Positions 1 to 53,327 of a stretch of 53,327 nt of DNA are shown piece by piece. Every line of letters begins with the position of its first letter. Position 1 is the stretch's first letter. The notes beneath the pieces are model-generated. The model was given only the letters and a program-made list of their open reading frames with translations, did no database searches and had not been told where the DNA came from. A program made the translations under genes and the position numbers. The stretch is from a virus: positions 1 through 53,327 of IMG/VR virus record IMGVR_UViG_3300025413_000034, one strand, 5' to 3'.

Positions 1-1258
1 CTTGAGTACCTTGTGTTCCGTCGGTACCTTGAGTACCTTGCTGACCTTCAGTTCCCTGTGCGCCTTGTGTTCCATCAGTGCCCTGAGTTCCCTGAGTTCC
101 ATCAGTGCCTTGAGCACCTTGTGTACCGTCTACACCCTGTGTGCCCTGCGTTCCTTGAGCACCACGAGTACCTTGAGTTCCCTGTGTACCATCAGTTCCT
201 TGTGTACCGTCGGTACCCTGAGTTCCCTGTTGACCTTCAGTTCCTTGTGTTCCCTGTGCGCCGCGAGTTCCTTGTGTACCTTGCTGTCCTTCAGTACCTT
301 GAGCACCCTGTGTGCCATCTGTACCTTGAGTGCCCTGTGTTCCATCTGTGCCCTGGGTACCTTGAGAGCCAGTTGTACCTTGTACACCTGTTGCTCCATC
401 AAGGTTAATTGTCCATGAAGAGTAGTTTCCAGAACCAACAATGGTATGAATATTTATTTGGATGTAATTAGATGGCACTGTCTCGTAGTAAGCAACAGTT
501 CCAGTCATGTAGTTATTAATGTCGTAAGCAACAACGACATCTTGACCTACTGAGTAAGAAAGATTTTCGTCATTTACATAGAAGACTACGCCATCTGCTA
601 CTGCAATATCATTTGCGGTATTAGAGGTTGTCTTATAGCGGTCAGAGTGACCGTCTGTACCTTGAGCACCATCGGTACCTTGTGTACCCTGTGCGCCATC
701 AGTACCCTGAGTTCCTTGGGTACCATCTGTGCCTTGAGTTCCTTGTGTGCCATCGGTTCCCTGAGTTCCTTGCTGACCGTCTGTGCCTTGAGTACCTTGG
801 GTGCCATCAGTTCCTTGGGTACCCTGAGTACCATCAGTTCCCTGTGTTCCCTGGGTACCGTCTGTTCCCTGTGTACCTTGGGTACCATCGGTGCCTTGTG
901 TACCCTGTGTGCCGTCAGTACCTTGTGTGCCCTGAGTTCCCTGTGTTCCCTGAGTGCCTTGAGTTCCGTGGGTTCCCTGAGTTCCCTGTGTACCTTGAGC
1001 ACCATCAGCACCTACATAACCTGCGGTTCCTTGTGTACCTTGAACACCATCAGTACCTTGTGTGCCTTGTGTACCTTGAGGACCAAATGCAATCCACGCA
1101 GTTCCATTCCATTGCTTAATGTACTTGTCGGTTGTGTCATAGTAAATCTGACCTTCGACAGGGTTTGTTGGTTGGCTGGCAGTTGAAAGGTTTTGAATGC
1201 GAGCATTCTGAAGTTCAAGTTTTCCAAGGTCTATTGGAGTCAAAAATTTTCTTGCCAT
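1..1258 (-). CDS. Collagen-like tail fibre/appendage protein, partial (C-terminus outside window)
   Basis: The frame stays open from an ATG at 1258 to the left edge, so the C-terminus is missing. AAGGAG lies about 8 nt upstream of the ATG. Residues 1-60 form a non-repetitive head ([18 protein letters not shown]) with the '[20 protein letters not shown]' signature common at the start of phage fibre proteins. Two long Gly-X-Y tracts follow, mostly GTQ and GTD triplets. They are separated by a module of about 80 residues (roughly nt 405-645, containing [19 protein letters not shown]) that should fold on its own. Such Gly-X-Y proteins form trimeric triple helices on phage tails or capsids. The tract is extremely Gln- and Thr-rich, and its DNA repeats keep several frames open, so overlapping frames are artefacts. 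Fibre identity is firm; the exact virion position is not known. Confidence 0.85.
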
Positions 1259-1270
1259 TCGGTTATCTCC

Positions 1271-1834
1271 TTAAGATAAGTAGGCTTCGCCTGAAAACGC
1301 TGTTGCAAATGTGACTGTTAAGGAGTCCGAATTAGTGTATGTGATCTCGCCTTCGACTATATTACCAGCCGAATCCTGCACTGTAATGTTAGGGTAAAAA
1401 TGCAAATTGTGGGTGATAACCCACGTACTATTTGCTACCCCTTGGGTGTGAACATACGCCACTCTTTGTGGAGTAAAGTATAGGTTTGTTACACCTTCAG
1501 ATAAGTCATCTGTAGTGCCTAGTGATGTTCCAGAGATACCTTGAGTACCAGGTTCTCCTTGGGAACCCTGTACACCTTGTGTTCCACTGCCTGTAGATCC
1601 CTGTACACCTTGGATACCTGTTGTTCCTTGTGTACCTTGCGCCCCACCACCAGGTCCAATCGGTCCTTGTGCGCCTTGTATTCCTGTTCCAGTTGCGCCC
1701 TGGGTTCCTTGTGTTCCTTGAGTACCGCGAGCACCGCCTTGACCAGGACCGACAATAATCGTTGGACCCTGTACACCTTGAATTCCATTGCACTGACCAC
1801 AACTGCAACCAACTACATGGCTAACGCGTGTCAT
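1271..1834 (-). CDS. Short collagen-like fibre protein with C-terminal tail-fibre beta domain
   Basis: 187 aa. The N-terminus has a Cys pair (GCSCGQC) and residues about 18-105 are Gly-X-Y repeats with more varied triplets than its downstream neighbour. The C-terminal domain (about 106-187) begins with 'TDDLSEGVTNLYFTPQRV' and continues 'TWVITHNLHFYPNITVQDS', both recurrent in phage fibre and receptor-binding proteins. The start overlaps the stop of the preceding gene as ATGA, implying translational coupling. It likely co-assembles with the collagen-like protein that starts 12 nt downstream. The N-terminal cysteines could cross-link a trimer, which is inference. Confidence 0.75.
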   Translation of the reverse strand: MTRVSHVVGCSCGQCNGIQGVQGPTIIVGPGQGGARGTQGTQGTQGATGTGIQGAQGPIGPGGGAQGTQGTTGIQGVQGSTGSGTQGVQGSQGEPGTQGISGTSLGTTDDLSEGVTNLYFTPQRVAYVHTQGVANSTWVITHNLHFYPNITVQDSAGNIVEGEITYTNSDSLTVTFATAFSGEAYLS

Positions 1835-2880
1835 ACGGTAGCCTCTCGTGTAACAAACAGCGCTCCTCGCATGTAGGTTTGTTCGTACCCTGAATCATCA
1901 GATGCTGATGCTTGAATATCCCAGAAGCAAAGATCTGGTAAAGCCTCTGTTTGTTGACTTGTAAGTGTCAAAGTTAACTTTGTGTTATCTCCATCAACAA
2001 ACTCAATGTCAAATGCTGCAAGAGGAATACCATCACCAAACTGCATGTGGATTTCAGACTTCCAAGTATAGGCTGTTACGTCAAATGGGAACTGCAGAGT
2101 AACTTCAAATGAGTCACCTTGATATGCGTTTAAATCAAATGTAGGAACATCCGATGGGAACTGTTGAGAGCCATAGGTAGGCATTGGCAGGAGCGCCCTT
2201 TGAGGCATAGAACGATCGTCCACTTCTTGAGGAAGATAGATAGGCACATAGCGGTTGCTGAATTTAGCAATACGACGAAGTTGGAACATGTCGATCTTGT
2301 AGAGACCGATACCCAACTGTGAGCACAACTCAACGTACTGAGCCTTACGCTGCTGAGTCATATCCATCAATTGACGGTAACGCTCGGAGCGAGGAATCTG
2401 TACGCCATCTGGGGCGGTAATATCAATGTCAAATGCGGCATCGTTAGCCAAAGTGTAAAGGGCTAAAGTAGCGGCGTAAACAACTACTGGGTACTCTTCA
2501 ACACCAGGAAGATTAGCGATAGTCACACCGCGACCGTATGGGTCAGCATGATTCTTTGTGTGCTGGTTAAACGCATCAGTGATGAAGTTGCAAATTTCGT
2601 TGTTAGTAAAGTAACGGTAATACGTTCCAGCAACAACGATTGGTGCCCCAGCATTTGGGAGAGAATCAAAGGTTATGTAACCAGTCTCTTCTTCGACAAG
2701 AACAGCGTTAGATACATCTGACCCATTAACATGGATAATAAGGTTTGCACCATCTACAGGAGAGTATGGAACAAGGTAACGGTTTGTGATTCCGTCTGCT
2801 GTTGTCTGGTAGACAAAGGACTTGCCGATATCGCCTATCTCAGAACGAAGGCGTTCCGCCAGACTGGATAACGTAGCCAC
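1831..2880 (-). CDS. Virion structural protein, head-tail connector/adaptor-like with BppU-type C-terminal domain
   Basis: 349 aa. The first ~110 residues (MATLSSLAERLRSEIGDIG) have a mixed alpha/beta look, and a mid-section of helices (SERYRQLMDMTQQRKAQYVE) resembles head-tail adaptor proteins. The last ~100 residues (DLNAYQGDSFEVTLQF to AGALFV-like end) resemble the beta module seen in upper-baseplate (BppU-like) proteins and other phage structural proteins. It lies just downstream of the capsid block behind a strong terminator hairpin and is coupled by ATGA to the fibre gene, which suggests a connector or fibre-attachment role. Family assignment is by sequence impression only. Confidence 0.5.
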   Translation of the reverse strand: MATLSSLAERLRSEIGDIGKSFVYQTTADGITNRYLVPYSPVDGANLIIHVNGSDVSNAVLVEEETGYITFDSLPNAGAPIVVAGTYYRYFTNNEICNFITDAFNQHTKNHADPYGRGVTIANLPGVEEYPVVVYAATLALYTLANDAAFDIDITAPDGVQIPRSERYRQLMDMTQQRKAQYVELCSQLGIGLYKIDMFQLRRIAKFSNRYVPIYLPQEVDDRSMPQRALLPMPTYGSQQFPSDVPTFDLNAYQGDSFEVTLQFPFDVTAYTWKSEIHMQFGDGIPLAAFDIEFVDGDNTKLTLTLTSQQTEALPDLCFWDIQASASDDSGYEQTYMRGALFVTREATV

Positions 2881-2944
2881 AAAACCTCCGAAAACTGTTT
2901 GGCGTAATCATCTCGTGTTATTCACAATATGTACGCATAAAAAG

Positions 2945-2992
2945 GTCCGACCCCCAACTGGGAGGAGGGCGGGAACCAGTTGAGGGTCAGAC
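2945..2992 (-). terminator. Rho-independent terminator after the head genes
   Basis: Two 17-nt arms (2945-2961 and 2976-2992) pair at 15 of 17 positions around a 14-nt loop. On the minus strand the hairpin is followed by CCTTTTTATG. It lies between the small head protein gene and the connector-like gene and should terminate or attenuate late transcription there. Confidence 0.8.
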
Positions 2993-3005
2993 TACTAGCG
3001 ACGGC

Positions 3006-3377
3006 TTAGTTTGGCCGCCAAATATATCCAAGTTCTTCGAGATAATTTGCTAGGTCTGGAGATACGCGGTACTTAACTCCTGCTTTAAAAGAGAGAGTAT
3101 TTCCGACTCCGTATGTCATATCGTCAATATCAGTGATTGTACGAATGATTACTGAGTTGTTTGCTGTACTTACTCCGACGTTTTCAATCTCGTCAAGAAC
3201 AATAGGTGCTGTTGCATTCGTTGGATCGAATACGTTGTTTTCTAGTGTCTCTGCCTCAACCTGAGCCGCAATTGAAATCTCATCTTTGCGGTCCTGAAGT
3301 GCCTTTGCATTCTTCTTCGCTGCTTGTTCTGCAGCGCGTCCTGTTGCGTCCAATGGACTTGTTGGTGTATTTGCCAC
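3006..3377 (-). CDS. Small capsid-adjacent protein (DUF7302-like)
   Basis: 123 aa. The N-terminal third is charged and helical (AAEQAAKKNAKALQDRKDE). The C-terminal ~55 residues carry 'SVIIRTITDIDDMTYGVGN' then 'FKAGVKYRVSPDLANYLEEL' and end in GYIWRPN, the pattern of a short beta/helix family commonly encoded directly after actinophage capsid genes. It is probably a minor head or head-completion protein; a precise role is not known. It is followed by a strong terminator. Confidence 0.5.
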   Translation of the reverse strand: MANTPTSPLDATGRAAEQAAKKNAKALQDRKDEISIAAQVEAETLENNVFDPTNATAPIVLDEIENVGVSTANNSVIIRTITDIDDMTYGVGNTLSFKAGVKYRVSPDLANYLEELGYIWRPN

Positions 3378-3411
3378 GGTGTATTTCTCCTAAGTTAGTG
3401 TGGTGTTAAGT

Positions 3412-3452
3412 GGTGGCTGGGGGCCAAAGAAGGAGTATGACCCCCAGACACC
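3412..3452 (-). terminator. Intergenic hairpin downstream of the capsid gene
   Basis: Arms GGTG-CTGGGGG and CCCCCAG-CACC pair with one internal mismatch around a 17-nt loop. There is no clear U tract, so it may attenuate transcription or protect the abundant capsid mRNA 3' end rather than terminate fully. Confidence 0.5.
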
Positions 3453-3485
3453 TATTAAGTTGTAAAAGTTATTACAAACCAGTTA

Positions 3486-4610
3486 TTAGTTTGTGTAGAC
3501 TTTCACGATAGCCTGATCGGTAATGACACCGAGGCCCCAGATTGCGTACCATGCAAGAGCGTGCTCACGACCGAAGTCGAGAACGCCACCATCGCGGAGT
3601 TCAACTGGAAGAGCGATAGCGTGACCAAAAGCGTTGTCACCAATCATGATTGACTCATAGACTGTTGCAGACGCTGTTGAGTCTGATCCACCTGCTGGGT
3701 ATGGTGAAGTTGAACCTTCTGGGTTTCCACCCTGACCAGGAGCGGTGTTAGCCTTTACAGGGACATCGGTCTGGTATGAAGGAGCACCAACAAAGTTGGT
3801 ATAGTCAACAACAGATGAAGAAGCGAACTGCTTGACCTGTGTTGTTTCGATGAAGACTACGTCGTAGAGACGACCGATTTCACCGAGCATGAAGTTACCT
3901 GGAGCAGCGTACTTTGTAACTTCGATGAACTCTGGGTTCGAACGAATGTCACGAGACTGCTTTGGGTGGATGAACTGGACGTAAGTCTCGCCCAACCGTG
4001 GGATGTTCTTGGAAGCGAGGGTAAGGGCAGCATCCTTGACAGCACCTGTAGACAACTTGAAAGCGCCTGTGAGGTCTGCGATCTTTGTACCCTTTGTACC
4101 TTCGTTGTACCAATCGTTTACACCCTGGAGTGAAGTACGGTCATAACCGAAGACAGCAGATGTCGCAGCAGAGAGTGTGTTGCGAGCCTGGATGTCGAGG
4201 TACTGAGCCATGTGACGGCCAAGAAGACGTGAAGCAGAAGCCATGATGTCATCAAATGATGAGTTCAAGAGCAACTCAGAGACAGCAACGCCGTAACCCT
4301 GTTCTGCAACTGTGATTGCAATCTGCTCTGCTGTGAGAGCGTTTGTTGTCATACGAACACCTTCTGTAAGAGGTGTTGGATCGACAGCAAAGTTCTTGTA
4401 ACGGAGGAAGTTCACACGAAGACCTGGTGCAACACCGAGTTCTGTCTTCTTAACTGCAAACTGTTCGAAACGAAGAATTGGCATTGCCTGGAACAAGATT
4501 TCCTTGGACCAGATTGTCTGAATTGCTTGGTTCAGGCTTGAGTTTGAGCCTGAGTAAGCGGTTGGGGCTCCTGCGAGTTGCGAGGAACCTGTAATTGCTG
4601 AACCAGCCAT
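3486..4610 (-). CDS. Major capsid protein, N4-gp56 family type
   Basis: 374 aa. The order of motifs fits the N4-gp56 major capsid family (HK97-like fold): an early helix 'LNQAIQTIWSKEILFQAMP', then 'PLTEGVRMTTNALTAEQI', then 'EQGYGVAVSELLLNSSFDD', a helix around 'RLLGRHMAQYLDIQARNTL', then 'YVQFIHPKQSRDIRSNPEF' and 'NFMLGEIGRLYDVVFIETT'. It lies directly downstream of a scaffold-like gene and is flanked by hairpins, as expected for a highly expressed late gene. The start ATG at 4610 lies 35 nt after the scaffold stop. No cleavable N-terminal delta domain is evident. Confidence 0.85.
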   Translation of the reverse strand: MAGSAITGSSQLAGAPTAYSGSNSSLNQAIQTIWSKEILFQAMPILRFEQFAVKKTELGVAPGLRVNFLRYKNFAVDPTPLTEGVRMTTNALTAEQIAITVAEQGYGVAVSELLLNSSFDDIMASASRLLGRHMAQYLDIQARNTLSAATSAVFGYDRTSLQGVNDWYNEGTKGTKIADLTGAFKLSTGAVKDAALTLASKNIPRLGETYVQFIHPKQSRDIRSNPEFIEVTKYAAPGNFMLGEIGRLYDVVFIETTQVKQFASSSVVDYTNFVGAPSYQTDVPVKANTAPGQGGNPEGSTSPYPAGGSDSTASATVYESIMIGDNAFGHAIALPVELRDGGVLDFGREHALAWYAIWGLGVITDQAIVKVYTN

Positions 4611-4645
4611 TTATGGCAGTCCTTTCTGTAAGTTGTTGGGGGGAA

Positions 4646-5398
4646 TTAACCGAACAGTCCCTGACCGCGATTATTGGCTGCTGTGCCGAGTAGTTTGGCG
4701 CGTTGCTTCTGATATTCTGCCATGTCCATGCCGCGAATTCCTTCGGGCGTATACGATTGTTGTCCCATTTCGTTATCGAGAGGTCCTGAGGCAGGCGCCG
4801 TGATACGGGTACCTACCATCTGTTGCTTACTTGCTTGAACTGTCTGCATCACATCTTGCATAATTCCTGCGGACTTATCCTTGAGTGTTGCAATACTCTG
4901 TTCAATTTCTTCTGGTGTATTACCGCCTATTAGGTCAATGAGTTGAGGCACGATTGAATCGCGCTCTTCCTCAAGACGCTGTGAGCGATAAGCCATCAAA
5001 TCCTGGAACTTACGTTCCTGATCTAGGAGAGCAAAAGCACGTTCTCTTTCAAGACGTTCATTCTCAAGTTGAGAATTAAATTCTTGCTCCTTCTTAGCGA
5101 GGAGTTCTTTAAAGGAAAGTTCTTTGACTTCCTTCTGCTTTTCTTTCTCCGCTTTTTGTGCTTCACGTTCAGCCTGTCGTGCTGCCTTACGTGCGGCTGC
5201 TTCTTCGCGTTCCTTCTTAAGGGCGGCAAGTTCTTCAGCCATCTTTTCCATCTGTGGATATAACTTAGCCTTCTCCTGCGCACGAGCCTTTGCAAGGTCA
5301 TCTGCAGTAAATCCTGGCACTGTAGCCTCCACTGGTACTTCTTGGATTGGCGCAACTTCTGCTGCGACTGTTTCCATCACTTCTTGATTATCGGCCAT
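4646..5398 (-). CDS. Capsid scaffolding protein (putative)
   Basis: 250 aa, strongly charged and helical. Residues about 35-150 form a continuous Lys/Glu/Arg coiled coil (KKEREEAAARKAARQAERE). The C-terminal part (QMVGTRITAPASG to RGQGLFG) is less ordered and could bind coat. Size, composition and position between portal and capsid fit phage scaffolding proteins. No protease motif is visible in it, so if scaffold removal is proteolytic the enzyme is elsewhere. Confidence 0.7.
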   Translation of the reverse strand: MADNQEVMETVAAEVAPIQEVPVEATVPGFTADDLAKARAQEKAKLYPQMEKMAEELAALKKEREEAAARKAARQAEREAQKAEKEKQKEVKELSFKELLAKKEQEFNSQLENERLERERAFALLDQERKFQDLMAYRSQRLEEERDSIVPQLIDLIGGNTPEEIEQSIATLKDKSAGIMQDVMQTVQASKQQMVGTRITAPASGPLDNEMGQQSYTPEGIRGMDMAEYQKQRAKLLGTAANNRGQGLFG

Positions 5399-5506
5399 TA
5401 TTGGTCACCTATTTTTCTTATGTCGTTGTCCGTATGCCTTGCGGCGTGTCCCTTGGTTTCTTACAAGACTATTGCATTACAAAATGTCGCAATTGTCTCG
5501 ATATAC

Positions 5507-5522
5507 TCTGATGTTTATCAGA
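5507..5522 (-). other. Short hairpin after the portal gene
   Basis: TCTGAT-GTTT-ATCAGA is a perfect 6-bp stem with a 4-nt loop just beyond the portal stop, in a 127-bp gap before the scaffold gene. It has no T run. It may be a weak attenuator or processing site. Confidence 0.35.
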
Positions 5523-5525
5523 ATG

Positions 5526-7268
5526 CTAGTTGTCGTTGCGGTCGACATTCCTTCGTTGCACCTGCTTGGTGCCGTAGGCTTCTTCCACTAACTGCTGACG
5601 AATTGCGCCTTCGGTTTGATCCTCTAGGCTTTCGTTCATCTGCTGTGCTGGGTCGTTAACACTCTCTGGTGTCTCTGGACCCTGAATTCCATCACCCATA
5701 ACGTCACCATCACCAAGTTGTGTTGGCTGCATAGGGATGGCAGAAGTTCCATCAGGACCAGGCATCATGCCCGTCATATCCATGATCTGCTTCTGGATCT
5801 GAATCTTGAGAAGTTGTAGGGCTCCATCGGCCTTGGCATCTTCCTTCAACTCATCACGAATCTCACGAAGTTTTTCTTCTGGGAACTCCTCGCCCAAGGT
5901 ACGCAGAGCGCCTTCCTTAGACTCAAGACCAGCAGCCATCTTTGCCTGGACTTCATTCAAGACGATTAACTTATCGAGAGGAAGTGGAGGTGGGAACTGC
6001 ACATAGTTCTGGTATGTGATTGGATCGTTAGGATCAAGGACAGCAAGTTGGTCTGACTTCAGTGGGCCATCAACTTCTGGGTTAAACATCAGAGTCTCTG
6101 GCTCTTTAAGAGCCAAGTTACGAAGTACGAGTTCGTTAATGCGCTCAACACCCTTGCCGTACTGAATGACCTTCTGGGAGTAGCGGTTCATCAGTGGCTG
6201 GTACTGGATAGAGAGAGCAACACCTGAGGTGTTAGAGATTGGCTGAACTTGTCCAAGGGCACTCTCTGGGATGTTCATGATCTCGTGCATAGAGCGCTTG
6301 AGAAGTTCTAGGTATTGAAGAGCGCCGTTGATACCTTCAGCACCACCATCAAGGTTGAATACCTGAGCGTCCTTTGGAAGTCCGCCCCATACCTTGCTCG
6401 CACCCTTTTCCAGATTTGATGCCTTAGCACCGATGATGACTGTTACTGGTGCAGCGTGGTAGTTGATGATGTCAGCGACGTCTGTAGCAATTTCATTATA
6501 TGTGCGGTTGATCGTGATGATGTCTTGGCAATCTGCAAGACCCCAAGGAGAACCTGTTACAGGAATGTTAGGGATATGTACCACTGGAATAAGGCCTAGT
6601 GGGTTTGGACGTGAGTCGATCAACTCGTCGTTGATGTACTCCTCGATCATGTCATCAGTCAAGATTTCAGTATAGGTAAATACCTGACGTGTTCCTTCTA
6701 GAGAGGTACCCCAGAAGCGGTACTTCTGCTTAAAGCGAAGAAGGCGTGTGCGATCGTGTGGGTGGAATTCTGGAAAACAGAATGACGAGTTCATTGGCAG
6801 AATGCGGACACGACCAGGATGGAAGTGACCAGCAGAATCTGTCCATGCCTCTTCGTAGGCAACCTTTACAAAGCAGTCACCTGTGACTCCGCCTTGCTGC
6901 GCCATCTCAAGTAGTACACGCTCTTTGTCGTTATCTACTTCCCATACGCGCTCTAAGCGGTCAGGAACAATTGCTTCCGTTGCTTTAGGGGAACGAAAGT
7001 TAACACCCTTACCAAATGTAAAGCGAGCAAGATAATCTGTAAATGCGCGATAGTAGTTCATCGTCATCTGTGCTTCGCCAGTTTCGCGGCGGTAGCCCCA
7101 TTGATGACCTAGGTACATCGCAAAGTTTAATGAGTAACGGTTTAAGCGAGGACCGTGGACTTCAAACTCTTCATCAGCAAGTTCTACTAATCCAAGTGGG
7201 GAAATAGAAATCGTTAAGTCAGATGATGCCGCTCTGTACGATGGCGGGGAGAAGTCAAGATATGACAT
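5526..7268 (-). CDS. Portal protein (SPP1 gp6-like)
   Basis: 580 aa, usual length for this family. Features in order: early 'NRYSLNFAMYLGHQWGYRRE' and 'NYYRAFTDYLARFTFGKGV'; a crown/stem region with 'PLGLIPVVHIPNIPVTGSPW'; the stem helix 'INRTYNEIATDVADIINYH'; 'LLKRSMHEIMNIPESALGQ' with following 'NTSGVALSIQYQPLMNRYSQ', typical of portals; and a disordered Gln/Asp-rich C-terminus. The portal forms the dodecameric DNA-entry ring at one capsid vertex. It is coupled to the small upstream gene by TAATG and lies in the order terminase, small genes, portal, scaffold, capsid. Confidence 0.9.
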   Translation of the reverse strand: MSYLDFSPPSYRAASSDLTISISPLGLVELADEEFEVHGPRLNRYSLNFAMYLGHQWGYRRETGEAQMTMNYYRAFTDYLARFTFGKGVNFRSPKATEAIVPDRLERVWEVDNDKERVLLEMAQQGGVTGDCFVKVAYEEAWTDSAGHFHPGRVRILPMNSSFCFPEFHPHDRTRLLRFKQKYRFWGTSLEGTRQVFTYTEILTDDMIEEYINDELIDSRPNPLGLIPVVHIPNIPVTGSPWGLADCQDIITINRTYNEIATDVADIINYHAAPVTVIIGAKASNLEKGASKVWGGLPKDAQVFNLDGGAEGINGALQYLELLKRSMHEIMNIPESALGQVQPISNTSGVALSIQYQPLMNRYSQKVIQYGKGVERINELVLRNLALKEPETLMFNPEVDGPLKSDQLAVLDPNDPITYQNYVQFPPPLPLDKLIVLNEVQAKMAAGLESKEGALRTLGEEFPEEKLREIRDELKEDAKADGALQLLKIQIQKQIMDMTGMMPGPDGTSAIPMQPTQLGDGDVMGDGIQGPETPESVNDPAQQMNESLEDQTEGAIRQQLVEEAYGTKQVQRRNVDRNDN

Positions 7269-7507
7269 TACTTACCTTTATTCTTTTCTTCTTTTTTTGC
7301 AACTGGCTTACGCTTCTTAGATTCAAATTTCTTCTGTGCAATCTTTTGTCTGCGATCTTTTTCGTGAGTCTCTACAAACTGACCGCCAAGTTCAATGTAG
7401 TGCTTGTGAACCCATGCACTTGCTCCAGGAGATGGATAGGTCGCGTACTTAGCGCGTGCCTGTGCAATGACCATTTGATACAACTTTGGATTTGCTGGTT
7501 TTTGCAT
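7268..7507 (-). CDS. Small basic protein upstream of portal
   Basis: 79 aa. Residues about 5-45 hold 'NPKLYQMVIAQARAKYATYP' and 'GASAWVHKHYIELGGQFVE', and the last 30 residues are almost all Lys/Arg/Glu. Homologues with the YPSPGASAWVHKHY-type core are familiar to me from actinophages beside portal genes, but without known function. The basic tail suggests nucleic-acid or head-interior binding, which is inference. Its stop overlaps the portal start (TAATG). Confidence 0.55.
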   Translation of the reverse strand: MQKPANPKLYQMVIAQARAKYATYPSPGASAWVHKHYIELGGQFVETHEKDRRQKIAQKKFESKKRKPVAKKEEKNKGK

Positions 7508-7532
7508 TTTATCTCCTCCCTGGATAACCTGA

Positions 7533-7558
7533 CAGCCCCCACATTAATGTGAGGGCTG
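7533..7558 (-). other. Long intergenic hairpin in the head operon
   Basis: An 11-12 bp stem with one mismatch (arms around CAGCCCCCACAT and ATGTGAGGGCTG) lies between two small head genes. There is no T tract. It could be an mRNA stabiliser or processing site, since hairpins recur between head genes here. Confidence 0.5.
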
Positions 7559-7575
7559 AACGGTGTCTGTCTAAA

Positions 7576-7971
7576 TTAGTCGTTGACGACTGTTGCAGAC
7601 TGACGCTGTGTGCGTCCGCCTGAGCGAGCGACTGTCTCAATTGTTGCTGCTGAGTAGTCGTTCATTGTGCCGTGTGCAAACTCTCCAAGGAATGTTGGTG
7701 CTTCAACCCATGAGGCTGAACCAACGTGCGCACGCTCTGCCATTGTCTCGGCAGCAGACTTCTCCCAAACTGGAGCATTGCGGTTTGGACGACCAGGGGC
7801 TGTAGCAGCGCCCTGCATCATTCCCTTCTGGAAATCGTTTGGAACATCGGTATCAGTAGCGATACCCTCTTCGAAGCGGAGTGGGCCACGACGTGTTGCG
7901 TTGCCTGCACCCTTCATTTCGTAAACCTGTGGTGCACGCTCTGGGAAGCGTGGTGCTGGTGAGATTGTCAT
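7576..7971 (-). CDS. Hypothetical protein between terminase and portal
   Basis: 131 aa, low in hydrophobics, Pro/Ala/Thr-rich, with little predicted structure (PRFPERAPQVYEMKGAGNAT; late AATIETVARSGGRTQRQSA). I do not recognise the family. The style resembles the small unstructured products encoded at 48-52 kb and suggests a virion-associated linker protein. It is flanked on both sides by intergenic hairpins. Confidence 0.55.
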   Translation of the reverse strand: MTISPAPRFPERAPQVYEMKGAGNATRRGPLRFEEGIATDTDVPNDFQKGMMQGAATAPGRPNRNAPVWEKSAAETMAERAHVGSASWVEAPTFLGEFAHGTMNDYSAATIETVARSGGRTQRQSATVVND

Positions 7972-7989
7972 TATGACTCCTTAAGGATG

Positions 7990-8040
7990 TGTACGGAAAG
8001 GCCTTTTCCTAGTACATAGTTTCCACCCTTTTTACAGGGT
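7990..8040 (-). terminator. Tandem hairpins downstream of terminase
   Basis: Two inverted repeats follow the terminase stop on the minus strand: ACCCT-GTAAAA-AGGGT (8025-8040), then a near-palindrome with arms TGTACGGAAA and TTTTCC-GTACA (7990-8016). Neither has a classic U run, so termination is possible but unproven. Confidence 0.45.
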
Positions 8041-8047
8041 TTTGTTG

Positions 8048-9640
8048 TTAACTAAAGAAAGGATTAGATGAGATGACTACCTCTGGCATCACAAGGTCTT
8101 GGGTAAGACTGCATGCGATAGCCAAAGAATCTGCAAAGTCATCGTGGGCGTAGGTCTCATCAGGTGCGGCAGCAGAGAAGTTAGGTCCTTTGAACTGAAC
8201 TTCAAGGTCGGTCATCTGCTGATAAAAACGCTTCCATGTACGCAATCTGCGAGTTTTTGCATGGGCAGGCCACGTAATGAGTTTGCGCTGAATAAGAGCC
8301 TGCAGATGTTTCCATCGCTTTGATTGCTCTGATTGACTGGATGTGAGAGCCACGACTCTAGAACGTGGAAGCAATAGAGTAAGACGTTGCGCTACTGCAT
8401 CACCCACACCATTGCCGTCTACTCCAGCAACAAGGACGTCGTAGTTAGATAAGAAGTTGACGATCTGGAAGTACTGCTCTTCCCAGTCCGCTCCCTGGAT
8501 CTCTAGCCAGTTAAGTACCTTATGCTCAAAGTATCCAAATTCATCGGGGCGATCCCAGTCAACCCACACAACAGTCACAACTGTTGAGTCAGTCTTACGG
8601 GCTGGGTCGATACCCACCACCACTGGGGTCTTATGCCAGGACTTCACTAACTCTTGAGAGGTATCGCCTAGTTCATCCATGATGGCTGAGGTAACGAACA
8701 TACCGCGCTCAAGGAGCCACTTACAGTTGTACGACATCTGGAACTCATCCGAGTCCTCACCAATACGCAGCATCTCTTTCTTGATAGAGCGCTCGTAGTT
8801 GGGGTTGTACTTAATAACCTCTTTCCAGTCCCACTGGAAGTGATTCTGTCTGGAGTTACGCCCAGTCTGTCGGCGCTTGTTTAACTGAATAGCCTTATAG
8901 AAGTTGTTCTTACTGGTTGTAGGTGTTCCAGTCTTGACCATGGTTCCTGCGTAGTACGCCAACATAGGCGCGATTGACTTGGATACTACGAAGTCATCAG
9001 CCTCTTGACACTCATCGATAACGATAAGATGGAACGACTTAGATTCAATCTTTGCTCGTGGGTTTGCGGTCATCATCGTCATAGTCGAGCCAGATTTGGT
9101 CAACTTGATCTGACGAGTTACTCCACCTACACGGGCAGCCTTATCGTCGATCTCAACGTCATTAAGAATCTCTGTAGCACGCTCAGAGGTTAAACGGGTA
9201 ACGCATCGACCAAAGAGTGTTTCAGCCTGTGACTCTGTAGGAGCGAATAGCCCAACCCATAGTCCATCTTTAAATTTGCCAAGAAGATCTGGGTACAACT
9301 TAGCAAGTCTAGGAAGAAGGATCATTAGCGTCACAACAGTGTCAGCCACTGTCTCTGACTTGCCTGACTGACGAGCGGCTAGGGCTGTAATCTCTTCTGC
9401 GTCATTGATGAGGACAGACTCAATAAGCCGTCTAGCCAATGGCTTCTGATATGGGTGAAGATCGTGTCCTACAAGTTCTTTAAGAAAGAGCATGATCTTG
9501 TCGATCAGTTTGTCTACAAATTGCTGAGATAGTTCGTCTAACTGTTCGTCAGGCTCTTCTTCTGCAGGCTTATCTTCCTGCAAGAAGAACTCAGGAGTAA
9601 TCTCCTCAAACTTCTCATCGTCAAATGACTCGGTGGTCAC
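8048..9640 (-). CDS. Terminase large subunit (packaging ATPase/nuclease)
   Basis: 530 aa. The N-terminal ATPase domain has Walker A 'AARQSGKSETVAD' at about residue 90 and Walker B 'FHLIVIDECQEADD' near residue 207. The C-terminal RNase H-like nuclease has acidic clusters at 'VVGIDPARKTDSTVV', 'VAGVDGNGVGDAVAQRL' and 'YAHDDFADSLAIAC'. It cuts concatemeric DNA and drives it through the portal. The start is GTG at 9640, overlapping the upstream stop as GTGA, so it is coupled to the small gene before it. Both catalytic centres appear intact. Confidence 0.93.
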   Translation of the reverse strand: MTTESFDDEKFEEITPEFFLQEDKPAEEEPDEQLDELSQQFVDKLIDKIMLFLKELVGHDLHPYQKPLARRLIESVLINDAEEITALAARQSGKSETVADTVVTLMILLPRLAKLYPDLLGKFKDGLWVGLFAPTESQAETLFGRCVTRLTSERATEILNDVEIDDKAARVGGVTRQIKLTKSGSTMTMMTANPRAKIESKSFHLIVIDECQEADDFVVSKSIAPMLAYYAGTMVKTGTPTTSKNNFYKAIQLNKRRQTGRNSRQNHFQWDWKEVIKYNPNYERSIKKEMLRIGEDSDEFQMSYNCKWLLERGMFVTSAIMDELGDTSQELVKSWHKTPVVVGIDPARKTDSTVVTVVWVDWDRPDEFGYFEHKVLNWLEIQGADWEEQYFQIVNFLSNYDVLVAGVDGNGVGDAVAQRLTLLLPRSRVVALTSSQSEQSKRWKHLQALIQRKLITWPAHAKTRRLRTWKRFYQQMTDLEVQFKGPNFSAAAPDETYAHDDFADSLAIACSLTQDLVMPEVVISSNPFFS

Positions 9641-9807
9641 AGGGAGCGTCTCTCTAGTTCTTGCGCGATGGCGTGAAAGACTTCAGCGCCCAGTTTTACC
9701 TCAGCAAGATCATCTTTGCTCTGAGTCCTTTGCCAACTGGAAATATGTTTGCCAATCGTAAACATCGACTGTTCCATCCATGCTACTAAGTCTGGCGTAG
9801 AGATCAT
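9637..9807 (-). CDS. Small helical protein coupled to terminase
   Basis: 56 aa from an ATG at 9807 (MISTPDLVAWMEQSMFTIGK), ending in the helix 'LGAEVFHAIAQELERRSL'. Short helical proteins of this look are common next to actinophage terminase genes. An ATG 63 nt further upstream would extend it with a basic stretch that looks non-coding. The stop overlaps the terminase GTG start. It also overlaps the preceding gene by about 98 nt in another frame, which is unusually long. A small-terminase role is possible but not shown. Confidence 0.5.
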   Translation of the reverse strand: MISTPDLVAWMEQSMFTIGKHISSWQRTQSKDDLAEVKLGAEVFHAIAQELERRSL

Positions 9808-10111
9808 CGAGACTCTTTTCTCGATCCGACTTTGGGGGCGGTGTCCATCCCGCTTCTTCCGTAAATTCATCTTCTGTCACAATCCTTAGTCCGATAAGTT
9901 TGTCAACTTCACCTACGTCTGTTTGTCCAGTCCATCTTCCTAATACTAACGCTCTGTATCTAGGAAGTCTTACTATGAGGGGATTAGCCGTCCTGTATGG
10001 GGCTTCTGTCTCTTGAGTCCAGCCACGAGTAATGACTTTGTTGTTCCACTCATAAGGGAACTTGGTAACCTGTACAAAGTGTCGTGGTCCGATTTTATGC
10101 GTCTTTGGCAT
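9710..10111 (-). CDS. Hypothetical protein upstream of terminase
   Basis: 133 aa, starting 'MPKTHKIGPRHFVQVTKFPY' and ending 'DVYDWQTYFQLAKDSEQR'. The mid part reads like a small beta domain and the end is helical. It sits between the KTSC-domain protein and terminase. Its 3' ~98 nt also encode the start of the next protein in another frame. The family is not recognised. Confidence 0.55.
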   Translation of the reverse strand: MPKTHKIGPRHFVQVTKFPYEWNNKVITRGWTQETEAPYRTANPLIVRLPRYRALVLGRWTGQTDVGEVDKLIGLRIVTEDEFTEEAGWTPPPKSDREKSLDDLYARLSSMDGTVDVYDWQTYFQLAKDSEQR

Positions 10112-10120
10112 TTCTGCTTC

Positions 10121-10891
10121 CTATTTAATGGGCCGTATGTATCTCTGGTTAACCGAGGTCTTACCTTTTTTGGTAGTACCGTATTTCTTGCCATAGTGTA
10201 ACTGAGATCCACGGGCAAACTTGTAGAAGGCCTTACGAGCCGTGGCAGAGATAGAACTCTGGTCTGCTACCCCACGAGGCTTAAAGTCCAAATACTTGTA
10301 GATAAATTGGCCTTTAGATACGCGAGCCTTAAATGCAGTCCACTCTGATGGGGTGACTTCGTAGTAGTTGTACAGGGTTCCATCACGGAACATCACTGTG
10401 ATCTTCTCTTCATCTTCATCATAGCCAGCGGCTACTGTACGAGGACGGTTAATATCTGTAGTTGATGTTGGGACAACTGTAAGAGGAGCAGGGGATTCAT
10501 CCTCATCAAGTTGGGCTCCATATGAGCCAGGAATAGTGGGGTTGTCTTCACCCTCTGTAACATCTTCCCATTGTCTCTTGTAGGAAAGTTCTGCAGGAAG
10601 TCCTGCCATGTTGTTATAGGTTGCACCGTTTGTATCGTAGTACTTAACGATGTCTTTCATTCCAATAATTTCTTTAAACTCACCAAACTCGCCAAGAGAA
10701 GAGGCTGTTGGGGCGCTTTGGAACGGATTCTCTACACCAGTCATTTTTGCAATGCCAGCGGTTTGTCGAGAACCAAAACCGTACATAGAGCCTAACTGCT
10801 CTAAGGGGCTGCGTAGTTCCCCAGATGATGGCGTAGCCACACGCGTTTTGCGTGAGGAACTACCACCACCTGAGGGACGACGACTAGGCAT
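10121..10891 (-). CDS. KTSC-domain-containing virion-type protein
   Basis: 256 aa. The N-terminal ~130 residues are Gly/Ser/Pro-rich and poorly structured. Residues about 150-205 match the KTSC pattern: 'VAAGYDEDEEKITVMFRDG', then 'LYNYYEVTPSEWTAFKA' and 'GQFIYKYLDFK'. KTSC is a small beta domain named for its occurrence at lysyl-tRNA synthetase C-termini and is common in phages with unclear role. The C-terminus is very basic (KKYGTTKKGKTSVNQRY). It starts 4 nt after the PASTA-protein stop. Confidence 0.6.
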   Translation of the reverse strand: MPSRRPSGGGSSSRKTRVATPSSGELRSPLEQLGSMYGFGSRQTAGIAKMTGVENPFQSAPTASSLGEFGEFKEIIGMKDIVKYYDTNGATYNNMAGLPAELSYKRQWEDVTEGEDNPTIPGSYGAQLDEDESPAPLTVVPTSTTDINRPRTVAAGYDEDEEKITVMFRDGTLYNYYEVTPSEWTAFKARVSKGQFIYKYLDFKPRGVADQSSISATARKAFYKFARGSQLHYGKKYGTTKKGKTSVNQRYIRPIK

Positions 10892-10895
10892 TAGA

Positions 10896-11558
10896 TTAGG
10901 ATGCGAAGTATGGTGTGATTGTTACGGTGTCACCGACTGCTGCAGATGTACCTGCTGCAGTACCTTGTGCGTAGATTGTGCCCGCACGAGCAACGACCTT
11001 AGCAGTAACGCCTGTGATACCAGAGTGGGTTGTGATATCTGCGTGTGTTTGTGCCCAACGGATGTTATTAGCATCTGGAACAACGGTGATGGTGTGTGTA
11101 CCATTAAGGTCAGAGTCATTTGATGCTGAACCTGAACCGTTTGTAAGACCAGCGATTGTTACAACATCGCCAACCTTGTATCCGTGAGCAGTTACAGTTA
11201 CAGATGCAACGTTAGATGTAAGTGTAATTGCTGTAAGCGCTGGTGTGAATGCAGCCTGTGGAGATGCAACAAGTTCAGCGTCTAGAAGAGCATCTGTTGC
11301 ATTTGCGGTTGTAAGACCAAGAACGTTTGGAACTACAACATAGTCAACTCCGCCAGATTGAGAACCTGTGGTGTTTGGTGTGTATCCAGGATAGCCATTC
11401 CAGCCATCTTCTGCGATGTTATGTGAATCCAAGGCGTAATTTAACTTAGCACCTGTTGCACGAACATCGTTTGGTTGTAGTGGGAAGTTACCCCACACAA
11501 AATCTACTGCCACGTTTCCCGCTGAATCGAGAAGGTGACCGTCGTTATTAGTAGCCAT
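10896..11558 (-). CDS. PASTA-domain protein with inserted beta domain
   Basis: 220 aa. 'YVVVPNVLGLTTANATDALL' (about residues 73-92) is the first half of a PASTA domain. The matching second half, 'AGTIYAQGTAAGTSAAVGD' then 'TVTITPYFAS', sits at the extreme C-terminus. Between them is a ~85-residue beta module (VTVTAHGYKVGDVVTIAGL, LNGTHTITVVPDANNIRW) of a kind seen in phage structural proteins. PASTA domains bind peptidoglycan-related ligands in bacterial kinases and PBPs, so this protein may touch the host wall. No signal peptide is visible, which fits a virion protein. Stop and start are tightly spaced to its neighbours. Confidence 0.65.
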   Translation of the reverse strand: MATNNDGHLLDSAGNVAVDFVWGNFPLQPNDVRATGAKLNYALDSHNIAEDGWNGYPGYTPNTTGSQSGGVDYVVVPNVLGLTTANATDALLDAELVASPQAAFTPALTAITLTSNVASVTVTAHGYKVGDVVTIAGLTNGSGSASNDSDLNGTHTITVVPDANNIRWAQTHADITTHSGITGVTAKVVARAGTIYAQGTAAGTSAAVGDTVTITPYFAS

Positions 11559-11790
11559 TTATTTCCTCACAATCATGATTGGTTAGTTCAGCCTCTAGAA
11601 GTACTTCTCCGCAGTCGCGACATCTGAAGAAGCGTGTCTCGTCTAGTGCAACGTGTAGAGAGTCCGCGTGTGAGTCCTCGTATGCCATCCGAGGTTGGGC
11701 TAGAACTTCAGACGGAAACGGTCCTTGAGGGCTGTGCGCTCCTGATGGTACAGCATGTCCCTGTACCGCGAACTTGCGAATGACCTTCAT
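11548..11790 (-). CDS. Small zinc-finger-like protein
   Basis: 80 aa. The C-terminal third has C-x2-C ... H-x-C ('FFRCRDCGEVLL' and 'ELTNHDCEE'), a plausible single zinc site. The N-terminus is proline-rich and unstructured. It overlaps the next gene by 11 nt and the previous one as TAATG. Function is not known. Confidence 0.5.
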   Translation of the reverse strand: MKVIRKFAVQGHAVPSGAHSPQGPFPSEVLAQPRMAYEDSHADSLHVALDETRFFRCRDCGEVLLEAELTNHDCEEINGY

Positions 11791-12017
11791 TATTCTGAAG
11801 GTGTTGCTGGCGTTGCCTTCTTTGTTTTCGCCTTAGGAGCGAGTGCTTCTGTAGCAGATGCTGCTTCTGTAGCATACTGGTCTGTTGTACGAAGAAGACC
11901 TGCAATCTTACGAGGCTCTAAAAAGCGAGGAAGATGTGGCTCACAGTATGGAATTGACTTCTTTTTGCTGATGTCATAGACATACATCGCATTTGAATCG
12001 CAGTTTGCACACTTCAT
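11790..12017 (-). CDS. Small zinc-binding protein with Ala/Lys tail
   Basis: 75 aa. 'MKCANCDSNAMYVYDI' and 'IPYCEPHLPRFLE' give a C-x2-C ... C-x2-H site. The C-terminal 30 residues are Ala/Thr/Lys-rich (EALAPKAKTKKATPATPSE) and resemble a basic DNA-contacting tail. It is coupled to both neighbours (ATGA and TAATG). Confidence 0.55.
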   Translation of the reverse strand: MKCANCDSNAMYVYDISKKKSIPYCEPHLPRFLEPRKIAGLLRTTDQYATEAASATEALAPKAKTKKATPATPSE

Positions 12018-12349
12018 GGGTATTGCTCCAATCCTAGGCGTACATCATACCCACCAGTCATTGGTCCTGGGCGTGATGGGTCGGGAAACATCCCGTCAAG
12101 TTTTGCTCGTTGTTCAGCAGGAAGATCTGGATGATTTGCTACTGCTTGAGCCCTATTCCAGAACTCTGGAGGATACATCCCAAAATTACGAAGGATCTGT
12201 CCTTGAGTCTTTAAATTAGGATGAGCATTTGAACGAACTGCAAACTCCAAGATTTTACGATCGATAGTAGTAAGCGGTGGAGTCTTCGCATTTACTCCAG
12301 CATTAAAATGCTCGTAAGAATTATCGTCTTTACTTACTTGGCCAGCCAT
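12014..12349 (-). CDS. DUF3263-like protein
   Basis: 111 aa. 'TIDRKILEFAVRSNAHPN', 'QGQILRNFGMYPPEFWNRAQ' and following helices resemble DUF3263, a small actinobacterial helical protein with HTH character. In phages, short HTH-type proteins upstream of terminase can be small-terminase subunits, but here several genes intervene. The stop is coupled to the next gene by ATGA. Confidence 0.5.
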   Translation of the reverse strand: MAGQVSKDDNSYEHFNAGVNAKTPPLTTIDRKILEFAVRSNAHPNLKTQGQILRNFGMYPPEFWNRAQAVANHPDLPAEQRAKLDGMFPDPSRPGPMTGGYDVRLGLEQYP

Positions 12350-12351
12350 CG

Positions 12352-12726
12352 TTACTTCTTTTTAGGCATAGTTCCTGGAGCAGTTGGCTTAGCGCCGCGT
12401 GGCTTCACAGGGACAGGGTTAACTTTTGCTCCAGTAATTGGGTGAATTGCTGTTTTGTTCTTAAGTGTTCCTGGCATTGGTGCTCCTGTAGTTGATGGGT
12501 TTATTGGTCCGCGCTTACGATACCCAGGCATTGGTGCCCCAGTGTTTTCTGGAGTAGGCGTTGCTCTGTGTACAACCTGCATCGTAGAGGCTTCGTTTAG
12601 TTTATTCTGCGCATACTTATCGTGCTGTGCACGCATGTTTCGATAACTTGCTCTTTTGGCTCCTGTAAGGACGTCCTCGATCTTATTGACTGCCCAGTCT
12701 CCTGGGTTGATTGATGCGACGCTCAT
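12352..12726 (-). CDS. Proline-rich hypothetical protein
   Basis: 124 aa. It has a helical N-terminus (DVLTGAKRASYRNMRAQHDK) and a low-complexity tail with repeated 'TGAPMPGYRKR' / 'TGAPMPGTLKN' segments and a basic end (PGTMPKKK). No family is recognised. The small internal repeat suggests an extended linker. Confidence 0.5.
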   Translation of the reverse strand: MSVASINPGDWAVNKIEDVLTGAKRASYRNMRAQHDKYAQNKLNEASTMQVVHRATPTPENTGAPMPGYRKRGPINPSTTGAPMPGTLKNKTAIHPITGAKVNPVPVKPRGAKPTAPGTMPKKK

Positions 12727-12740
12727 AGGGCTATCTTCCC

Positions 12741-13121
12741 CTAGTTTGTGGCTGGAGTCTCTTTATTTGTTAAATGAGTTTCAATAGTGATGAGTCTTTC
12801 GCCCATCTCAACAAAGGCTTCAAGCATCTTGTCTTGAGTCTCGATGATCTTTTGCTGGTTCTCGTAGAGTCGATCTACGCGATCCTTGACTGTGGTGAAG
12901 CCACCGTTGCGGCTTAACTCGCCATCCATGCGGTTCATGCGCTCCATAATTCCTGGGATAGCGTCACGGCCTGGTTCTTCTGGGGTACCTTCCCAGTCAC
13001 GCTTAAAGCGATCCATCCACTCTGCAAACTCTTTAAACTTCTTATATGCAGGACGCAAGATAACCCCCAAACTGATAAGAGCACCAGTGACAATGCCCAA
13101 AGAGGTAAAGAACGTTGTCAC
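12741..13121 (-). CDS. Membrane-anchored coiled-coil protein (DUF2746-like)
   Basis: 126 aa. One N-terminal membrane segment (FFTSLGIVTGALISLGVIL) is followed by a charged helix (YKKFKEFAEWMDRFKRDWE) and a C-terminal coiled coil (ENQQKIIETQDKMLEAFVE). This plan resembles DUF2746-type actinophage proteins found in lysis cassettes. The start is GTG at 13121, with GGAG 8 nt upstream. It lies next to two small membrane proteins, so a holin accessory role is plausible. Confidence 0.55.
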   Translation of the reverse strand: MTTFFTSLGIVTGALISLGVILRPAYKKFKEFAEWMDRFKRDWEGTPEEPGRDAIPGIMERMNRMDGELSRNGGFTTVKDRVDRLYENQQKIIETQDKMLEAFVEMGERLITIETHLTNKETPATN

Positions 13122-13141
13122 TGGGTCTCTCCTAAACTAAA

Positions 13142-13429
13142 TTACTTGTTGTTAGATGCAATAGTTTTTTCAGCGTCTGTTACTGCAGTTGCTACACCTT
13201 GAGCGACAACAGCCTCTGGGAGACCTGTCTTCTTAGAGATAATGTTAGCAACTGATGCTGGATTCAACTTTGCAAGTGCTGGAGCAACTAGACCTGCTGC
13301 AAGTGCCCAAAGGACTGACTTGTAATCGTGATGGCCTGGTGTCTTCAGAGTGATACCGACGATACCAATTGCAGTACCTGCGGTTGCATATACGTAGTGC
13401 TCAACAAGCACAAGGATCTTCTTATCCAT
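13142..13429 (-). CDS. Small membrane protein, holin candidate
   Basis: 95 aa with two hydrophobic segments ('YVYATAGTAIGIVGITL' and 'VLWALAAGLVAPALAKL') and a polar C-terminal half. ATG at 13429 is preceded by an AGGAGATCC-type ribosome site. Size and two-helix plan suit a holin, and it is clustered with other small membrane proteins. Function is inferred from architecture only. Confidence 0.5.
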   Translation of the reverse strand: MDKKILVLVEHYVYATAGTAIGIVGITLKTPGHHDYKSVLWALAAGLVAPALAKLNPASVANIISKKTGLPEAVVAQGVATAVTDAEKTIASNNK

Positions 13430-13449
13430 GGATCTCCTAATGTGTGGGG

Positions 13450-13632
13450 TTAGTTCTTATCCTTGGGGTTACGAAGTCGAAACGTCGCAATCCACAAGAA
13501 TAAGGATATAAGAGTAGCATCGCCAACAACTGTTTTGGCGCTACCTGTAAGGACTAACCATGCTGAGAAAAGACCTACAAAAGTCCAAATCTGGTTAGCA
13601 AGGTCTGCAAATAGGGATTTAAGAAACTTCAT
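13450..13632 (-). CDS. Two-TM mini-protein, holin-like
   Basis: 60 aa: a short amphipathic start, two membrane segments ('IWTFVGLFSAWLVLTG' and 'ATLISLFLWIATF') and a basic tail (RLRNPKDKN). It starts 2 nt after the stop of the giant PA14 gene, so both are probably co-translated. Possible holin or anti-holin partner of the neighbouring membrane proteins. Confidence 0.5.
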   Translation of the reverse strand: MKFLKSLFADLANQIWTFVGLFSAWLVLTGSAKTVVGDATLISLFLWIATFRLRNPKDKN

Positions 13633-13634
13633 TA

Positions 13635-16600
13635 TTACCTCTTTCTAAAGCGAGCAACTGCACCAACGGCAACAGTTATTACTAATATCTTTTTGGCTTT
13701 CTTTCTTGTAACAGGAGACATGTCGTTACCGATATTTGCCATTGCGACAAATGCATGGTTAAGTGCTTGTGCGCCAGGTACTGCTGCGATTGCTCCTGTT
13801 ACTGGTGTCTCAATAACTGGAACAGCAACGTCTGGTGCATTGAATGAAGTGCCGCCTGGTTGTCCGATAAATGTGTCCGCAGTAGTAATCGCCTCTGGAG
13901 GAATTGGAAGACCAGATCCTGGAGGTGGTGCAGGAGGAGTTAATTTTCCATCTTCTTGAACAACCTGTGGTGCTGATTGTGTGCCGAAGAATTGGATACC
14001 GCCGTTTTCAACGCCCTTCACGTCTACCTGTACGTGAGGAACAAGCACCTCTGCAGGAGCAGGCTTTGGTATGTCTGTAGGAAGTTGAGCGGCGTTATTT
14101 GGAACAATGCCGATTTCCTTAAATGCTTGAATTGCAGTAGGAGCCAAGTACTTCTCTGGAGCAACTGCAGGAACATATGTTTCTGCTGTAGTATTTGTAG
14201 TCACTACAACAACAGGAGGTGCTGGTGGAGGAGTCGGGGCAGGAGTTGGAGTTTGAGTTTGCTTGGCCGCATCAGCAGCAGCCTTGGCAGCGGCTGCATC
14301 CTGAGCAGCCTTAGCGTCTGCTGCGGCTTTATCAGCAGCCGCTTTATCTGCGGCGGCTTTAGCATCTGACGCTGCTTTATCAGCAGCGGCTTTGTCTGCT
14401 GCAGCCTTATCTGCTGCGGCTTTATCAGCAGCAGCCTTATCAGCAGCATCTTGTGCAGCCTTAGCATCGGCCGCAGCCTTAGCAGCATCTGCTGCAGCCT
14501 GTGCATCTTTAGCGGCTTGAGCAGCCGCAGCATCAGCAGCGGCCTTTGCATCAGCAGCGGCTTGAGCATCTTTTGCTGCTTGTGCTGCTGCGGCCTCTTG
14601 CGCTGCTTTTGCATCGGCTTCTGCTTTTGCAGCAGCGGCATCTGCAGCCGCTTTAGCCTCATCAGCAGCCTTTGCTTCTGCAGCAGCCTGTGCGTCTTTG
14701 GCAGCCTGTGCTGCAGCGGCAGCATCAGCGGCTGCTTTAGCATCTGCAGCGGCTTTAGCGTCGGCTGCTGCTTGTGCATCTTTCAATGCCTGTGCTGCTG
14801 CGGCTTCTTGAGCCGCCTTTGCATCCGCTGCTGCTTGAGCGGCGGATTGTGCATCAGCCGCATCTTTTGCTGCCTGTTCTGCTGCAGCGGCTTGTTGTGC
14901 TGCTAATGCCTCTGCTGCTGCTTTTGCTTCTGCGAGTTGTTTAGCAGCCAGAGCATCCGCCGCTTCTTTGTCTGCTGCTGCTTTGGCCTCTGCAGCCTGT
15001 TGCGCTGCAAGTGCATCTGCTGCGGCTTGAGCGTCAGCGGCTTGTTGTGCGGCTAATGCATCAGCGGCTGCTTTAGCAGCAGCGGCATCTGCTGCTGCTT
15101 TCTTTGCAATCTCATCTTGAATTGTTTGTGTTGATTGAGCAAGAGTCGTTGCTGCTGTGTTGGCAGCCTGTACTGCTGTATCTGCTGCAGCGTTAGCAGT
15201 GTTAGCATCTCGTGTAGCGGTGTTTTGTGCCAAATCTAATACGGTCTGTTGTACTGTAAGGTTTTGTTGTGCTTGTGTGAGGTTTTGCTGTGCAACTGTA
15301 AGGTTTTCTTTAGCAGTTGCTAGATCAGCCTGGGCTTGGTCGTAAGCGACCTGTGCAGCAGCCGTAGCAGCAACGTTATCAGAAGCAGCATGAACAGCAC
15401 TGTTGTAGGCATCCCATGCAGCATTTCGTTCGGCTAACTTTGCATCGTATGCAGCCTGAGCATCTACTACTGCTTGAGCAGTTGTTGGCACCGCTGCTTG
15501 TGCTGTTGTTAACGTCTGAGTTGCTGTGTTAAGAGTTGCTTTAGCGTCTAAAACAGATTGTTTAATGGGGTCAAGTGCAGCAACTGCTGTATTGGCAGCC
15601 TGTACTAATACTGGGTCTTTGGTAGTTGTAGTCGCAGCAAATGCGCTGGCTCCAGGAGTTGTGAAGTACCCAGTGCCATCTGCTTTAGTAATACCCCAAC
15701 CAAGAGTTACTCCAGCACCGCCACCGTTTTCGTAATACCAAATAGTAAGTTGTTGCGTTTGCCCACCAGTTACTGAATAGGTTGGACTATATGGACTCCA
15801 CGTTGGTCCTTGATCTCTCCAGTTGCTTATTGCAAGAGTTCCATCAACGTAAAGTTTTGAGCCGTCGTCTGAGTACACAGCGTACTTGACAGCAGTGGCG
15901 TCTGATGGAACGGTAATTGTTCCATCAAAACGAATGATGACATGGTCTGCTAAACCAGAGTTTAGAACAATACCACTGCCCCAGTTAAAAGCAATGTTAG
16001 GGACTGTAGTAGTAAGAATTGGTGTGGGATTAGCAATAGAAGGAGCAGCACCATTTGTAGCACGATAAACAGTTGCGGTTACTCCATTGGTCGTTGTTGT
16101 AACAGCAGAAGCATTAGCATCCGCCTGTGCTTGTGCAGCGGCATTTGCAGCATCAGTAAGCGCCTGTTCTTGTGTAGCAACTTGAGTTGTTGCTGAATCT
16201 ACGGTTGCTTGAGCAACGGGTACTGCGGAAACTGCTGCGTCTGCTGCTGCTTGGGCTGGAGCAATTTGGTCATGAAGAGGGCCTAATTCAGCATTGGTAT
16301 TGTAAAAGTGAACGCATGCGGAACCTTCTGTACATGCGGCAGCAGCATCAAGGGCTGGTTGTGCATCCTGCGTTGTAATCAAAATTGTGTTAGTAGATGC
16401 AACCGTTGCTGTTGCGCTATCTACCGTAGATTGAGCAATCGTTGTATCTTTAATGGCGTTAGCCACTGTAGCGGATGCTGCGTCTACACCAGCCTGAGCA
16501 ACAGGGACCACCGCTGCTGATGCTTGGGCAGTTGTAAGAGCGGTTGTTGCCGCAGCAATCGCTGTAGTTGCTGTATTAATTGCGGTTGTAGCATCTGCAA

Positions 16601-17309
16601 CAGCCTGTTGAGCCACAGGAAGTTCTGTCACTTTGTTCTGTACATCAGGGATTGCCTGGAGAGTGGTAGTAGAGTTAGTTACCGCAGTCTGCACTGTAGC
16701 CGTTGCTGTATCGATCTTAGAGGAGACAGAGTCCAATGATATGGAAGTCAAAGAAGATGAGGGCGTTGGAGCAGGAGATTGCAAATTATCAACGTGATCG
16801 GATACAACTGTTGAAGGTGTTGAAGACGATGGATCAGGCGTTGGAGCGGGAGCAGGAGTTGACGAAACGGTTGACGAAGAGTTTGTTGAAGAGGAAGAAG
16901 TAGATGAAGAAGATAATGAGTCTGATGTTGGTGTTGGTGTTGGCTGTGATTGCGTCGTTTGGTTTGCTGCGAAGTCTGTGGAAGTAGATGGAGTCGTGGA
17001 TGTGGTTGGTGCTGGTGCTGGCGTTTGTTCTGGTGTTGGCGTTACCTGTGGCGCTTGTGACTGCGCTACTGGTGCGCTATTTGTTGTCGTGGAAGCCGCT
17101 ACAACTGTGGAAGTATCAACAACCGTGGCAACAACAATCGGCAGAGGCGCAACAACGCTCGTTGAATCGGTTGAAGAAGTCTGAGTAGTATCTGCATGTG
17201 CGGAGGTAGCAAAAGATAAGCAGAAGAGCGCTGCTCCTCCACCTAAACTTGCTGTGATGATACGTTTGCGTGAGTCAGATTGTGCTGCGAATGTACGCAG
17301 TGGTTTCAA
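13635..17309 (-). CDS. Giant secreted protein: signal peptide, PA14 lectin-like domain, Ala-rich coiled coil, C-terminal membrane anchor
   Basis: 1224 aa. TTG start at 17309 with GAGGGG about 5 nt upstream. Residues 1-40 are a signal peptide (basic start, ASLGGGAALFCLSFATS core, AHA-D cleavage site). Residues 40-170 are a Ser/Thr/Pro linker and 180-400 are helical. Residues ~405-560 form a PA14-like carbohydrate-binding domain (YAVYSDDGSKLYVDGTLAI, then LTIWYYENGGGAGVTLGWG). Residues ~730-1015 form an uninterrupted Ala/Lys/Asp coiled coil (KAAADKAAADKAAADK). A Pro-rich segment follows, then a short hydrophobic helix (KKILVITVAVGAVA) and a basic end RFRKR. No LPxTG is seen. It is probably exported and displayed across the wall. 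Its role (adhesin, exclusion, lysis, fibre) is open. Its position beside membrane mini-proteins is notable. Confidence 0.75.
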   Translation of the reverse strand: MKPLRTFAAQSDSRKRIITASLGGGAALFCLSFATSAHADTTQTSSTDSTSVVAPLPIVVATVVDTSTVVAASTTTNSAPVAQSQAPQVTPTPEQTPAPAPTTSTTPSTSTDFAANQTTQSQPTPTPTSDSLSSSSTSSSSTNSSSTVSSTPAPAPTPDPSSSTPSTVVSDHVDNLQSPAPTPSSSLTSISLDSVSSKIDTATATVQTAVTNSTTTLQAIPDVQNKVTELPVAQQAVADATTAINTATTAIAAATTALTTAQASAAVVPVAQAGVDAASATVANAIKDTTIAQSTVDSATATVASTNTILITTQDAQPALDAAAACTEGSACVHFYNTNAELGPLHDQIAPAQAAADAAVSAVPVAQATVDSATTQVATQEQALTDAANAAAQAQADANASAVTTTTNGVTATVYRATNGAAPSIANPTPILTTTVPNIAFNWGSGIVLNSGLADHVIIRFDGTITVPSDATAVKYAVYSDDGSKLYVDGTLAISNWRDQGPTWSPYSPTYSVTGGQTQQLTIWYYENGGGAGVTLGWGITKADGTGYFTTPGASAFAATTTTKDPVLVQAANTAVAALDPIKQSVLDAKATLNTATQTLTTAQAAVPTTAQAVVDAQAAYDAKLAERNAAWDAYNSAVHAASDNVAATAAAQVAYDQAQADLATAKENLTVAQQNLTQAQQNLTVQQTVLDLAQNTATRDANTANAAADTAVQAANTAATTLAQSTQTIQDEIAKKAAADAAAAKAAADALAAQQAADAQAAADALAAQQAAEAKAAADKEAADALAAKQLAEAKAAAEALAAQQAAAAEQAAKDAADAQSAAQAAADAKAAQEAAAAQALKDAQAAADAKAAADAKAAADAAAAAQAAKDAQAAAEAKAADEAKAAADAAAAKAEADAKAAQEAAAAQAAKDAQAAADAKAAADAAAAQAAKDAQAAADAAKAAADAKAAQDAADKAAADKAAADKAAADKAAADKAASDAKAAADKAAADKAAADAKAAQDAAAAKAAADAAKQTQTPTPAPTPPPAPPVVVVTTNTTAETYVPAVAPEKYLAPTAIQAFKEIGIVPNNAAQLPTDIPKPAPAEVLVPHVQVDVKGVENGGIQFFGTQSAPQVVQEDGKLTPPAPPPGSGLPIPPEAITTADTFIGQPGGTSFNAPDVAVPVIETPVTGAIAAVPGAQALNHAFVAMANIGNDMSPVTRKKAKKILVITVAVGAVARFRKR

Positions 17310-17343
17310 CTATTCCCCTCGGAACGTTAATGGCCTCGCTAAA

Positions 17344-17550
17344 TTATAGCGGTTTCCAATTCTTATTCACTATAAAGTTTTCCCCTCCAGAGTTAACAGA
17401 TTCGCCTTCAACTCCACGCCCTGGAGAAGACCATGTAACAACTGATGGATTTGCTACAGATTTAATCATTGGTTGAACATACTGAAATTCTTGTTTAATT
17501 CCACGACGTTGATTCACCATTAGAGTTTTACGATTAAGTTGTTTACTCAT
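17344..17550 (-). CDS. Hypothetical basic protein
   Basis: 68 aa (MSKQLNRKTLMVNQRRGIKQ), basic N-terminus, then 'SVVTWSSPGRGVEGE'. It overlaps the next-upstream gene by 8 nt. The family is not recognised. Its N-terminus is only loosely similar to the shared L-[SN]-x-x-[QE]-F motif of its neighbours and is not counted among them. Confidence 0.5.
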   Translation of the reverse strand: MSKQLNRKTLMVNQRRGIKQEFQYVQPMIKSVANPSVVTWSSPGRGVEGESVNSGGENFIVNKNWKPL

Positions 17551-17752
17551 TTTCTTCCTTTAAATACTTAATGGGATCGTGTCCTTTAAACTGCTTCTTT
17601 GATAATGGACGTGGACCACCACTTGGGGGAAGTTGCATCAAAGCCCCAATACCTTCAGCGGAGTATTGATGTGTAGCAATCTTATGAGCAGCCTGTTCTT
17701 GATCAGTCCTAATTTGAATGTTTGGTTGTTTGCGTGGTTTGTACTTTGACAT
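17543..17752 (-). CDS. Hypothetical protein with internal LSKKQF motif
   Basis: 69 aa. Residues 50-55 are LSKKQF, followed by GHDPIKYLKEENE, matching the motif found near the N-terminus of many other late-strand proteins here, but placed near the C-terminus. The start overlaps the upstream stop by one base. No domain is recognised. Confidence 0.5.
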   Translation of the reverse strand: MSKYKPRKQPNIQIRTDQEQAAHKIATHQYSAEGIGALMQLPPSGGPRPLSKKQFKGHDPIKYLKEENE

Positions 17753-18057
17753 TACGCAGGAGACCCGCCTGCAGCACCTGCTGCACTTGCTGCTGTGCCA
17801 CCTTCACCCATGCCGTTAGCGGTACCAAGACCCATAGAGTCTTCGTGCGCTTCTTGTGCTGGTGTTTCACTTGCTTCATCTGAGGTAGAGGTTACAAGAT
17901 TGCCAGCAGACATAGCACTTGTATAGGCAGGATACATAGTCCATGCATTACCGATTCCTGCATATGCTCCGAGAAGACCTTGACGCATAGCGCGATGGCG
18001 CTTCATTGCCTCAATATCGTGAGCCTTTTCAAACTGCTTGCGACTAAGATTGCTCAT
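17752..18057 (-). CDS. Hypothetical protein with N-terminal NLSRKQF motif
   Basis: 101 aa. Residues 3-9 are NLSRKQF, followed by a helix (EKAHDIEAMKRHRAMRQGLL), an aromatic stretch (AYAGIGNAWTMYPAYTS) and an acidic/Ala/Gly tail. It is the clearest example in the 17-18 kb cluster of the recurrent L-[SN]-x-x-[QE]-F tag. It overlaps the upstream mini-gene by 14 nt. Confidence 0.55.
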   Translation of the reverse strand: MSNLSRKQFEKAHDIEAMKRHRAMRQGLLGAYAGIGNAWTMYPAYTSAMSAGNLVTSTSDEASETPAQEAHEDSMGLGTANGMGEGGTAASAAGAAGGSPA

Positions 18058-18160
18058 TTAAGTTTCCTTGGTTGTAGTTACCGTATTGACCAGCGGGACT
18101 TCCGTACATGCCGTTACTAGCATGCTGGAACTGCATCACAGAAAGATTATTGTTTCCCAT
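18044..18160 (-). CDS. Mini-protein (38 aa) with N-terminal NLSVMQF motif
   Basis: 38 aa, ATG 18160 to TAG 18044: MGNNNLSVMQFQHASNGMYG then a Gly/Tyr/Asn-rich end. Residues 5-11 match the tag motif. It overlaps both neighbours by 14 nt, filling what would otherwise be a gap. The motif match and tight packing argue it is real. It consists of little more than the tag and a short tail. Confidence 0.55.
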   Translation of the reverse strand: MGNNNLSVMQFQHASNGMYGSPAGQYGNYNQGNLNEQS

Positions 18161-18353
18161 AGTTGAAAACCCCTTCTGGATCAAAGACTGTGCGAGACTG
18201 TAAAACTAGCGGTGTGCCAATCTCACGAGCGTGGTGACCACAGAAGAGAAGTTCTCCTGAAGTAAGGATCGCTCTAACCTTTGCTTGGGCGCCGCACTTA
18301 TCACACCGATCAAGCGCGGTAAACTCAACCTGCGCTTCAAGGGTAGTTGTCAT
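18147..18353 (-). CDS. DUF7455-like zinc protein
   Basis: 68 aa from ATG 18353 (MTTTLEAQVEFTALDRCDKC). 'LDRCDKCGAQAKVRAIL' plus 'GELLFCGHHAREIG' (C-x2-C ... C-x-H-H) matches a small zinc-ribbon protein conserved in Actinobacteria (DUF7455 type). An upstream start at 18404 would add 17 residues without support. Its presence points to an actinobacterial host lineage. Function is not known. Confidence 0.7.
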   Translation of the reverse strand: MTTTLEAQVEFTALDRCDKCGAQAKVRAILTSGELLFCGHHAREIGTPLVLQSRTVFDPEGVFNYGKQ

Positions 18354-18381
18354 GGCTTTAGTTTGCCCTCTTTTTCTTCCC

Positions 18382-18507
18382 GTGTATGGGCATAATAGGA
18401 CCATAGACGCTTACACAACTAGGTATACCTGCGAACTATGTGGTACTCGTTATGTAGTACCATCGATGGCTCGGCATTGCGAAAAGAAACATATGGAGGA
18501 TGAATAA
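18382..18507 (+). CDS. Possible small zinc-finger protein coupled to FmdB-like gene
   Basis: A frame from GTG 18382 to TAA 18507 gives about 41 aa with 'YTCELCGTRYVVPS' and 'RHCEKKHMEDE', a C-x2-C ... H-x4-H finger. Its TAA overlaps the next ATG as TAATG, the same coupling used throughout this genome. There is no good ribosome site at the GTG, so the start is uncertain. An internal ATG would lose the first Cys pair. Confidence 0.4.
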   Translation: MYGHNRTIDAYTTRYTCELCGTRYVVPSMARHCEKKHMEDE

Positions 18508-18692
18508 TGGCGGTTTACGAATACTCATGCATTGAATGCGATGTTACGCAAGAGAAAGAGCGTAGCGTTCACGACCCAGAACCAGAATACTTCTGTGAAT
18601 CATGCGGCTACGCTCTTACGAGAGTCTTCTCTCCGTTTGGTCTATCTTTTAAAGGTGGAGGTTTTTACTCCACAGATGGACGTAACGTTTAG
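18507..18692 (+). CDS. FmdB-family zinc-ribbon protein
   Basis: 61 aa. 'MAVYEYSCIECDVTQEKERS' with 'YFCESCGYALTRVFSPFG' is the FmdB-type putative regulatory zinc ribbon (C-x2-C ... C-x2-C). GGAGGATGAATA precedes the ATG. It is a plus-strand gene inside the minus-strand late block and converges on the membrane-protein gene (4-nt overlap). Confidence 0.7.
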   Translation: MAVYEYSCIECDVTQEKERSVHDPEPEYFCESCGYALTRVFSPFGLSFKGGGFYSTDGRNV

Positions 18693-19132
18693 TTGTAGTT
18701 AGGATCAATTACTGCTGGAGTTGGTGCCTCAGTTGACACTGGAGCAGCGGCATCTGCAACTGGTGCTGCAGGAGTTGGCGCAACAGCGATAGACCCAGTA
18801 GCAGCAGAGACTGTGATGTCTGCACCTTGCTGACGAGCCTGAACCTGTAGGTCTGCTGCAGTTGTGGCCTGGGTGTCAACAGCAGCAAATGCGGCGTTGA
18901 TCTCATCGAGAGTCAACTTGCCATCATCCATAAATCCACGAGCAAGTTTTTCAACGATTGTTGCGGTGGCTGTTAGACCTGCAACTGTCATAGCCTTAAG
19001 AGTTGAGATGTGGGCGATAGCACCAGCACCGATAACTCCGAGTGCACTTGCTGTAAACGCTGCGACGATACGCATGAGGACGTTCCAGAATAACTTGTAT
19101 GTATCAAAAATCTTTTTCATGAGTATCCCCAC
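18689..19132 (-). CDS. Membrane protein with EF-hand-like loop, holin candidate
   Basis: 147 aa. The start is GTG 19132 with GGGGAGG 7 nt upstream; an ATG four codons later is farther from that site. Residues ~10-75 contain two hydrophobic helices (FWNVLMRIVAAFTASALGVI and KAMTVAGLTATATIVEKL). 'DDGKLTLDEINAAF' looks like a Ca-binding-type loop or a conserved holin cytoplasmic turn, and the C-terminal 60 residues are Ala/Pro/Thr-rich. The layout resembles actinophage holins. Confidence 0.5.
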   Translation of the reverse strand: MGILMKKIFDTYKLFWNVLMRIVAAFTASALGVIGAGAIAHISTLKAMTVAGLTATATIVEKLARGFMDDGKLTLDEINAAFAAVDTQATTAADLQVQARQQGADITVSAATGSIAVAPTPAAPVADAAAPVSTEAPTPAVIDPNYN

Positions 19133-19145
19133 GGTAAAGCCTCCC

Positions 19146-19607
19146 CTAGTTTACTTTCTCGGCGTCAATGCCTTCCTTACGATACATTTTAACATTCTTC
19201 TTCTTGTCATCGTAGGCTTTCTTAACCTCAAAATGGGGTAGGACCTGCTCCTCAAGAATCTGCTTCTTGATCTTCTTGTCCTTCTCGTCATTATCGATGG
19301 GGCGCATATACAACTGGTCATACGGCACGCCATGCTTATGGAGCCAGTTCTTGGTATCAGAACGGTAGTGGGCAGACCTAGCGGTCAAGATAATGACATC
19401 TCTACCCTTCTGCTTTGCCTCTTTAGCGAGGGCGACCATGTGAGGAAATGCATCGGCATGATCAGCAGCCTGACGGAACTCATCACTATCGATCTTGTGG
19501 AGGGCTTCGTAGTCCTTGATATCCGCCAGAGTTCCATCTAGGTCAAAGATGACAGCCTTTTTACCGCGCTTATTCTTGCCAGTCTCAAAGGAGTCGTTTT
19601 TATTCAT
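19146..19607 (-). CDS. HAD-superfamily phosphatase, polynucleotide-kinase 3'-phosphatase-like
   Basis: 153 aa. 'KKAVIFDLDGTLADIKDYE' carries the HAD nucleophile motif (D22 and D24), 'GRDVIILTARSAHYRSDTKN' is motif II, and 'YDQLYMRPIDNDEKDKKIKK' leads into motif III Lys, followed by 'AYDDKKKNVKMYRKEGI' as the acidic motif. The order and 'ILTAR...TKNWL' spacing match the phosphatase half of T4-type Pnkp. The kinase half is absent. It may trim 3'-phosphates in nucleic-acid repair or RNA-repair countermeasures. Confidence 0.75.
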   Translation of the reverse strand: MNKNDSFETGKNKRGKKAVIFDLDGTLADIKDYEALHKIDSDEFRQAADHADAFPHMVALAKEAKQKGRDVIILTARSAHYRSDTKNWLHKHGVPYDQLYMRPIDNDEKDKKIKKQILEEQVLPHFEVKKAYDDKKKNVKMYRKEGIDAEKVN

Positions 19608-19617
19608 AAGGCTATTA

Positions 19618-19935
19618 TCAGTCAGCCTGAATGCCGATACTCTCTAAATACTTGTCTTTCTCTGTTAGGAGATAGGTCTTGATCTGTTCTTGTCGTTCTG
19701 CAATCTGTTCTTCTGTCTTGGTAATCATCTCTTCGTCTAATTCTTCCTTGTGCTCGTTAAACTGCTCTACTGCGTAGTCCAGTACTGATTGAAATCCTGC
19801 TGCTTGAATCTGGGCCGCAGTCCAGCGGTCCTCTGCTTCCTTATTGCGCTTTGCAATAAGTGCATCTAGTTGAAGAGCCTGACGCTCTTCGATCTTCTTC
19901 TGTCGGTTTGACTTATAAAGAGTCTCTTCGCTCAC
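19618..19935 (-). CDS. Charged helical hypothetical protein
   Basis: 105 aa, nearly all helix-forming Lys/Glu/Gln (KSNRQKKIEERQALQLDAL; EEMITKTEEQIAERQEQIK). No family is recognised. It is coupled (ATGA) to the Ntn-hydrolase gene immediately upstream, so it could be a partner or substrate of that enzyme; this is inference. Confidence 0.5.
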   Translation of the reverse strand: MSEETLYKSNRQKKIEERQALQLDALIAKRNKEAEDRWTAAQIQAAGFQSVLDYAVEQFNEHKEELDEEMITKTEEQIAERQEQIKTYLLTEKDKYLESIGIQAD

Positions 19936-20480
19936 TTATATTGCTCCATAGTCGTTAGTGGTCCTGATGAGTAGACGCTAAACCTGCAAGCGATCTCAAC
20001 TGCTTCTTCTGGATTGGCTCCAGCCGCCAAAGCGCCCAATGCGTAGTTCTCTCCAGAACCCACAGCATACAGGCCATCGCCCGTTCTACAAACTGAGAGA
20101 TCATCAGCAACGTCGAATAACTCTCCGCAGACTGCGATCAAGAAGTGAAAGCGCTGCTCGTTAGCCTTGCCATCGCCCTTGCCCTCATTGAAGTCGTAGC
20201 CATTCTCTGTCAAACACTTGCGCATGGATGGCATCGCCTTGGTTATAACAAAATGATAAACGTCTTTTCTATCGGTGGCAGTAACCTTAGGTGGTACCCA
20301 GAAGTGCTGCACGATGTCGCATGGACTGACTTCACCACTGCCTGCAACTAAGAATGCGCCTCTTTGGGCGATCTTCTTCATATCAGGATGATTAAAGCGG
20401 CGACCTTGATCGTCAGTCACTTGATTGTCAGCAACAATGACGCATCTGTCTTCGTACTGGACTCCCACGATGGTTGTCAT
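19932..20480 (-). CDS. Proteasome beta/HslV-like Ntn hydrolase
   Basis: 182 aa, close to HslV length. After Met removal the chain begins 'TTIVGVQYEDRCVIVADNQV', with Thr1 as N-terminal nucleophile and Asp17. Lys34 or Lys35 follows in 'NHPDMKKIAQ', as in the HslV catalytic triad. 'GLYAVGSGENYALGALAAG' is the conserved Gly-Ser-Gly segment, and the end 'EEAVEIACRFSVYSSGPL' also matches HslV. It should self-assemble as a threonine peptidase. No HslU-like unfoldase is in the window. It may work with a host ATPase, process virion proteins, or degrade host factors. ATGA couples it to the next gene. Confidence 0.8.
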   Translation of the reverse strand: MTTIVGVQYEDRCVIVADNQVTDDQGRRFNHPDMKKIAQRGAFLVAGSGEVSPCDIVQHFWVPPKVTATDRKDVYHFVITKAMPSMRKCLTENGYDFNEGKGDGKANEQRFHFLIAVCGELFDVADDLSVCRTGDGLYAVGSGENYALGALAAGANPEEAVEIACRFSVYSSGPLTTMEQYK

Positions 20481-20555
20481 CTCTACCCCCTAATAAGGAA
20501 CCACCCCAGAATACCAGTTCTGGAGGGGCTCCGAAAGGGTGTCGGAAATGTCCGA

Positions 20556-21101
20556 TTAGTCCAAATCTGAGTAGAAATGGCTTTTTTTGAGATTACAGAT
20601 TCCATGAGCGGGTCTTACGTTTTCTAGCGTATCTGGTCCACCTTTTGAGATAGGAACTAAATGGTCTATGTGAAAGCCTTTTTGCCACCCCTGTAATCCC
20701 ACCTGTCTTGGGGCTTCCAGGTCAATTTCCTCAAAGCACACATGGCAAATAACGCCGTAAGTTTCGAGTACTTGTTGCTCTAGGTATTTTTCATAGCCAT
20801 TTTCATGTTTTCTGGCTCTTCTTCTCCGTTTATGCTCTCTACTAACTTCTGGATGGTTTTCTCTAAACTTTTTCTGGGACTCTGCATTTTTTTCAGGGTT
20901 TTCTTTTGCCCATCTCATAGCCCGTTTTGAAGCAAGAGATTTTTGTTCTTGTACATACTCTGGGTTTAACTTTTTTAGTGTAGTTTTTCGCCAAATTTTC
21001 ATGTATTCATTTTTTGCAAACTTACAGGCATCACAAGGTACTTCTTTTGCATCGTAGTGTTTGTTATACCCTGTACGGGTCCCACAATACTCGTTCGTCA
21101 T
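20556..21101 (-). CDS. HNH endonuclease with N-terminal GTxxGY zinc module
   Basis: 181 aa. The N-terminal module 'CGTRTGYNKHYDAKE' with 'PCDACKFAKNEYMKIWR' is followed by a basic Lys/Arg linker. The C-terminal HNH domain has 'CHVC', 'HIDHLVPISKGGPDTLENV' and 'HGICNLKKS'. HNH proteins are typically free-standing homing or nicking endonucleases. The N-terminal module recurs in the HNH protein at 27 kb and inside the integrase. It stands alone, with hairpin-bearing spacers, between the endolysin and Ntn-hydrolase genes, consistent with a mobile insertion. Confidence 0.85.
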   Translation of the reverse strand: MTNEYCGTRTGYNKHYDAKEVPCDACKFAKNEYMKIWRKTTLKKLNPEYVQEQKSLASKRAMRWAKENPEKNAESQKKFRENHPEVSREHKRRRRARKHENGYEKYLEQQVLETYGVICHVCFEEIDLEAPRQVGLQGWQKGFHIDHLVPISKGGPDTLENVRPAHGICNLKKSHFYSDLD

Positions 21102-21118
21102 CTTATGAGCATAACACC

Positions 21119-21928
21119 TTAATCAAGGTGTTTCATGATTTCAGCCCAAGTAGCAGGTCCTACGATTCCGTTAGAGTCTAGGTGATCGTGGCTATCCTGG
21201 ATAGCGATGACAGCCTTCTTGGTAGCAGGACCGTAATCGCCATCAGCGTCCAAATCAAGGGCTTGCTGGATCAACTTGACCCCATCACCCGTGTCCCCTG
21301 GCTTGATGGTCCCTGGGAAGGCTGGAAGGGCCTTAGGAGCCGCTGGGGTGGCTGGGTGGTCTGATGTTGCTCCAACGTAGTCTGGGCGCCCGAAACCGAC
21401 CACAGAGCACCATAGATGGCGCTTGTTATCGACCTTGTAGCCACGGACGTTCATGGCGCACTCGCCGCCGTTGTTAGGAGATCCCTTAGGCTTTGAGTCT
21501 GGGGTCGTGTTGCCTTCTACGGTGGTGATGGTGCCATCGCCGTTGTCCTTGACCACGATACCTACGTGCTGGATTGGGCTATTAGGAAGGGCGTGAGGAA
21601 CGAAGGAGAAATAGACGAGGTCTCCTGGCTGTGGGTGAGCATTTGCTGCATCTGCCCACTTACCAGCCTTCTTGAAAGCCGCGACTCCGTTTGGAGTGTA
21701 GACAGTGTTAGGAATAGTTACACCAGCCTGCTTAGCGCACCACATCATGAGTGAGCCGCACCATGCCTGGAAGTTAGCGCCAGTAAATGCGCCGTAGAGT
21801 GTCTCGTTATCCTTTGGACCCTCAATAACGCCAACCTGTGACTTAGCAACTTCGAGCATACGAGCCGCTGTTCCTGGTTGTGCGGTTGTTACTGGTGGTA
21901 CTGGATTTCCTACATTACCTAGTGCCAT
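21119..21928 (-). CDS. Endolysin: CHAP amidase/endopeptidase with peptidoglycan-binding domain
   Basis: 269 aa. The CHAP domain spans about residues 20-180: the catalytic Cys57 lies in 'NFQAWCGSLMMWCAKQAG', His121 in 'SPIQHVGIVV' and the acidic/polar partner in 'TTVEGNTTPD'. After a Pro/Ala linker, residues ~205-265 form a PG_binding_1 domain (GDGVKLIQQALDLDADGDYG, then GIVGPATWAEIMKHL). There is no signal peptide, so a holin is needed for access to the wall. It heads the lysis end of the late region. Confidence 0.9.
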   Translation of the reverse strand: MALGNVGNPVPPVTTAQPGTAARMLEVAKSQVGVIEGPKDNETLYGAFTGANFQAWCGSLMMWCAKQAGVTIPNTVYTPNGVAAFKKAGKWADAANAHPQPGDLVYFSFVPHALPNSPIQHVGIVVKDNGDGTITTVEGNTTPDSKPKGSPNNGGECAMNVRGYKVDNKRHLWCSVVGFGRPDYVGATSDHPATPAAPKALPAFPGTIKPGDTGDGVKLIQQALDLDADGDYGPATKKAVIAIQDSHDHLDSNGIVGPATWAEIMKHLD

Positions 21929-21946
21929 TCTTATTCCTTTTCTTTA

Positions 21947-22306
21947 TTAATGGTGGAAATGTTCTCCGTCAATAGTCGTATGTTCCATATCTGGATATTG
22001 GTTATGATCATGATGATGTAATGCAATTAGTTCACGATGCGACAACTCATGATCATAGTTAGGGTCAATTGGACGAACACCTGGAATGTGAGAGTCTTCA
22101 TGGGTATTGCGGTACTGAGCATGCCGACCCATCATATGGCCATTATTAGACTGAAGATGGTCAAGAAGATCTTGGTGGTCATGAGTGTGTACGGAACGAG
22201 TGCGCTCAATCTCAGCACCTGCAGCAGCCATTCTGCCTGCTTCGTGCATACGCTGATAAGCAGCAATGTCTTCTGGGTCTAGATGGATCTCAAAATCTTC
22301 GCTCAT
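21947..22306 (-). CDS. Histidine-rich protein
   Basis: 119 aa from ATG 22306 (MSEDFEIHLDPEDIAAYQRM). At least 20 His residues, many clustered (HTHDHQDLLDHL; ELIALHHHDHNQYP; GEHFHH). Possible metal buffering or pH-sensitive binding; no family is recognised. A GTG at 22339 would add 11 residues but would abut the divergent gene start. It lies immediately upstream of the endolysin. Confidence 0.55.
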   Translation of the reverse strand: MSEDFEIHLDPEDIAAYQRMHEAGRMAAAGAEIERTRSVHTHDHQDLLDHLQSNNGHMMGRHAQYRNTHEDSHIPGVRPIDPNYDHELSHRELIALHHHDHNQYPDMEHTTIDGEHFHH

Positions 22307-22324
22307 GCCCACATTGTGACAGTG

Positions 22325-22333
22325 TGATAGGTT
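22325..22333 (+). promoter_or_regulatory. Extended -10 promoter for a leaderless gene
   Basis: TG-A-TAGGTT (TANNNT-type -10 with an extended TG) ends 6 nt before the ATG at 22340, so the transcript would start at or near the ATG. The same TGN-TAGGYT arrangement occurs 7 nt before the ATG at 27074, and TGATAGGTT recurs on the minus strand upstream of the RNR gene. Confidence 0.5.
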
Positions 22334-22339
22334 TGCCAC

Positions 22340-22840
22340 ATGTCAAAAGTAGTAAAATTAAGCAAAGAAGAAGTAAGAGCCTGCGCAGATATTGCCCTTA
22401 ATCGCTGGATGATGAAGTGGGGATCTGTAGACCGCCCTAATTATGCAGGAGACAATAAGGCTAAGTTAGAGCCAGAGATTGCCGCCAACGTCAGAACGAT
22501 CGTTGCTGAGTATGCCGTAGCCAAACTCTACAAGCAGTCATTTACATTTCCCTTTTACACCAATGAAGAGCACCCATTTAGAAAAGACATTGCTGATGTG
22601 GGCACAAACATTGAAGTCAAATCCATCCGCACTCGTGATGAGATTCCAGTCTTTCCTAAAGATATACGACCTGGATGGCTGCTCGTGGGCGCTCGCGTGC
22701 TAGACCGCGACTACTACTCAGAGGTAGAGGTATTTGGTTGGATTAAGATGGAGGATGTGCAACGTGATGAGTGGCTCTATGCGCCAGAAGGTTCGTGGAG
22801 AATCCCACTAGATCAGTTTAGCGACGAGCCTATCGCTTAG
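22340..22840 (+). CDS. PD-(D/E)xK-type nuclease-like phage protein
   Basis: 166 aa. A helix with Glu57 (RTIVAEYAVAKLYKQ) is followed by 'RKDIADVGTNIEVKSIRTRD', giving Asp86 and Glu92-x-Lys94, the PD-(D/E)xK core. Then come hydrophobic strands ('GWLLVGARVLDRDYYSEVEV' and 'FGWIKMEDV'). This fold underlies many restriction, recombination and repair nucleases; the substrate is not evident. It is leaderless by position and transcribed divergently from the His-rich gene. Confidence 0.7.
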   Translation: MSKVVKLSKEEVRACADIALNRWMMKWGSVDRPNYAGDNKAKLEPEIAANVRTIVAEYAVAKLYKQSFTFPFYTNEEHPFRKDIADVGTNIEVKSIRTRDEIPVFPKDIRPGWLLVGARVLDRDYYSEVEVFGWIKMEDVQRDEWLYAPEGSWRIPLDQFSDEPIA

Positions 22841-23042
22841 GCTCCCAGTGCTTATGCTCCTGGCCTTCTTGGAATGCGCCATCAGCATGCATCTGGTTAT
22901 GCATCTCTTCAATCTCAGAAGGACCAACGCCACCCCAACCTTGGGCTGGAGCACCCTTGTGATAACTGTGGATGTGCCACTTCGTTAGATGACGGCTATT
23001 AGGCTTTGGAACCCACTTAGTCTTCTTTGGCTCTTCGATCAT
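22830..23042 (-). CDS. Small His/Trp-rich hypothetical protein
   Basis: 70 aa (MIEEPKKTKWVPKPNSRHLT, then WHIHSYHKGAPAQGWGG). Rich in His and Trp. It overlaps the end of the convergent plus-strand gene by 11 nt, and its ATG overlaps the upstream mini-gene stop as ATGA. The family is not recognised. Confidence 0.45.
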   Translation of the reverse strand: MIEEPKKTKWVPKPNSRHLTKWHIHSYHKGAPAQGWGGVGPSEIEEMHNQMHADGAFQEGQEHKHWEPKR

Positions 23043-23137
23043 TTGGCAATCTCACAGATGCACTTGCAGGAATCAACCACACAGACGCCGCTCTCCATGT
23101 CATGGAAGCACTTGCTGCACTTGAAGGTGATGGTCAT
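23039..23137 (-). CDS. Cys-rich mini-protein (32 aa)
   Basis: MTITFKCSKCFHDMESGVCV then a C-x-C-x-C end (CKCIC). Six Cys in 32 residues suggest one or two bound metals. Coupled by ATGA to the next gene. Too short for family assignment. Confidence 0.45.
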   Translation of the reverse strand: MTITFKCSKCFHDMESGVCVVDSCKCICEIAK

Positions 23138-23155
23138 AGCAGAAGTATGAAACAC

Positions 23156-23190
23156 GGGGCGCAATTTTATTTGTCAAAGTCTCGCGCCCC
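23156..23190. other. GC-rich inverted repeat
   Basis: GGGGCGC (23156-23162) and GCGCCCC (23184-23190) flank an AT-rich 21-nt loop that contains a consensus TTGACA (minus strand, 23172-23177). It could be a promoter with operator arms for the Cys-rich mini-gene or a terminator for the cupin side. Confidence 0.35.
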
Positions 23191-23205
23191 CTGGGTTATT
23201 TCTTC

Positions 23206-23550
23206 TCAGATATCAGTACGACCATAATCATCATCCAACCTGACGATATCGCTCTCAACCAAGACATTACCTAACTGCACCTCAATAAAGGTGAGAGGGT
23301 TAGTACCTGTATTGGCAATACGGTGAGCGTCGCCAATTTCAATCACGAAGGCATCACCCACACGGCAGTCGGCTTGCTCCCCATTAAATGTCACCGTCCC
23401 ATGACCTTCCACAATCACCCAGTACTCGGCTCTATGCTCATGCGTCTGGTAGGAGAGTCTCTGGCCAGGTTCTACCGTGATGGTCTTTATCTGGTGGTTA
23501 AGTTTTGTATGAAGTACGTCGTAGGTTCCCCATGGGCGGATTTCAGTCAT
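23206..23550 (-). CDS. Type II phosphomannose isomerase-like cupin
   Basis: 114 aa, a stand-alone MPI/cupin domain as at the C-terminus of ManC/AlgA. 'RPWGTYDVLHTKLNHQIKTI', 'VEPGQRLSYQTHEHRAEYWV', 'GHGTVTFNGEQADCRVGDAF', 'IEIGDAHRIANTG' and 'VLVESDIVRLDDDYGR' follow the family consensus from end to end, including the metal-binding H-x-H-x5-E-like site. The reaction would be fructose-6-P to mannose-6-P, feeding GDP-mannose or polysaccharide synthesis. No nucleotidyl-transferase half is present. It is coupled by ATGA to the upstream small gene. Possible role in altering host surface sugars. Confidence 0.85.
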   Translation of the reverse strand: MTEIRPWGTYDVLHTKLNHQIKTITVEPGQRLSYQTHEHRAEYWVIVEGHGTVTFNGEQADCRVGDAFVIEIGDAHRIANTGTNPLTFIEVQLGNVLVESDIVRLDDDYGRTDI

Positions 23551-23714
23551 TTCTTCTCCTCTTGATTTTCGGGCGCTTCTTCTGGAATATAGCGATCTTC
23601 TAGGTAGAACATATAGTCAGTGATTGTCTCAATCTGTTGGACGAGATTGCCATCATGAGAGGCGTCGCTTTTCAGGTCGAGTAACTTCTCTAGTACTAAC
23701 TTCTTGTAGTCCAT
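23547..23714 (-). CDS. Small acidic hypothetical protein (55 aa)
   Basis: ATG 23714: MDYKKLVLEKLLDLKSDASH, then an acidic end (EEAPENQEEKK). It overlaps the TM mini-gene stop (TAATG) and the cupin start (ATGA), so it is embedded in an operon. No recognised family. Confidence 0.5.
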   Translation of the reverse strand: MDYKKLVLEKLLDLKSDASHDGNLVQQIETITDYMFYLEDRYIPEEAPENQEEKK

Positions 23715-23797
23715 TATCGGTTCACCATATAGACGGCCAGGATGCTCACGGCGATTACTGCTACTAGCAAGTAGGGTAGATACTTCTCAATGTTCAC
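23714..23797 (-). CDS. 27-aa single-TM mini-protein
   Basis: GTG 23797 with an excellent AAGGAG 4-5 nt upstream: MNIEKYLPYLLVAVIAVSIL then AVYMVNR. One hydrophobic helix covers most of it. It overlaps the upstream gene by 11 nt and the downstream one as TAATG. The strong ribosome site and coupling argue it is expressed. A holin-like or membrane-regulator role is possible. Confidence 0.55.
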   Translation of the reverse strand: MNIEKYLPYLLVAVIAVSILAVYMVNR

Positions 23798-23942
23798 AGT
23801 TCTCCTTCATCCATTGGGCGAAGTACTCAGCGGCCTCCACCTCATCGATCGATTCGTCATGACCCTCTTCTGCCAGGTACTCGATGAAGTCCTCATCAGC
23901 CACCATGACAGGAAGTGCTAGGCCGATATCAATAAGTTCCAT
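23787..23942 (-). CDS. Small acidic hypothetical protein (51 aa)
   Basis: ATG 23942: MELIDIGLALPVMVADEDFI, then acidic helices (EVEAAEYFAQWMKENCEH). Its start overlaps the upstream stop (TAATG), part of the chain of very short genes at 23.5-24.6 kb. Confidence 0.45.
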   Translation of the reverse strand: MELIDIGLALPVMVADEDFIEYLAEEGHDESIDEVEAAEYFAQWMKENCEH

Positions 23943-24130
23943 TATGGCTTCACCGTCTTCTCTAGATACTCGACGACGTCACAATCCACATCACACAAAT
24001 CGAGAGAGATAATCTCTGCCAGATACTCGGAGGCGATTGACTTCCTGATATTTCCTACTAATTCTTCGCCAAGGTCTAGATCTACGTACTTGACCCATGG
24101 CTTTCTCAATGTATATCCGAAGATCCTCAT
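23942..24130 (-). CDS. Hypothetical protein (62 aa)
   Basis: MRIFGYTLRKPWVKYVDLDL with an acidic, Cys-containing C-terminus (LDLCDVDCDVVEYLEKTV). ATGA overlap with the HNH gene and TAATG with the next. No family recognised. Confidence 0.45.
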   Translation of the reverse strand: MRIFGYTLRKPWVKYVDLDLGEELVGNIRKSIASEYLAEIISLDLCDVDCDVVEYLEKTVKP

Positions 24131-24576
24131 TCTCTTCCCGCCTCTACTTCCTTGCGCAGGATGCGCCGCTTGTGCGTCCTGGTTCTATGATGGTTAGCGC
24201 AGACTATATCGCATTTCTCTAATTCAACCATCACCTCTTGGAGCGTGTTGGTGCGATACATCTTGGAGATCTCATTGGATTTGGCGCCCTTCACGTGGTC
24301 GGCATCCAGTACGTAGTACGGATGCATGCCAGGATAGCCCTCGTCGCGGCAGTCTTGACAGCCTCGCTCTTCTTTATATGTATTGATGAAGTTCTTGAGG
24401 TTGAGGCGGTAGGTGCGACCGCGCTTGATGGTCTTCTCTTTCTGGCCCTTACCGAACCAGTATGATAATGTGCCTTTAGATAGCCCAGTTATCTGTTGAA
24501 TGGTGCGAAATGATTTGCCCTCAGCCCGTAATGCGAACATGAGTTCTTTCTGTTCATCAGTAGTCTTATATCCCAT
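24127..24576 (-). CDS. HNH endonuclease with N-terminal helix-turn-helix
   Basis: 149 aa. Residues ~5-42 are an HTH resembling resolvase/IS recognition helices (GKSFRTIQQITGLSKGTLSY). 'CQDC', 'YYVLDADHVKGAKSNEISKM' and 'KCDIVCANHHRTRTHKRR' form an HNH/EndoVII-like site in which the usual second 'CxxCH' pair reads CANHH. Likely a site-directed homing or nicking nuclease. First gene of a minus-strand chain ending with the cupin. Confidence 0.75.
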   Translation of the reverse strand: MGYKTTDEQKELMFALRAEGKSFRTIQQITGLSKGTLSYWFGKGQKEKTIKRGRTYRLNLKNFINTYKEERGCQDCRDEGYPGMHPYYVLDADHVKGAKSNEISKMYRTNTLQEVMVELEKCDIVCANHHRTRTHKRRILRKEVEAGRE

Positions 24577-24614
24577 GGGTTCAACGTAGTACGATGTATT
24601 GAACCTGTCAATTG

Positions 24615-24685
24615 CTCCCTGGCCTGGATTCGAACCAAGATACTCGCCTCCAAAGGGCGATGTCCTACCGTTAGACGACCTGGGA
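24615..24685 (-). tRNA. tRNA-Gln (anticodon UUG)
   Basis: Cloverleaf on the minus strand: acceptor 5' TCCCAGG pairs with 3' CCAGGGA with one A-A mismatch; D stem GTCT/GGAC; anticodon stem TCGCC/GGCGA with loop CTTTGGA (anticodon TTG); T stem CTTGG/CCAGG with loop TTCGAAT. Discriminator G; no encoded CCA. It reads CAA (and CAG by wobble). It lies directly downstream of the tagged-protein operon. The Gln-rich collagen-like fibres are the obvious beneficiaries. Confidence 0.9.
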
Positions 24686-24698
24686 TAGGAGAGTGATC

Positions 24699-24809
24699 CT
24701 AGCCCAAACTGTTGGCGGCTACAGGTGTATCTGTTGGGGCAGTTCCGATGTCATCTGACTCAGTCCGCATCTGTTGCAGATGGTTTTGAAACTCTTCTCT
24801 AGAGAGCAT
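24699..24809 (-). CDS. Mini-protein (36 aa) with N-terminal LSREEF motif
   Basis: ATG 24809 to TAG 24699: MLSREEFQNHLQQMRTESDD then a polar tail. Residues 2-7 are the Glu variant of the shared tag (compare LSDEEF at 51 kb and LSMSEF at 51.5 kb). Coupled by TAATG to the preceding gene. Last gene of the tagged operon before the tRNA. Confidence 0.5.
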   Translation of the reverse strand: MLSREEFQNHLQQMRTESDDIGTAPTDTPVAANSLG

Positions 24810-25018
24810 TACTCTTTGCGCCAAACTCTGATGACCTGCTCTGGATCATACTCAGTAATACCTGGGGCTTTTGATCCCCGTAACTTATGGGCGGCTACCA
24901 TCTTGTCACCGATCATCTTTGCCGCATGGACACGAAGTTTACCCGCAGCATCTAAACGATCTCCTGGCTGTATCTCCTTGGCAGGGATATTAAATTGCTT
25001 ATGGTTGAGGTTGCTCAT
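24809..25018 (-). CDS. Tagged small protein (NLNHKQF)
   Basis: 69 aa. Tag at residues 3-9, then 'QPGDRLDAAGKLRVHAAKMI' and 'EQVIRVWRKE'. The body has a short beta/helix look, perhaps an SH3- or AbrB-like barrel (GDRL, RVHAAKM), but I cannot assign it. One-base overlap with both neighbours. Confidence 0.55.
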   Translation of the reverse strand: MSNLNHKQFNIPAKEIQPGDRLDAAGKLRVHAAKMIGDKMVAAHKLRGSKAPGITEYDPEQVIRVWRKE

Positions 25019-25497
25019 CAGTACTCGACCTTGCCAGAGACGCGGATATTAGGATGCTTCTGGCCTACCTTGCCCATGATGTGGCCTACTGCTGGATCCA
25101 TCATCTTGCCAAAATTTACAGCAGAAGGATTATGGGTATTGATCAAGGTCTCAAGGGCGGTTTGAGCCACGCCACTGCCTTGCAGATGGTTTCTTGTCTT
25201 CATGTAGTGGATGTGTATGGCATCGCCGTGCTTCTCGTAGTCAACGAATCCAGCGGCATTCTCTCCTGCGCCTGGTTTGACTTCTACCTTTGGCTTCTTC
25301 AATGGCTTACCAGTTTTGCCGCGACTCACTACTCGCTGCGTCTCATCGAGGTAACTCTCTGGCTTCTCTACGCCAGCAGTGGCCTCAGGGTGGCGCACCA
25401 CCAGTCTCTGCACAGGCCCTGATGATGCTGGGTAGGTGAGAGGACTGGTTGTATGGTCAATATCAAATTGCTCAGGGTTGAGGTTACGTGGACTCAT
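25018..25497 (-). CDS. Tagged GNAT-like protein (NLNPEQF)
   Basis: 159 aa. Tag at residues 5-11. The mid region is basic and disordered. The last ~75 residues ('GDAIHIHYMKTRNHLQGSGV', 'AQTALETLINTHNPSAVNFG') resemble the acetyl-CoA-binding half of a GNAT acetyltransferase, with R-x-x-x-x-G-S-G in the pyrophosphate-loop position. The assignment is weaker than for the next gene. Confidence 0.5.
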   Translation of the reverse strand: MSPRNLNPEQFDIDHTTSPLTYPASSGPVQRLVVRHPEATAGVEKPESYLDETQRVVSRGKTGKPLKKPKVEVKPGAGENAAGFVDYEKHGDAIHIHYMKTRNHLQGSGVAQTALETLINTHNPSAVNFGKMMDPAVGHIMGKVGQKHPNIRVSGKVEY

Positions 25498-25787
25498 TTG
25501 TTCTCTCCTTTATACCCGTTGATCCAAGCGTCGCCCTCTTCTGTCCTTACATCCGAATGAACGGGTTTTGTAATTCCTTTATCTTCCGCAATTTCGTGAG
25601 CCTTGTCCCATAGAGCGGTCGCTACACCCTTACGACGATGTTCAGGGTTGACCATAAGACCCCGTACATCACCCTCTTCTTTCGTCCACTCTATACCGCC
25701 GACCTTTGTGTCACCTGATGTAGCGTAAATACGGTGCTTTGAAGGTGTTTCCTCATAGTTGAACTGAAGATTGCTTAGGGCGCTCAT
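25494..25787 (-). CDS. Tagged GNAT N-acetyltransferase (ALSNLQF)
   Basis: 97 aa. Tag at residues 3-9. Then a compact GNAT domain: strand 'TKVGGIEWTKEEGDVRGLMV', motif A 'NPEHRRKGVATALWDKAHEI' (R-R-K-G-V-A) and 'VHSDVRTEEGDAWINGYKG'. It would transfer an acetyl group from acetyl-CoA to an amine on an unknown target. Sits within the tagged operon by 4-nt overlaps at both ends. Confidence 0.75.
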   Translation of the reverse strand: MSALSNLQFNYEETPSKHRIYATSGDTKVGGIEWTKEEGDVRGLMVNPEHRRKGVATALWDKAHEIAEDKGITKPVHSDVRTEEGDAWINGYKGENK

Positions 25788-26170
25788 TCTTTAGTCTCTT
25801 TAGGTGGAGTGCGTTTTACTACGGATTTTTTGACTCTTCCACGTGGTTCAATGTCCTTGGGTTCTGCAAAGGTACGTGGACGCGACACTGGAAGTTTGCT
25901 TTTAATCTTAAAACCTTTTTTACTGATATAGACGTTAGGCATTGAAAACTTCTCAGTGTGCTCGTCTGGCTCAACCTCGTACACGTTCTTACCGTAGAGT
26001 TGTGCTTCCGATAAATCCGTTGTCGCAAAAGCCACGTGTTTTCCTACTATATCTTTATTATTGTCAAAGCCTTGAAGCCTAGCCTCTACCATGCCTGGTA
26101 CCTTGATGTGAGTATTGCTTCCATGGTAGAGTTTAAACTGGTTACCCGACAAGTTATCTTCGGCGCTCAT
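25784..26170 (-). CDS. Tagged ADP-ribosyltransferase-like protein (NLSGNQF)
   Basis: 128 aa. Tag at residues 6-12, followed at once by 'KLYHGSNTHIKVPGMVEARL' (the H-G-S NAD-binding motif position), then 'GKHVAFATTDLSEAQLYGKN' and 'VYEVEPDEHTEKF'. The pattern fits the small Arr/ART fold (H-Y-E/D type). It would move ADP-ribose from NAD+ to a target protein, nucleic acid or small molecule. The C-terminus is basic. Phage-injected ARTs are known from T4 (Alt), so early delivery is plausible. Confidence 0.65.
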   Translation of the reverse strand: MSAEDNLSGNQFKLYHGSNTHIKVPGMVEARLQGFDNNKDIVGKHVAFATTDLSEAQLYGKNVYEVEPDEHTEKFSMPNVYISKKGFKIKSKLPVSRPRTFAEPKDIEPRGRVKKSVVKRTPPKETKE

Positions 26171-26673
26171 CCTTGTAACTCCCTAAAGTGACCAGGATGT
26201 AATTCCTTGGGTTGGTAGGTATCTCCTGGAAAGTTTGCCCAACTTCTTGTCAAAGTTAATGGAGATCCAATTCCCTTTTTCTTTCGTGTTGCAATACCGC
26301 CACCGTAGCCTGTAGACCATACAGTTACAGGGACATGGGTATGTCCTGCTTGTTCAGCCGCAAGAAGGCGATGATGGCCTTCTCCCAAATACCCCCACTG
26401 ATGTTCAGTATTATGTTCAAGAACCAATGGCTCTCTAATAACGCCACCCTTGCGTAATTCATCGGCGATGTTGTTGATGCGTTCTGCACTATCAGGCTGT
26501 GACTCAGCCCCCTGACGATTAAACTCTGTGTATCTCTTCATGACAGATACAGGGATCATTTTGGTAATAGAACGTGATGTATCGCCCTCCATATGACCCA
26601 AACCACCAGATCGAATGATGTTGGTGCCTTCAGGAACAGGAACACCAAATTGATTAGGGTTGAGGGCGCTCAT
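26167..26673 (-). CDS. Tagged ParB/Srx-fold protein (ALNPNQF)
   Basis: 168 aa. Tag at residues 3-9. The ParB/sulfiredoxin-like core has 'ERINNIADELRKGGVIREPL' and 'WGYLGEGHHRLLAAEQAGHT' (the G-x-G-H-H-R catalytic/nucleotide-binding motif) then 'VPVTVW'. In this superfamily the motif binds CTP/ATP and can support nuclease or ATPase activity; ParB-like domains are frequent in phage polyvalent proteins. No HTH is seen, so it is not a partition ParB. Confidence 0.75.
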   Translation of the reverse strand: MSALNPNQFGVPVPEGTNIIRSGGLGHMEGDTSRSITKMIPVSVMKRYTEFNRQGAESQPDSAERINNIADELRKGGVIREPLVLEHNTEHQWGYLGEGHHRLLAAEQAGHTHVPVTVWSTGYGGGIATRKKKGIGSPLTLTRSWANFPGDTYQPKELHPGHFRELQG

Positions 26674-26912
26674 GGATTCTGCTTCTTATGCGCTTCCCAG
26701 GCTTCGCTAATTCCTTTTTTGTCTGCGTAATGCCATTGATCTACTGGCTTATTGCCTAGACCTGGATTTACATCTGTTGGGTGCTTAATGCTATAGGTAT
26801 CGCAGTGTTCACAGCCAAGATTTACTCCACCATTGGTTATAAACTTCACCATCTTGTGGCGGCGCTTGCCTGACTTGGTAAATTGCTTGCCTAGGTTCTC
26901 TTCAGCGCTCAT
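26670..26912 (-). CDS. Tagged zinc-finger-like protein (NLGKQF)
   Basis: 80 aa. Residues 6-11 (NLGKQF) are a one-residue-shorter form of the tag. Then a basic stretch (TKSGKRRHKMVKFITNGG) and 'LGCEHCDTYSIKHP', a C-x2-C site. First of the chained tagged genes, coupled by ATGA at both ends. Confidence 0.5.
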   Translation of the reverse strand: MSAEENLGKQFTKSGKRRHKMVKFITNGGVNLGCEHCDTYSIKHPTDVNPGLGNKPVDQWHYADKKGISEAWEAHKKQNP

Positions 26913-27016
26913 TTCACGTCCTTACAGGCCTTGCAGCCACATTGTAGGTTGACACATGGGCAATCCTCGTCAGATGGCAGTAAACCGCTGCCTCTGCACC
27001 ACTCACAGGCTGTCAT
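26909..27016 (-). CDS. Cys-rich mini-protein heading the tagged operon
   Basis: 35 aa from ATG 27016: MTACEWCRGSGLLPSDEDCP then a C-x-C/C-x2-C end (CGCKACKDVK). Seven or more Cys suggest zinc binding. Its ATG lies back to back with a plus-strand ATG (CATATG). The stop overlaps the next start as ATGA. Confidence 0.45.
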   Translation of the reverse strand: MTACEWCRGSGLLPSDEDCPCVNLQCGCKACKDVK

Positions 27017-27057
27017 ATGGTGATTATGTCAGAGAGAGGTTTGTTACACACTCTATG

Positions 27058-27066
27058 TGTTAGGCT
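27058..27066 (+). promoter_or_regulatory. Extended -10 promoter for leaderless HNH gene
   Basis: TG-T-TAGGCT followed by 7 nt and ATG 27074. Same arrangement as at 22.3 kb. It supports the ATG at 27074 over one at 27017. Confidence 0.5.
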
Positions 27067-27073
27067 ACTATCT

Positions 27074-28093
27074 ATGAACCCATCCGTCATTCGTGAGATC
27101 TGTGGAACTGAATCAGGCTACAGAAAACATAGAAGAGAAGATGAGAAGCGCTGTGAGGAGTGCACCGTTGCTCATAACGAGCACCGCCGCAAGACATACA
27201 CCCCTGATAAGCAGAGGGCTCACAAAGAGAAGTATGAAGAGAAGGTCATCAAGCCAGCCCGCATCGCTCGCAAGAAGGCGCAGGAAGAGGCTAGGGCTAA
27301 AAAGAAAGCGGAGGCTCTGGCTCGCAAAGAGGAGAGACGACAGCGCGGCATCTTGTACAAACAAGAGAAGGAACGCCGTCGTATTGCTCATCAGGAGAAG
27401 TTACTGGCTATTGCTGAGCGTAAACGCATAGAGCGTGAGGGTATAGAGCAGCGTAAGGCTGAGAAGGCGTTACTCAGAGAGAAAAAACTCCTAGAGAAAA
27501 AACTCCTAGAGGCCGAGAATAAGCGTATAGCCAGAGAAGAGAGAAAGCAACGCTCGCTAGAACGCCAGGCTCGCCTTGCCGCTGAAAAAGAGGCTAAAGC
27601 CCTAGAGAAGGCTAAAAAGCAGGAGATGCTCAATAACCAACACGGAGTTACTGTGGGTGACTACGACCGTTGCCGTAAAAATAACAATGGCAATGCCTGC
27701 GGCCTCTGCAAGGGTGTCGTGAATGCCTATGTGTCTCAAAAATCCAAGGAACCTGCATATAAAGACAGGGAAAAAGAGTGGAGAAAGAACAACCCACATC
27801 GTAGACCCCACAGTAACCGTGAGAGAGCCATTAAACGGGGCGTGCCTACCCAGTACTACACCCGTCAACAGATCATTGACCGTGATGGTACGGACTGCTA
27901 CCTCTGCCATCTACCCCTTGACTTTGAGGCAAACCACGTCCAAGGCCAGCCTGGGTGGGAGTTATACCCTCATGTAGAGCATGTGGTGCCCCTTGCCAAG
28001 GGCGGTCATGACATCCTTGATAACGTCAAGTTAGCCCATGCCAAATGCAACATCGACAAGGGCGTGAAACTCATAGAAAAGGCTACTGTCTGA
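27074..28093 (+). CDS. Large HNH endonuclease with two GTxxGY-like zinc modules and a charged coiled coil
   Basis: 339 aa from ATG 27074 (MNPSVIREICGTESGYRKHR). The N-terminal module CGTESGYRKH...CEEC...AHNEHRR matches the 20.6-kb HNH protein. Residues ~45-190 are an unbroken Arg/Lys/Glu coiled coil (KKKAEALARKEERRQRG). A second, weaker module follows (HGVTVGDYDRCRKN, CGLCKGVVNAYVSQK). The C-terminal HNH has 'DCYLCHLPLDF', 'HVEHVVPLAKGGHDILDNV' and 'HAKCNIDKG'. The coiled coil may dimerise it. It is leaderless and lies next to the repeat-rich non-coding region, so a nicking role at that site is conceivable. Confidence 0.8.
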   Translation: MNPSVIREICGTESGYRKHRREDEKRCEECTVAHNEHRRKTYTPDKQRAHKEKYEEKVIKPARIARKKAQEEARAKKKAEALARKEERRQRGILYKQEKERRRIAHQEKLLAIAERKRIEREGIEQRKAEKALLREKKLLEKKLLEAENKRIAREERKQRSLERQARLAAEKEAKALEKAKKQEMLNNQHGVTVGDYDRCRKNNNGNACGLCKGVVNAYVSQKSKEPAYKDREKEWRKNNPHRRPHSNRERAIKRGVPTQYYTRQQIIDRDGTDCYLCHLPLDFEANHVQGQPGWELYPHVEHVVPLAKGGHDILDNVKLAHAKCNIDKGVKLIEKATV

Positions 28094-28240
28094 CTTTTTA
28101 AGCCTCAACTCTTATGTGGTAGGGGTGGTAAAAGTGGTTTTTGGCTACTCTAAATCGAAAAAAGTCAAATGTCGAGTCTGAGCCCTGGGCCTGTTCCCTG
28201 TGCGATCGCATCTAACCATGGGGGGTGGCAGGGGGTGGCG

Positions 28241-28290
28241 GTGTTACCACTCTGCACCTCATTACAAGTCAGGTGCAGATGCGGTAACAC
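28241..28290. repeat. Strong stem-loop
   Basis: Arms 28241-28259 and 28271-28290 pair over about 17 bp (GTGTTACC and TCTGCACCT segments) around an 11-nt loop, with a small internal bulge. Not followed by a T run. A further hairpin CAGGTC-TCC-GACCTG lies at 28406-28420. Confidence 0.65.
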
Positions 28291-28514
28291 GCGCATGAAT
28301 GTCACTCTGCATTATGATCTGGTGACAATCTTGATGACGATGCATCGATGCGACTCGGCTACTGTCGCAATTCGATGCAGGACTGTGCGGATACGACCAG
28401 ACTGTCAGGTCTCCGACCTGCTTCTTATCAGATGCAACCACGATCACCACTGCAACATCAACACTGTCGCATTCATTCATTCATTGCAATGTGTCCGATG
28501 TATGCGGATTAATT

Positions 28515-28567
28515 ACATGACATCGATACACGCATTCGATCATTCATTCAATGCATCGATGTCATGT
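28515..28567. repeat. Perfect 13-bp inverted repeat
   Basis: ACATGACATCGAT (28515-28527) and ATCGATGTCATGT (28555-28567), 27-nt spacer rich in ATTCATTC. Could be a dimeric protein-binding site or cruciform. Confidence 0.65.
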
Positions 28568-28675
28568 GATCAATGCAGTGAGTGATCTCTTCTCTCTCTT
28601 CTTCTTCTCTCTTGTCATTATCTGGAAGAAAAAACTCATGGCGCGATTTCGGCTGACATCGTGACATCGTGATAA

Positions 28676-28727
28676 TTGAACTTTCAACTATGTAATTGAA
28701 CATTCAACTAACTATTTGAAACTTCAA
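28676..28727. repeat. Three palindromic iterons with exact 20-bp period
   Basis: TTGAA-NN-TTCAA followed by CTA occurs at 28676-28687, 28696-28707 and 28716-28727. The starts are exactly 20 bp apart (about two helical turns), in an AT-rich stretch just after tandem TGACATCG copies and a pyrimidine tract. Typical organisation for an initiator, partition protein or repressor array. Confidence 0.75.
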
Positions 28728-28934
28728 CTAATTAGCACTCACTCACTCCGAGTGCCAACGATCTGCACAATTTGGACAATCCCGACATCGCAATCACTCC
28801 ATGACTGGTCATACTTACTTCACGCATGGAATTATGCATATAAATCGGACATATTGACCCACCACATCGGTGCGCGTGTTTGTGTTTGTCCGATGTATAC
28901 GGAATACTGGGTCATGAGCACACGCGGTACGCGA

Positions 28935-29057
28935 TCAGAATCCCTCAGGGGCATCGCGCCAGAAGTGAAACAGGCTCAAGGTACGCGAGAGTCAGTCGGT
29001 GTACGCGCAGGCGGTCAGATCTCGATCTGGTCTCTGGTTCAGAATCCCCTAGGGGCA
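28935..29057. repeat. Pair of 19-bp direct repeats with internal palindrome
   Basis: TCAGAATCCC-NN-AGGGGCA occurs at 28935-28953 and 29039-29057 (17/19 identical), 104 bp apart. The CCC-NN-AGGG core is itself nearly palindromic. Confidence 0.6.
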
Positions 29058-29312
29058 ACCAGCGCGGTGACGAAAACCTCTCGTGAGTGCCTAATTACAC
29101 ATGGACTACTCGATCATTCACTCTCTTGATCGATCAGCAAGTCGGTGCGCTCGTCTCCCGAATCTCTACGGAGTAACTCGGCAGTGAAGAGACCAACTGA
29201 TGAACGCGATGAACGCGATGACCCCAGCAATGGGCGAGCGGTGAGCGGTACTTCATCAGCCAGCGTAAACCGACCCAGAGATCTACGAATGACGATAGGC
29301 GAATCAACCTTT

Positions 29313-29461
29313 AATTAGAGGGGCTGGTCATGGACTGCCAGCAATGGTGCAGGCGGTACTCATTCCGACCGACAGACCAGTGAAGCCAGCCCCCACTAAT
29401 TGCCACCAGATCTTCTCACGACTCGATCGTGGGCGGTTCTGGTAGCAATCTGGTGCTATCA
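29313..29461 (+). other. Structured leader upstream of the early-type operon
   Basis: Long outer stem: AATTAGAGGGGCTGG (29313-29327) with CCAGCCCCCACTAATT (29386-29401); inner CTGGTC/GACCAG. A second nested element has CACCAGAT...ATCTGGTG arms with an inner CACGA...TCGTG. Related CTGGTCATG...CCAGCA elements recur before the next gene, suggesting a conserved RNA leader or operator. Confidence 0.5.
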
Positions 29462-29480
29462 ATAACGAAAGGCAAATCCA

Positions 29481-29795
29481 ATGAACTACTTCGTAGTCGT
29501 ATGTCCAGACGGCAACTTCAGTCTCCGTCAATCAGAGTCAGCAATTTATACCCACGCATCGTGTCTAACCGATGATGAGGGCTGGGGCGTACTCGGCTTT
29601 CATAAGACCGCAAAGAGTGGCTTGTCCGCATTAAAGACCTACATCAATCGGAAAGTGAAGTACGGCAAGCCTGCGCCATATGTGAGTGGCGTTATTGAGA
29701 CCCAGCAGATCGATCGTAAGACCTACAACGATCTCAAGTCTGGAAAGATCACTGGCTCAGATCTAGTGATCGGCAAGGTCGAAACAGCCCTCTAG
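29481..29795 (+). CDS. Hypothetical early protein
   Basis: 104 aa (MNYFVVVCPDGNFSLRQSES), mixed alpha/beta; 'LSALKTYINRKVKYGKPAP' and 'GKITGSDLVIGKVET'. Ribosome region GAAAGGCAAATCC is repeated exactly before the next gene. The family is not recognised. First gene of the plus-strand block. Confidence 0.6.
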   Translation: MNYFVVVCPDGNFSLRQSESAIYTHASCLTDDEGWGVLGFHKTAKSGLSALKTYINRKVKYGKPAPYVSGVIETQQIDRKTYNDLKSGKITGSDLVIGKVETAL

Positions 29796-29801
29796 GGCTG
29801 T
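29784..29801 (+). terminator. Hairpin spanning the stop codon
   Basis: ACAGCCC-TCTA-GGGCTGT, perfect 7-bp stem. The TAG stop is within it. No T run, so probably attenuation or mRNA end protection. Confidence 0.45.
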
Positions 29802-29884
29802 CTGCTGGTCATGCCAGCACTGACGAGACCAATGTCAGCAATCACTCGCAAACTGGTGCAGTGATCAAGTGAAAGGCAAATCCA

Positions 29885-30061
29885 ATGTCACTAACTGCAA
29901 AGGGCAAGATCAAGCAAGAATCTCGCCTCAATCTCGATAACACGATCTACGACTTCGAGATTGACTTCGACACGATCAGCGACCTTGAGGACTTCATCTC
30001 CTACAACCGCAACCAGATCGTGGAAATCCGCTTCACTGGCAAATTGAAGAGGGAGATCTAA
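29885..30061 (+). CDS. Small hypothetical protein (58 aa)
   Basis: MSLTAKGKIKQESRLNLDNT, then an acidic middle (DFEIDFDTISDLEDFISY) and basic end. Preceded by the same 17-nt GAAAGGCAAATCCAATG segment as the gene before it. Confidence 0.5.
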   Translation: MSLTAKGKIKQESRLNLDNTIYDFEIDFDTISDLEDFISYNRNQIVEIRFTGKLKREI

Positions 30062-30065
30062 TTCA

Positions 30066-30248
30066 ATGGCAAAGCAACGCGTATTTATCGACACCGAAGG
30101 CAAGATCGTTGCCAAAGGCACGATCTCCCCTCAACTCATCGACCTGCTTCTCGCAGACGGCACTCGCTTCTTCTCGACCCGATCAGAGGGCTTCGAGATC
30201 AACTTCATCAAGTCACTCAACATCGCAAAGATCGTGAAAGGGGCGTAA
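30066..30248 (+). CDS. Small hypothetical protein (60 aa)
   Basis: MAKQRVFIDTEGKIVAKGTI; compact alpha/beta with 'GFEINFIKSLNIAKIVKG'. Close spacing to neighbours (4 nt and 2 nt). No family recognised. Confidence 0.5.
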   Translation: MAKQRVFIDTEGKIVAKGTISPQLIDLLLADGTRFFSTRSEGFEINFIKSLNIAKIVKGA

Positions 30249-30250
30249 TC

Positions 30251-30394
30251 ATGAGCAACATTCGATGCTCTACCTGCGTTATCAAGGGGCAGGGAATCTG
30301 CCTCCATGTCTCATTCGAATCAGCCATTCAGATCGATCATCTCACCGATGATCAACTCGATCTCGTCTCTGAGATCTTGAAGGGCATCAAGTGA
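30251..30394 (+). CDS. Small Cys-containing protein (47 aa)
   Basis: MSNIRCSTCVIKGQGICLHV, a C-x2-C...C-x-H possible metal site, then an acidic helix. AAAGGGG ribosome site 7 nt upstream. Stop overlaps the next GTG start (GTGA). Confidence 0.5.
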   Translation: MSNIRCSTCVIKGQGICLHVSFESAIQIDHLTDDQLDLVSEILKGIK

Positions 30395-30516
30395 AGTGCA
30401 TCGTCTGCCAGCGCGCTCTCACTTTCAACACTCGTCAGACTGCCCGATGCAAGTGCGGTGCAGTTGCAAAGATCACCAATAATCAAGTCTCATTCTCAGT
30501 AGGAGGAGTCAAATAA
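30391..30516 (+). CDS. Mini zinc ribbon (41 aa)
   Basis: GTG start: MKCIVCQRALTFNTRQTARC then KCGAVAKITNNQ: C-x2-C ... C-x-C. GTGA and TAATG couplings on either side. Confidence 0.5.
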   Translation: MKCIVCQRALTFNTRQTARCKCGAVAKITNNQVSFSVGGVK

Positions 30517-30626
30517 TGGAACTCAATAACATCGACAACGACCTAGAAGTGCTACGCAATTCGGTAGCACCCAGCCTCTACGCCTATCTCGTGGCATCAC
30601 TGTCACCAGAGAAGGTGAGCGCATGA
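30516..30626 (+). CDS. Mini-protein (36 aa)
   Basis: MELNNIDNDLEVLRNSVAPS, amphipathic helix. GGAGGAG ribosome site upstream (inside the preceding gene). Stop overlaps the next start as ATGA. Confidence 0.45.
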   Translation: MELNNIDNDLEVLRNSVAPSLYAYLVASLSPEKVSA

Positions 30627-30766
30627 AGGCACTGGGCGCGATCTTCTCAGCACTACTCATCGCTGGCGTGGCATTCATTGCCACGCATCACCCTGTCTAT
30701 GGCAAGTGTCATCAGGTCGCAGATCAGCGAATCTGCACACTCATCAAGTGGGAGGGCAATAAGTGA
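30623..30766 (+). CDS. Small exported or membrane-anchored protein (47 aa)
   Basis: MKALGAIFSALLIAGVAFIA is a signal peptide or membrane anchor. The remaining ~25 residues carry two Cys (GKCHQVADQRICTLIKWEGN) that could form a disulfide outside the cell. GTGA coupling to the next gene. Confidence 0.5.
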   Translation: MKALGAIFSALLIAGVAFIATHHPVYGKCHQVADQRICTLIKWEGNK

Positions 30767-31077
30767 GCACCAGATACGCAGATATCAAAGGCAAGAGCAC
30801 TACCAATGCAGGAGCGATCGAATACATCGCTAATCGCCAGCCGTTCAAGGCTAATTCCATGGCAGGCGTTTACTTTCAGGAGGGCGATTACCTGCCCACT
30901 GGTCGCTTGCAGAGCGATCTCGTGGCACTCCTCAAGGGTCACAAGCCAGACTTCATCGTCTACTCCTACGGCACGCCTATCGCATGGCATCACGCTGGTG
31001 GCTGGGAGATACCTGCAGTCCGCTACTCAGTGACCACCAGCAAGCATCAGGGCATCGTCAGAAGGGCGGTCTGGTAA
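30763..31077 (+). CDS. Small phage protein with YSYGTPIAW motif
   Basis: 104 aa, GTG start. 'LKGHKPDFIVYSYGTPIAWH' and 'AVRYSVTTSKHQGIVRRAV' form a pattern I recognise from many small phage and plasmid proteins (possibly DUF8033) of unknown function. ATG of the next gene overlaps its TAA. Confidence 0.6.
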   Translation: MSTRYADIKGKSTTNAGAIEYIANRQPFKANSMAGVYFQEGDYLPTGRLQSDLVALLKGHKPDFIVYSYGTPIAWHHAGGWEIPAVRYSVTTSKHQGIVRRAVW

Positions 31078-31190
31078 TGATCGCTCTTCTCTTCGCTATC
31101 TGCATTCCTATGGCTCTATTCGCCGTATGGCTCGACTCAGTACTCACTCCCGATATATCTCAAAGTCAATATCTAGAAGAAAAGGAATAA
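31077..31190 (+). CDS. 37-aa membrane mini-protein
   Basis: MIALLFAICIPMALFAVWLD is a single hydrophobic helix, followed by an acidic tail. TAATG coupling to the preceding gene. A longer in-frame start inside that gene is unlikely. Confidence 0.5.
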   Translation: MIALLFAICIPMALFAVWLDSVLTPDISQSQYLEEKE

Positions 31191-31194
31191 TCCA

Positions 31195-31473
31195 ATGGGC
31201 TCTAATTTCGCGCACGACCTTGCATCAGGAGATCTCGTTCAGTCACTCGAACAACAGATCTCAATTCACTTCTCATCGAATTGCTATCCACCAATCCCTC
31301 AATTCATGGTGGCACTCGGTGTTGAAGCAATTCAAGCAGTCAATGAAAGTGATTACACTCGTGAACTCACTCTGCCAGACGGCGTGCAATTCCGAAACTC
31401 GTTGACAGTCTCGGCACTCGATGCAGTCAATGCACTTCGACTCGATGCATGGATAGATGAAGGGGCTTACTAA
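31195..31473 (+). CDS. Hypothetical early protein (92 aa)
   Basis: MGSNFAHDLASGDLVQSLEQ; helical, acidic, with 'DAVNALRLDAWIDEGAY' at the end. AGAAAAGGAATAATCC precedes the ATG. TAATG coupling downstream. No family recognised. Confidence 0.5.
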   Translation: MGSNFAHDLASGDLVQSLEQQISIHFSSNCYPPIPQFMVALGVEAIQAVNESDYTRELTLPDGVQFRNSLTVSALDAVNALRLDAWIDEGAY

Positions 31474-31709
31474 TGCACTCAAAATCAATTCTCGTAACGA
31501 TTTATTACGAGCCAGAGGTCAAAGATCAACGACTCTTGCTTGATGATAATGACGGCTCAGAAGAGTGGGATTACGAACTCTCGCTCACCCATGTCCTTGA
31601 TGATCATCTCAAAGAGGTCAATGTCAACGGCGTTCGAATCATCGATGTCGCAATCGATACCGATCATGAACGCATTCATGAAGTACTAGCGCAGAAGGAG
31701 ATGCGATGA
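31473..31709 (+). CDS. Hypothetical acidic protein (78 aa)
   Basis: MHSKSILVTIYYEPEVKDQR; alternating strands and acidic helix ('VRIIDVAIDTDHERIHEVL'). Coupled by ATGA to the next gene. No family recognised. Confidence 0.5.
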   Translation: MHSKSILVTIYYEPEVKDQRLLLDDNDGSEEWDYELSLTHVLDDHLKEVNVNGVRIIDVAIDTDHERIHEVLAQKEMR

Positions 31710-32395
31710 CCACAACGACAGGCAAGCCTGCTGGCTCAAAGGCAGGCAATCAGTACGGCACTTTCAAAGTACATTACTGCTCACCAGCGCAGGCACGCTT
31801 CATCGCTCGCTTGCTTGAAGAGCGCGTGCATGACTTCAAGATCACCGATGCAACTCGTGTCAATAAGAAGCACGCGACTCGCATCATCGATCAACTCTTG
31901 AATTGCCCGAAGAAGTACATCGAGCCAATCACTGAGAAGCAACTCTCATACGCTGATCTTCTGCTCAAGACTCGCATCGGTGCAGATGCAATTCTCAAGG
32001 CGTGCCTGCACTTATCGAAAGTGAACACGATCTACGAACTCGATCGTGATCATGCGAAGAAGATGATCGACTCACTCGTCACTCTGCCAAAGATACAAGT
32101 CGCAGAGCCCGATCTTGAAGTCGGTGCATATCGCCATAATGACCAGATCTGCTCGGTACGCAAGTCTCGTGAATCTGGTCGCTTGCACGCGTATGTCTTT
32201 AATCTCGTGACAAAGCAGTGGGAGTTTGCTCGTGGTCTGGTCTATGAGATCAAGCCAGAAGAGCGACTCACACTCGCGCAGGCAATGCAATTCGGTGCGA
32301 GCACTGGGTTCTGCGTTCACTGCGGTCGCACTCTCACTGTCCAGAAGTCAGTCGTTGCTGGCATGGGGCGCGTATGCGCCTCAAAGTATCACTAA
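31706..32395 (+). CDS. DUF6011-type zinc protein
   Basis: 229 aa. Two helical repeats of the 'SPAQARFIARLLEERVHDFK' / 'TEKQLSYADLLLKTRIGADA' type, a mid beta region (VGAYRHNDQICSVRKSRESG), and a C-terminal 'GFCVHCGRTLTVQKSVVAGM' plus 'GRVCASKYH' zinc site characteristic of DUF6011. Such proteins are widespread in actinophages and plasmids with unknown role, probably nucleic-acid related. Confidence 0.7.
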   Translation: MTTTTGKPAGSKAGNQYGTFKVHYCSPAQARFIARLLEERVHDFKITDATRVNKKHATRIIDQLLNCPKKYIEPITEKQLSYADLLLKTRIGADAILKACLHLSKVNTIYELDRDHAKKMIDSLVTLPKIQVAEPDLEVGAYRHNDQICSVRKSRESGRLHAYVFNLVTKQWEFARGLVYEIKPEERLTLAQAMQFGASTGFCVHCGRTLTVQKSVVAGMGRVCASKYH

Positions 32396-32403
32396 GGGGA
32401 GCA

Positions 32404-32679
32404 ATGAAAGAAAATCTGATGTACCAATTCGAACTCGATGAACTCGGCATCATGGGCGCAATGCTCGCTAAGTCTCTCGACTTCGCCAATGATCAAGATG
32501 CACCAACAGTCATCATCGCCACTCTCGAATCTGCACTCGATAAATTGCAAGTGATTATCGATGCACGATGCGAAGAACATAACGCCTTCGTGGATATCAC
32601 CGAGTCACTCGATGATCTCTTCGATGTATCGCGTGCAATCGTTAAAGACCCAGAAGTATCCACACCAGATTACAACTAA
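32404..32679 (+). CDS. Hypothetical acidic helical protein
   Basis: 91 aa from ATG 32404 with AAGGGGAG 4 nt upstream. 'YQFELDELGIMGAMLAKSLD' and 'IATLESALDKLQVIIDARCE' suggest a helical bundle. It lies directly before the AAA ATPase. Confidence 0.5.
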   Translation: MKENLMYQFELDELGIMGAMLAKSLDFANDQDAPTVIIATLESALDKLQVIIDARCEEHNAFVDITESLDDLFDVSRAIVKDPEVSTPDYN

Positions 32680-32689
32680 GGAGCAATCA

Positions 32690-33562
32690 ATGAATCCACT
32701 CAATCAACTCGTGCCAACTCTTGAATCTCAAGAGCACTACATCGACCGCAACTGGTGCGGTGTCTCTGGTCTGCAGATCGCAGACTTCGCTCGCAAGCAT
32801 AAGATCAATATGCTCAACGCTGGTCATGCTGGTACTGGTAAGACTTCATTCGCTCAGTACTACGCGAGCCAGCGTGGTCTGCCGTATGTAGATCTCCCTT
32901 CTAACTCGGCACTCAGTGCGAATGAGTTGCAAGGCAACTGGGTCTCTGGTGACGGCAAACTCGACTGGGTCGACTCGATCTATGTCGAAGTCTGGCGCAA
33001 TGGTGGCGTGCTCAATCTCGGTGAGATCGATCAACTCGCAAAGAATGCTCAATTCTTCTTCCACCCAGCCATGGATCATCGTCGTACTCTCACGCTCACT
33101 GCCAAAGATTACGAAGTGGTGACTGCTCACCCAGATCTCATCGTGATCGCTGACTGGAATCCTCTTTATCGCGGTCGACAACCTCTCTCTGAGTCGTGGG
33201 CTGATCGCTTCCAACTCAAACTGCGTTACGAGTACGACCGCGACATCGAGAGCAAGATCATCAAGTCAGAATCGCTTCTTGATCTCGCGTTCGGTATGCG
33301 ATCTCAGTCTCGTGGTGTTGATCTCGGTCATGCGAGCAAGTCGACAGTGTTCGAGACACCGATCACTCCACGCATTCTCAAGACCTTCGAACTCGTAGCG
33401 AAGGAATTGAGTTTCGATCTCGCCTGTGAGATCTTCACCAATAACTTCACTGATGAAGAACGCCCAGCAGTCAAGATGCTTCTTGAAGGCGCGTCGTTCA
33501 ATATCAAAGATGAACTCGGCATCGATAACGATGCAGTAACAACTCAGCACGAATCAGTCTAA
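32690..33562 (+). CDS. CobS/MoxR-like AAA+ ATPase
   Basis: 290 aa from ATG 32690 (MNPLNQLVPTLESQEHYIDR), with AAGGAG upstream. Walker A 'NAGHAGTGKTSFAQYY', Walker B 'GGVLNLGEIDQLAK', sensor 1 'LIVIADWNP', arginine-finger region 'SESWADRFQLKLRYEYDRD'. The closest familiar proteins are CobS (cobaltochelatase small subunit) and MoxR ATPases, which act on a VWA partner. The VWA gene follows 10 nt downstream. Cyanophages and large phages carry cobS homologues. Here it may insert Co into a corrinoid or remodel a VWA-bound client. Confidence 0.75.
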   Translation: MNPLNQLVPTLESQEHYIDRNWCGVSGLQIADFARKHKINMLNAGHAGTGKTSFAQYYASQRGLPYVDLPSNSALSANELQGNWVSGDGKLDWVDSIYVEVWRNGGVLNLGEIDQLAKNAQFFFHPAMDHRRTLTLTAKDYEVVTAHPDLIVIADWNPLYRGRQPLSESWADRFQLKLRYEYDRDIESKIIKSESLLDLAFGMRSQSRGVDLGHASKSTVFETPITPRILKTFELVAKELSFDLACEIFTNNFTDEERPAVKMLLEGASFNIKDELGIDNDAVTTQHESV

Positions 33563-33572
33563 GGAGCACTAC

Positions 33573-35516
33573 ATGGACAAGATCAATGTAACTGATCTCG
33601 GAGAGATCTTCGATGCACTCAAAGAACTCACCGAAGATCAGAAGGCAGAAGAGGCTAAACGCCAGCGCATCGAACGCTTCACTGGCTTCTTCTCTCGCGT
33701 GAACTCTGCCTTCACATTCCGACCAGTGACAGTGACAGTGGAGTCATCACCGATCAAAGCACCAGCGTGGTCTGGTGCTAGCGATGTCCACTTCAATGCC
33801 AATGAGATCGGTGAACTCGACACTGCGGAGTCGATCGCCAGCATCAAGGGTCTTGATCTGCATGAGGTCAGCCACATTCTCTACACCAGCAGAGAAGGTA
33901 GCGATCTTGTCTCGTCAGTGATCGATAAGAAGATGTGGACTGCATTCAATGCGTTAGAAGATCAGCGCATCGAGTCATTCTTCACTGCAAAGTATCCTTC
34001 GACTGTCGCGTGGTTCTCAGCGATGATCTTGACTCACTTCAAGAGCAACCCAGAAGTGTTCGAGAACTCGTACCCACTACTCTGCGGTCGCAGGTATCTG
34101 CCAGTCGAGATTCGCAGAGAGTCTCGTGCGCTCTATCCTCATCAGGACAAGGTCGATGAGTTTAAGGCGATCATCAATGAGTACCGCACTCTCGTATTCC
34201 CCACCGATACAGATCGCGGTCTTGAGTTGATCGAGCAGTATTACAACCTCTTGCCGAAGAGTGAAGGTGGCAATGGTGATGAGACTGGCGAGACTAAGTA
34301 CAAGGCAGTCAATGGCGATGCAGAAGGCGGTCGACCAGTGAAGGTCATTGACCCATGCGGTCATGGCTCACGACCTAATGAGGGTATTGAGTCAACTCCT
34401 ACCTCTCGCCCAGTACCACCCCGCCAGCAGGAGAAGGAGCGCGATCGTGCTGGTAGCAAGCCAGAAGATCTCGATGACGATCTCCCAGAGATCAAGGCAG
34501 AGGATATCGACTGGTCTGACTTCGATGATCAGGGCGATGATCAGGGCGATAAGTCTGATGAGACAAGTAACTCTGACGGCGGAGAGTCTGGTGATGCAGA
34601 AGTTACTCCACCAGAGGGCGAGTCAACGGCTGGTGCTGATGCCAGCGAGATGATCTCGACAATGCTCGAAGAGATTCTTAGCGAGTCAGGTATCGCTCAG
34701 GAGATCAACGACATTCTTCGAGTCATCAGTGGTCAGCCCACTCTCACATCGAATAACTCACAAGAGCCAGAGCGTGCTCGCTATAGCGAGATCTCACCAG
34801 ACTCAGTGACAGTCGATGCATCACGATCATTCGGTCGTGAACTCGAACGCCTGCGTGCCTCATTCGACCCAGCATGGGATAGATACGAGAACTCTGGTCG
34901 CTTGAGTGTCGGTCGATATATGCGTGGCGATGACTTCGACACGATCTTCGACCAATGGAATGAAGGTCGTGAAGATGCGACTGACATCGAATGCGTGATC
35001 GCTATTGATCACTCTGGCTCGATGTCTGGTAGCAAGATCGCCAATGCAAATCGTGCGATGTATGCAATCAAGCGAGCACTCGATCGCATCGATGCAAGCA
35101 CGACAGTGATCGCATTCTCTGACGAGACTCATCTCCTCTATCGCGCAAGCGAGAAGGCAAACTCTCAGATTCGAGATTCATTCAGTGGTGGTGGCACTAC
35201 CCCAGATCAAGCGATCAAGTACGCAACGAAGTTGCTTGCAGAGAGTGATCGCAAGATCAAGATCTTCTTCGTGATCACTGACGGCGAGTGGTACGGAGAT
35301 CAGACTACGAATGAAGATGCAATAAAGCGCATGGGTCAGTCTGGCGTGCTGACTGCGTTCGCTTATATCCCAGAGAAGAATGAAGAGGTCGTACTCACTG
35401 CAGAGAAGGCTCACAACTGTGAGATCGGTGCAGTAGTTGCTAACCCATTCGATCTCGTCACCATGGCAAGAGCGATCGTGAAGTACGCGATCTCTCGCAG
35501 ACTCACTAACGCGTAA
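33573..35516 (+). CDS. CobT-like protein: metallopeptidase-type N-terminus, acidic linker, VWA domain
   Basis: 647 aa. 'LDLHEVSHILYTS' gives an HExxH zinc site (H97-E98-x-x-H101). 'FNALEDQRIESFF' about 28 residues later provides the acidic third ligand and mirrors the CobT 'ALEDARVE' segment. Residues ~300-360 are an acidic linker as in CobT. The C-terminal VWA has the MIDAS 'IAIDHSGSMSGSKI' (Asp479), Thr in 'SGGGTTPDQAI' and Asp in 'FFVITDGEW'. With the upstream AAA ATPase it forms the classic ATPase-VWA pair of chelatases and MoxR systems. Confidence 0.75.
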   Translation: MDKINVTDLGEIFDALKELTEDQKAEEAKRQRIERFTGFFSRVNSAFTFRPVTVTVESSPIKAPAWSGASDVHFNANEIGELDTAESIASIKGLDLHEVSHILYTSREGSDLVSSVIDKKMWTAFNALEDQRIESFFTAKYPSTVAWFSAMILTHFKSNPEVFENSYPLLCGRRYLPVEIRRESRALYPHQDKVDEFKAIINEYRTLVFPTDTDRGLELIEQYYNLLPKSEGGNGDETGETKYKAVNGDAEGGRPVKVIDPCGHGSRPNEGIESTPTSRPVPPRQQEKERDRAGSKPEDLDDDLPEIKAEDIDWSDFDDQGDDQGDKSDETSNSDGGESGDAEVTPPEGESTAGADASEMISTMLEEILSESGIAQEINDILRVISGQPTLTSNNSQEPERARYSEISPDSVTVDASRSFGRELERLRASFDPAWDRYENSGRLSVGRYMRGDDFDTIFDQWNEGREDATDIECVIAIDHSGSMSGSKIANANRAMYAIKRALDRIDASTTVIAFSDETHLLYRASEKANSQIRDSFSGGGTTPDQAIKYATKLLAESDRKIKIFFVITDGEWYGDQTTNEDAIKRMGQSGVLTAFAYIPEKNEEVVLTAEKAHNCEIGAVVANPFDLVTMARAIVKYAISRRLTNA

Positions 35517-35526
35517 GGAGCGATCA

Positions 35527-36135
35527 ATGAAGCAAGGCGATCTCAAGGTCGGTGTCGTGTACGGAGTAATTCCTTCATGGGATTACTCATCGTCTGATAA
35601 GAAGAATCCAGAGAGGGCTCAACGGCGCGATCTGGCTAAGGCAGAACTGGTCAGTCTCAATAAGTATGCCTATGAGGTATACCGATCTGAGAACCCAAAT
35701 GATGCAACCTTCAAGCCAGCCCCTAAGGGCTCTCGATCTGTCGGCTATCTAGTGAAGTCAGATTCATATGGTGCTAACACTCTCTACTGGATATCTCGAC
35801 CTCAGGACATCGTGGCTGAGTACACCAGCATGGAGGAGCGTTGGGTCAAGGCAGAAGAGTTGGAACGCCTTCGTGTAGAGCAGGAGCGCAAAGAGCGTGA
35901 AGATCGCCAGCGATTAGAGCGCGAGTTGCAGGAGCGTGCTGATCGCGTTGCTAAGGCAGTCAAGGATTCACTGCGGACAATCATCGGCAATCGAGTTGAC
36001 TCGATCGAACTCTCAAGCCGTAGCAAGCGCAATGATCAAGGCGAATACATTCCGACATATCGATTCGATCTCGATCTGTCTACGATGCAAGTAATAGTGG
36101 AGAAGGTTCTAGAAGCAAGGGATATGGTGCGATGA
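35527..36135 (+). CDS. Hypothetical protein with coiled coil
   Basis: 202 aa. N-terminal beta domain (GVVYGVIPSWDYSSSDKKNP; VGYLVKSDSYGANTLYWI), central Arg/Glu coiled coil (VEQERKEREDRQRLERELQE), C-terminal 'YRFDLDLSTMQVIVEKVLEA'. TAAGGAGCG precedes the ATG. It may be a third component of the AAA-VWA system, given close spacing; not recognised. Confidence 0.5.
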   Translation: MKQGDLKVGVVYGVIPSWDYSSSDKKNPERAQRRDLAKAELVSLNKYAYEVYRSENPNDATFKPAPKGSRSVGYLVKSDSYGANTLYWISRPQDIVAEYTSMEERWVKAEELERLRVEQERKEREDRQRLERELQERADRVAKAVKDSLRTIIGNRVDSIELSSRSKRNDQGEYIPTYRFDLDLSTMQVIVEKVLEARDMVR

Positions 36136-36884
36136 CTGATTCATTCTACTTAAAGCGGTTGAAGAACTTCTATGAGAGCAAGGACTACTCACCAGAAGAG
36201 GGTCATGTCTGGTACTCAAGTTGGCTTAACCGCAAGTCGTTGGGTAACACTGCAGAGATGCAGTACTCGGAGATCTCGTACACCGAAGAGACCTACAAGG
36301 GTCATCAACTCATCATTCGCAAGATGACGATTAAGTGGGCATTCGTTCTTACGAGTGGTCACTGTGGCAGGTTTACTGATGATGAAGTGAAGGCTTTCCC
36401 AGATCGTGCTGAGTGGCAGACTGAGACAACCTACTCAGCCTATGCGTGGCGCATTCGAGATCTCGATGTCGAGCCAGCAGTACTCGATCATATCTGGGGC
36501 GATGATCGCTTCATCATCGATAACTACACCACCAACTCGCATAAGCAGACCACGAGTAAGGCAAAGAAGCGCATCGATATTGAGGCGGTTCTTCTTGATC
36601 ACAAGTCAGTGCTTAACGAGTTAGCAGGAAATCTAGTGTGGGGTCAATCAACTACTCAGCCTTACAATCTCAAGGTTAATGACTGGGTATGGATTCGTGC
36701 TCATGGCAGATTACGCAACGGCATAGTTGTAGGCACTCAAGGTCGCAGGTTCATCGTGGGCTACACGACTCCTAGCAACCCTCACACCATGAAGTACAAG
36801 ACACTCAACCTCTCGGAGATCTATGTAGTAGAGGGAGATCTCATCGAGACACAAGCACACAACTTCGTACAGATAGGAGCATGA
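36132..36884 (+). CDS. Hypothetical protein with C-terminal SH3/KOW-like segment
   Basis: 250 aa (MTDSFYLKRLKNFYESKDYS). The last ~70 residues ('NDWVWIRAHGRLRNGIVVGT', 'GRRFIVGYTTPSN') look like a small beta barrel. ATGA coupling with the preceding gene. No family recognised. Confidence 0.5.
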   Translation: MTDSFYLKRLKNFYESKDYSPEEGHVWYSSWLNRKSLGNTAEMQYSEISYTEETYKGHQLIIRKMTIKWAFVLTSGHCGRFTDDEVKAFPDRAEWQTETTYSAYAWRIRDLDVEPAVLDHIWGDDRFIIDNYTTNSHKQTTSKAKKRIDIEAVLLDHKSVLNELAGNLVWGQSTTQPYNLKVNDWVWIRAHGRLRNGIVVGTQGRRFIVGYTTPSNPHTMKYKTLNLSEIYVVEGDLIETQAHNFVQIGA

Positions 36885-36885
36885 G

Positions 36886-37137
36886 ATGAAAGTCAGAGAT
36901 TTAATCGAGCAGTTAAATCGAGATCTCAAGCCAGATGATCAGATTATCGTGGCGTACTGGGATAAGGCAACAGTCGAGCAGTATGCAGAAGTAACTCTCA
37001 CCGATGATCAATGGACTGACATAGTTGCAGAGCAAGATTCGTATGAGGCAATCGATCTCGAACGCTTCGGTGAAACTCTGCAGGAAATTGCATCAGAAGT
37101 CGGTCAGTCAATCGATGAGGAGTCAGAAGATGATTGA
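36886..37137 (+). CDS. Small acidic protein
   Basis: 83 aa. 'MKVRDLIEQLNRDLKPDDQI' resembles the start of short phage proteins of the 'xLIxxLxxxDPDxxV' type; strongly acidic tail (SIDEESEDD). Overlaps the next gene by 8 nt. Confidence 0.5.
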   Translation: MKVRDLIEQLNRDLKPDDQIIVAYWDKATVEQYAEVTLTDDQWTDIVAEQDSYEAIDLERFGETLQEIASEVGQSIDEESEDD

Positions 37138-37333
37138 TCTATTCCTCAACACCAATGACGGCAGGTGGGTGCTTCATGCAACTAACTGCTCATGCAAGCG
37201 CACACGCAAAGATCGTGATCTCGATCTTGAAGGTAGATTCGAGTCGTTGCAAGATGCCCAGAAGGTCTGGGAGAACCGCAACGAGTCAGGTGTTACCGAG
37301 CACTTCTGTACAGACCTAAGGAGCAAGCAATGA
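37130..37333 (+). CDS. Small hypothetical protein (67 aa)
   Basis: From ATG 37130: MIDLFLNTNDGRWVLHATNC, 'GRFESLQDAQKVWENRNES', 'HFCTDLRSKQ'. Several Cys/His could bind metal. An earlier in-frame ATG lies deep inside the previous gene and is not favoured. ATGA coupling downstream. Confidence 0.45.
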   Translation: MIDLFLNTNDGRWVLHATNCSCKRTRKDRDLDLEGRFESLQDAQKVWENRNESGVTEHFCTDLRSKQ

Positions 37334-37485
37334 ACGATAAAGGCTTCCAGCATGACTTCGGGGCAGACGAATGGACATACCAATGCTCTGCCTGCGGAGT
37401 CATGCTCTACGCACCCACGCTCTACGAGATGCAGGAGGCATTACCACTCCACACCAAAGGTAAGGACTGCTTAGGAGGCTATTAA
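37330..37485 (+). CDS. Small zinc-finger-like protein (51 aa)
   Basis: MNDKGFQHDFGADEWTYQCS with 'YQCSACGVMLYAP' and 'LHTKGKDCLGGY': C-x2-C ... H-x5-C. Directly followed by the WhiB gene (GTG right after TAA). Confidence 0.5.
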   Translation: MNDKGFQHDFGADEWTYQCSACGVMLYAPTLYEMQEALPLHTKGKDCLGGY

Positions 37486-37743
37486 GTGCAATCGCCATAT
37501 GACGGCACGCAACTCTGTGCTCAAGTAGACCCAGAGGTATTCTTCCCCAATAACAACTTCGAGATTCGAAGAGACATTCAGACTGCAATCAAGATCTGCA
37601 GACAGTGTCCGCTACTCAATCAGTGCGCTGAGTATGCCCAGAGCCAGCCCTATCTCTACGGAATATGGGGAGGCAAGATGTACTACGGAGATACATATGT
37701 CTCCTCAATCTATGTATCCAGAAATAAACGAAAGGTGGCGTGA
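37486..37743 (+). CDS. WhiB-family transcriptional regulator
   Basis: 85 aa, GTG start. Cys11, then C38-x2-C41-x5-C47, the iron-sulfur ligands of WhiB proteins, followed by the G-I-W-G-G turn (YLYGIWGGKMYYG) and a basic tail (SRNKRKVA). WhiB-like proteins bind [4Fe-4S] and work with sigma-A in Actinobacteria; phage copies (as in mycobacteriophage TM4) can repress host whiB2 functions. Supports an actinobacterial host. ATGA coupling to the HNH gene. Confidence 0.88.
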   Translation: MQSPYDGTQLCAQVDPEVFFPNNNFEIRRDIQTAIKICRQCPLLNQCAEYAQSQPYLYGIWGGKMYYGDTYVSSIYVSRNKRKVA

Positions 37744-38213
37744 TGAAGTCAAAGACAACTAAGAAGTGTTTTGCCTGTAACCGATACAAGGGCAGACATC
37801 TCTTCAACCGCAACAGTGCCAGACCAGACAAACTGCAGACCCAGTGCAGATCGTGCCAGAAGAAGTCGAGTTACGATCACTACACCGACAACCACAAGGT
37901 CATGATCAAGCAGACAAAGATCGCCAAATCAAAGAGGCGTGCAGTACTGCAGGCGTACATCGCTGAGTACAAGTCAGAGAACCCATGCGTGGACTGTGGC
38001 AACGCAGACATCAGAGGGCTCGACTTCGATCATGTCAGAGGGCGCAAGTCATTCGACATCTCTCTCGGCATTCAAGAGGGTATCTCACTGATCAAACTGC
38101 AGAAGGAGATCGGCAAGTGTGTGGTGCGCTGTGCCTATTGCCACAAGATCAGAACCAGCAAGAAGAATAAAGACTACTTACATAAGTATGTAAAGACAGG
38201 AAAGGTGAAGTAA
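37740..38213 (+). CDS. HNH endonuclease
   Basis: 157 aa. N-terminal zinc pair ('KKCFACNRYKGRHLFNR', 'QTQCRSCQKK'), basic helices, then 'NPCVDCGNADIRGLDFDHV', 'IGKCVVRCAYCHKIRTSKKN'. The same architecture as the HNH protein at 50.2 kb. Embedded by overlap in the early operon. Confidence 0.8.
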   Translation: MMKSKTTKKCFACNRYKGRHLFNRNSARPDKLQTQCRSCQKKSSYDHYTDNHKVMIKQTKIAKSKRRAVLQAYIAEYKSENPCVDCGNADIRGLDFDHVRGRKSFDISLGIQEGISLIKLQKEIGKCVVRCAYCHKIRTSKKNKDYLHKYVKTGKVK

Positions 38214-38375
38214 ATGGGCTATGCCGAAATCATCAGAGTCAACCCAGAAGATCTAGATCTCTGTGACTCTTGCAATCAGAAGGGGCGTATCGCCTCTGGT
38301 CACACAATCCATAACAATGAAGGTGAACGCATGATCTTCATCTGCTTCAACTGCAAACAGAATATAAAGGGGTAA
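38214..38375 (+). CDS. Small zinc ribbon (53 aa)
   Basis: MGYAEIIRVNPEDLDLCDSC ... FICFNCKQNIKG: C-x2-C and C-x2-C about 30 residues apart, a compact zinc ribbon. Follows the HNH stop directly. Confidence 0.5.
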   Translation: MGYAEIIRVNPEDLDLCDSCNQKGRIASGHTIHNNEGERMIFICFNCKQNIKG

Positions 38376-38378
38376 TAC

Positions 38379-38720
38379 ATGAGCCAGAACATCGTAGAAC
38401 TACGCAAGTCAATCCTCATCGCCAGCGAATTCATCAAGGTGGCGCGTGGGTTCAAGGTCGAGTCAGAACGACCAGACGGACTACCGCCAGAGGTCAAGGA
38501 GTATCTAGCCAACGATCATCTCGATCGCGTACTAGCGGAGAATGATATCGAGCCAGAGATGATCATCTGGGGTCTGATGAAGATCATCGAGATCTTGCTG
38601 GGATACACAGATCAGTCAGTTGATGATCTGACTGCGACCTTAGACAGATTCATTACCTATCTAGATTCTCAGGAGGGAGGCGAGTATGAAGATCAATCGA
38701 AAGAAGGTGAAACTAATTGA
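38379..38720 (+). CDS. Hypothetical helical protein
   Basis: 113 aa (MSQNIVELRKSILIASEFIK); helical, acidic C-terminus. Stop overlaps the TTG start of the excisionase-like gene (TTGA). No family recognised. Confidence 0.5.
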   Translation: MSQNIVELRKSILIASEFIKVARGFKVESERPDGLPPEVKEYLANDHLDRVLAENDIEPEMIIWGLMKIIEILLGYTDQSVDDLTATLDRFITYLDSQEGGEYEDQSKEGETN

Positions 38721-38899
38721 GCGAATGGCTTACCTATACAGACATCGCCAAATTGTCGGGTCTCAAGTACGACACGATATACAGGCATCGAAAGCGAAAC
38801 ACCCTTCCAGAGCCAGATCTACAGATCGGCAACAAGCCCCTCTGGAGTAAGTCAACGATCGATACATGGATAACCAAACGAGAGAGCAAGGGGAACTAA
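38717..38899 (+). CDS. AlpA/excisionase-like winged HTH
   Basis: 60 aa, TTG start. 'WLTYTDIAKLSGLKYDTIYR' and 'NTLPEPDLQIGNKPLWSKST' then 'IDTWITKRES' match helix_turn_helix_17/AlpA-type excisionases. Located about 300 nt before the integrase, so it may be the recombination directionality factor. Confidence 0.65.
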   Translation: MSEWLTYTDIAKLSGLKYDTIYRHRKRNTLPEPDLQIGNKPLWSKSTIDTWITKRESKGN

Positions 38900-39072
38900 T
38901 GGCGAGAAGCGCGAGCAAGTACGAGATCGATGTAACAGTTATGTCTGACCGCATCGTGGTCAACCTCACCGACAAGAAGGAGAGGACTGTCGCAGTCGGC
39001 AGTGGAGTCACGATCGTGGAGGCATTCACCGATGCCTACGATCTCATCACCACTCAGGTAGTGGAAGTCTAA
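38899..39072 (+). CDS. Small hypothetical protein (57 aa)
   Basis: MARSASKYEIDVTVMSDRIV, beta-rich ('ERTVAVGSGVTIVEAF'). TAATG coupling with the wHTH gene. Last gene of the plus-strand early-type block before the terminator. Confidence 0.5.
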   Translation: MARSASKYEIDVTVMSDRIVVNLTDKKERTVAVGSGVTIVEAFTDAYDLITTQVVEV

Positions 39073-39118
39073 GCACCCAAAGGTTGATTCGCCTACAGTC
39101 CATGTGTAATTAGGTATG

Positions 39119-39145
39119 CCCCCAGATCTCGGTCTGGGGGTTTTT
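39119..39145 (+). terminator. Rho-independent terminator of the early-type block
   Basis: CCCCCAGA (39119-39126), loop TCTCGG, TCTGGGGG (39133-39140), then TTTTTATTT. Perfect 8-bp GC-rich stem. Confidence 0.92.
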
Positions 39146-39147
39146 AT

Positions 39148-39190
39148 TTGACTAACTTCCTACTGGTGAGTAAGGTTACTTTCCAGTAAC
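39148..39190 (+). promoter_or_regulatory. Integrase promoter with operator-like palindromes
   Basis: TTGACT (39148-39153), 17-bp spacer, TAAGGT (39171-39176). A perfect inverted repeat GTTACT-TTCC-AGTAAC (39175-39190) overlaps the -10/+1, and TACTGG/CCAGTA forms a wider one. Probably repressor-controlled. Confidence 0.6.
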
Positions 39191-39210
39191 ACACTCTGAG
39201 GGGGTGGATT

Positions 39211-40488
39211 ATGGCTTATGTAGTACAACGCGGTAAGCGGTTTACCGCCTATTATCGAGTCAACGGCAAACGGCTCTCTGCTGGCACATGGGATTCCTAT
39301 GCTCAGGCTGAGGCTTCGGGTATGCGTGCTGAGGTTCTGGGCGTTAGCGAGCCTTCTGAGGCTGATTCCAGCCTATCTGATTACTTCGACAAGTGGATTC
39401 AAACGGCTGATCTCATGCCGATCACTAAGAAGAACTACGCCATGACCTTTCGAACTTATGTTCGAGATCGCCTAGGCTCAAACCAAGTAACTTCCATCTC
39501 CACCCGCCAGATTCGAAAGTTACTTAATGACCTCCGACTAGAGGGAGTCAAGCCAGCCACTCTGGGTCAGGTCAAGGCGTGCCTAGGGTCAGCCTTCGCC
39601 TCTCTCGTGGAGAGTGAGGAGATCTCGGTCAATCCCACCCATGGCATCAAGGTCAGGGTCAACCAGCCAGATCTCCACAATGTCCTTGAGCCTGCCGACT
39701 TCAAGAAGATACTAAGTAACTTGCCTGAAAACGGGGCCTCAGGTGCGAAGTTACTTGCCAAGATGCTCGTGATCTCTGGGGCTCGCTTCGGTGAGGCTAC
39801 GGAACTTCGGGTCAAGGACTTCGACTTCAACTCTGGGGAAGTCTTTATCCAGAGAAGAGTGAGCGAATTGGGCAAATCCTACAATTCTGGGGAGCGATTC
39901 AAGGTGATCGATGCCACCAAGTCAGGCAGAAAACGCTCTGTAACCCTCTCTAAAGCCCTATTACAAGAGATTCAGGACTATGTCCTTGCTAATTCGCTGC
40001 GGAAAGATGACCTGCTCTTCCCGATCTCGATAGTATTAACGGCAGGTAAACTAGAACCTTCACGCGAGCAGGACACTCTGGGGCAGTACGCCTTAGGGGG
40101 AAAACGCTTCAAGCATGGAACGCTCTACTCCTATACCCATGGGGGTTGCCGATGCCAAGCCTGTAGCCAGACGAGACGAGAGTATCGGAAGGCTAAGGGC
40201 AAGGCTGAGGGTAGGCAGACCATGACCTACGAAACAAGCCACTTACCGCGTGGAGTATGGAGAAATACATGGAACAAAGCAATAGCCAAATCAGGAATTG
40301 GCTGGACTCCTAGAACTCACGATCTCCGTCATGCCAACGCTACCCAGTTACTAAAAAATGGGGTAGATGTACATGAGGTCAAAGAGAGACTAGGTCACCA
40401 GTCAATTAAGACTACGGAGCGGTACTTACACCGCCTCCGTCACCAGCAGTCAACGGCAGGAGAACTCGCCAATGACTTTATGGAGTGA
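39211..40488 (+). CDS. Tyrosine integrase with zinc module inserted in the catalytic domain
   Basis: 425 aa. N-terminal arm-binding region (residues 1-50), core-binding SAM-like domain (~50-140), catalytic domain with Arg192 (ISGARFGEATEL), Lys237 (TKSGRKRS), His370/Arg373 (THDLRHANATQLL), His396 and Tyr405 (LGHQSIKTTERYLH). All catalytic residues are present. Residues ~290-335 between Lys237 and His370 are an insertion, 'KHGTLYSYTHGGCRCQACSQ' then 'TRREYRKAKGK', matching the GTxxGY...C..C module of the HNH proteins. Preceded by its own promoter. No att core could be identified. Confidence 0.9.
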   Translation: MAYVVQRGKRFTAYYRVNGKRLSAGTWDSYAQAEASGMRAEVLGVSEPSEADSSLSDYFDKWIQTADLMPITKKNYAMTFRTYVRDRLGSNQVTSISTRQIRKLLNDLRLEGVKPATLGQVKACLGSAFASLVESEEISVNPTHGIKVRVNQPDLHNVLEPADFKKILSNLPENGASGAKLLAKMLVISGARFGEATELRVKDFDFNSGEVFIQRRVSELGKSYNSGERFKVIDATKSGRKRSVTLSKALLQEIQDYVLANSLRKDDLLFPISIVLTAGKLEPSREQDTLGQYALGGKRFKHGTLYSYTHGGCRCQACSQTRREYRKAKGKAEGRQTMTYETSHLPRGVWRNTWNKAIAKSGIGWTPRTHDLRHANATQLLKNGVDVHEVKERLGHQSIKTTERYLHRLRHQQSTAGELANDFME

Positions 40489-40495
40489 TGAAACT

Positions 40496-41053
40496 ATGAA
40501 AGCAATATCAAAAATACGGGTGATGTTGGGAACTATCTCAGTATCAGCAGTAATACTGGCGGTCATGCTAGGGCTCTCAGCCCCAGCCATAGCCCCTAGT
40601 AAGGCAGAAGCCCAGACGCTCATCTTGAAGCGGTTTCAGAATGCCACAGTCCTTCCACCGAAGGATTTGGTCACTCTGCTAAGCGCGGTCGGATTTAAGG
40701 GTCAATCCTTGAAGTATGCGTGGGCGGTAGCCATGAAAGAATCACATGGAAATGCGCTTGATTACAATGGAAATGTCCATACAGGAGATCACTCCTATGG
40801 CTTATTCCAGATCAATATGCTGGGTTCAATGGGCGCAGATAGACGAACCTACTTCGGTTTAGCGTACAACGCTCAACTGCTAAATCCTGTGACCAATGCC
40901 CAGATTGCTTATCACATGAGCAACGCAGGCAGAGATTGGAGTGCATGGCATGGAACCAATACTTCGGTAGTGCAGTACTGGCTAACGAAGTACCCATACA
41001 AAGCCACATCAAAGGTACACAAAGCAAAGGCAAAGCCTAAGAAGAAGCAATAG
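40496..41053 (+). CDS. Exported lysozyme/transglycosylase-like protein
   Basis: 185 aa from ATG 40496. Signal peptide to about residue 40 (MLGTISVSAVILAVMLGLSA, cleavage near AEA-QT). Lysozyme-like fold with the catalytic Glu in 'WAVAMKESHGNALDYN', then 'GDHSYGLFQINMLGSMGADR', 'QIAYHMSNAGRDWSAWHG'. Basic Lys-rich C-terminal tail. It cleaves glycan strands and, being exported by itself, may act outside holin control or in lysogens. Starts 8 nt after the integrase. Confidence 0.75.
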   Translation: MKAISKIRVMLGTISVSAVILAVMLGLSAPAIAPSKAEAQTLILKRFQNATVLPPKDLVTLLSAVGFKGQSLKYAWAVAMKESHGNALDYNGNVHTGDHSYGLFQINMLGSMGADRRTYFGLAYNAQLLNPVTNAQIAYHMSNAGRDWSAWHGTNTSVVQYWLTKYPYKATSKVHKAKAKPKKKQ

Positions 41054-41066
41054 CAGGAGCACGAGA

Positions 41067-41084
41067 GCCCCTCGAAAGAGGGGC
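41067..41084 (+). other. GC-rich hairpin with GAAA tetraloop
   Basis: GCCCCTC-GAAA-GAGGGGC, perfect 7-bp stem with a stable GNRA loop, after the lysozyme-like gene. No T run; likely attenuator or processing barrier. Confidence 0.55.
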
Positions 41085-41107
41085 ATCTCATAGAAATGGA
41101 GCATAAG

Positions 41108-41494
41108 ATGCCAAGTACAGGCGATAACAATTACTACGAGTGGAAAAGAAAACGCCAAGAGGTAGAGAGCAAAGTCAAAGGCTCATGGGTGCAAGACGAG
41201 TTGCCGTACCATGCAAAGCCACACCAGTATTCCAAAGAAGATTTCTATAGCCAAGTATCAAAAGCCAATAGCCTTACCAAGAGCGAGTTTGAAGAGTTAT
41301 TCTGGAAGCATCTGGTCAAGATAGGTTGGCGAATTGATGATCAGCACATCGCACTGATCTGCCAAGAGTGTGACCTACTTCTGCTATCTATCCCTATTAA
41401 GTCGATCAATCAAGCAGCAGATACGAAGGTCTCGTATCTAAAGAATCCGACAAAGCATCTGCAGAAGCACGATAAGTTCTGTATAAAAGAATAG
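41108..41494 (+). CDS. Hypothetical protein with Cys/His motif
   Basis: 128 aa from ATG 41108 with GGAG 7 nt upstream. 'KSEFEELFWKHLVKIGWRID' helix, 'HIALICQECDLLLLSIP' and 'HLQKHDKFCIKE' give C-x2-C ... H-x5-C-like ligands. An ATG 12 nt upstream lacks a ribosome site. No family recognised. Confidence 0.5.
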   Translation: MPSTGDNNYYEWKRKRQEVESKVKGSWVQDELPYHAKPHQYSKEDFYSQVSKANSLTKSEFEELFWKHLVKIGWRIDDQHIALICQECDLLLLSIPIKSINQAADTKVSYLKNPTKHLQKHDKFCIKE

Positions 41495-41522
41495 CCCCTA
41501 CAGTAATTACACTGTAGAGGCT
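41493..41522. terminator. Bidirectional terminator between convergent genes
   Basis: AGCCCCTACAGT (41493-41504) pairs with ACTGTAGAGGCT (41511-41522) at 11 of 12 positions, loop AATTAC. It lies between the plus-strand gene stop and the RNR stop. Confidence 0.7.
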
Positions 41523-41537
41523 CTTCCAAAGCATTGC

Positions 41538-43553
41538 CTACTGATTGTCTTTGATCAACTTCACTTCGCAGGCATCGGTGGTGCAGTAAGCCTCACCAAT
41601 AGCATCAGCAGCCATACCAGCGTAGACACCAGAGAAGTCGATAGGCATCAAAGTCATACGAGCCTGCTCGTACTCTTCCTCGGTGATCTGGGTGTAAGGC
41701 ATCTGAGGATAGACATCGCTCATCATAGGCAAGAATGAGACAGTCTTTAGTTGTCCGTCATACATATGCAAAGCCGTACCAATAGATGAAGCCTCGGTTG
41801 CTGGATCAAAAGACACAGTGACAGATACAGAGTTATCTGACCAGTAGCGTTGAGCCGTAGCAGCGAGTGCCATCTTCTCGTAGATACTTACATCCTTCTC
41901 ACTTCTGCGTGCGCCACTCTTCACTGGGAAGTAGACAACGCAGGTGTTCTCTGGATCTTCATTGGCAGGTTCTACTTTGTAGTTAGCCATCTTGAAGAGA
42001 GGAAGCATTGGGTCAGTAGTACGGAAGCGGATAGCGCGATTGAAGAAAGCACCACCAACAGTCCAGTGAACTCCTGGGCTCTCACCAGCAAGGATAGAGA
42101 CAGTTCCACTTGGCTTCACTGTCGTCATCTTGATTGACTCACGAATGCCGAGCCACTCAGAGTAAGACTTATCATAAGCCTTGATGACTTCATAGCCAGA
42201 GTCCATCCACTGACGAAGCACAGGCAAGCCCTTGATGTCTGCAAAGTTAGCAACACCAGAGACAGATGTACCGATGCGACGATTGCGTTGCATGATTGCA
42301 TTCGTCTCTTCCCAGTGGGTAGGAAGAAGAGTTACAGTCTTGGCATAGAGATAAGCAAACTTCAATGTGCGCTTGAAGTCATCGAGATCAGTGTGGCGAT
42401 TCAAGTAAGTCTCAACCAGAGTACAGCACTCGTATGATTCAAGAGACTGCTCAGCACATGGGTTATACCCAGCGATGCGCCAGTCCTTGTTATTGATTGG
42501 GTCAGCAAGTCGACCATACTGGCGAGAGACATCCATCCAGATGACCCCAGGCTCACCATTGCGAGAGATGCCCTCGATGATGCCGTCGAGATTCTGTCCA
42601 ACAGATACCTCTACGGAGTTGTTAGACATCCAGCCATAAGCCATACGATCTGGGTTCTTCTCGTAGTTCTTGAGGTCAAGGAACTCTTGATCGTCAAGTC
42701 GACCCATGAGAAGTTCTGCTGAACGGCGCACGTTGCCAGAGACAACACAGACACCAATCAGGTTACCGATGTCAGCAATATCGCGGCGAGTAAGTAACTG
42801 TCCACCACGGCCCGTGAACATAGAAGTTACTTGTCCATGTAACTTGATTAGTGGATCTGGCCCTGCGGCAGTTCCTCCGAAGATCTTGATTGGCTCTCCT
42901 GCTGGGCGGATGAGCGAGTAATCAAAGATTGGGCTCTTCGTATCTGGCTTAAGGTAACTATTGATGAGGGCGGAGGTTGATTCGACCCAGCCTTCACGAG
43001 TATCTGGGATGACATAGGCTTCACCTGCTTGTGGCTCATAGATCTTGAACTCCTTATCTGCTCCTTTATCATCGAAGCCAACGCCCACTCCGAGCATGGA
43101 GGCTTCCATAAGAAATGCGAATGGCTTGGCTGGGTCTGTCTTGGTCATTGAACCAGTAGAGACGAAGGCGCAGTTCTGCAATGCGGCTGAGTTGCGCTGC
43201 TCGTTGACGAGAGGCGTACCCATGACCCACAAGCCACGACCTGGAGGTGTCCACTTCAACTCGAAGAGTCGATCGAATGCCTCCTTAGCCGATGCTGCTG
43301 CCTTGGCATCAGACCATGGCAAGCGGTTTAACTTGGCGTGATCTTTCTGCAGAGAGTACATCCCATTGATGACTCGCTCGCAGACATCAACCCACGTCTC
43401 CTTCGTACCATCTGCCTTGAGGCGCGAATAGGTACGGAGGTAAGTGATCTCACCTACCGAGTTGCCAGCCGCATCTTGATAACCAAATGGCGCCTTCTTT
43501 GCCTTGTATGAAGCGACAAAGTCGTCAGCCAATTTGAATGAAAATAATGACAT
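41538..43553 (-). CDS. nrdJ: Adenosylcobalamin-dependent class II ribonucleotide reductase
   Basis: 671 aa, monomeric RTPR-type length. The first redox Cys128 is in 'AALQNCAFVSTGS'. The finger-loop catalytic set is 'GYNPCAEQSLESYECC' (N364, C366, E368, second redox Cys at 376/377). A C-terminal C657-x4-C662 pair (YCTTDACEVK) recycles the disulfide with thioredoxin. It reduces ribonucleotides (probably NTPs) using a B12-derived radical, so it needs no oxygen and no small subunit. All key residues are present. It feeds phage DNA synthesis. The CobS/CobT-like pair 6-8 kb away may relate to the cofactor. Confidence 0.92.
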   Translation of the reverse strand: MSLFSFKLADDFVASYKAKKAPFGYQDAAGNSVGEITYLRTYSRLKADGTKETWVDVCERVINGMYSLQKDHAKLNRLPWSDAKAAASAKEAFDRLFELKWTPPGRGLWVMGTPLVNEQRNSAALQNCAFVSTGSMTKTDPAKPFAFLMEASMLGVGVGFDDKGADKEFKIYEPQAGEAYVIPDTREGWVESTSALINSYLKPDTKSPIFDYSLIRPAGEPIKIFGGTAAGPDPLIKLHGQVTSMFTGRGGQLLTRRDIADIGNLIGVCVVSGNVRRSAELLMGRLDDQEFLDLKNYEKNPDRMAYGWMSNNSVEVSVGQNLDGIIEGISRNGEPGVIWMDVSRQYGRLADPINNKDWRIAGYNPCAEQSLESYECCTLVETYLNRHTDLDDFKRTLKFAYLYAKTVTLLPTHWEETNAIMQRNRRIGTSVSGVANFADIKGLPVLRQWMDSGYEVIKAYDKSYSEWLGIRESIKMTTVKPSGTVSILAGESPGVHWTVGGAFFNRAIRFRTTDPMLPLFKMANYKVEPANEDPENTCVVYFPVKSGARRSEKDVSIYEKMALAATAQRYWSDNSVSVTVSFDPATEASSIGTALHMYDGQLKTVSFLPMMSDVYPQMPYTQITEEEYEQARMTLMPIDFSGVYAGMAADAIGEAYCTTDACEVKLIKDNQ

Positions 43554-43601
43554 TGATATACCCTATTTCTCTACTTGTTGAAATACCCCACTGATTTTGA
43601 G

Positions 43602-43631
43602 TTCCCTATTGTGAGGGAATGAAACCTATCA
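43602..43631 (-). promoter_or_regulatory. Promoter/operator upstream of the RNR gene
   Basis: On the minus strand, TGA-TAGGTT (43623-43631) is an extended -10 identical to that at 22.3 kb. It is followed by the palindrome TTCCCT-ATTGTG-AGGGAA (43602-43619) in the leader, an operator candidate. A second TAGGGT lies 6 nt before the RNR ATG and could give a leaderless transcript. No B12 riboswitch could be recognised in the ~170-nt gap. Confidence 0.45.
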
Positions 43632-43726
43632 CGCACCTGCTAAGAAGCAAGTTTGACAAGTGCTTGGACAAAAGGGTAAACGACTACCCAGTTTCATACC
43701 TGTTAATACGCTGTTATCAGATAGTA

Positions 43727-45244
43727 CTATTCTTCGATAGACTGCTGAATAATTTTGGTAACAGATTCTTCCTTGAGCGTCTCTGGCAATTCTCGGAGGG
43801 CTTGAGCACGATCTCCGAAGATTGCGGAGAGCACACCACCCGATGATTGACGGCTTGCGGTTATCTGGATGAACTCTTTGTTCTGATCCATCTCATTGAC
43901 ATTGCCTACCAATTTAAGGAGGCGATCAATTTCTTGCGAGAGATTTGGATCGGCGTATCCACCATTCATTTCCTCAGCAAAACGCATAAAAGCCACTCTT
44001 TGACCCTGCATTTCAATAACTGCGGTGAGCAATGCCTTGAGTTGATCTTTGGTTTTTATCTCGACTGGCAGGTTAAAGGCGCACTGATTCTGTGGTTTGA
44101 ACGCTGGGCAGTTACTTGCAACGAAGCAGGTGTCGCACTGGCGAAGACTTGTCTGCTGGGTATGAACGACAGGAACATCTCGTAAGACATCCTTGCCATC
44201 GTCTCCAGTTTCAACGATCGTCTTGGTCTTGAATCCAAAAACTGGAAGATTCTGCATCTCTTCTGGTGCTCTTTCGACCACTTCTGTGCGCTCAACTTTC
44301 CGCACTTCAAGGTCACTGTTATCAGAAGGTGTACCCCCCAATTCCATCATTAACCCTGTATACAGGTCATCGCTGTTATCAGATACTACGTCCTTTTTAC
44401 CCCCATCAATGATGTGGAAGTTAGGCGGTTTCTTCTCCATAGCGGACTCCATCTGTAGGTATGACCAGACTGCAACTCTAGTCGATTCAAGGGTACTATC
44501 TTTAACAAACTCAGAATAGTCTAGCCCAGCACGATCAACAATGTTCTTGTATCGGATGCGTGCTTGGTCTTTCATGCGCTTGGGGTAACGCTTAATCTGC
44601 TTGCCATCCCAGACGATCGTCTCGCCTCTGCGCATGGGCGATAACCACGACAATGTGCTGGCAGAGCCAAATGGTATCTGTCTAAGGTTATCTGGCTTGG
44701 CACATCCTAGGGCGTGGAAGGTAGTTCCTGTCTGGCGGGCAAGCCCACGAGTTACTCCTGAAAGGTTAGTGACTGCCTCAATCTCGGCGTTCGGGATAAG
44801 TATGTTGGGATAGCGGCCCGCAAGTTCTCGTAAGTTACTTATGCGGTAGGACTCATGCCAGACCACCCATAACTTTGGGTCATGCTCAAAGAAAGGGCGT
44901 TGAGCCTCAATCCATTCCCTACCTAGTACCTGAGAATCAAACTCGTGGAAGGCTAGGGCGCGGTCTGCGTTGTTGACCACGAACTCCTGATACTCAGCGG
45001 CAAGGTCTAGCAACTCCTTGCGTGATAGCCCAGCCTTATCTGCCTGTGCCGCCCCTGACTCGATGATGACCTGAGTCTCTGGGGTAAAGTGCTCACTGAT
45101 CAGCCAGATCTTAGTCTTAGGCAACCCACGCTTACGAAGACCCCAGAAGTTGAGTCCCATTGACTCAACTTTCATACCTTCTAAGAGCGTGCGGTTAGAG
45201 CCTACCTCGGCTCCTGAGAATATGATCCTAGTCAGAGTATTCAC
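43727..45244 (-). CDS. TGT/DpdA-like protein with C-terminal four-Cys cluster
   Basis: 505 aa from GTG 45244; TTG codons at 45247 and 45274 are alternatives. The N-terminal ~300 residues resemble the TIM-barrel guanine transglycosylase superfamily as found in actinophages (DpdA-like): 'RIIFSGAEVGSNRTLLEGM', 'VIIESGAAQADKAG', 'KLWVVWHESYRISNLRELAG', 'TTFHALGCAKPDNLRQIPFG', 'SASTLSWLSPMRRGETIVWD'. The C-terminal half has 'QCDTCFVASNCPAFKPQNQC' (C-x2-C-x5-C-x8-C), a zinc or Fe-S site. DpdA enzymes put 7-deazaguanines into DNA; no preQ0 synthesis genes are in the window. Assignment is by pattern memory. Confidence 0.5.
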   Translation of the reverse strand: MNTLTRIIFSGAEVGSNRTLLEGMKVESMGLNFWGLRKRGLPKTKIWLISEHFTPETQVIIESGAAQADKAGLSRKELLDLAAEYQEFVVNNADRALAFHEFDSQVLGREWIEAQRPFFEHDPKLWVVWHESYRISNLRELAGRYPNILIPNAEIEAVTNLSGVTRGLARQTGTTFHALGCAKPDNLRQIPFGSASTLSWLSPMRRGETIVWDGKQIKRYPKRMKDQARIRYKNIVDRAGLDYSEFVKDSTLESTRVAVWSYLQMESAMEKKPPNFHIIDGGKKDVVSDNSDDLYTGLMMELGGTPSDNSDLEVRKVERTEVVERAPEEMQNLPVFGFKTKTIVETGDDGKDVLRDVPVVHTQQTSLRQCDTCFVASNCPAFKPQNQCAFNLPVEIKTKDQLKALLTAVIEMQGQRVAFMRFAEEMNGGYADPNLSQEIDRLLKLVGNVNEMDQNKEFIQITASRQSSGGVLSAIFGDRAQALRELPETLKEESVTKIIQQSIEE

Positions 45245-45719
45245 CAATCTTGGTGTCTGGGCGTAGGCGATCAACGGAGCGTGCGATGTTGGCTCGGTTT
45301 ACTGCCTCTTCGATCTCTGCCCATGTGCGGTACGGCTTTGGTGCATCGGGGCGAGCCTCTACCTTGGCGTAAGAAGGATGCGAGAAGAGCAGGGTAGTCA
45401 CACGCTGCTGCTCAAAGACCCATGCACACATGGCAGGATCAGAATCTACATAGAGTTCTACAGGAGTCTGACTGCGACTCAACTTAAATTGGCGCTTCTT
45501 AAGTTCATCGCCTTCAATATGGACGGACTCAGTGACTAGATCGTCATAGCCAATAATTCCATGGCTAAAGAGCCACTGCTCTGCATCAGCCTTGGTGCGT
45601 GAGGTAATGAGGGCAACTCGGTTGCCGTTGTTCAGTGCATAGTAGAGAGCAACTCCTGAGCGAATTGGTTCTCCAGTATCCGAACTTAGTACCCCGTCTA
45701 GTGACAATATGATGTTCAC
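45228..45719 (-). CDS. HAD-fold protein lacking the nucleophilic Asp
   Basis: 163 aa. 'MNIILSLDGVLSSDTGEPIR' aligns with hhhDxDG(T/V)L but has Ser in place of the first Asp. 'GNRVALITSRTKADAEQWLF' (motif II T/S), 'VELYVDSDPAMCAWVFEQ' (motif IV acidic pair) and 'YRTWAEIEEAV' are retained. Probably a non-catalytic HAD or one with altered chemistry. Overlaps the TGT-like gene by 17 nt and follows the nucleotidyltransferase gene, implying a common pathway. Confidence 0.65.
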   Translation of the reverse strand: MNIILSLDGVLSSDTGEPIRSGVALYYALNNGNRVALITSRTKADAEQWLFSHGIIGYDDLVTESVHIEGDELKKRQFKLSRSQTPVELYVDSDPAMCAWVFEQQRVTTLLFSHPSYAKVEARPDAPKPYRTWAEIEEAVNRANIARSVDRLRPDTKIGEYSD

Positions 45720-45722
45720 GAT

Positions 45723-46661
45723 TTATCCTTTTGCTCTGTATGTCGCCGCTCTACGAATGAGTGTCTGAGTATCTGGTAGTTCTACGCCGTAGTTCTCTTC
45801 GGCGTTTCCTTCTTTGTATGCCTGCAGGTAGTCATGCATCTGGCGCAGTGCTGGCACTGTGCCGTACTTCTTTCCTGCCTGCCAACGATAGTTGTAGAAG
45901 TCAGAGTAACCTTCACCTGTCTGACTAAATGCAAACTTGCGTGCGTGGTGAATGTCTTCAAAGAGTGCAGATCCTTGTGAGAGTGATGCTTGCAGTCTTG
46001 TCTCTGCATTTCTGCGTGCTGCATCATTCTGTGCACCATGTAGATCTGCTAATGCTTTGGAGTAACGAGTGACAATCTCTGATGCGATGGAGCGATCGCG
46101 TTGAGCCATTGCTTCCCATACAGGCTTGTGTGGTGCGCTCTGTTGCTGTGGGTGTACAGTCCACTCGTTATGAGTGAGATCGTATGCAGCGTATGGATTG
46201 ATCGATGTAATATCTGTAGCACCAGGATTGACATAAAAAGTTACTTCAAACCCATTCCAGTTCTCTGTCTCTGGTTGTAGGTATGTGCGAAAATCTTCGT
46301 TGAGCATCTGGCTGATCTCTGTATCACCAAGACCTTGGTACTCAGGGTTAGCCTTTCGGAACTGGATGTAGTTGACACCGATCAATACATCAAGGTCACC
46401 AGGTTCACGAGCAGCAGACCACTGGTAAGAGACGCCAGATCCTGCAATCCATACATGAGCCCATAGGTCAGCATGGCGATACTTCTCATGTAAGAAGTCA
46501 AAGAGGAGTTGCATTAAACCAGAACGAACCCAGCCCTTGAGTTGATTGCCAGAGAATAGACGTGGGTCTAGATCTTGTTCAGGGTTAGAGAAGTACGATG
46601 TCGCTTTGTTTTCCAGGCTGATAGGTTGCGCGTACCTATCAAGACCATCAGAGCGATTCAT
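45723..46661 (-). CDS. Nucleotidyltransferase-fold protein
   Basis: 312 aa. 'VWIAGSGVSYQWSAAREPGD' continues to 'LDVLIGV', the G-S ... D-x-D core of the Pol-beta/NTase superfamily. 'WNGFEVTFYVNPGAT' follows with a third strand and possible Asp. The C-terminal half is helical ('RYSKALADLHGAQNDAARRN'). Substrate unknown: tRNA, DNA end, small molecule or protein. Residues ~35-42 (RLFSGNQL) loosely echo the tag motif. Three nt separate it from the HAD gene. Confidence 0.65.
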   Translation of the reverse strand: MNRSDGLDRYAQPISLENKATSYFSNPEQDLDPRLFSGNQLKGWVRSGLMQLLFDFLHEKYRHADLWAHVWIAGSGVSYQWSAAREPGDLDVLIGVNYIQFRKANPEYQGLGDTEISQMLNEDFRTYLQPETENWNGFEVTFYVNPGATDITSINPYAAYDLTHNEWTVHPQQQSAPHKPVWEAMAQRDRSIASEIVTRYSKALADLHGAQNDAARRNAETRLQASLSQGSALFEDIHHARKFAFSQTGEGYSDFYNYRWQAGKKYGTVPALRQMHDYLQAYKEGNAEENYGVELPDTQTLIRRAATYRAKG

Positions 46662-46673
46662 GTCCTAAGTCTA

Positions 46674-46946
46674 TTAGTTTTGTGGGCTTTCTATGCCTCT
46701 ATCGCTCAGTGCTTCTGCAACAGTTTCTGCCACAGTTGGCTCTGCTGGAGGGGTAAGGGCGTTTATAACGGCTTGAGCAACACGGTTTGCTAAAAGACGA
46801 TTTTCGATCTCTGAGACCAACTCCTTGGAAGTTTGCAAGATGTCGTAAGGTGTTGCCTGACGAGAAACTCCCGCACCTGCTGCCGTTGCGGTGGTGCTGA
46901 CTGTTCCGTCATCATTTATGGTTACTGTGTAAATTGCTTGTGCCAT
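46674..46946 (-). CDS. Hypothetical protein
   Basis: 90 aa. 'MAQAIYTVTINDDGTVSTTA' beta-hairpin start, then helical 'LVSEIENRLLANRVAQAVI' and acidic tail. Coupled closely to the next Cys-rich gene (stop and start abut). No family recognised. Confidence 0.5.
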   Translation of the reverse strand: MAQAIYTVTINDDGTVSTTATAAGAGVSRQATPYDILQTSKELVSEIENRLLANRVAQAVINALTPPAEPTVAETVAEALSDRGIESPQN

Positions 46947-47495
46947 TTATTTTCCAATCAGTTTTTGTTTGCGTTGTGCTACACCTACGGCTACAGGACA
47001 AAAATCGCATAGATAAGTTTTTGGCCCTGGAGCATCAAGATAACTGCCCATACCTTCTGCTTTTCTTTCTTTTTGCGTTTTTGGAATAAGCAAGCGGTCT
47101 TTTGCGTGCCAATCTAAACATCCTTCTTTGGGCTTGTTATGCTTGTTGTAGCACTCCATAGCCCCTTCCATGAAGGTAGAGCGAGAGTCGTAAAAGGTCT
47201 CATCAAACTCAGCAAGACCAGCCGATCCTCCACCCTTGATCTGCTTAATGATTTCGCGCTTTGATTCTGTAGATGCCCAGACTCTGAGGGGAAGAACAAA
47301 AAGTTTGCCTTTATGTGGTTCACCTGAGGGAAATACGTGAAGTTCACACGCCACAGCAAGTAGATGATCTAACTCTGGCTCACCATCGTATGGTGGCAAT
47401 TCTTCTAGTGTCTGACAAACAAGGCAGTACAAAAGCCGAAACATCGGCTCATTGGCTGCAGGTTGTTTTTGCCCAAGAATGGGGACATTGCTCAT
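46947..47495 (-). CDS. Cys/His-rich phage protein
   Basis: 182 aa. Cysteine/histidine clusters at 'LLYCLVCQTLEEL', 'LDHLLAVACELHVF', 'ECYNKHNKPKEGCLDWH' and 'YLCDFCPVAVGVAQRKQ' suggest two zinc sites. I recall similar proteins in actinophage genomes without function. The basic C-terminus may contact nucleic acid. Confidence 0.55.
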   Translation of the reverse strand: MSNVPILGQKQPAANEPMFRLLYCLVCQTLEELPPYDGEPELDHLLAVACELHVFPSGEPHKGKLFVLPLRVWASTESKREIIKQIKGGGSAGLAEFDETFYDSRSTFMEGAMECYNKHNKPKEGCLDWHAKDRLLIPKTQKERKAEGMGSYLDAPGPKTYLCDFCPVAVGVAQRKQKLIGK

Positions 47496-47559
47496 AGGTG
47501 CTCCTTATTAGTGCTAGGAGACAAACCTATAAAACCCTAAGAAGGCTGTAAGGCTAAAC

Positions 47560-47784
47560 TTACTCGAATTGTCTTTTTGGTGCGTCAGGGTGGTAATCGT
47601 GGTCAGAAGCCGTCCAATTAACTCCACCAAGGTTTTTGGTGTTTCTTTTGACGTCTCCAGCGTGAGCACGCCCATTCTTTAAGAATCGAACGTCTGCGGT
47701 ATGGCTGTAGTCACCATTTTGGTGGTAAAAATTTACACGACGCTTTGGATTATCTCCACGATCTGGTACGGCTGTAACTGCCAT
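47560..47784 (-). CDS. Small hypothetical protein (74 aa)
   Basis: From ATG 47784, TAATG with the upstream stop: MAVTAVPDRGDNPKRRVNFY, 'YSHTADVRFLKNGRAHAGDV', ending PKRQFE. The terminal RQFE vaguely recalls the tag but lacks the Leu. No family recognised. Last gene before a ~65-nt gap. Confidence 0.5.
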   Translation of the reverse strand: MAVTAVPDRGDNPKRRVNFYHQNGDYSHTADVRFLKNGRAHAGDVKRNTKNLGGVNWTASDHDYHPDAPKRQFE

Positions 47785-48029
47785 TAGTGACCACATCCCT
47801 CTCCACATTCGTGATTGCTCCAGTAGTCATGCGATTGTGCTGAATGCTCAAAAAGTTTTTTACGAGAAATTCCTTGTGCTGCTGCTTTTCTTGCAGAACG
47901 TCCTTCTGTTGCAGCATGGGTAACCATCTCTCGTCCCCAAGGCTCAGTTTCATAACCTTTAGGTGCAAGACTTGGTCCATTTGCTGCTTTTAATGCACGC
48001 TTATTGGCACGACGATCAGCAAACATCAT
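47784..48029 (-). CDS. Small His-rich basic protein
   Basis: 81 aa. 'FADRRANKRALKAANGPSLA' basic N-terminus; 'NHECGEGCGH' at the end could bind metal. Part of the run of small virion-type genes. No family recognised. Confidence 0.5.
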   Translation of the reverse strand: MMFADRRANKRALKAANGPSLAPKGYETEPWGREMVTHAATEGRSARKAAAQGISRKKLFEHSAQSHDYWSNHECGEGCGH

Positions 48030-48031
48030 GA

Positions 48032-48238
48032 CTACTTACCTGGATTTACCTTGTTAGGCATCTCAGAGGTGATGAAGCCATAACCTGAGAATGGGTGAAG
48101 TGCTTCGCGGTTACGCATAGTCTCTTCATTACCAAGTCCTGGAATGACTGTGGTGTTAGGGCGAGCCTTGCGGTACTTGCCATCAGTTGCACCCTCGTCG
48201 AGTGACTGGTTCATTGAGCGTGAGGAGTTAACTGCCAT
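48032..48238 (-). CDS. Small hypothetical protein (68 aa)
   Basis: MAVNSSRSMNQSLDEGATDG, polar and probably unstructured ('NTTVIPGLGNEETMRNREAL'). One nt from the next gene. Not recognised. Confidence 0.5.
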   Translation of the reverse strand: MAVNSSRSMNQSLDEGATDGKYRKARPNTTVIPGLGNEETMRNREALHPFSGYGFITSEMPNKVNPGK

Positions 48239-48239
48239 G

Positions 48240-48440
48240 TTAGACCATCTTTCCTTTGATTCGGCTTGCCTTCTGTTGGGTCAAGCAGTTAAGGCACTTA
48301 CCTTGGTTATACATAAATTCTACGGGATTCATAATGACTCCACAGGTTGGACATGGAGCAGATCCACGATATTCCATGGCATTCTGCATGACCTTCTTAG
48401 CCTGTAGTTCCATTGTCTCGGCGCCGTCTCCGTCAAACAT
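48240..48440 (-). CDS. Small zinc-ribbon protein (66 aa)
   Basis: 'SAPCPTCGVIMNPVEFMYNQ' and 'GKCLNCLTQQKASRIKGKMV': C-x2-C ... C-x2-C with a basic tail. One-base overlap with the preceding gene. Confidence 0.55.
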   Translation of the reverse strand: MFDGDGAETMELQAKKVMQNAMEYRGSAPCPTCGVIMNPVEFMYNQGKCLNCLTQQKASRIKGKMV

Positions 48441-48802
48441 TAGTTAGTCCCCAAATCGTTACGGCTGCTACCTGAGTAACCAGCAGGAGATCCTGAGTAC
48501 CAAGAAACTCTAGGCTCATGATAGTTGCGATCTACGCTTACGACATCCTCAATTCCTGGTTGAACGCTTGGACCGTAGCCAAAACGCTCTGGAAAGAGTT
48601 GAATCTGTGGAAGTGGTGGGCGAACCATTGCCTGAATATCGGCTCCTGGAATGGTTGCAACCATGAGTGCCTGAGAAGTTAAACGCTCCATGTTGCTTGA
48701 CCATGGGCCGTTGTATGACCACTTCTTAGCAACCTGATCAGGCTGAATAGGTGCACGCCATGGCTTGGTGTAGTCGTAGTTGCCATCAAATGATTGTGTC
48801 AT
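48440..48802 (-). CDS. Hypothetical virion-type protein
   Basis: 120 aa from ATG 48802 (MTQSFDGNYDYTKPWRAPIQ), coupled by TAATG; a longer frame upstream overlaps the preceding gene and is not favoured. Tyr/Pro/Ser-rich: 'MVRPPLPQIQLFPERFGYGP', 'VSWYSGSPAGYSGSS'. Composition suggests a structural linker. Confidence 0.5.
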   Translation of the reverse strand: MTQSFDGNYDYTKPWRAPIQPDQVAKKWSYNGPWSSNMERLTSQALMVATIPGADIQAMVRPPLPQIQLFPERFGYGPSVQPGIEDVVSVDRNYHEPRVSWYSGSPAGYSGSSRNDLGTN

Positions 48803-49026
48803 TAGAACAACTCCCCTTTGTCGTGGTGCTTTTGCATGTGCTCTTTTGCAGCCCGCAGTGTTGGGTAGTACAGCCCAGTTGGGTGAGATGAGAACCACAC
48901 TCTTCCTGTTGGAGTGTTAGACGCATCTACTTGCAACCCACAACAACCCGTGTATGATCCTGCAGCGTTTTTCTTTACGCTAAATTTGTGACCACTACCA
49001 TGATCAAATTCTTCAGATTTGGTCAT
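48802..49026 (-). CDS. Small hypothetical protein (74 aa)
   Basis: From ATG 49026 (MTKSEEFDHGSGHKFSVKKN), ATGA with the upstream gene. 'GRVWFSSHPTGLYYPTLRAA' and 'KEHMQKHHDKGELF' suggest a small beta/helix domain. The family is not recognised. Confidence 0.5.
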   Translation of the reverse strand: MTKSEEFDHGSGHKFSVKKNAAGSYTGCCGLQVDASNTPTGRVWFSSHPTGLYYPTLRAAKEHMQKHHDKGELF

Positions 49027-49697
49027 CCGATTGCTCCTCGATGTTGAACCCATGTTGTGGCTTGGACTCTGTGAGGAAGATCGACACCAAGTTCTGACGA
49101 AGCGCGTTGATATGCTTGTACAAAATGCTTATAACGACCTAAAGAACCTAAACCAAGATCTTCAGACATTGGAGTGTGACCGCTCGGACCTTGAGTAAGA
49201 TTGCGCTTTGCTTTACCGCCACCTGCTCCTACAAAAGGTCTTCCCATGGCGATATCGTAAGCGTGACGATCGATGGTGACTGCGTGTGGGCTACTTGGGT
49301 CATTAATATTATGGAAGAAGTTCGTGACTTTGTGTCCACCCAAGACATCTAGGGGATCTTCTCCTGCGTGAATTCTGCGAGCCTTTTCAACGTTTGCTGG
49401 AAGAAGAGCGCTTGCTACATTTCCTGTTTTAACAAGTTCATGGGCTTCATCAACGTTTCTTTCCCAGTTATTTAGTGGTGATAAGGCTGCAATAATTCCT
49501 GCACCTCTACGAGTATCGCCACCACCAACACGACCTGCTACTTCATTCGCTTTGTCATACCACTCACTGCCGCCCTTAACAAACTCAGGGGATGCCTCTC
49601 GGTACTTGGACACAATGTTTCCTACGTGAGCCTGAAATTGCTCTTGAGCAAGATTCTGATCCCAGCGACCATGTGGGTCTACGCCAAATTTAGCCAT
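49023..49697 (-). CDS. Phage protein with HhH-glycosylase-like features and NLAQEQF motif
   Basis: 224 aa. Residues 15-21 are NLAQEQF, a variant of the shared tag. The core has 'RRGAGIIAALSPLNNWERNV', 'LGGHKVTNFFHNINDP' and 'HAVTIDRHAYDIAMGR', a pattern I know from a widespread actinophage family of unknown function (DUF7178-like). The 'K-V-x-x-F ... V-T-I-D-R-H' part recalls the HhH-GPD glycosylase 'VDTHV' catalytic segment. A DNA-acting enzyme is possible but unproven. Confidence 0.5.
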   Translation of the reverse strand: MAKFGVDPHGRWDQNLAQEQFQAHVGNIVSKYREASPEFVKGGSEWYDKANEVAGRVGGGDTRRGAGIIAALSPLNNWERNVDEAHELVKTGNVASALLPANVEKARRIHAGEDPLDVLGGHKVTNFFHNINDPSSPHAVTIDRHAYDIAMGRPFVGAGGGKAKRNLTQGPSGHTPMSEDLGLGSLGRYKHFVQAYQRASSELGVDLPHRVQATTWVQHRGAIG

Positions 49698-49698
49698 G

Positions 49699-50233
49699 TT
49701 ATGCCCACGCAGGTCTCAAGTAGGCCATCATTGCCTGACGGCGTGCGTTTATCTCAACTGGTGCATCTGCCTGCGTGTTTGCCTTGCCATCGTTAACAAG
49801 GTGTGGAGCAGGAGCGAGTTGTGTCTGTGGTGCTGATCGTGGAACCTTGTAAACCATACCGCCATTAACATTCACAAGTGCTGCCTTCATCTGGCGCTGT
49901 AGTCCGCTATCCATATTAACCGCATCAGGCCAGAAATACATAGAGGCTTCAATGCGCTCGCCCTTGTGGACTCCGCGCTGGTACGACTTCTGATTAACAC
50001 GATTCTTGATTGAATCCAGTAGGCGATCGTCGCGACGTGATCGTATTGTGCCTAAATAACCGTCAGGGATACTCCGCAGATGGGATACGGCCAACGCCAA
50101 TGCGTGACTGATCCAAACTGTCCCGTGCAACGGGAGTTCCTGCGCCAGTTTGATTGTTGTAACCGTACATACCGCCAGCACCAAGGGACTGCCAGTTCTG
50201 CTGTGGCGAGAAGTTGTTATAGCCTCCAGCCAT
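49699..50233 (-). CDS. Virion-type protein read through an apparent +1 frameshift
   Basis: Frame A: ATG 50233, TGA overlap with the HNH stop, MAGGYNNFSPQQNWQSLGAG ... RIPSAEYP then TGA at 50065-50063. Frame B continues without a gap as DGYLGTIRSRRDDRLLDSIK ... QKSYQRGVHKGERI and ends MAYLRPAWA at 49699. Joined by skipping one base at TAT-CCC-TGA-C (read TAT-CCT-GAC) they give one ~177-aa protein with the 'AEYPDGYLG' junction I know from actinophage proteins. Either programmed +1 frameshifting at CCC-UGA or an extra C in the sequence. Role unknown, probably structural. Confidence 0.7.
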
Positions 50234-50628
50234 CAGATCACCTCAATCTCTACTCGATTACGACGATTTGCCGTTCGTATGTTGTGGCAGTTGGCGCAAA
50301 CCACATCACACTTTGCTATTTCTTCCCACAGTTTTTCACGACTGTAAGACCCGATCTCTTCACCAATATTGAACTTTTTATCAGTACCAGGAATATGATC
50401 AAATTCTAATGCTGCAGGATGGGCGTTGTACCCGCAATCTGCGCATCCTTTTGCTACTTGATACTCGTGAATTTCTTTAGTTTTTTGTTTTACAAGTGGT
50501 CGTGTGTATTTAACGTATAAACAACGATTACACATGGCTTGTCTTGTGCCTACTTGACGTCCACCACGCATTTTAAACTTGGAGATGGGTAAATCCTGCT
50601 CACAGGATGTGCAGGTTTTGGTCTCCAT
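50233..50628 (-). CDS. HNH endonuclease
   Basis: 131 aa. Zinc pairs 'KTCTSCEQDLPISKFKMRGG' and 'MCNRCLYVKY', then 'KGCADCGYNAHPAALEFDHI', 'IAKCDVVCANCHNIRTANRR'. Same architecture as the HNH protein at 37.7 kb. It sits between two tagged/virion genes with one-base overlaps, an unusually seamless insertion for a homing-type enzyme. Confidence 0.82.
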   Translation of the reverse strand: METKTCTSCEQDLPISKFKMRGGRQVGTRQAMCNRCLYVKYTRPLVKQKTKEIHEYQVAKGCADCGYNAHPAALEFDHIPGTDKKFNIGEEIGSYSREKLWEEIAKCDVVCANCHNIRTANRRNRVEIEVI

Positions 50629-51290
50629 TACTCACGACCGATCGCTTTGCGCTGTCTTAGGGCACGATTTGTGTTAATAGTCTTGAGGACATCACCCAAA
50701 GTGTGTGGCTTCTGCTCCCCTGTCTCAGGGTCACGCATCATTCCACCAACGACATTCCAGTCTTTATTTTGGTACTCGTACTTTGTAAGTCCGCCCTTGC
50801 CGTCCTTCATGTCGAGGGCTCCAGGACGATAGTTTTCGTTTGCGCTCTCTTTACCGAACTGTCCCATGTGAAGGAGTACTGCGCCTCCACCTGGACCAAC
50901 GGTTGCACCCTTGCGATTTACAGGTGTGTGAGGCAGTGCGTATGACTCCATCTCGCCCTCAGATGTGCCCATCGCCTTTGCTGCGTTAGGTGTTGGTGCT
51001 TGTACAGAGATGTCTTGAGTTTTGCCCCATGCACCATGGACAGGTGCTAGTCCTGTGCGTGCTGGGACTTTTGCTGCTTCCTTTGCCCATTTAGCGCGAT
51101 AGGTACTGATGTTCTTACCTGTGAGAGCGCCACGCTTCTTTGTGTGTTCTGCAATAGGGACTGCTGCAGTCATAAACCCACGACCTGTTACAGGTTCACG
51201 GTCAAAGTACCCAACAGAGCCACCGCCAGTACCACCCTCTGACTCTGGCTTATTGACGTGAGCAGCAAACTCTTCGTCGCTAAGTGGCAT
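50628..51290 (-). CDS. Tagged hypothetical protein (LSDEEF)
   Basis: 220 aa. Residues 3-8 LSDEEF, followed by AAHVNKPESEGGTGGGSVGY. Mostly Gly/Pro-rich with basic patches ('TKKRGALTGKNISTYRAKWA') and a helical end ('LGDVLKTINTNRALRQRKAI'). No domain recognised. Likely virion-associated. Confidence 0.55.
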   Translation of the reverse strand: MPLSDEEFAAHVNKPESEGGTGGGSVGYFDREPVTGRGFMTAAVPIAEHTKKRGALTGKNISTYRAKWAKEAAKVPARTGLAPVHGAWGKTQDISVQAPTPNAAKAMGTSEGEMESYALPHTPVNRKGATVGPGGGAVLLHMGQFGKESANENYRPGALDMKDGKGGLTKYEYQNKDWNVVGGMMRDPETGEQKPHTLGDVLKTINTNRALRQRKAIGRE

Positions 51291-51292
51291 GG

Positions 51293-51532
51293 TTACTCCT
51301 TGATGGCTGGAAGTGAAGACTGATTATCTTCAAACTTGTAAACAGTTCCTGCAGTCTTTGATGAATACGGAAGTGTGCGTCCTTGTCCCAATGAGCGGTT
51401 AGACCACGCGGTGGCTGCTGCGCTACTTGTGTTGGTTGCCGAACTTAACGAGAGTGGTGGAGGTGTTTCAGTGTGTTGCTGAAACATCTGTCCAGTCTTG
51501 TTGTTGTCACCAAACTCGGACATTGATAACAT
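51293..51532 (-). CDS. Tagged small protein (LSMSEF)
   Basis: 79 aa from ATG 51532, just after the upstream TAA: MLSMSEFGDNNKTGQMFQQH, then a Ser/Thr/Ala-rich tail. Residues 2-7 match the Glu form of the tag. Other open frames across this stretch lack such features. Confidence 0.55.
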   Translation of the reverse strand: MLSMSEFGDNNKTGQMFQQHTETPPPLSLSSATNTSSAAATAWSNRSLGQGRTLPYSSKTAGTVYKFEDNQSSLPAIKE

Positions 51533-51533
51533 T

Positions 51534-51992
51534 TTAGTAAGACTCACCCATTGCTGCGTTGAAGTCTGGTGCTTGACGTCCCATGACTGATGGGATGGTC
51601 TTTGCATTACGCATTGTTGCAGAGGCTTCGATTGAATGAACTGCTGGGAACTTTGCGCCAATTTCGTAGCGAGCGCCCATGCGCTCTGACTGCGCTGCTG
51701 AACCAGCAAGTTTGTTCTTGCGGTTAGCCTTGCCACCAGCGGTTGGATCTGCTGCCTGCGTGTTCTTACGTGGGCGTGAGATCGTGTTGCCTGGCTGTGC
51801 AGAAACGTTTTCAAAGTTGTTTGCATCCATGCCCATGTAGCGGCGTGGTGACTTAGCGTGTGCTGCTGAAGCAATCACTTGCTCTGGGGTTAGTGAGGTA
51901 GATTTCATTGAGGCACCTGTCGCTTCGAGATGGGATGAAGGAGCACCCATGCGGCGGCGCATCGCGTGTCCTAATGATGTCCAAGATGGCAT
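51534..51992 (-). CDS. Hypothetical virion-type protein
   Basis: 152 aa (MPSWTSLGHAMRRRMGAPSS), Ala/Ser/Arg-rich with little structure ('RPRKNTQAADPTAGGKANRK'). AAGGAGTC precedes the ATG. Similar in style to the 131-aa protein between terminase and portal. Not recognised. Confidence 0.5.
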   Translation of the reverse strand: MPSWTSLGHAMRRRMGAPSSHLEATGASMKSTSLTPEQVIASAAHAKSPRRYMGMDANNFENVSAQPGNTISRPRKNTQAADPTAGGKANRKNKLAGSAAQSERMGARYEIGAKFPAVHSIEASATMRNAKTIPSVMGRQAPDFNAAMGESY

Positions 51993-52028
51993 ATTGACTC
52001 CTTAGTTTGAGTCTATGATACGGCGGTT

Positions 52029-52319
52029 TTACGACGCTGTAATGTGAAATACAATGGCAGAAATTGCCCCATCACGAGAGTCGATGGTGGTAAATCCTGG
52101 CTTGTCTGTGAGGTCCATGCCACGAGGGGCAACGTAGCCACGGGCGATAGCGATCGCCTTTACTGCCTGATTTACCGCTCCAGCGCCTACTGCACGCAGT
52201 TTTACTTCGCGCTTGTCGTAGCATGCGTGGGCGATGGCTGATGCAACGCTCTGTGGATTGGAACTAGCGCTTACTTTTAGAAAGTCTTCACCTGAAGGTG
52301 GTGTTGGTGGTGTAGTCAA
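52029..52319 (-). CDS. SpoVS-like (Alba-fold) protein
   Basis: 96 aa. 'FLKVSASSNPQSVASAIAHA', 'KLRAVGAGAVNQAVKAIAIA' and 'RGYVAPRGMDLTDKPGFTTI' follow stage V sporulation protein S almost throughout, ending 'ISAIVFHI'. SpoVS has an Alba-like nucleic-acid-binding fold; in bacilli it affects sporulation and septation. In a phage it may be a DNA/RNA-binding protein or influence host division. Full family length. Confidence 0.88.
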   Translation of the reverse strand: MTTPPTPPSGEDFLKVSASSNPQSVASAIAHACYDKREVKLRAVGAGAVNQAVKAIAIARGYVAPRGMDLTDKPGFTTIDSRDGAISAIVFHITAS

Positions 52320-52373
52320 TTTGTAGTCCTTTATGTCGAGTTAGTGCGCCATCCCTGCATAAAGGGTACATAT

Positions 52374-52970
52374 CTACAGCCTAGGTTGGTCCCTATACTT
52401 GGGGTCTTCCATTTGTTCGACTACTGCCTTTTCGACGGCATCAATTGAAAATTTTCCAACAAGCCTTGCTAGGGCGTAGGAGTCTGCGGCGTTGTCATCA
52501 TTGAACTCAATACCCCACCGTTTATAGATCTGCAGCAACATTTCCTGCTTTTTAGCGTTGCCTTTACCTGCTGCGTACTTCTTCAATGTCATTGGTGGTA
52601 CTTTGAGTGGGAATCTTCTTGGGTCTTCATCTGGAAAGAAATCGTATATGGCTAGTCTTACAGTGGCCGATAATTCCCCTAGAACTAGGGCGGCCTGGCT
52701 CGCTAGGACTGTGCCTTCCATGGCAATGTCTTCAACATCCCAGTGATCTTCTGCATACCCAAGATTGTCTGTCAACCATTCGCGGATGTCTGATAACCGC
52801 TCAATGCCAAAGTACGGTGACTTGTATACCCATGTGAGGTAGTTAGTTGGTGTGGTCGTATCTAGGATTGTTAATGCAAATCCAGTTAACGATTGATCAA
52901 TTCCAATAGAAACTTTTGAGTCTCTAGGTATTGGGTTACCTTCAATCAGTTTTGTTGGCAAGTAGGGCAT
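52374..52970 (-). CDS. RuvC-like Holliday-junction resolvase
   Basis: 198 aa. 'KVSIGIDQSLTGFALTILD' (Asp25), 'DIAMEGTVLASQAALVLGEL' (Glu85), 'PMTLKKYAAGKGNAKKQEML' (Lys-rich substrate loop) and 'FNDDNAADSYALARLVG' (Asp159/Asp163) give the RuvC/RNase H acidic tetrad. It would cut four-way junctions in replication/recombination intermediates, preparing DNA for packaging. Start overlaps the upstream kinase gene by 29 nt. Confidence 0.85.
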   Translation of the reverse strand: MPYLPTKLIEGNPIPRDSKVSIGIDQSLTGFALTILDTTTPTNYLTWVYKSPYFGIERLSDIREWLTDNLGYAEDHWDVEDIAMEGTVLASQAALVLGELSATVRLAIYDFFPDEDPRRFPLKVPPMTLKKYAAGKGNAKKQEMLLQIYKRWGIEFNDDNAADSYALARLVGKFSIDAVEKAVVEQMEDPKYRDQPRL

Positions 52971-53327
52971 CCATTCGTTGTTGAACTAGTAACTCTAGTT
53001 CTTCTATGGTTCCCCCGTTGTGCAAAATCTGATCTACTTTGTACCCATCCATACTAAACTCAGATACATGGGAATTAACTGCCTCAACTCCTGTGCGTTT
53101 AATTCTCCAAAGTTGTCCGTTCATTTGTTTGACAATTGATGCTTCGTTTTCAAACCGAACATCTGAAATAACATACTTTTTAGTTTTGTCATTGACTTTG
53201 CGCAAAACCGCATTGACCCATACGTCTTCATCAAGTGATGCTCTGGAACTTACGCCCAATTCTTGAAGCAACCTACGAATTTCAGGAAACATGACTTTGG
53301 CTTTATCCCACCCGTATGCGTTCACTA
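52942..53327 (-). CDS. Deoxynucleoside monophosphate kinase-like protein, partial (N-terminus outside window)
   Basis: The visible C-terminal ~127 residues contain 'EIRRLLQELGVSSRASLDED' , 'VWVNAVLRK', 'KYVISDVRFENEASIVKQMN' and 'AVNSHVSEFSMDGYKVDQIL', the second half of phage dNMP kinases (T4 gp1 type). The P-loop half must lie beyond the right edge; the GTG at 53325 is probably internal. It converts dNMPs to dNDPs for DNA synthesis. Confidence 0.7.
   Translation of the reverse strand, partial: VNAYGWDKAKVMFPEIRRLLQELGVSSRASLDEDVWVNAVLRKVNDKTKKYVISDVRFENEASIVKQMNGQLWRIKRTGVEAVNSHVSEFSMDGYKVDQILHNGGTIEELELLVQQRMDALLANKTD

What the first reader, a model, noticed from the sequence alone, without database searches (positions are those of the whole stretch)
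24699..26912. Operon of unrelated proteins sharing an N-terminal L-[SN]-x-x-[QE]-F tag: possible virion-delivered effector set
Seven consecutive, overlapping minus-strand genes start with the same short motif (LSREEF, LNHKQF, LNPEQF, LSNLQF, LSGNQF, LNPNQF, and the shorter LGKQF), usually right after MS[AN]. Behind it their bodies differ: ADP-ribosyltransferase-like, ParB/Srx-like, GNAT, GNAT-like, zinc-finger and two unassigned. A shared short N-terminus on different folds suggests a targeting signal. Phage T4 internal proteins carry N-terminal capsid-targeting sequences, and phage 'polyvalent proteins' combine ART, ParB and acetyltransferase-type domains delivered with DNA. Here the same effector classes would be separate genes carrying one tag. 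The delivery idea is inference.
Basis: partly seen in the sequence, partly recalled or inferred. Interest (0 to 1): 0.93.

Follow-up and report, generated by a model that had tools for sequence, protein, structure and literature searches.

The report
Shared docking tag on phage effectors
A family of lake bacteriophages puts the same tiny N-terminal tag (about seven amino acids) on dozens of otherwise unrelated proteins, many of them enzymes of the kind phages inject, so the tag is probably an address label that loads a swappable set of effectors into the virus particle.

Summary
Seven overlapping minus-strand genes (24699-26912) begin with L[SN]xx[QE]F or LGKQF. At least four more window genes carry the tag near the N-terminus and one carries it near the C-terminus. 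In related freshwater viral contigs I found 303 distinct tagged proteins in 42 unrelated body clusters, about 38 of them credible: Arr-like and other ART-like proteins, ParB/Srx, GNAT, a zincin peptidase, LysM, zinc-binding and small late proteins. The motif is 37-fold enriched at N-termini. It uses every Leu and Ser codon. Conservation ends two residues after the F. It lies only on the head/tail-gene strand (51 of 51 in six large genomes). In one divergent genome, five unrelated bodies all carry a different version ([IVM]G[QKR]QF). The operon is a cassette hot spot beside a tRNA gene. The best explanation is a virion-loading signal functionally like the T4 internal-protein leader, on separate genes that match the polyvalent-protein domain repertoire. 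Packaging and injection are inferred; no virion data exist. It is not homologous to the T4 leader, and no MuF carrier or S78 prohead protease was found. I rate it a new variant of a known kind and unusually testable.

The parts
26670..26912 (-). tagged 80-aa protein MSAEENLGKQF-; CxxC...H zinc-ribbon-like by eye; first gene of the tagged operon; 5-residue tag form
   Evidence: homologues all carry LGKQF (family D8); no Pfam/PHROG match
26167..26673 (-). tagged 168-aa ParB/sulfiredoxin-fold protein, MSALNPNQF-
   Evidence: AlphaFold pLDDT 80.7; Foldseek Noc/ParB/Srx prob 1.00; PHROG ParB hits; 55 distinct tagged homologues
25784..26170 (-). tagged 128-aa Arr-like ADP-ribosyltransferase-fold protein, MSAEDNLSGNQF-
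   Evidence: A3 alignment with a large tagged family; model pLDDT 62; Foldseek top three hits all Arr, prob 1.00, E 3e-3 to 1e-2
25494..25787 (-). tagged 97-aa GNAT acetyltransferase, MSALSNLQF-
   Evidence: Pfam PF00583 E=3e-9, above cut-off
25018..25497 (-). tagged 159-aa protein, MSPRNLNPEQF-; GNAT-like only weakly
   Evidence: PF14542 E=0.006, below cut-off; 9 distinct tagged homologues (D6)
24809..25018 (-). tagged 69-aa protein of unknown function, MSNLNHKQF-
   Evidence: homologue with degenerate tag (MSRASEF) in L302
24699..24809 (-). tagged 36-aa product MLSREEF-, conserved last gene before tRNA-Gln
   Evidence: conserved in L003, L004, L007, G010, L155, L160
24614..24685 (-). tRNA-Gln(ttg) anchoring the 3' end of the operon (also in L003, L004, L007, L104, L155, L160)
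17752..18057 (-). tagged 101-aa late protein MSNLSRKQF-; orthologues in most relatives carry LSxQF or LSxxQF
   Evidence: family D3, 29 distinct members
18044..18160 (-). tagged 38-aa late protein MGNNNLSVMQF-
   Evidence: family D10
17543..17752 (-). 69-aa late protein with the motif near its C-terminus (PRPLSKKQFKGHDPIKYLKEENE)
   Evidence: conserved in L003 and L023
50628..51290 (-). tagged 220-aa protein MPLSDEEF-
   Evidence: family D14
51293..51532 (-). tagged 79-aa protein MLSMSEF- (start inferred from orthologues)
   Evidence: orthologues L122, L105, L109, L113 all tagged
22830..23042 (-). untagged homologue of a protein that is tagged in L002 (MSAEDNLSPDQF-)

Best explanation
The N-terminal peptide (consensus N-[LI]-[SN]-x-x-[QE]-F after a few residues, often MSAEDN- or MSN-) is a docking signal read by one common phage-encoded partner late in infection. 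The most likely partner is part of the prohead or portal, so the tagged proteins are loaded into the virion and enter the next host with the DNA. The signal is modular: behind it sits a fast-changing set of small effectors (ADP-ribosyltransferases, ParB/Srx-fold proteins, GNATs, a zincin peptidase, zinc-binding proteins) that would modify or shield host targets in the first minutes of infection, plus small structural-type late proteins. It does as separate genes what polyvalent proteins do as domains of one chain, and what the T4 Ip leader does for T4 internal proteins. Shown: the tag, its sharp boundary, protein-level selection, the diverse bodies, cassette swapping, the strand restriction and the genome-wide concerted tag variant. 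Inferred: a common partner (strong inference), that the partner is in the prohead (moderate), injection and anti-host function (moderate).
For: 37-fold N-terminal enrichment with negative controls. 303 distinct tagged proteins in 42 body clusters, about 38 credible, with families assigned by Pfam or fold. N precedes the tag in 224 of 303 although it was not part of the search pattern. Information falls to background from the second residue after F. All six Leu and all six Ser codons are used in tags, so the constraint is on protein, not DNA/RNA. In G018 five different bodies (two ART-like, GNAT, ParB, a 183-aa protein) share [IVM]G[QKR]QF, whereas their homologues elsewhere carry L[SN]xxQF almost without exception: the tag varies by genome, as expected if one partner co-evolves with all of them. 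51 of 51 tagged genes lie on the head/tail strand of six large genomes. Tagged genes occur inside virion clusters: a LysM protein between tail genes in G017 and genes upstream of terminase. The operon is a cassette hot spot beside tRNA-Gln. Tag residues are low-confidence in both models, as expected of a free tail. Precedents: T4 Ip1-3 share only a packaging leader (PMC12373910; PMC3012670); the first 30 residues of P1 DarB suffice for packaging (PMC9024508); ART/ParB/peptidase domains recur in virion-delivered polyvalent proteins (PMC5512222).
Against: No virion proteomics or tag-partner interaction exists. Replication genes lie on the same strand, so the strand does not by itself prove late or virion function. 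No MuF protein and no S78 prohead protease were found, so the T4-type 'target, then cleave' pathway is not supported. The tag is shorter than the T4 leader. Some homologues lack it or carry a degenerate form (LSxxLF, LSxxQW). The 36-aa and 38-aa products are too small to be enzymes.
Confidence: 0.6

Rival explanations
1. The tag is a docking peptide for a common partner that is not in the virion: a late intracellular complex, a phage-modified host polymerase, a host protease adaptor, or a hub that gathers late effectors.
For: Everything that argues for one common partner applies equally; nothing computed here identifies the partner. Occasional C-terminal copies fit any docking peptide.
Against: The bodies match the repertoire of virion-delivered proteins rather than of late intracellular factors (PMC5512222); tagged genes sit within head and tail clusters; the nearest known case of one leader on many unrelated bodies is capsid packaging.
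Confidence: 0.24
2. The tag is mainly a by-product of cassette recombination: a conserved gene start (start codon plus first codons) serves as the crossover point when bodies are swapped, with no binding function.
For: The operon is a swap hot spot with fixed gene junctions.
Against: Tags use all synonymous codons and share protein rather than DNA sequence; the tag is also on genes tens of kb away from the operon; the genome-specific variant in G018 lies on five bodies; it tolerates different offsets from the start codon.
Confidence: 0.08
3. Generic helix N-cap: L-[S/N]-x-x-[E/Q]-F is a hydrophobic staple plus capping box, so many N-terminal helices would start this way by convergence.
For: The motif fits the helix-capping rule (established structural knowledge); rare internal matches such as the terminase (LSQQF) lie in a conserved N-terminal segment that is probably helical.
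Against: A generic cap would not be 37-fold N-terminal, absent from the isolated Streptomyces relatives, confined to one strand, or followed directly by the first beta-strand of the Arr-like fold.
Confidence: 0.04
4. Trojan-horse toxins against grazers: the ART proteins act on eukaryotic predators, as proposed for VIP2-like ARTs in freshwater phages, and the tag serves storage in the particle.
For: Freshwater phages encoding ARTs, some predicted to infect Actinobacteria, were reported with this hypothesis (PMC6802176).
Against: The ARTs here are small Arr-like or other compact ARTs without translocation domains, and the tag is shared with ParB, GNAT and peptidase bodies.
Confidence: 0.04

Closest known systems
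T4 internal proteins Ip1-Ip3 and their N-terminal capsid-targeting leader
   Same: Short conserved N-terminal peptide on otherwise unrelated small proteins; hypervariable bodies; genes beside tRNAs and a lysis gene (T4: ipIII next to e, ipI near the tRNA block; here beside tRNA-Gln and upstream of a CHAP endolysin). Both leaders end in [STN]-x-x-[EQ]-F (MKTYQEF, MKTFKEF versus NLSPKQF).
   Different: Sequence otherwise unrelated; no MKT start, no S78 prohead protease found, no evidence of cleavage; far more body families; tag also present on structural-type proteins and occasionally C-terminal; different phage lineage.
Phage P1 Dar proteins (DarB N-terminal packaging signal)
   Same: N-terminal signal sufficient for packaging of injected defence proteins (PMC9024508).
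   Different: Dar proteins show no shared N-terminal consensus by BLAST (PMC9024508); here a consensus is recognisable on about 38 families.
Polyvalent proteins of phages and conjugative elements
   Same: Same enzyme classes: ART, ParB-like, zincin-like peptidase (PMC5512222).
   Different: Here each domain is a separate small gene with its own tag instead of one multidomain chain.
MuF polymorphic toxins
   Same: Toxin-type domains proposed to be carried with phage heads (PMC5576092, PMC5512222).
   Different: MuF-domain fusion is the defining carrier; no MuF domain in six genomes of this lineage.
Streptomyces phages BRock and LuckySocke (Borockvirus group)
   Same: Closest isolated relatives: terminase 52%, capsid 62%, portal 55% identity, same order of head genes.
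   Different: They lack the N-terminal tag system.

Membership tests
T4-type internal proteins with capsid-targeting leader | short conserved N-terminal leader shared by proteins with otherwise unrelated bodies | tested here: met
T4-type internal proteins with capsid-targeting leader | leader sequence homologous to T4 MKT[YF]xEF... | tested here: not met
   T4 leaders read; only a [ST]xx[EQ]F resemblance
T4-type internal proteins with capsid-targeting leader | prohead protease that removes the leader | tested here: inconclusive
   Peptidase_S78 not found in six genomes with working controls; S77 search had no positive control; unknown protease types not excluded
T4-type internal proteins with capsid-targeting leader | presence in the virion and injection with DNA | not testable with these tools
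   needs virion proteomics
Polyvalent proteins | domain repertoire (ART, ParB-like, zincin-like peptidase) | tested here: met
   repertoire from PMC5512222
Polyvalent proteins | 2-15 domains in one polypeptide | tested here: not met
   tagged proteins are about 35-513 aa and look single-domain
MuF polymorphic toxins | N-terminal MuF domain | tested here: not met
   controls rang in 4 known genomes
Arr-like ADP-ribosyltransferase (window 25784-26170) | ART fold of the Arr type | tested here: met
   Arr structures are the top three hits, prob 1.00, but E 3e-3 to 1e-2 and model pLDDT 62; Pfam Arr-ms matches a related tagged protein (L214) at E=2e-4, just below its cut-off
Arr-like ADP-ribosyltransferase (window 25784-26170) | NAD-dependent transferase activity | not testable with these tools
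   needs an assay
ParB/Srx fold (window 26167-26673) | ParB_N/Srx fold with the GEGHHR motif | tested here: met

The most novel reading that the evidence does not exclude
A phage lineage runs a genome-wide, swappable cargo-address system: one six-to-seven-residue peptide, read by a single virion-assembly partner that co-evolves with all tags in a genome, loads around ten or more unrelated proteins per phage (enzymes as well as structural-type proteins) into the particle for delivery. It would be a second, independently evolved and much more diverse counterpart of the T4 internal-protein leader, and its tag can be used as a search key to discover injected effectors.
Probability: 0.5. Interest if true: 0.85.

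Novelty: new variant of a known kind. Interest (0 to 1): 0.78.

Why it matters
Injected phage effectors are very hard to recognise from sequence. In T-even phages the packaging leader made many ip genes findable (PMC12373910). Here a short tag does the same for a widespread, uncultured freshwater phage group: it points to about 38 protein families, most without annotation, that probably act in the first moments of infection, including several ART families and a peptidase. If the tag binds a capsid or portal component, it is also a minimal cargo signal, and its genome-specific variants would make the partner and the recognition rule directly testable.

Tried and rejected
(1) Chance or low-complexity artefact: rejected. 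(2) DNA/RNA-level element (leader, overlap coding constraint): rejected, since all Leu and Ser codons are used and offsets differ. (3) Terminase N-terminus (INPEF, LSQQF) as an ancestral tag or partner: BRock and LuckySocke have LSPEEL and SQEF in the same places, so it looks like ordinary helix sequence. (4) MNPVEF in a small zinc-ribbon-like protein near 44-48 kb: it is internal to a 66-aa ORF, not a start, so I dropped it. (5) LNPKQF near the C-terminus of ParB-like proteins in L165/L166/L168: probably part of the fold, not counted. (6) Bacterial or prophage homologues of the ParB body: none confirmed in the scan of 84,980 species genomes. (7) Solved-structure sequence search: nothing useful. 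(8) An anti-phage defence library (PADLOC) gave no meaningful hit. (9) MuF carrier and S78 prohead protease: not found. (10) A first narrow DNA pattern for MSxLSPxQF returned only six unrelated or isolated contigs; a wider one returned 48 stretches, nearly all from this lineage. (11) A pattern for the IGQQF form found only G018 and one unrelated contig.
Full report
WHAT WAS CLAIMED AND WHETHER IT IS THERE. The window is one IMG/VR virus record of 53,327 bases. The seven minus-strand ORFs at 24699-26912 are real, overlap by 1-4 nt and start with the stated peptides. A tRNA-Gln lies directly downstream. I built simple gene calls for the window and 206 loci of related contigs. Among 3,147 unique ORFs, L[SN]xx[QE]F occurs 110 times within the first 13 positions and 30 times in all other positions, a 37-fold enrichment per position. 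The reversed, frame-shifted and spacing-shifted versions show none or little, except the overlapping L[SN]x[QE]xF, which LNPEQF-type tags also match. Several of the 30 remaining hits are N-terminal tags with a mis-called start.

THE PHAGE. The terminase, capsid and portal are 52, 62 and 55% identical to Streptomyces phage LuckySocke, and BRock is equally close by terminase. These are myoviruses with sheath, tube and baseplate genes. The window's own lineage is common in freshwater contigs: at least 80 loci have terminases 80-100% identical, and several records are 81-100 kb long. The isolated Streptomyces relatives lack the tag: the few chance matches there are alternative starts or antisense ORFs.

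HOW WIDE THE TAG IS. Loci were fetched by terminase, MoxR, ParB-body and ART-body searches and by a DNA pattern for MxNLSPxQF. They hold 303 distinct tagged proteins in 42 clusters of bodies not linked by BLASTP at 1e-3. About 38 clusters remain after removing evident spurious frames; some ART and GNAT clusters may be related to each other at fold level. The pattern scan of 2.9 million viral contigs returned 48 stretches; apart from a handful of isolated hits, these belong to this lineage and most carry several tagged genes each. Bodies include the ParB/Srx fold (window 26167-26673, model pLDDT 81, Foldseek to Noc, ParB and Srx with probability 1.00), Arr-like ADP-ribosyltransferases (window 25784-26170, top three structural hits all Arr, although E is only 3e-3 to 1e-2 and the model is of medium quality), further ART-like families, several GNATs, a zincin peptidase with HEIGH/HEVGH (L002 MPLGKQF, L257 MPLGRQF), a LysM protein lying between tail genes of G017, zinc-binding-looking proteins, and small Gly/Ser/Met-rich late proteins. 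In the window the tag is also on 17752-18057, 18044-18160, 50628-51290 and 51293-51532, and a copy lies near the C-terminus of 17543-17752. Homologues of window 12014-12349 in L043 and L053 end in LNPNQFSHGVMW and ININGKQFSHGLEW.

WHAT THE TAG LOOKS LIKE. Aligned on F with one sequence per body family, the residue before the tag is N in 18 of 27 families and in 224 of 303 proteins, although N was not part of the search pattern. The L, S/N, Q/E and F columns are fixed by that pattern and are not independent evidence. Two residues after F the information content is at background. Prefixes such as MSAEDN- and MSN- recur on different bodies. Variants are [LI][SN]xxQF, LSxQF, LGKQF and, rarely, W for F or LF for QF. 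All six Leu and all six Ser codons occur at the tag positions, so the constraint is on protein. In both structure models the first eight to ten residues have the lowest confidence, as expected of a free tail. The pattern L-[S/N]-x-x-[E/Q]-F is what structural chemistry calls a hydrophobic staple with a capping box, so a one-turn helix presented to a partner is plausible (inference).

ONE PARTNER PER GENOME. The most informative observation is G018. In its equivalent operon five unrelated bodies (two ART-like proteins of different families, a GNAT, a 183-aa protein and the ParB-fold protein) all carry [IVM]G[QKR]QF. In the large ParB, Arr-like and GNAT families, the only I-G tags among 55, 46 and 21 distinct proteins are those of G018. 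The tag therefore changes by genome across bodies, not by body across genomes. This is what a single co-evolving partner predicts and what vestigial or chance similarity does not.

WHERE THE GENES LIE. In six large genomes all 51 tagged starts are on the strand of the head and tail genes, which holds about three quarters of the genes; replication genes lie on that strand too, so this is supportive and not decisive. Around the tRNA-Gln, close relatives keep the ParB gene and the 36-aa LSREEF/LSREQF gene but exchange the other bodies and their order. This is a cassette hot spot, and newcomers mostly carry the tag or a degenerate form.

MOST LIKELY MECHANISM. A late, common phage partner reads the tag; by analogy the partner is in the prohead or portal, so the tagged set is carried in the virion and enters with the DNA. 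Precedents: the T4 internal proteins Ip1-3 share no homology except an N-terminal leader that directs packaging, and many ip genes were found by that leader (PMC12373910; PMC3012670). The first 30 residues of P1 DarB send a reporter into the capsid, but Dar proteins show no common consensus (PMC9024508). Polyvalent proteins combine ART, ParB-like and zincin-peptidase domains and are inferred to be virion-packaged (PMC5512222). Here the same enzyme classes are separate tagged genes.

MEMBERSHIP VERSUS LIKENESS. I read the T4 leaders directly: MKTFKEF (Ip1), MKTYQEF (Ip2, Ip3). They resemble the tag only in [ST]xx[EQ]F. No MuF domain and no S78 prohead protease were found in six genomes, with working controls; the S77 test lacked a positive control. 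So this is not a T4-Ip family member, not a MuF toxin and not a polyvalent protein in the strict sense, but it probably works like the first and does the job of the last.

WHAT IS NOT SHOWN. No virion proteomics, no tag-partner binding, no cleavage data and no activity of any body. The host is inferred to be a freshwater actinobacterium only from the relatedness to Streptomyces phages and from WhiB-like matches. A non-virion docking partner remains a serious rival (about 0.24).

Noticed in passing
17543-17752 (-); L043:6899-7123; L053:882-1232: The same tag motif near the C-terminus of two late protein families; the window's homologue of the L043/L053 protein (12014-12349) ends without it.
   Followed up: partly
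L323 (G018:28000-42000): Divergent relative in which the tag has changed to [IVM]G[QKR]QF on five unrelated bodies at once.
   Followed up: yes
L002:6264-7805; L257 near 3591: Tagged 440-513-aa zincin-like peptidase (HEIGH/HEVGH) with no Pfam match; only two homologues seen, 35% identical.
   Followed up: partly
L119:9091-10071 (G017 29091-30071): Tagged Gly/Ala-rich LysM protein inside the tail gene cluster.
   Followed up: partly
13635-17309 (-): 1,224-aa Ala/Thr-rich protein (TTG start) with a PA14 domain next to the small tagged late genes; resembles a surface or lysis-associated protein.
   Followed up: no
19932-20480 (-): Small proteasome/HslV-like Ntn-hydrolase (Pfam Proteasome just above cut-off) in the late cluster; a possible unusual processing enzyme.
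   Followed up: no
32561-35516 (+): MoxR-type AAA ATPase followed by a VWA/CobT-like protein that contains HEVSH; conserved early-strand pair in the lineage.
   Followed up: no
39211-40488 (+): Tyrosine integrase in an otherwise lytic-looking myovirus contig.
   Followed up: no
46000-51500 (-) and G010/G012/G016/G017 equivalents: Dense run of small, lineage-conserved proteins of unknown function between the g186-like gene and RuvC; one family (relatives of 49699-50184) starts NLSPQQNWQSLG, which is close to the tag.
   Followed up: partly
L124:12563-12853: tmRNA gene (tag ATQNAYALAA) in the divergent relative G018.
   Followed up: no
1-1900: Collagen-like Gly-x-y repeat protein at the contig start; tail genes seen in G010 are missing, so the record is a fragment.
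   Followed up: no
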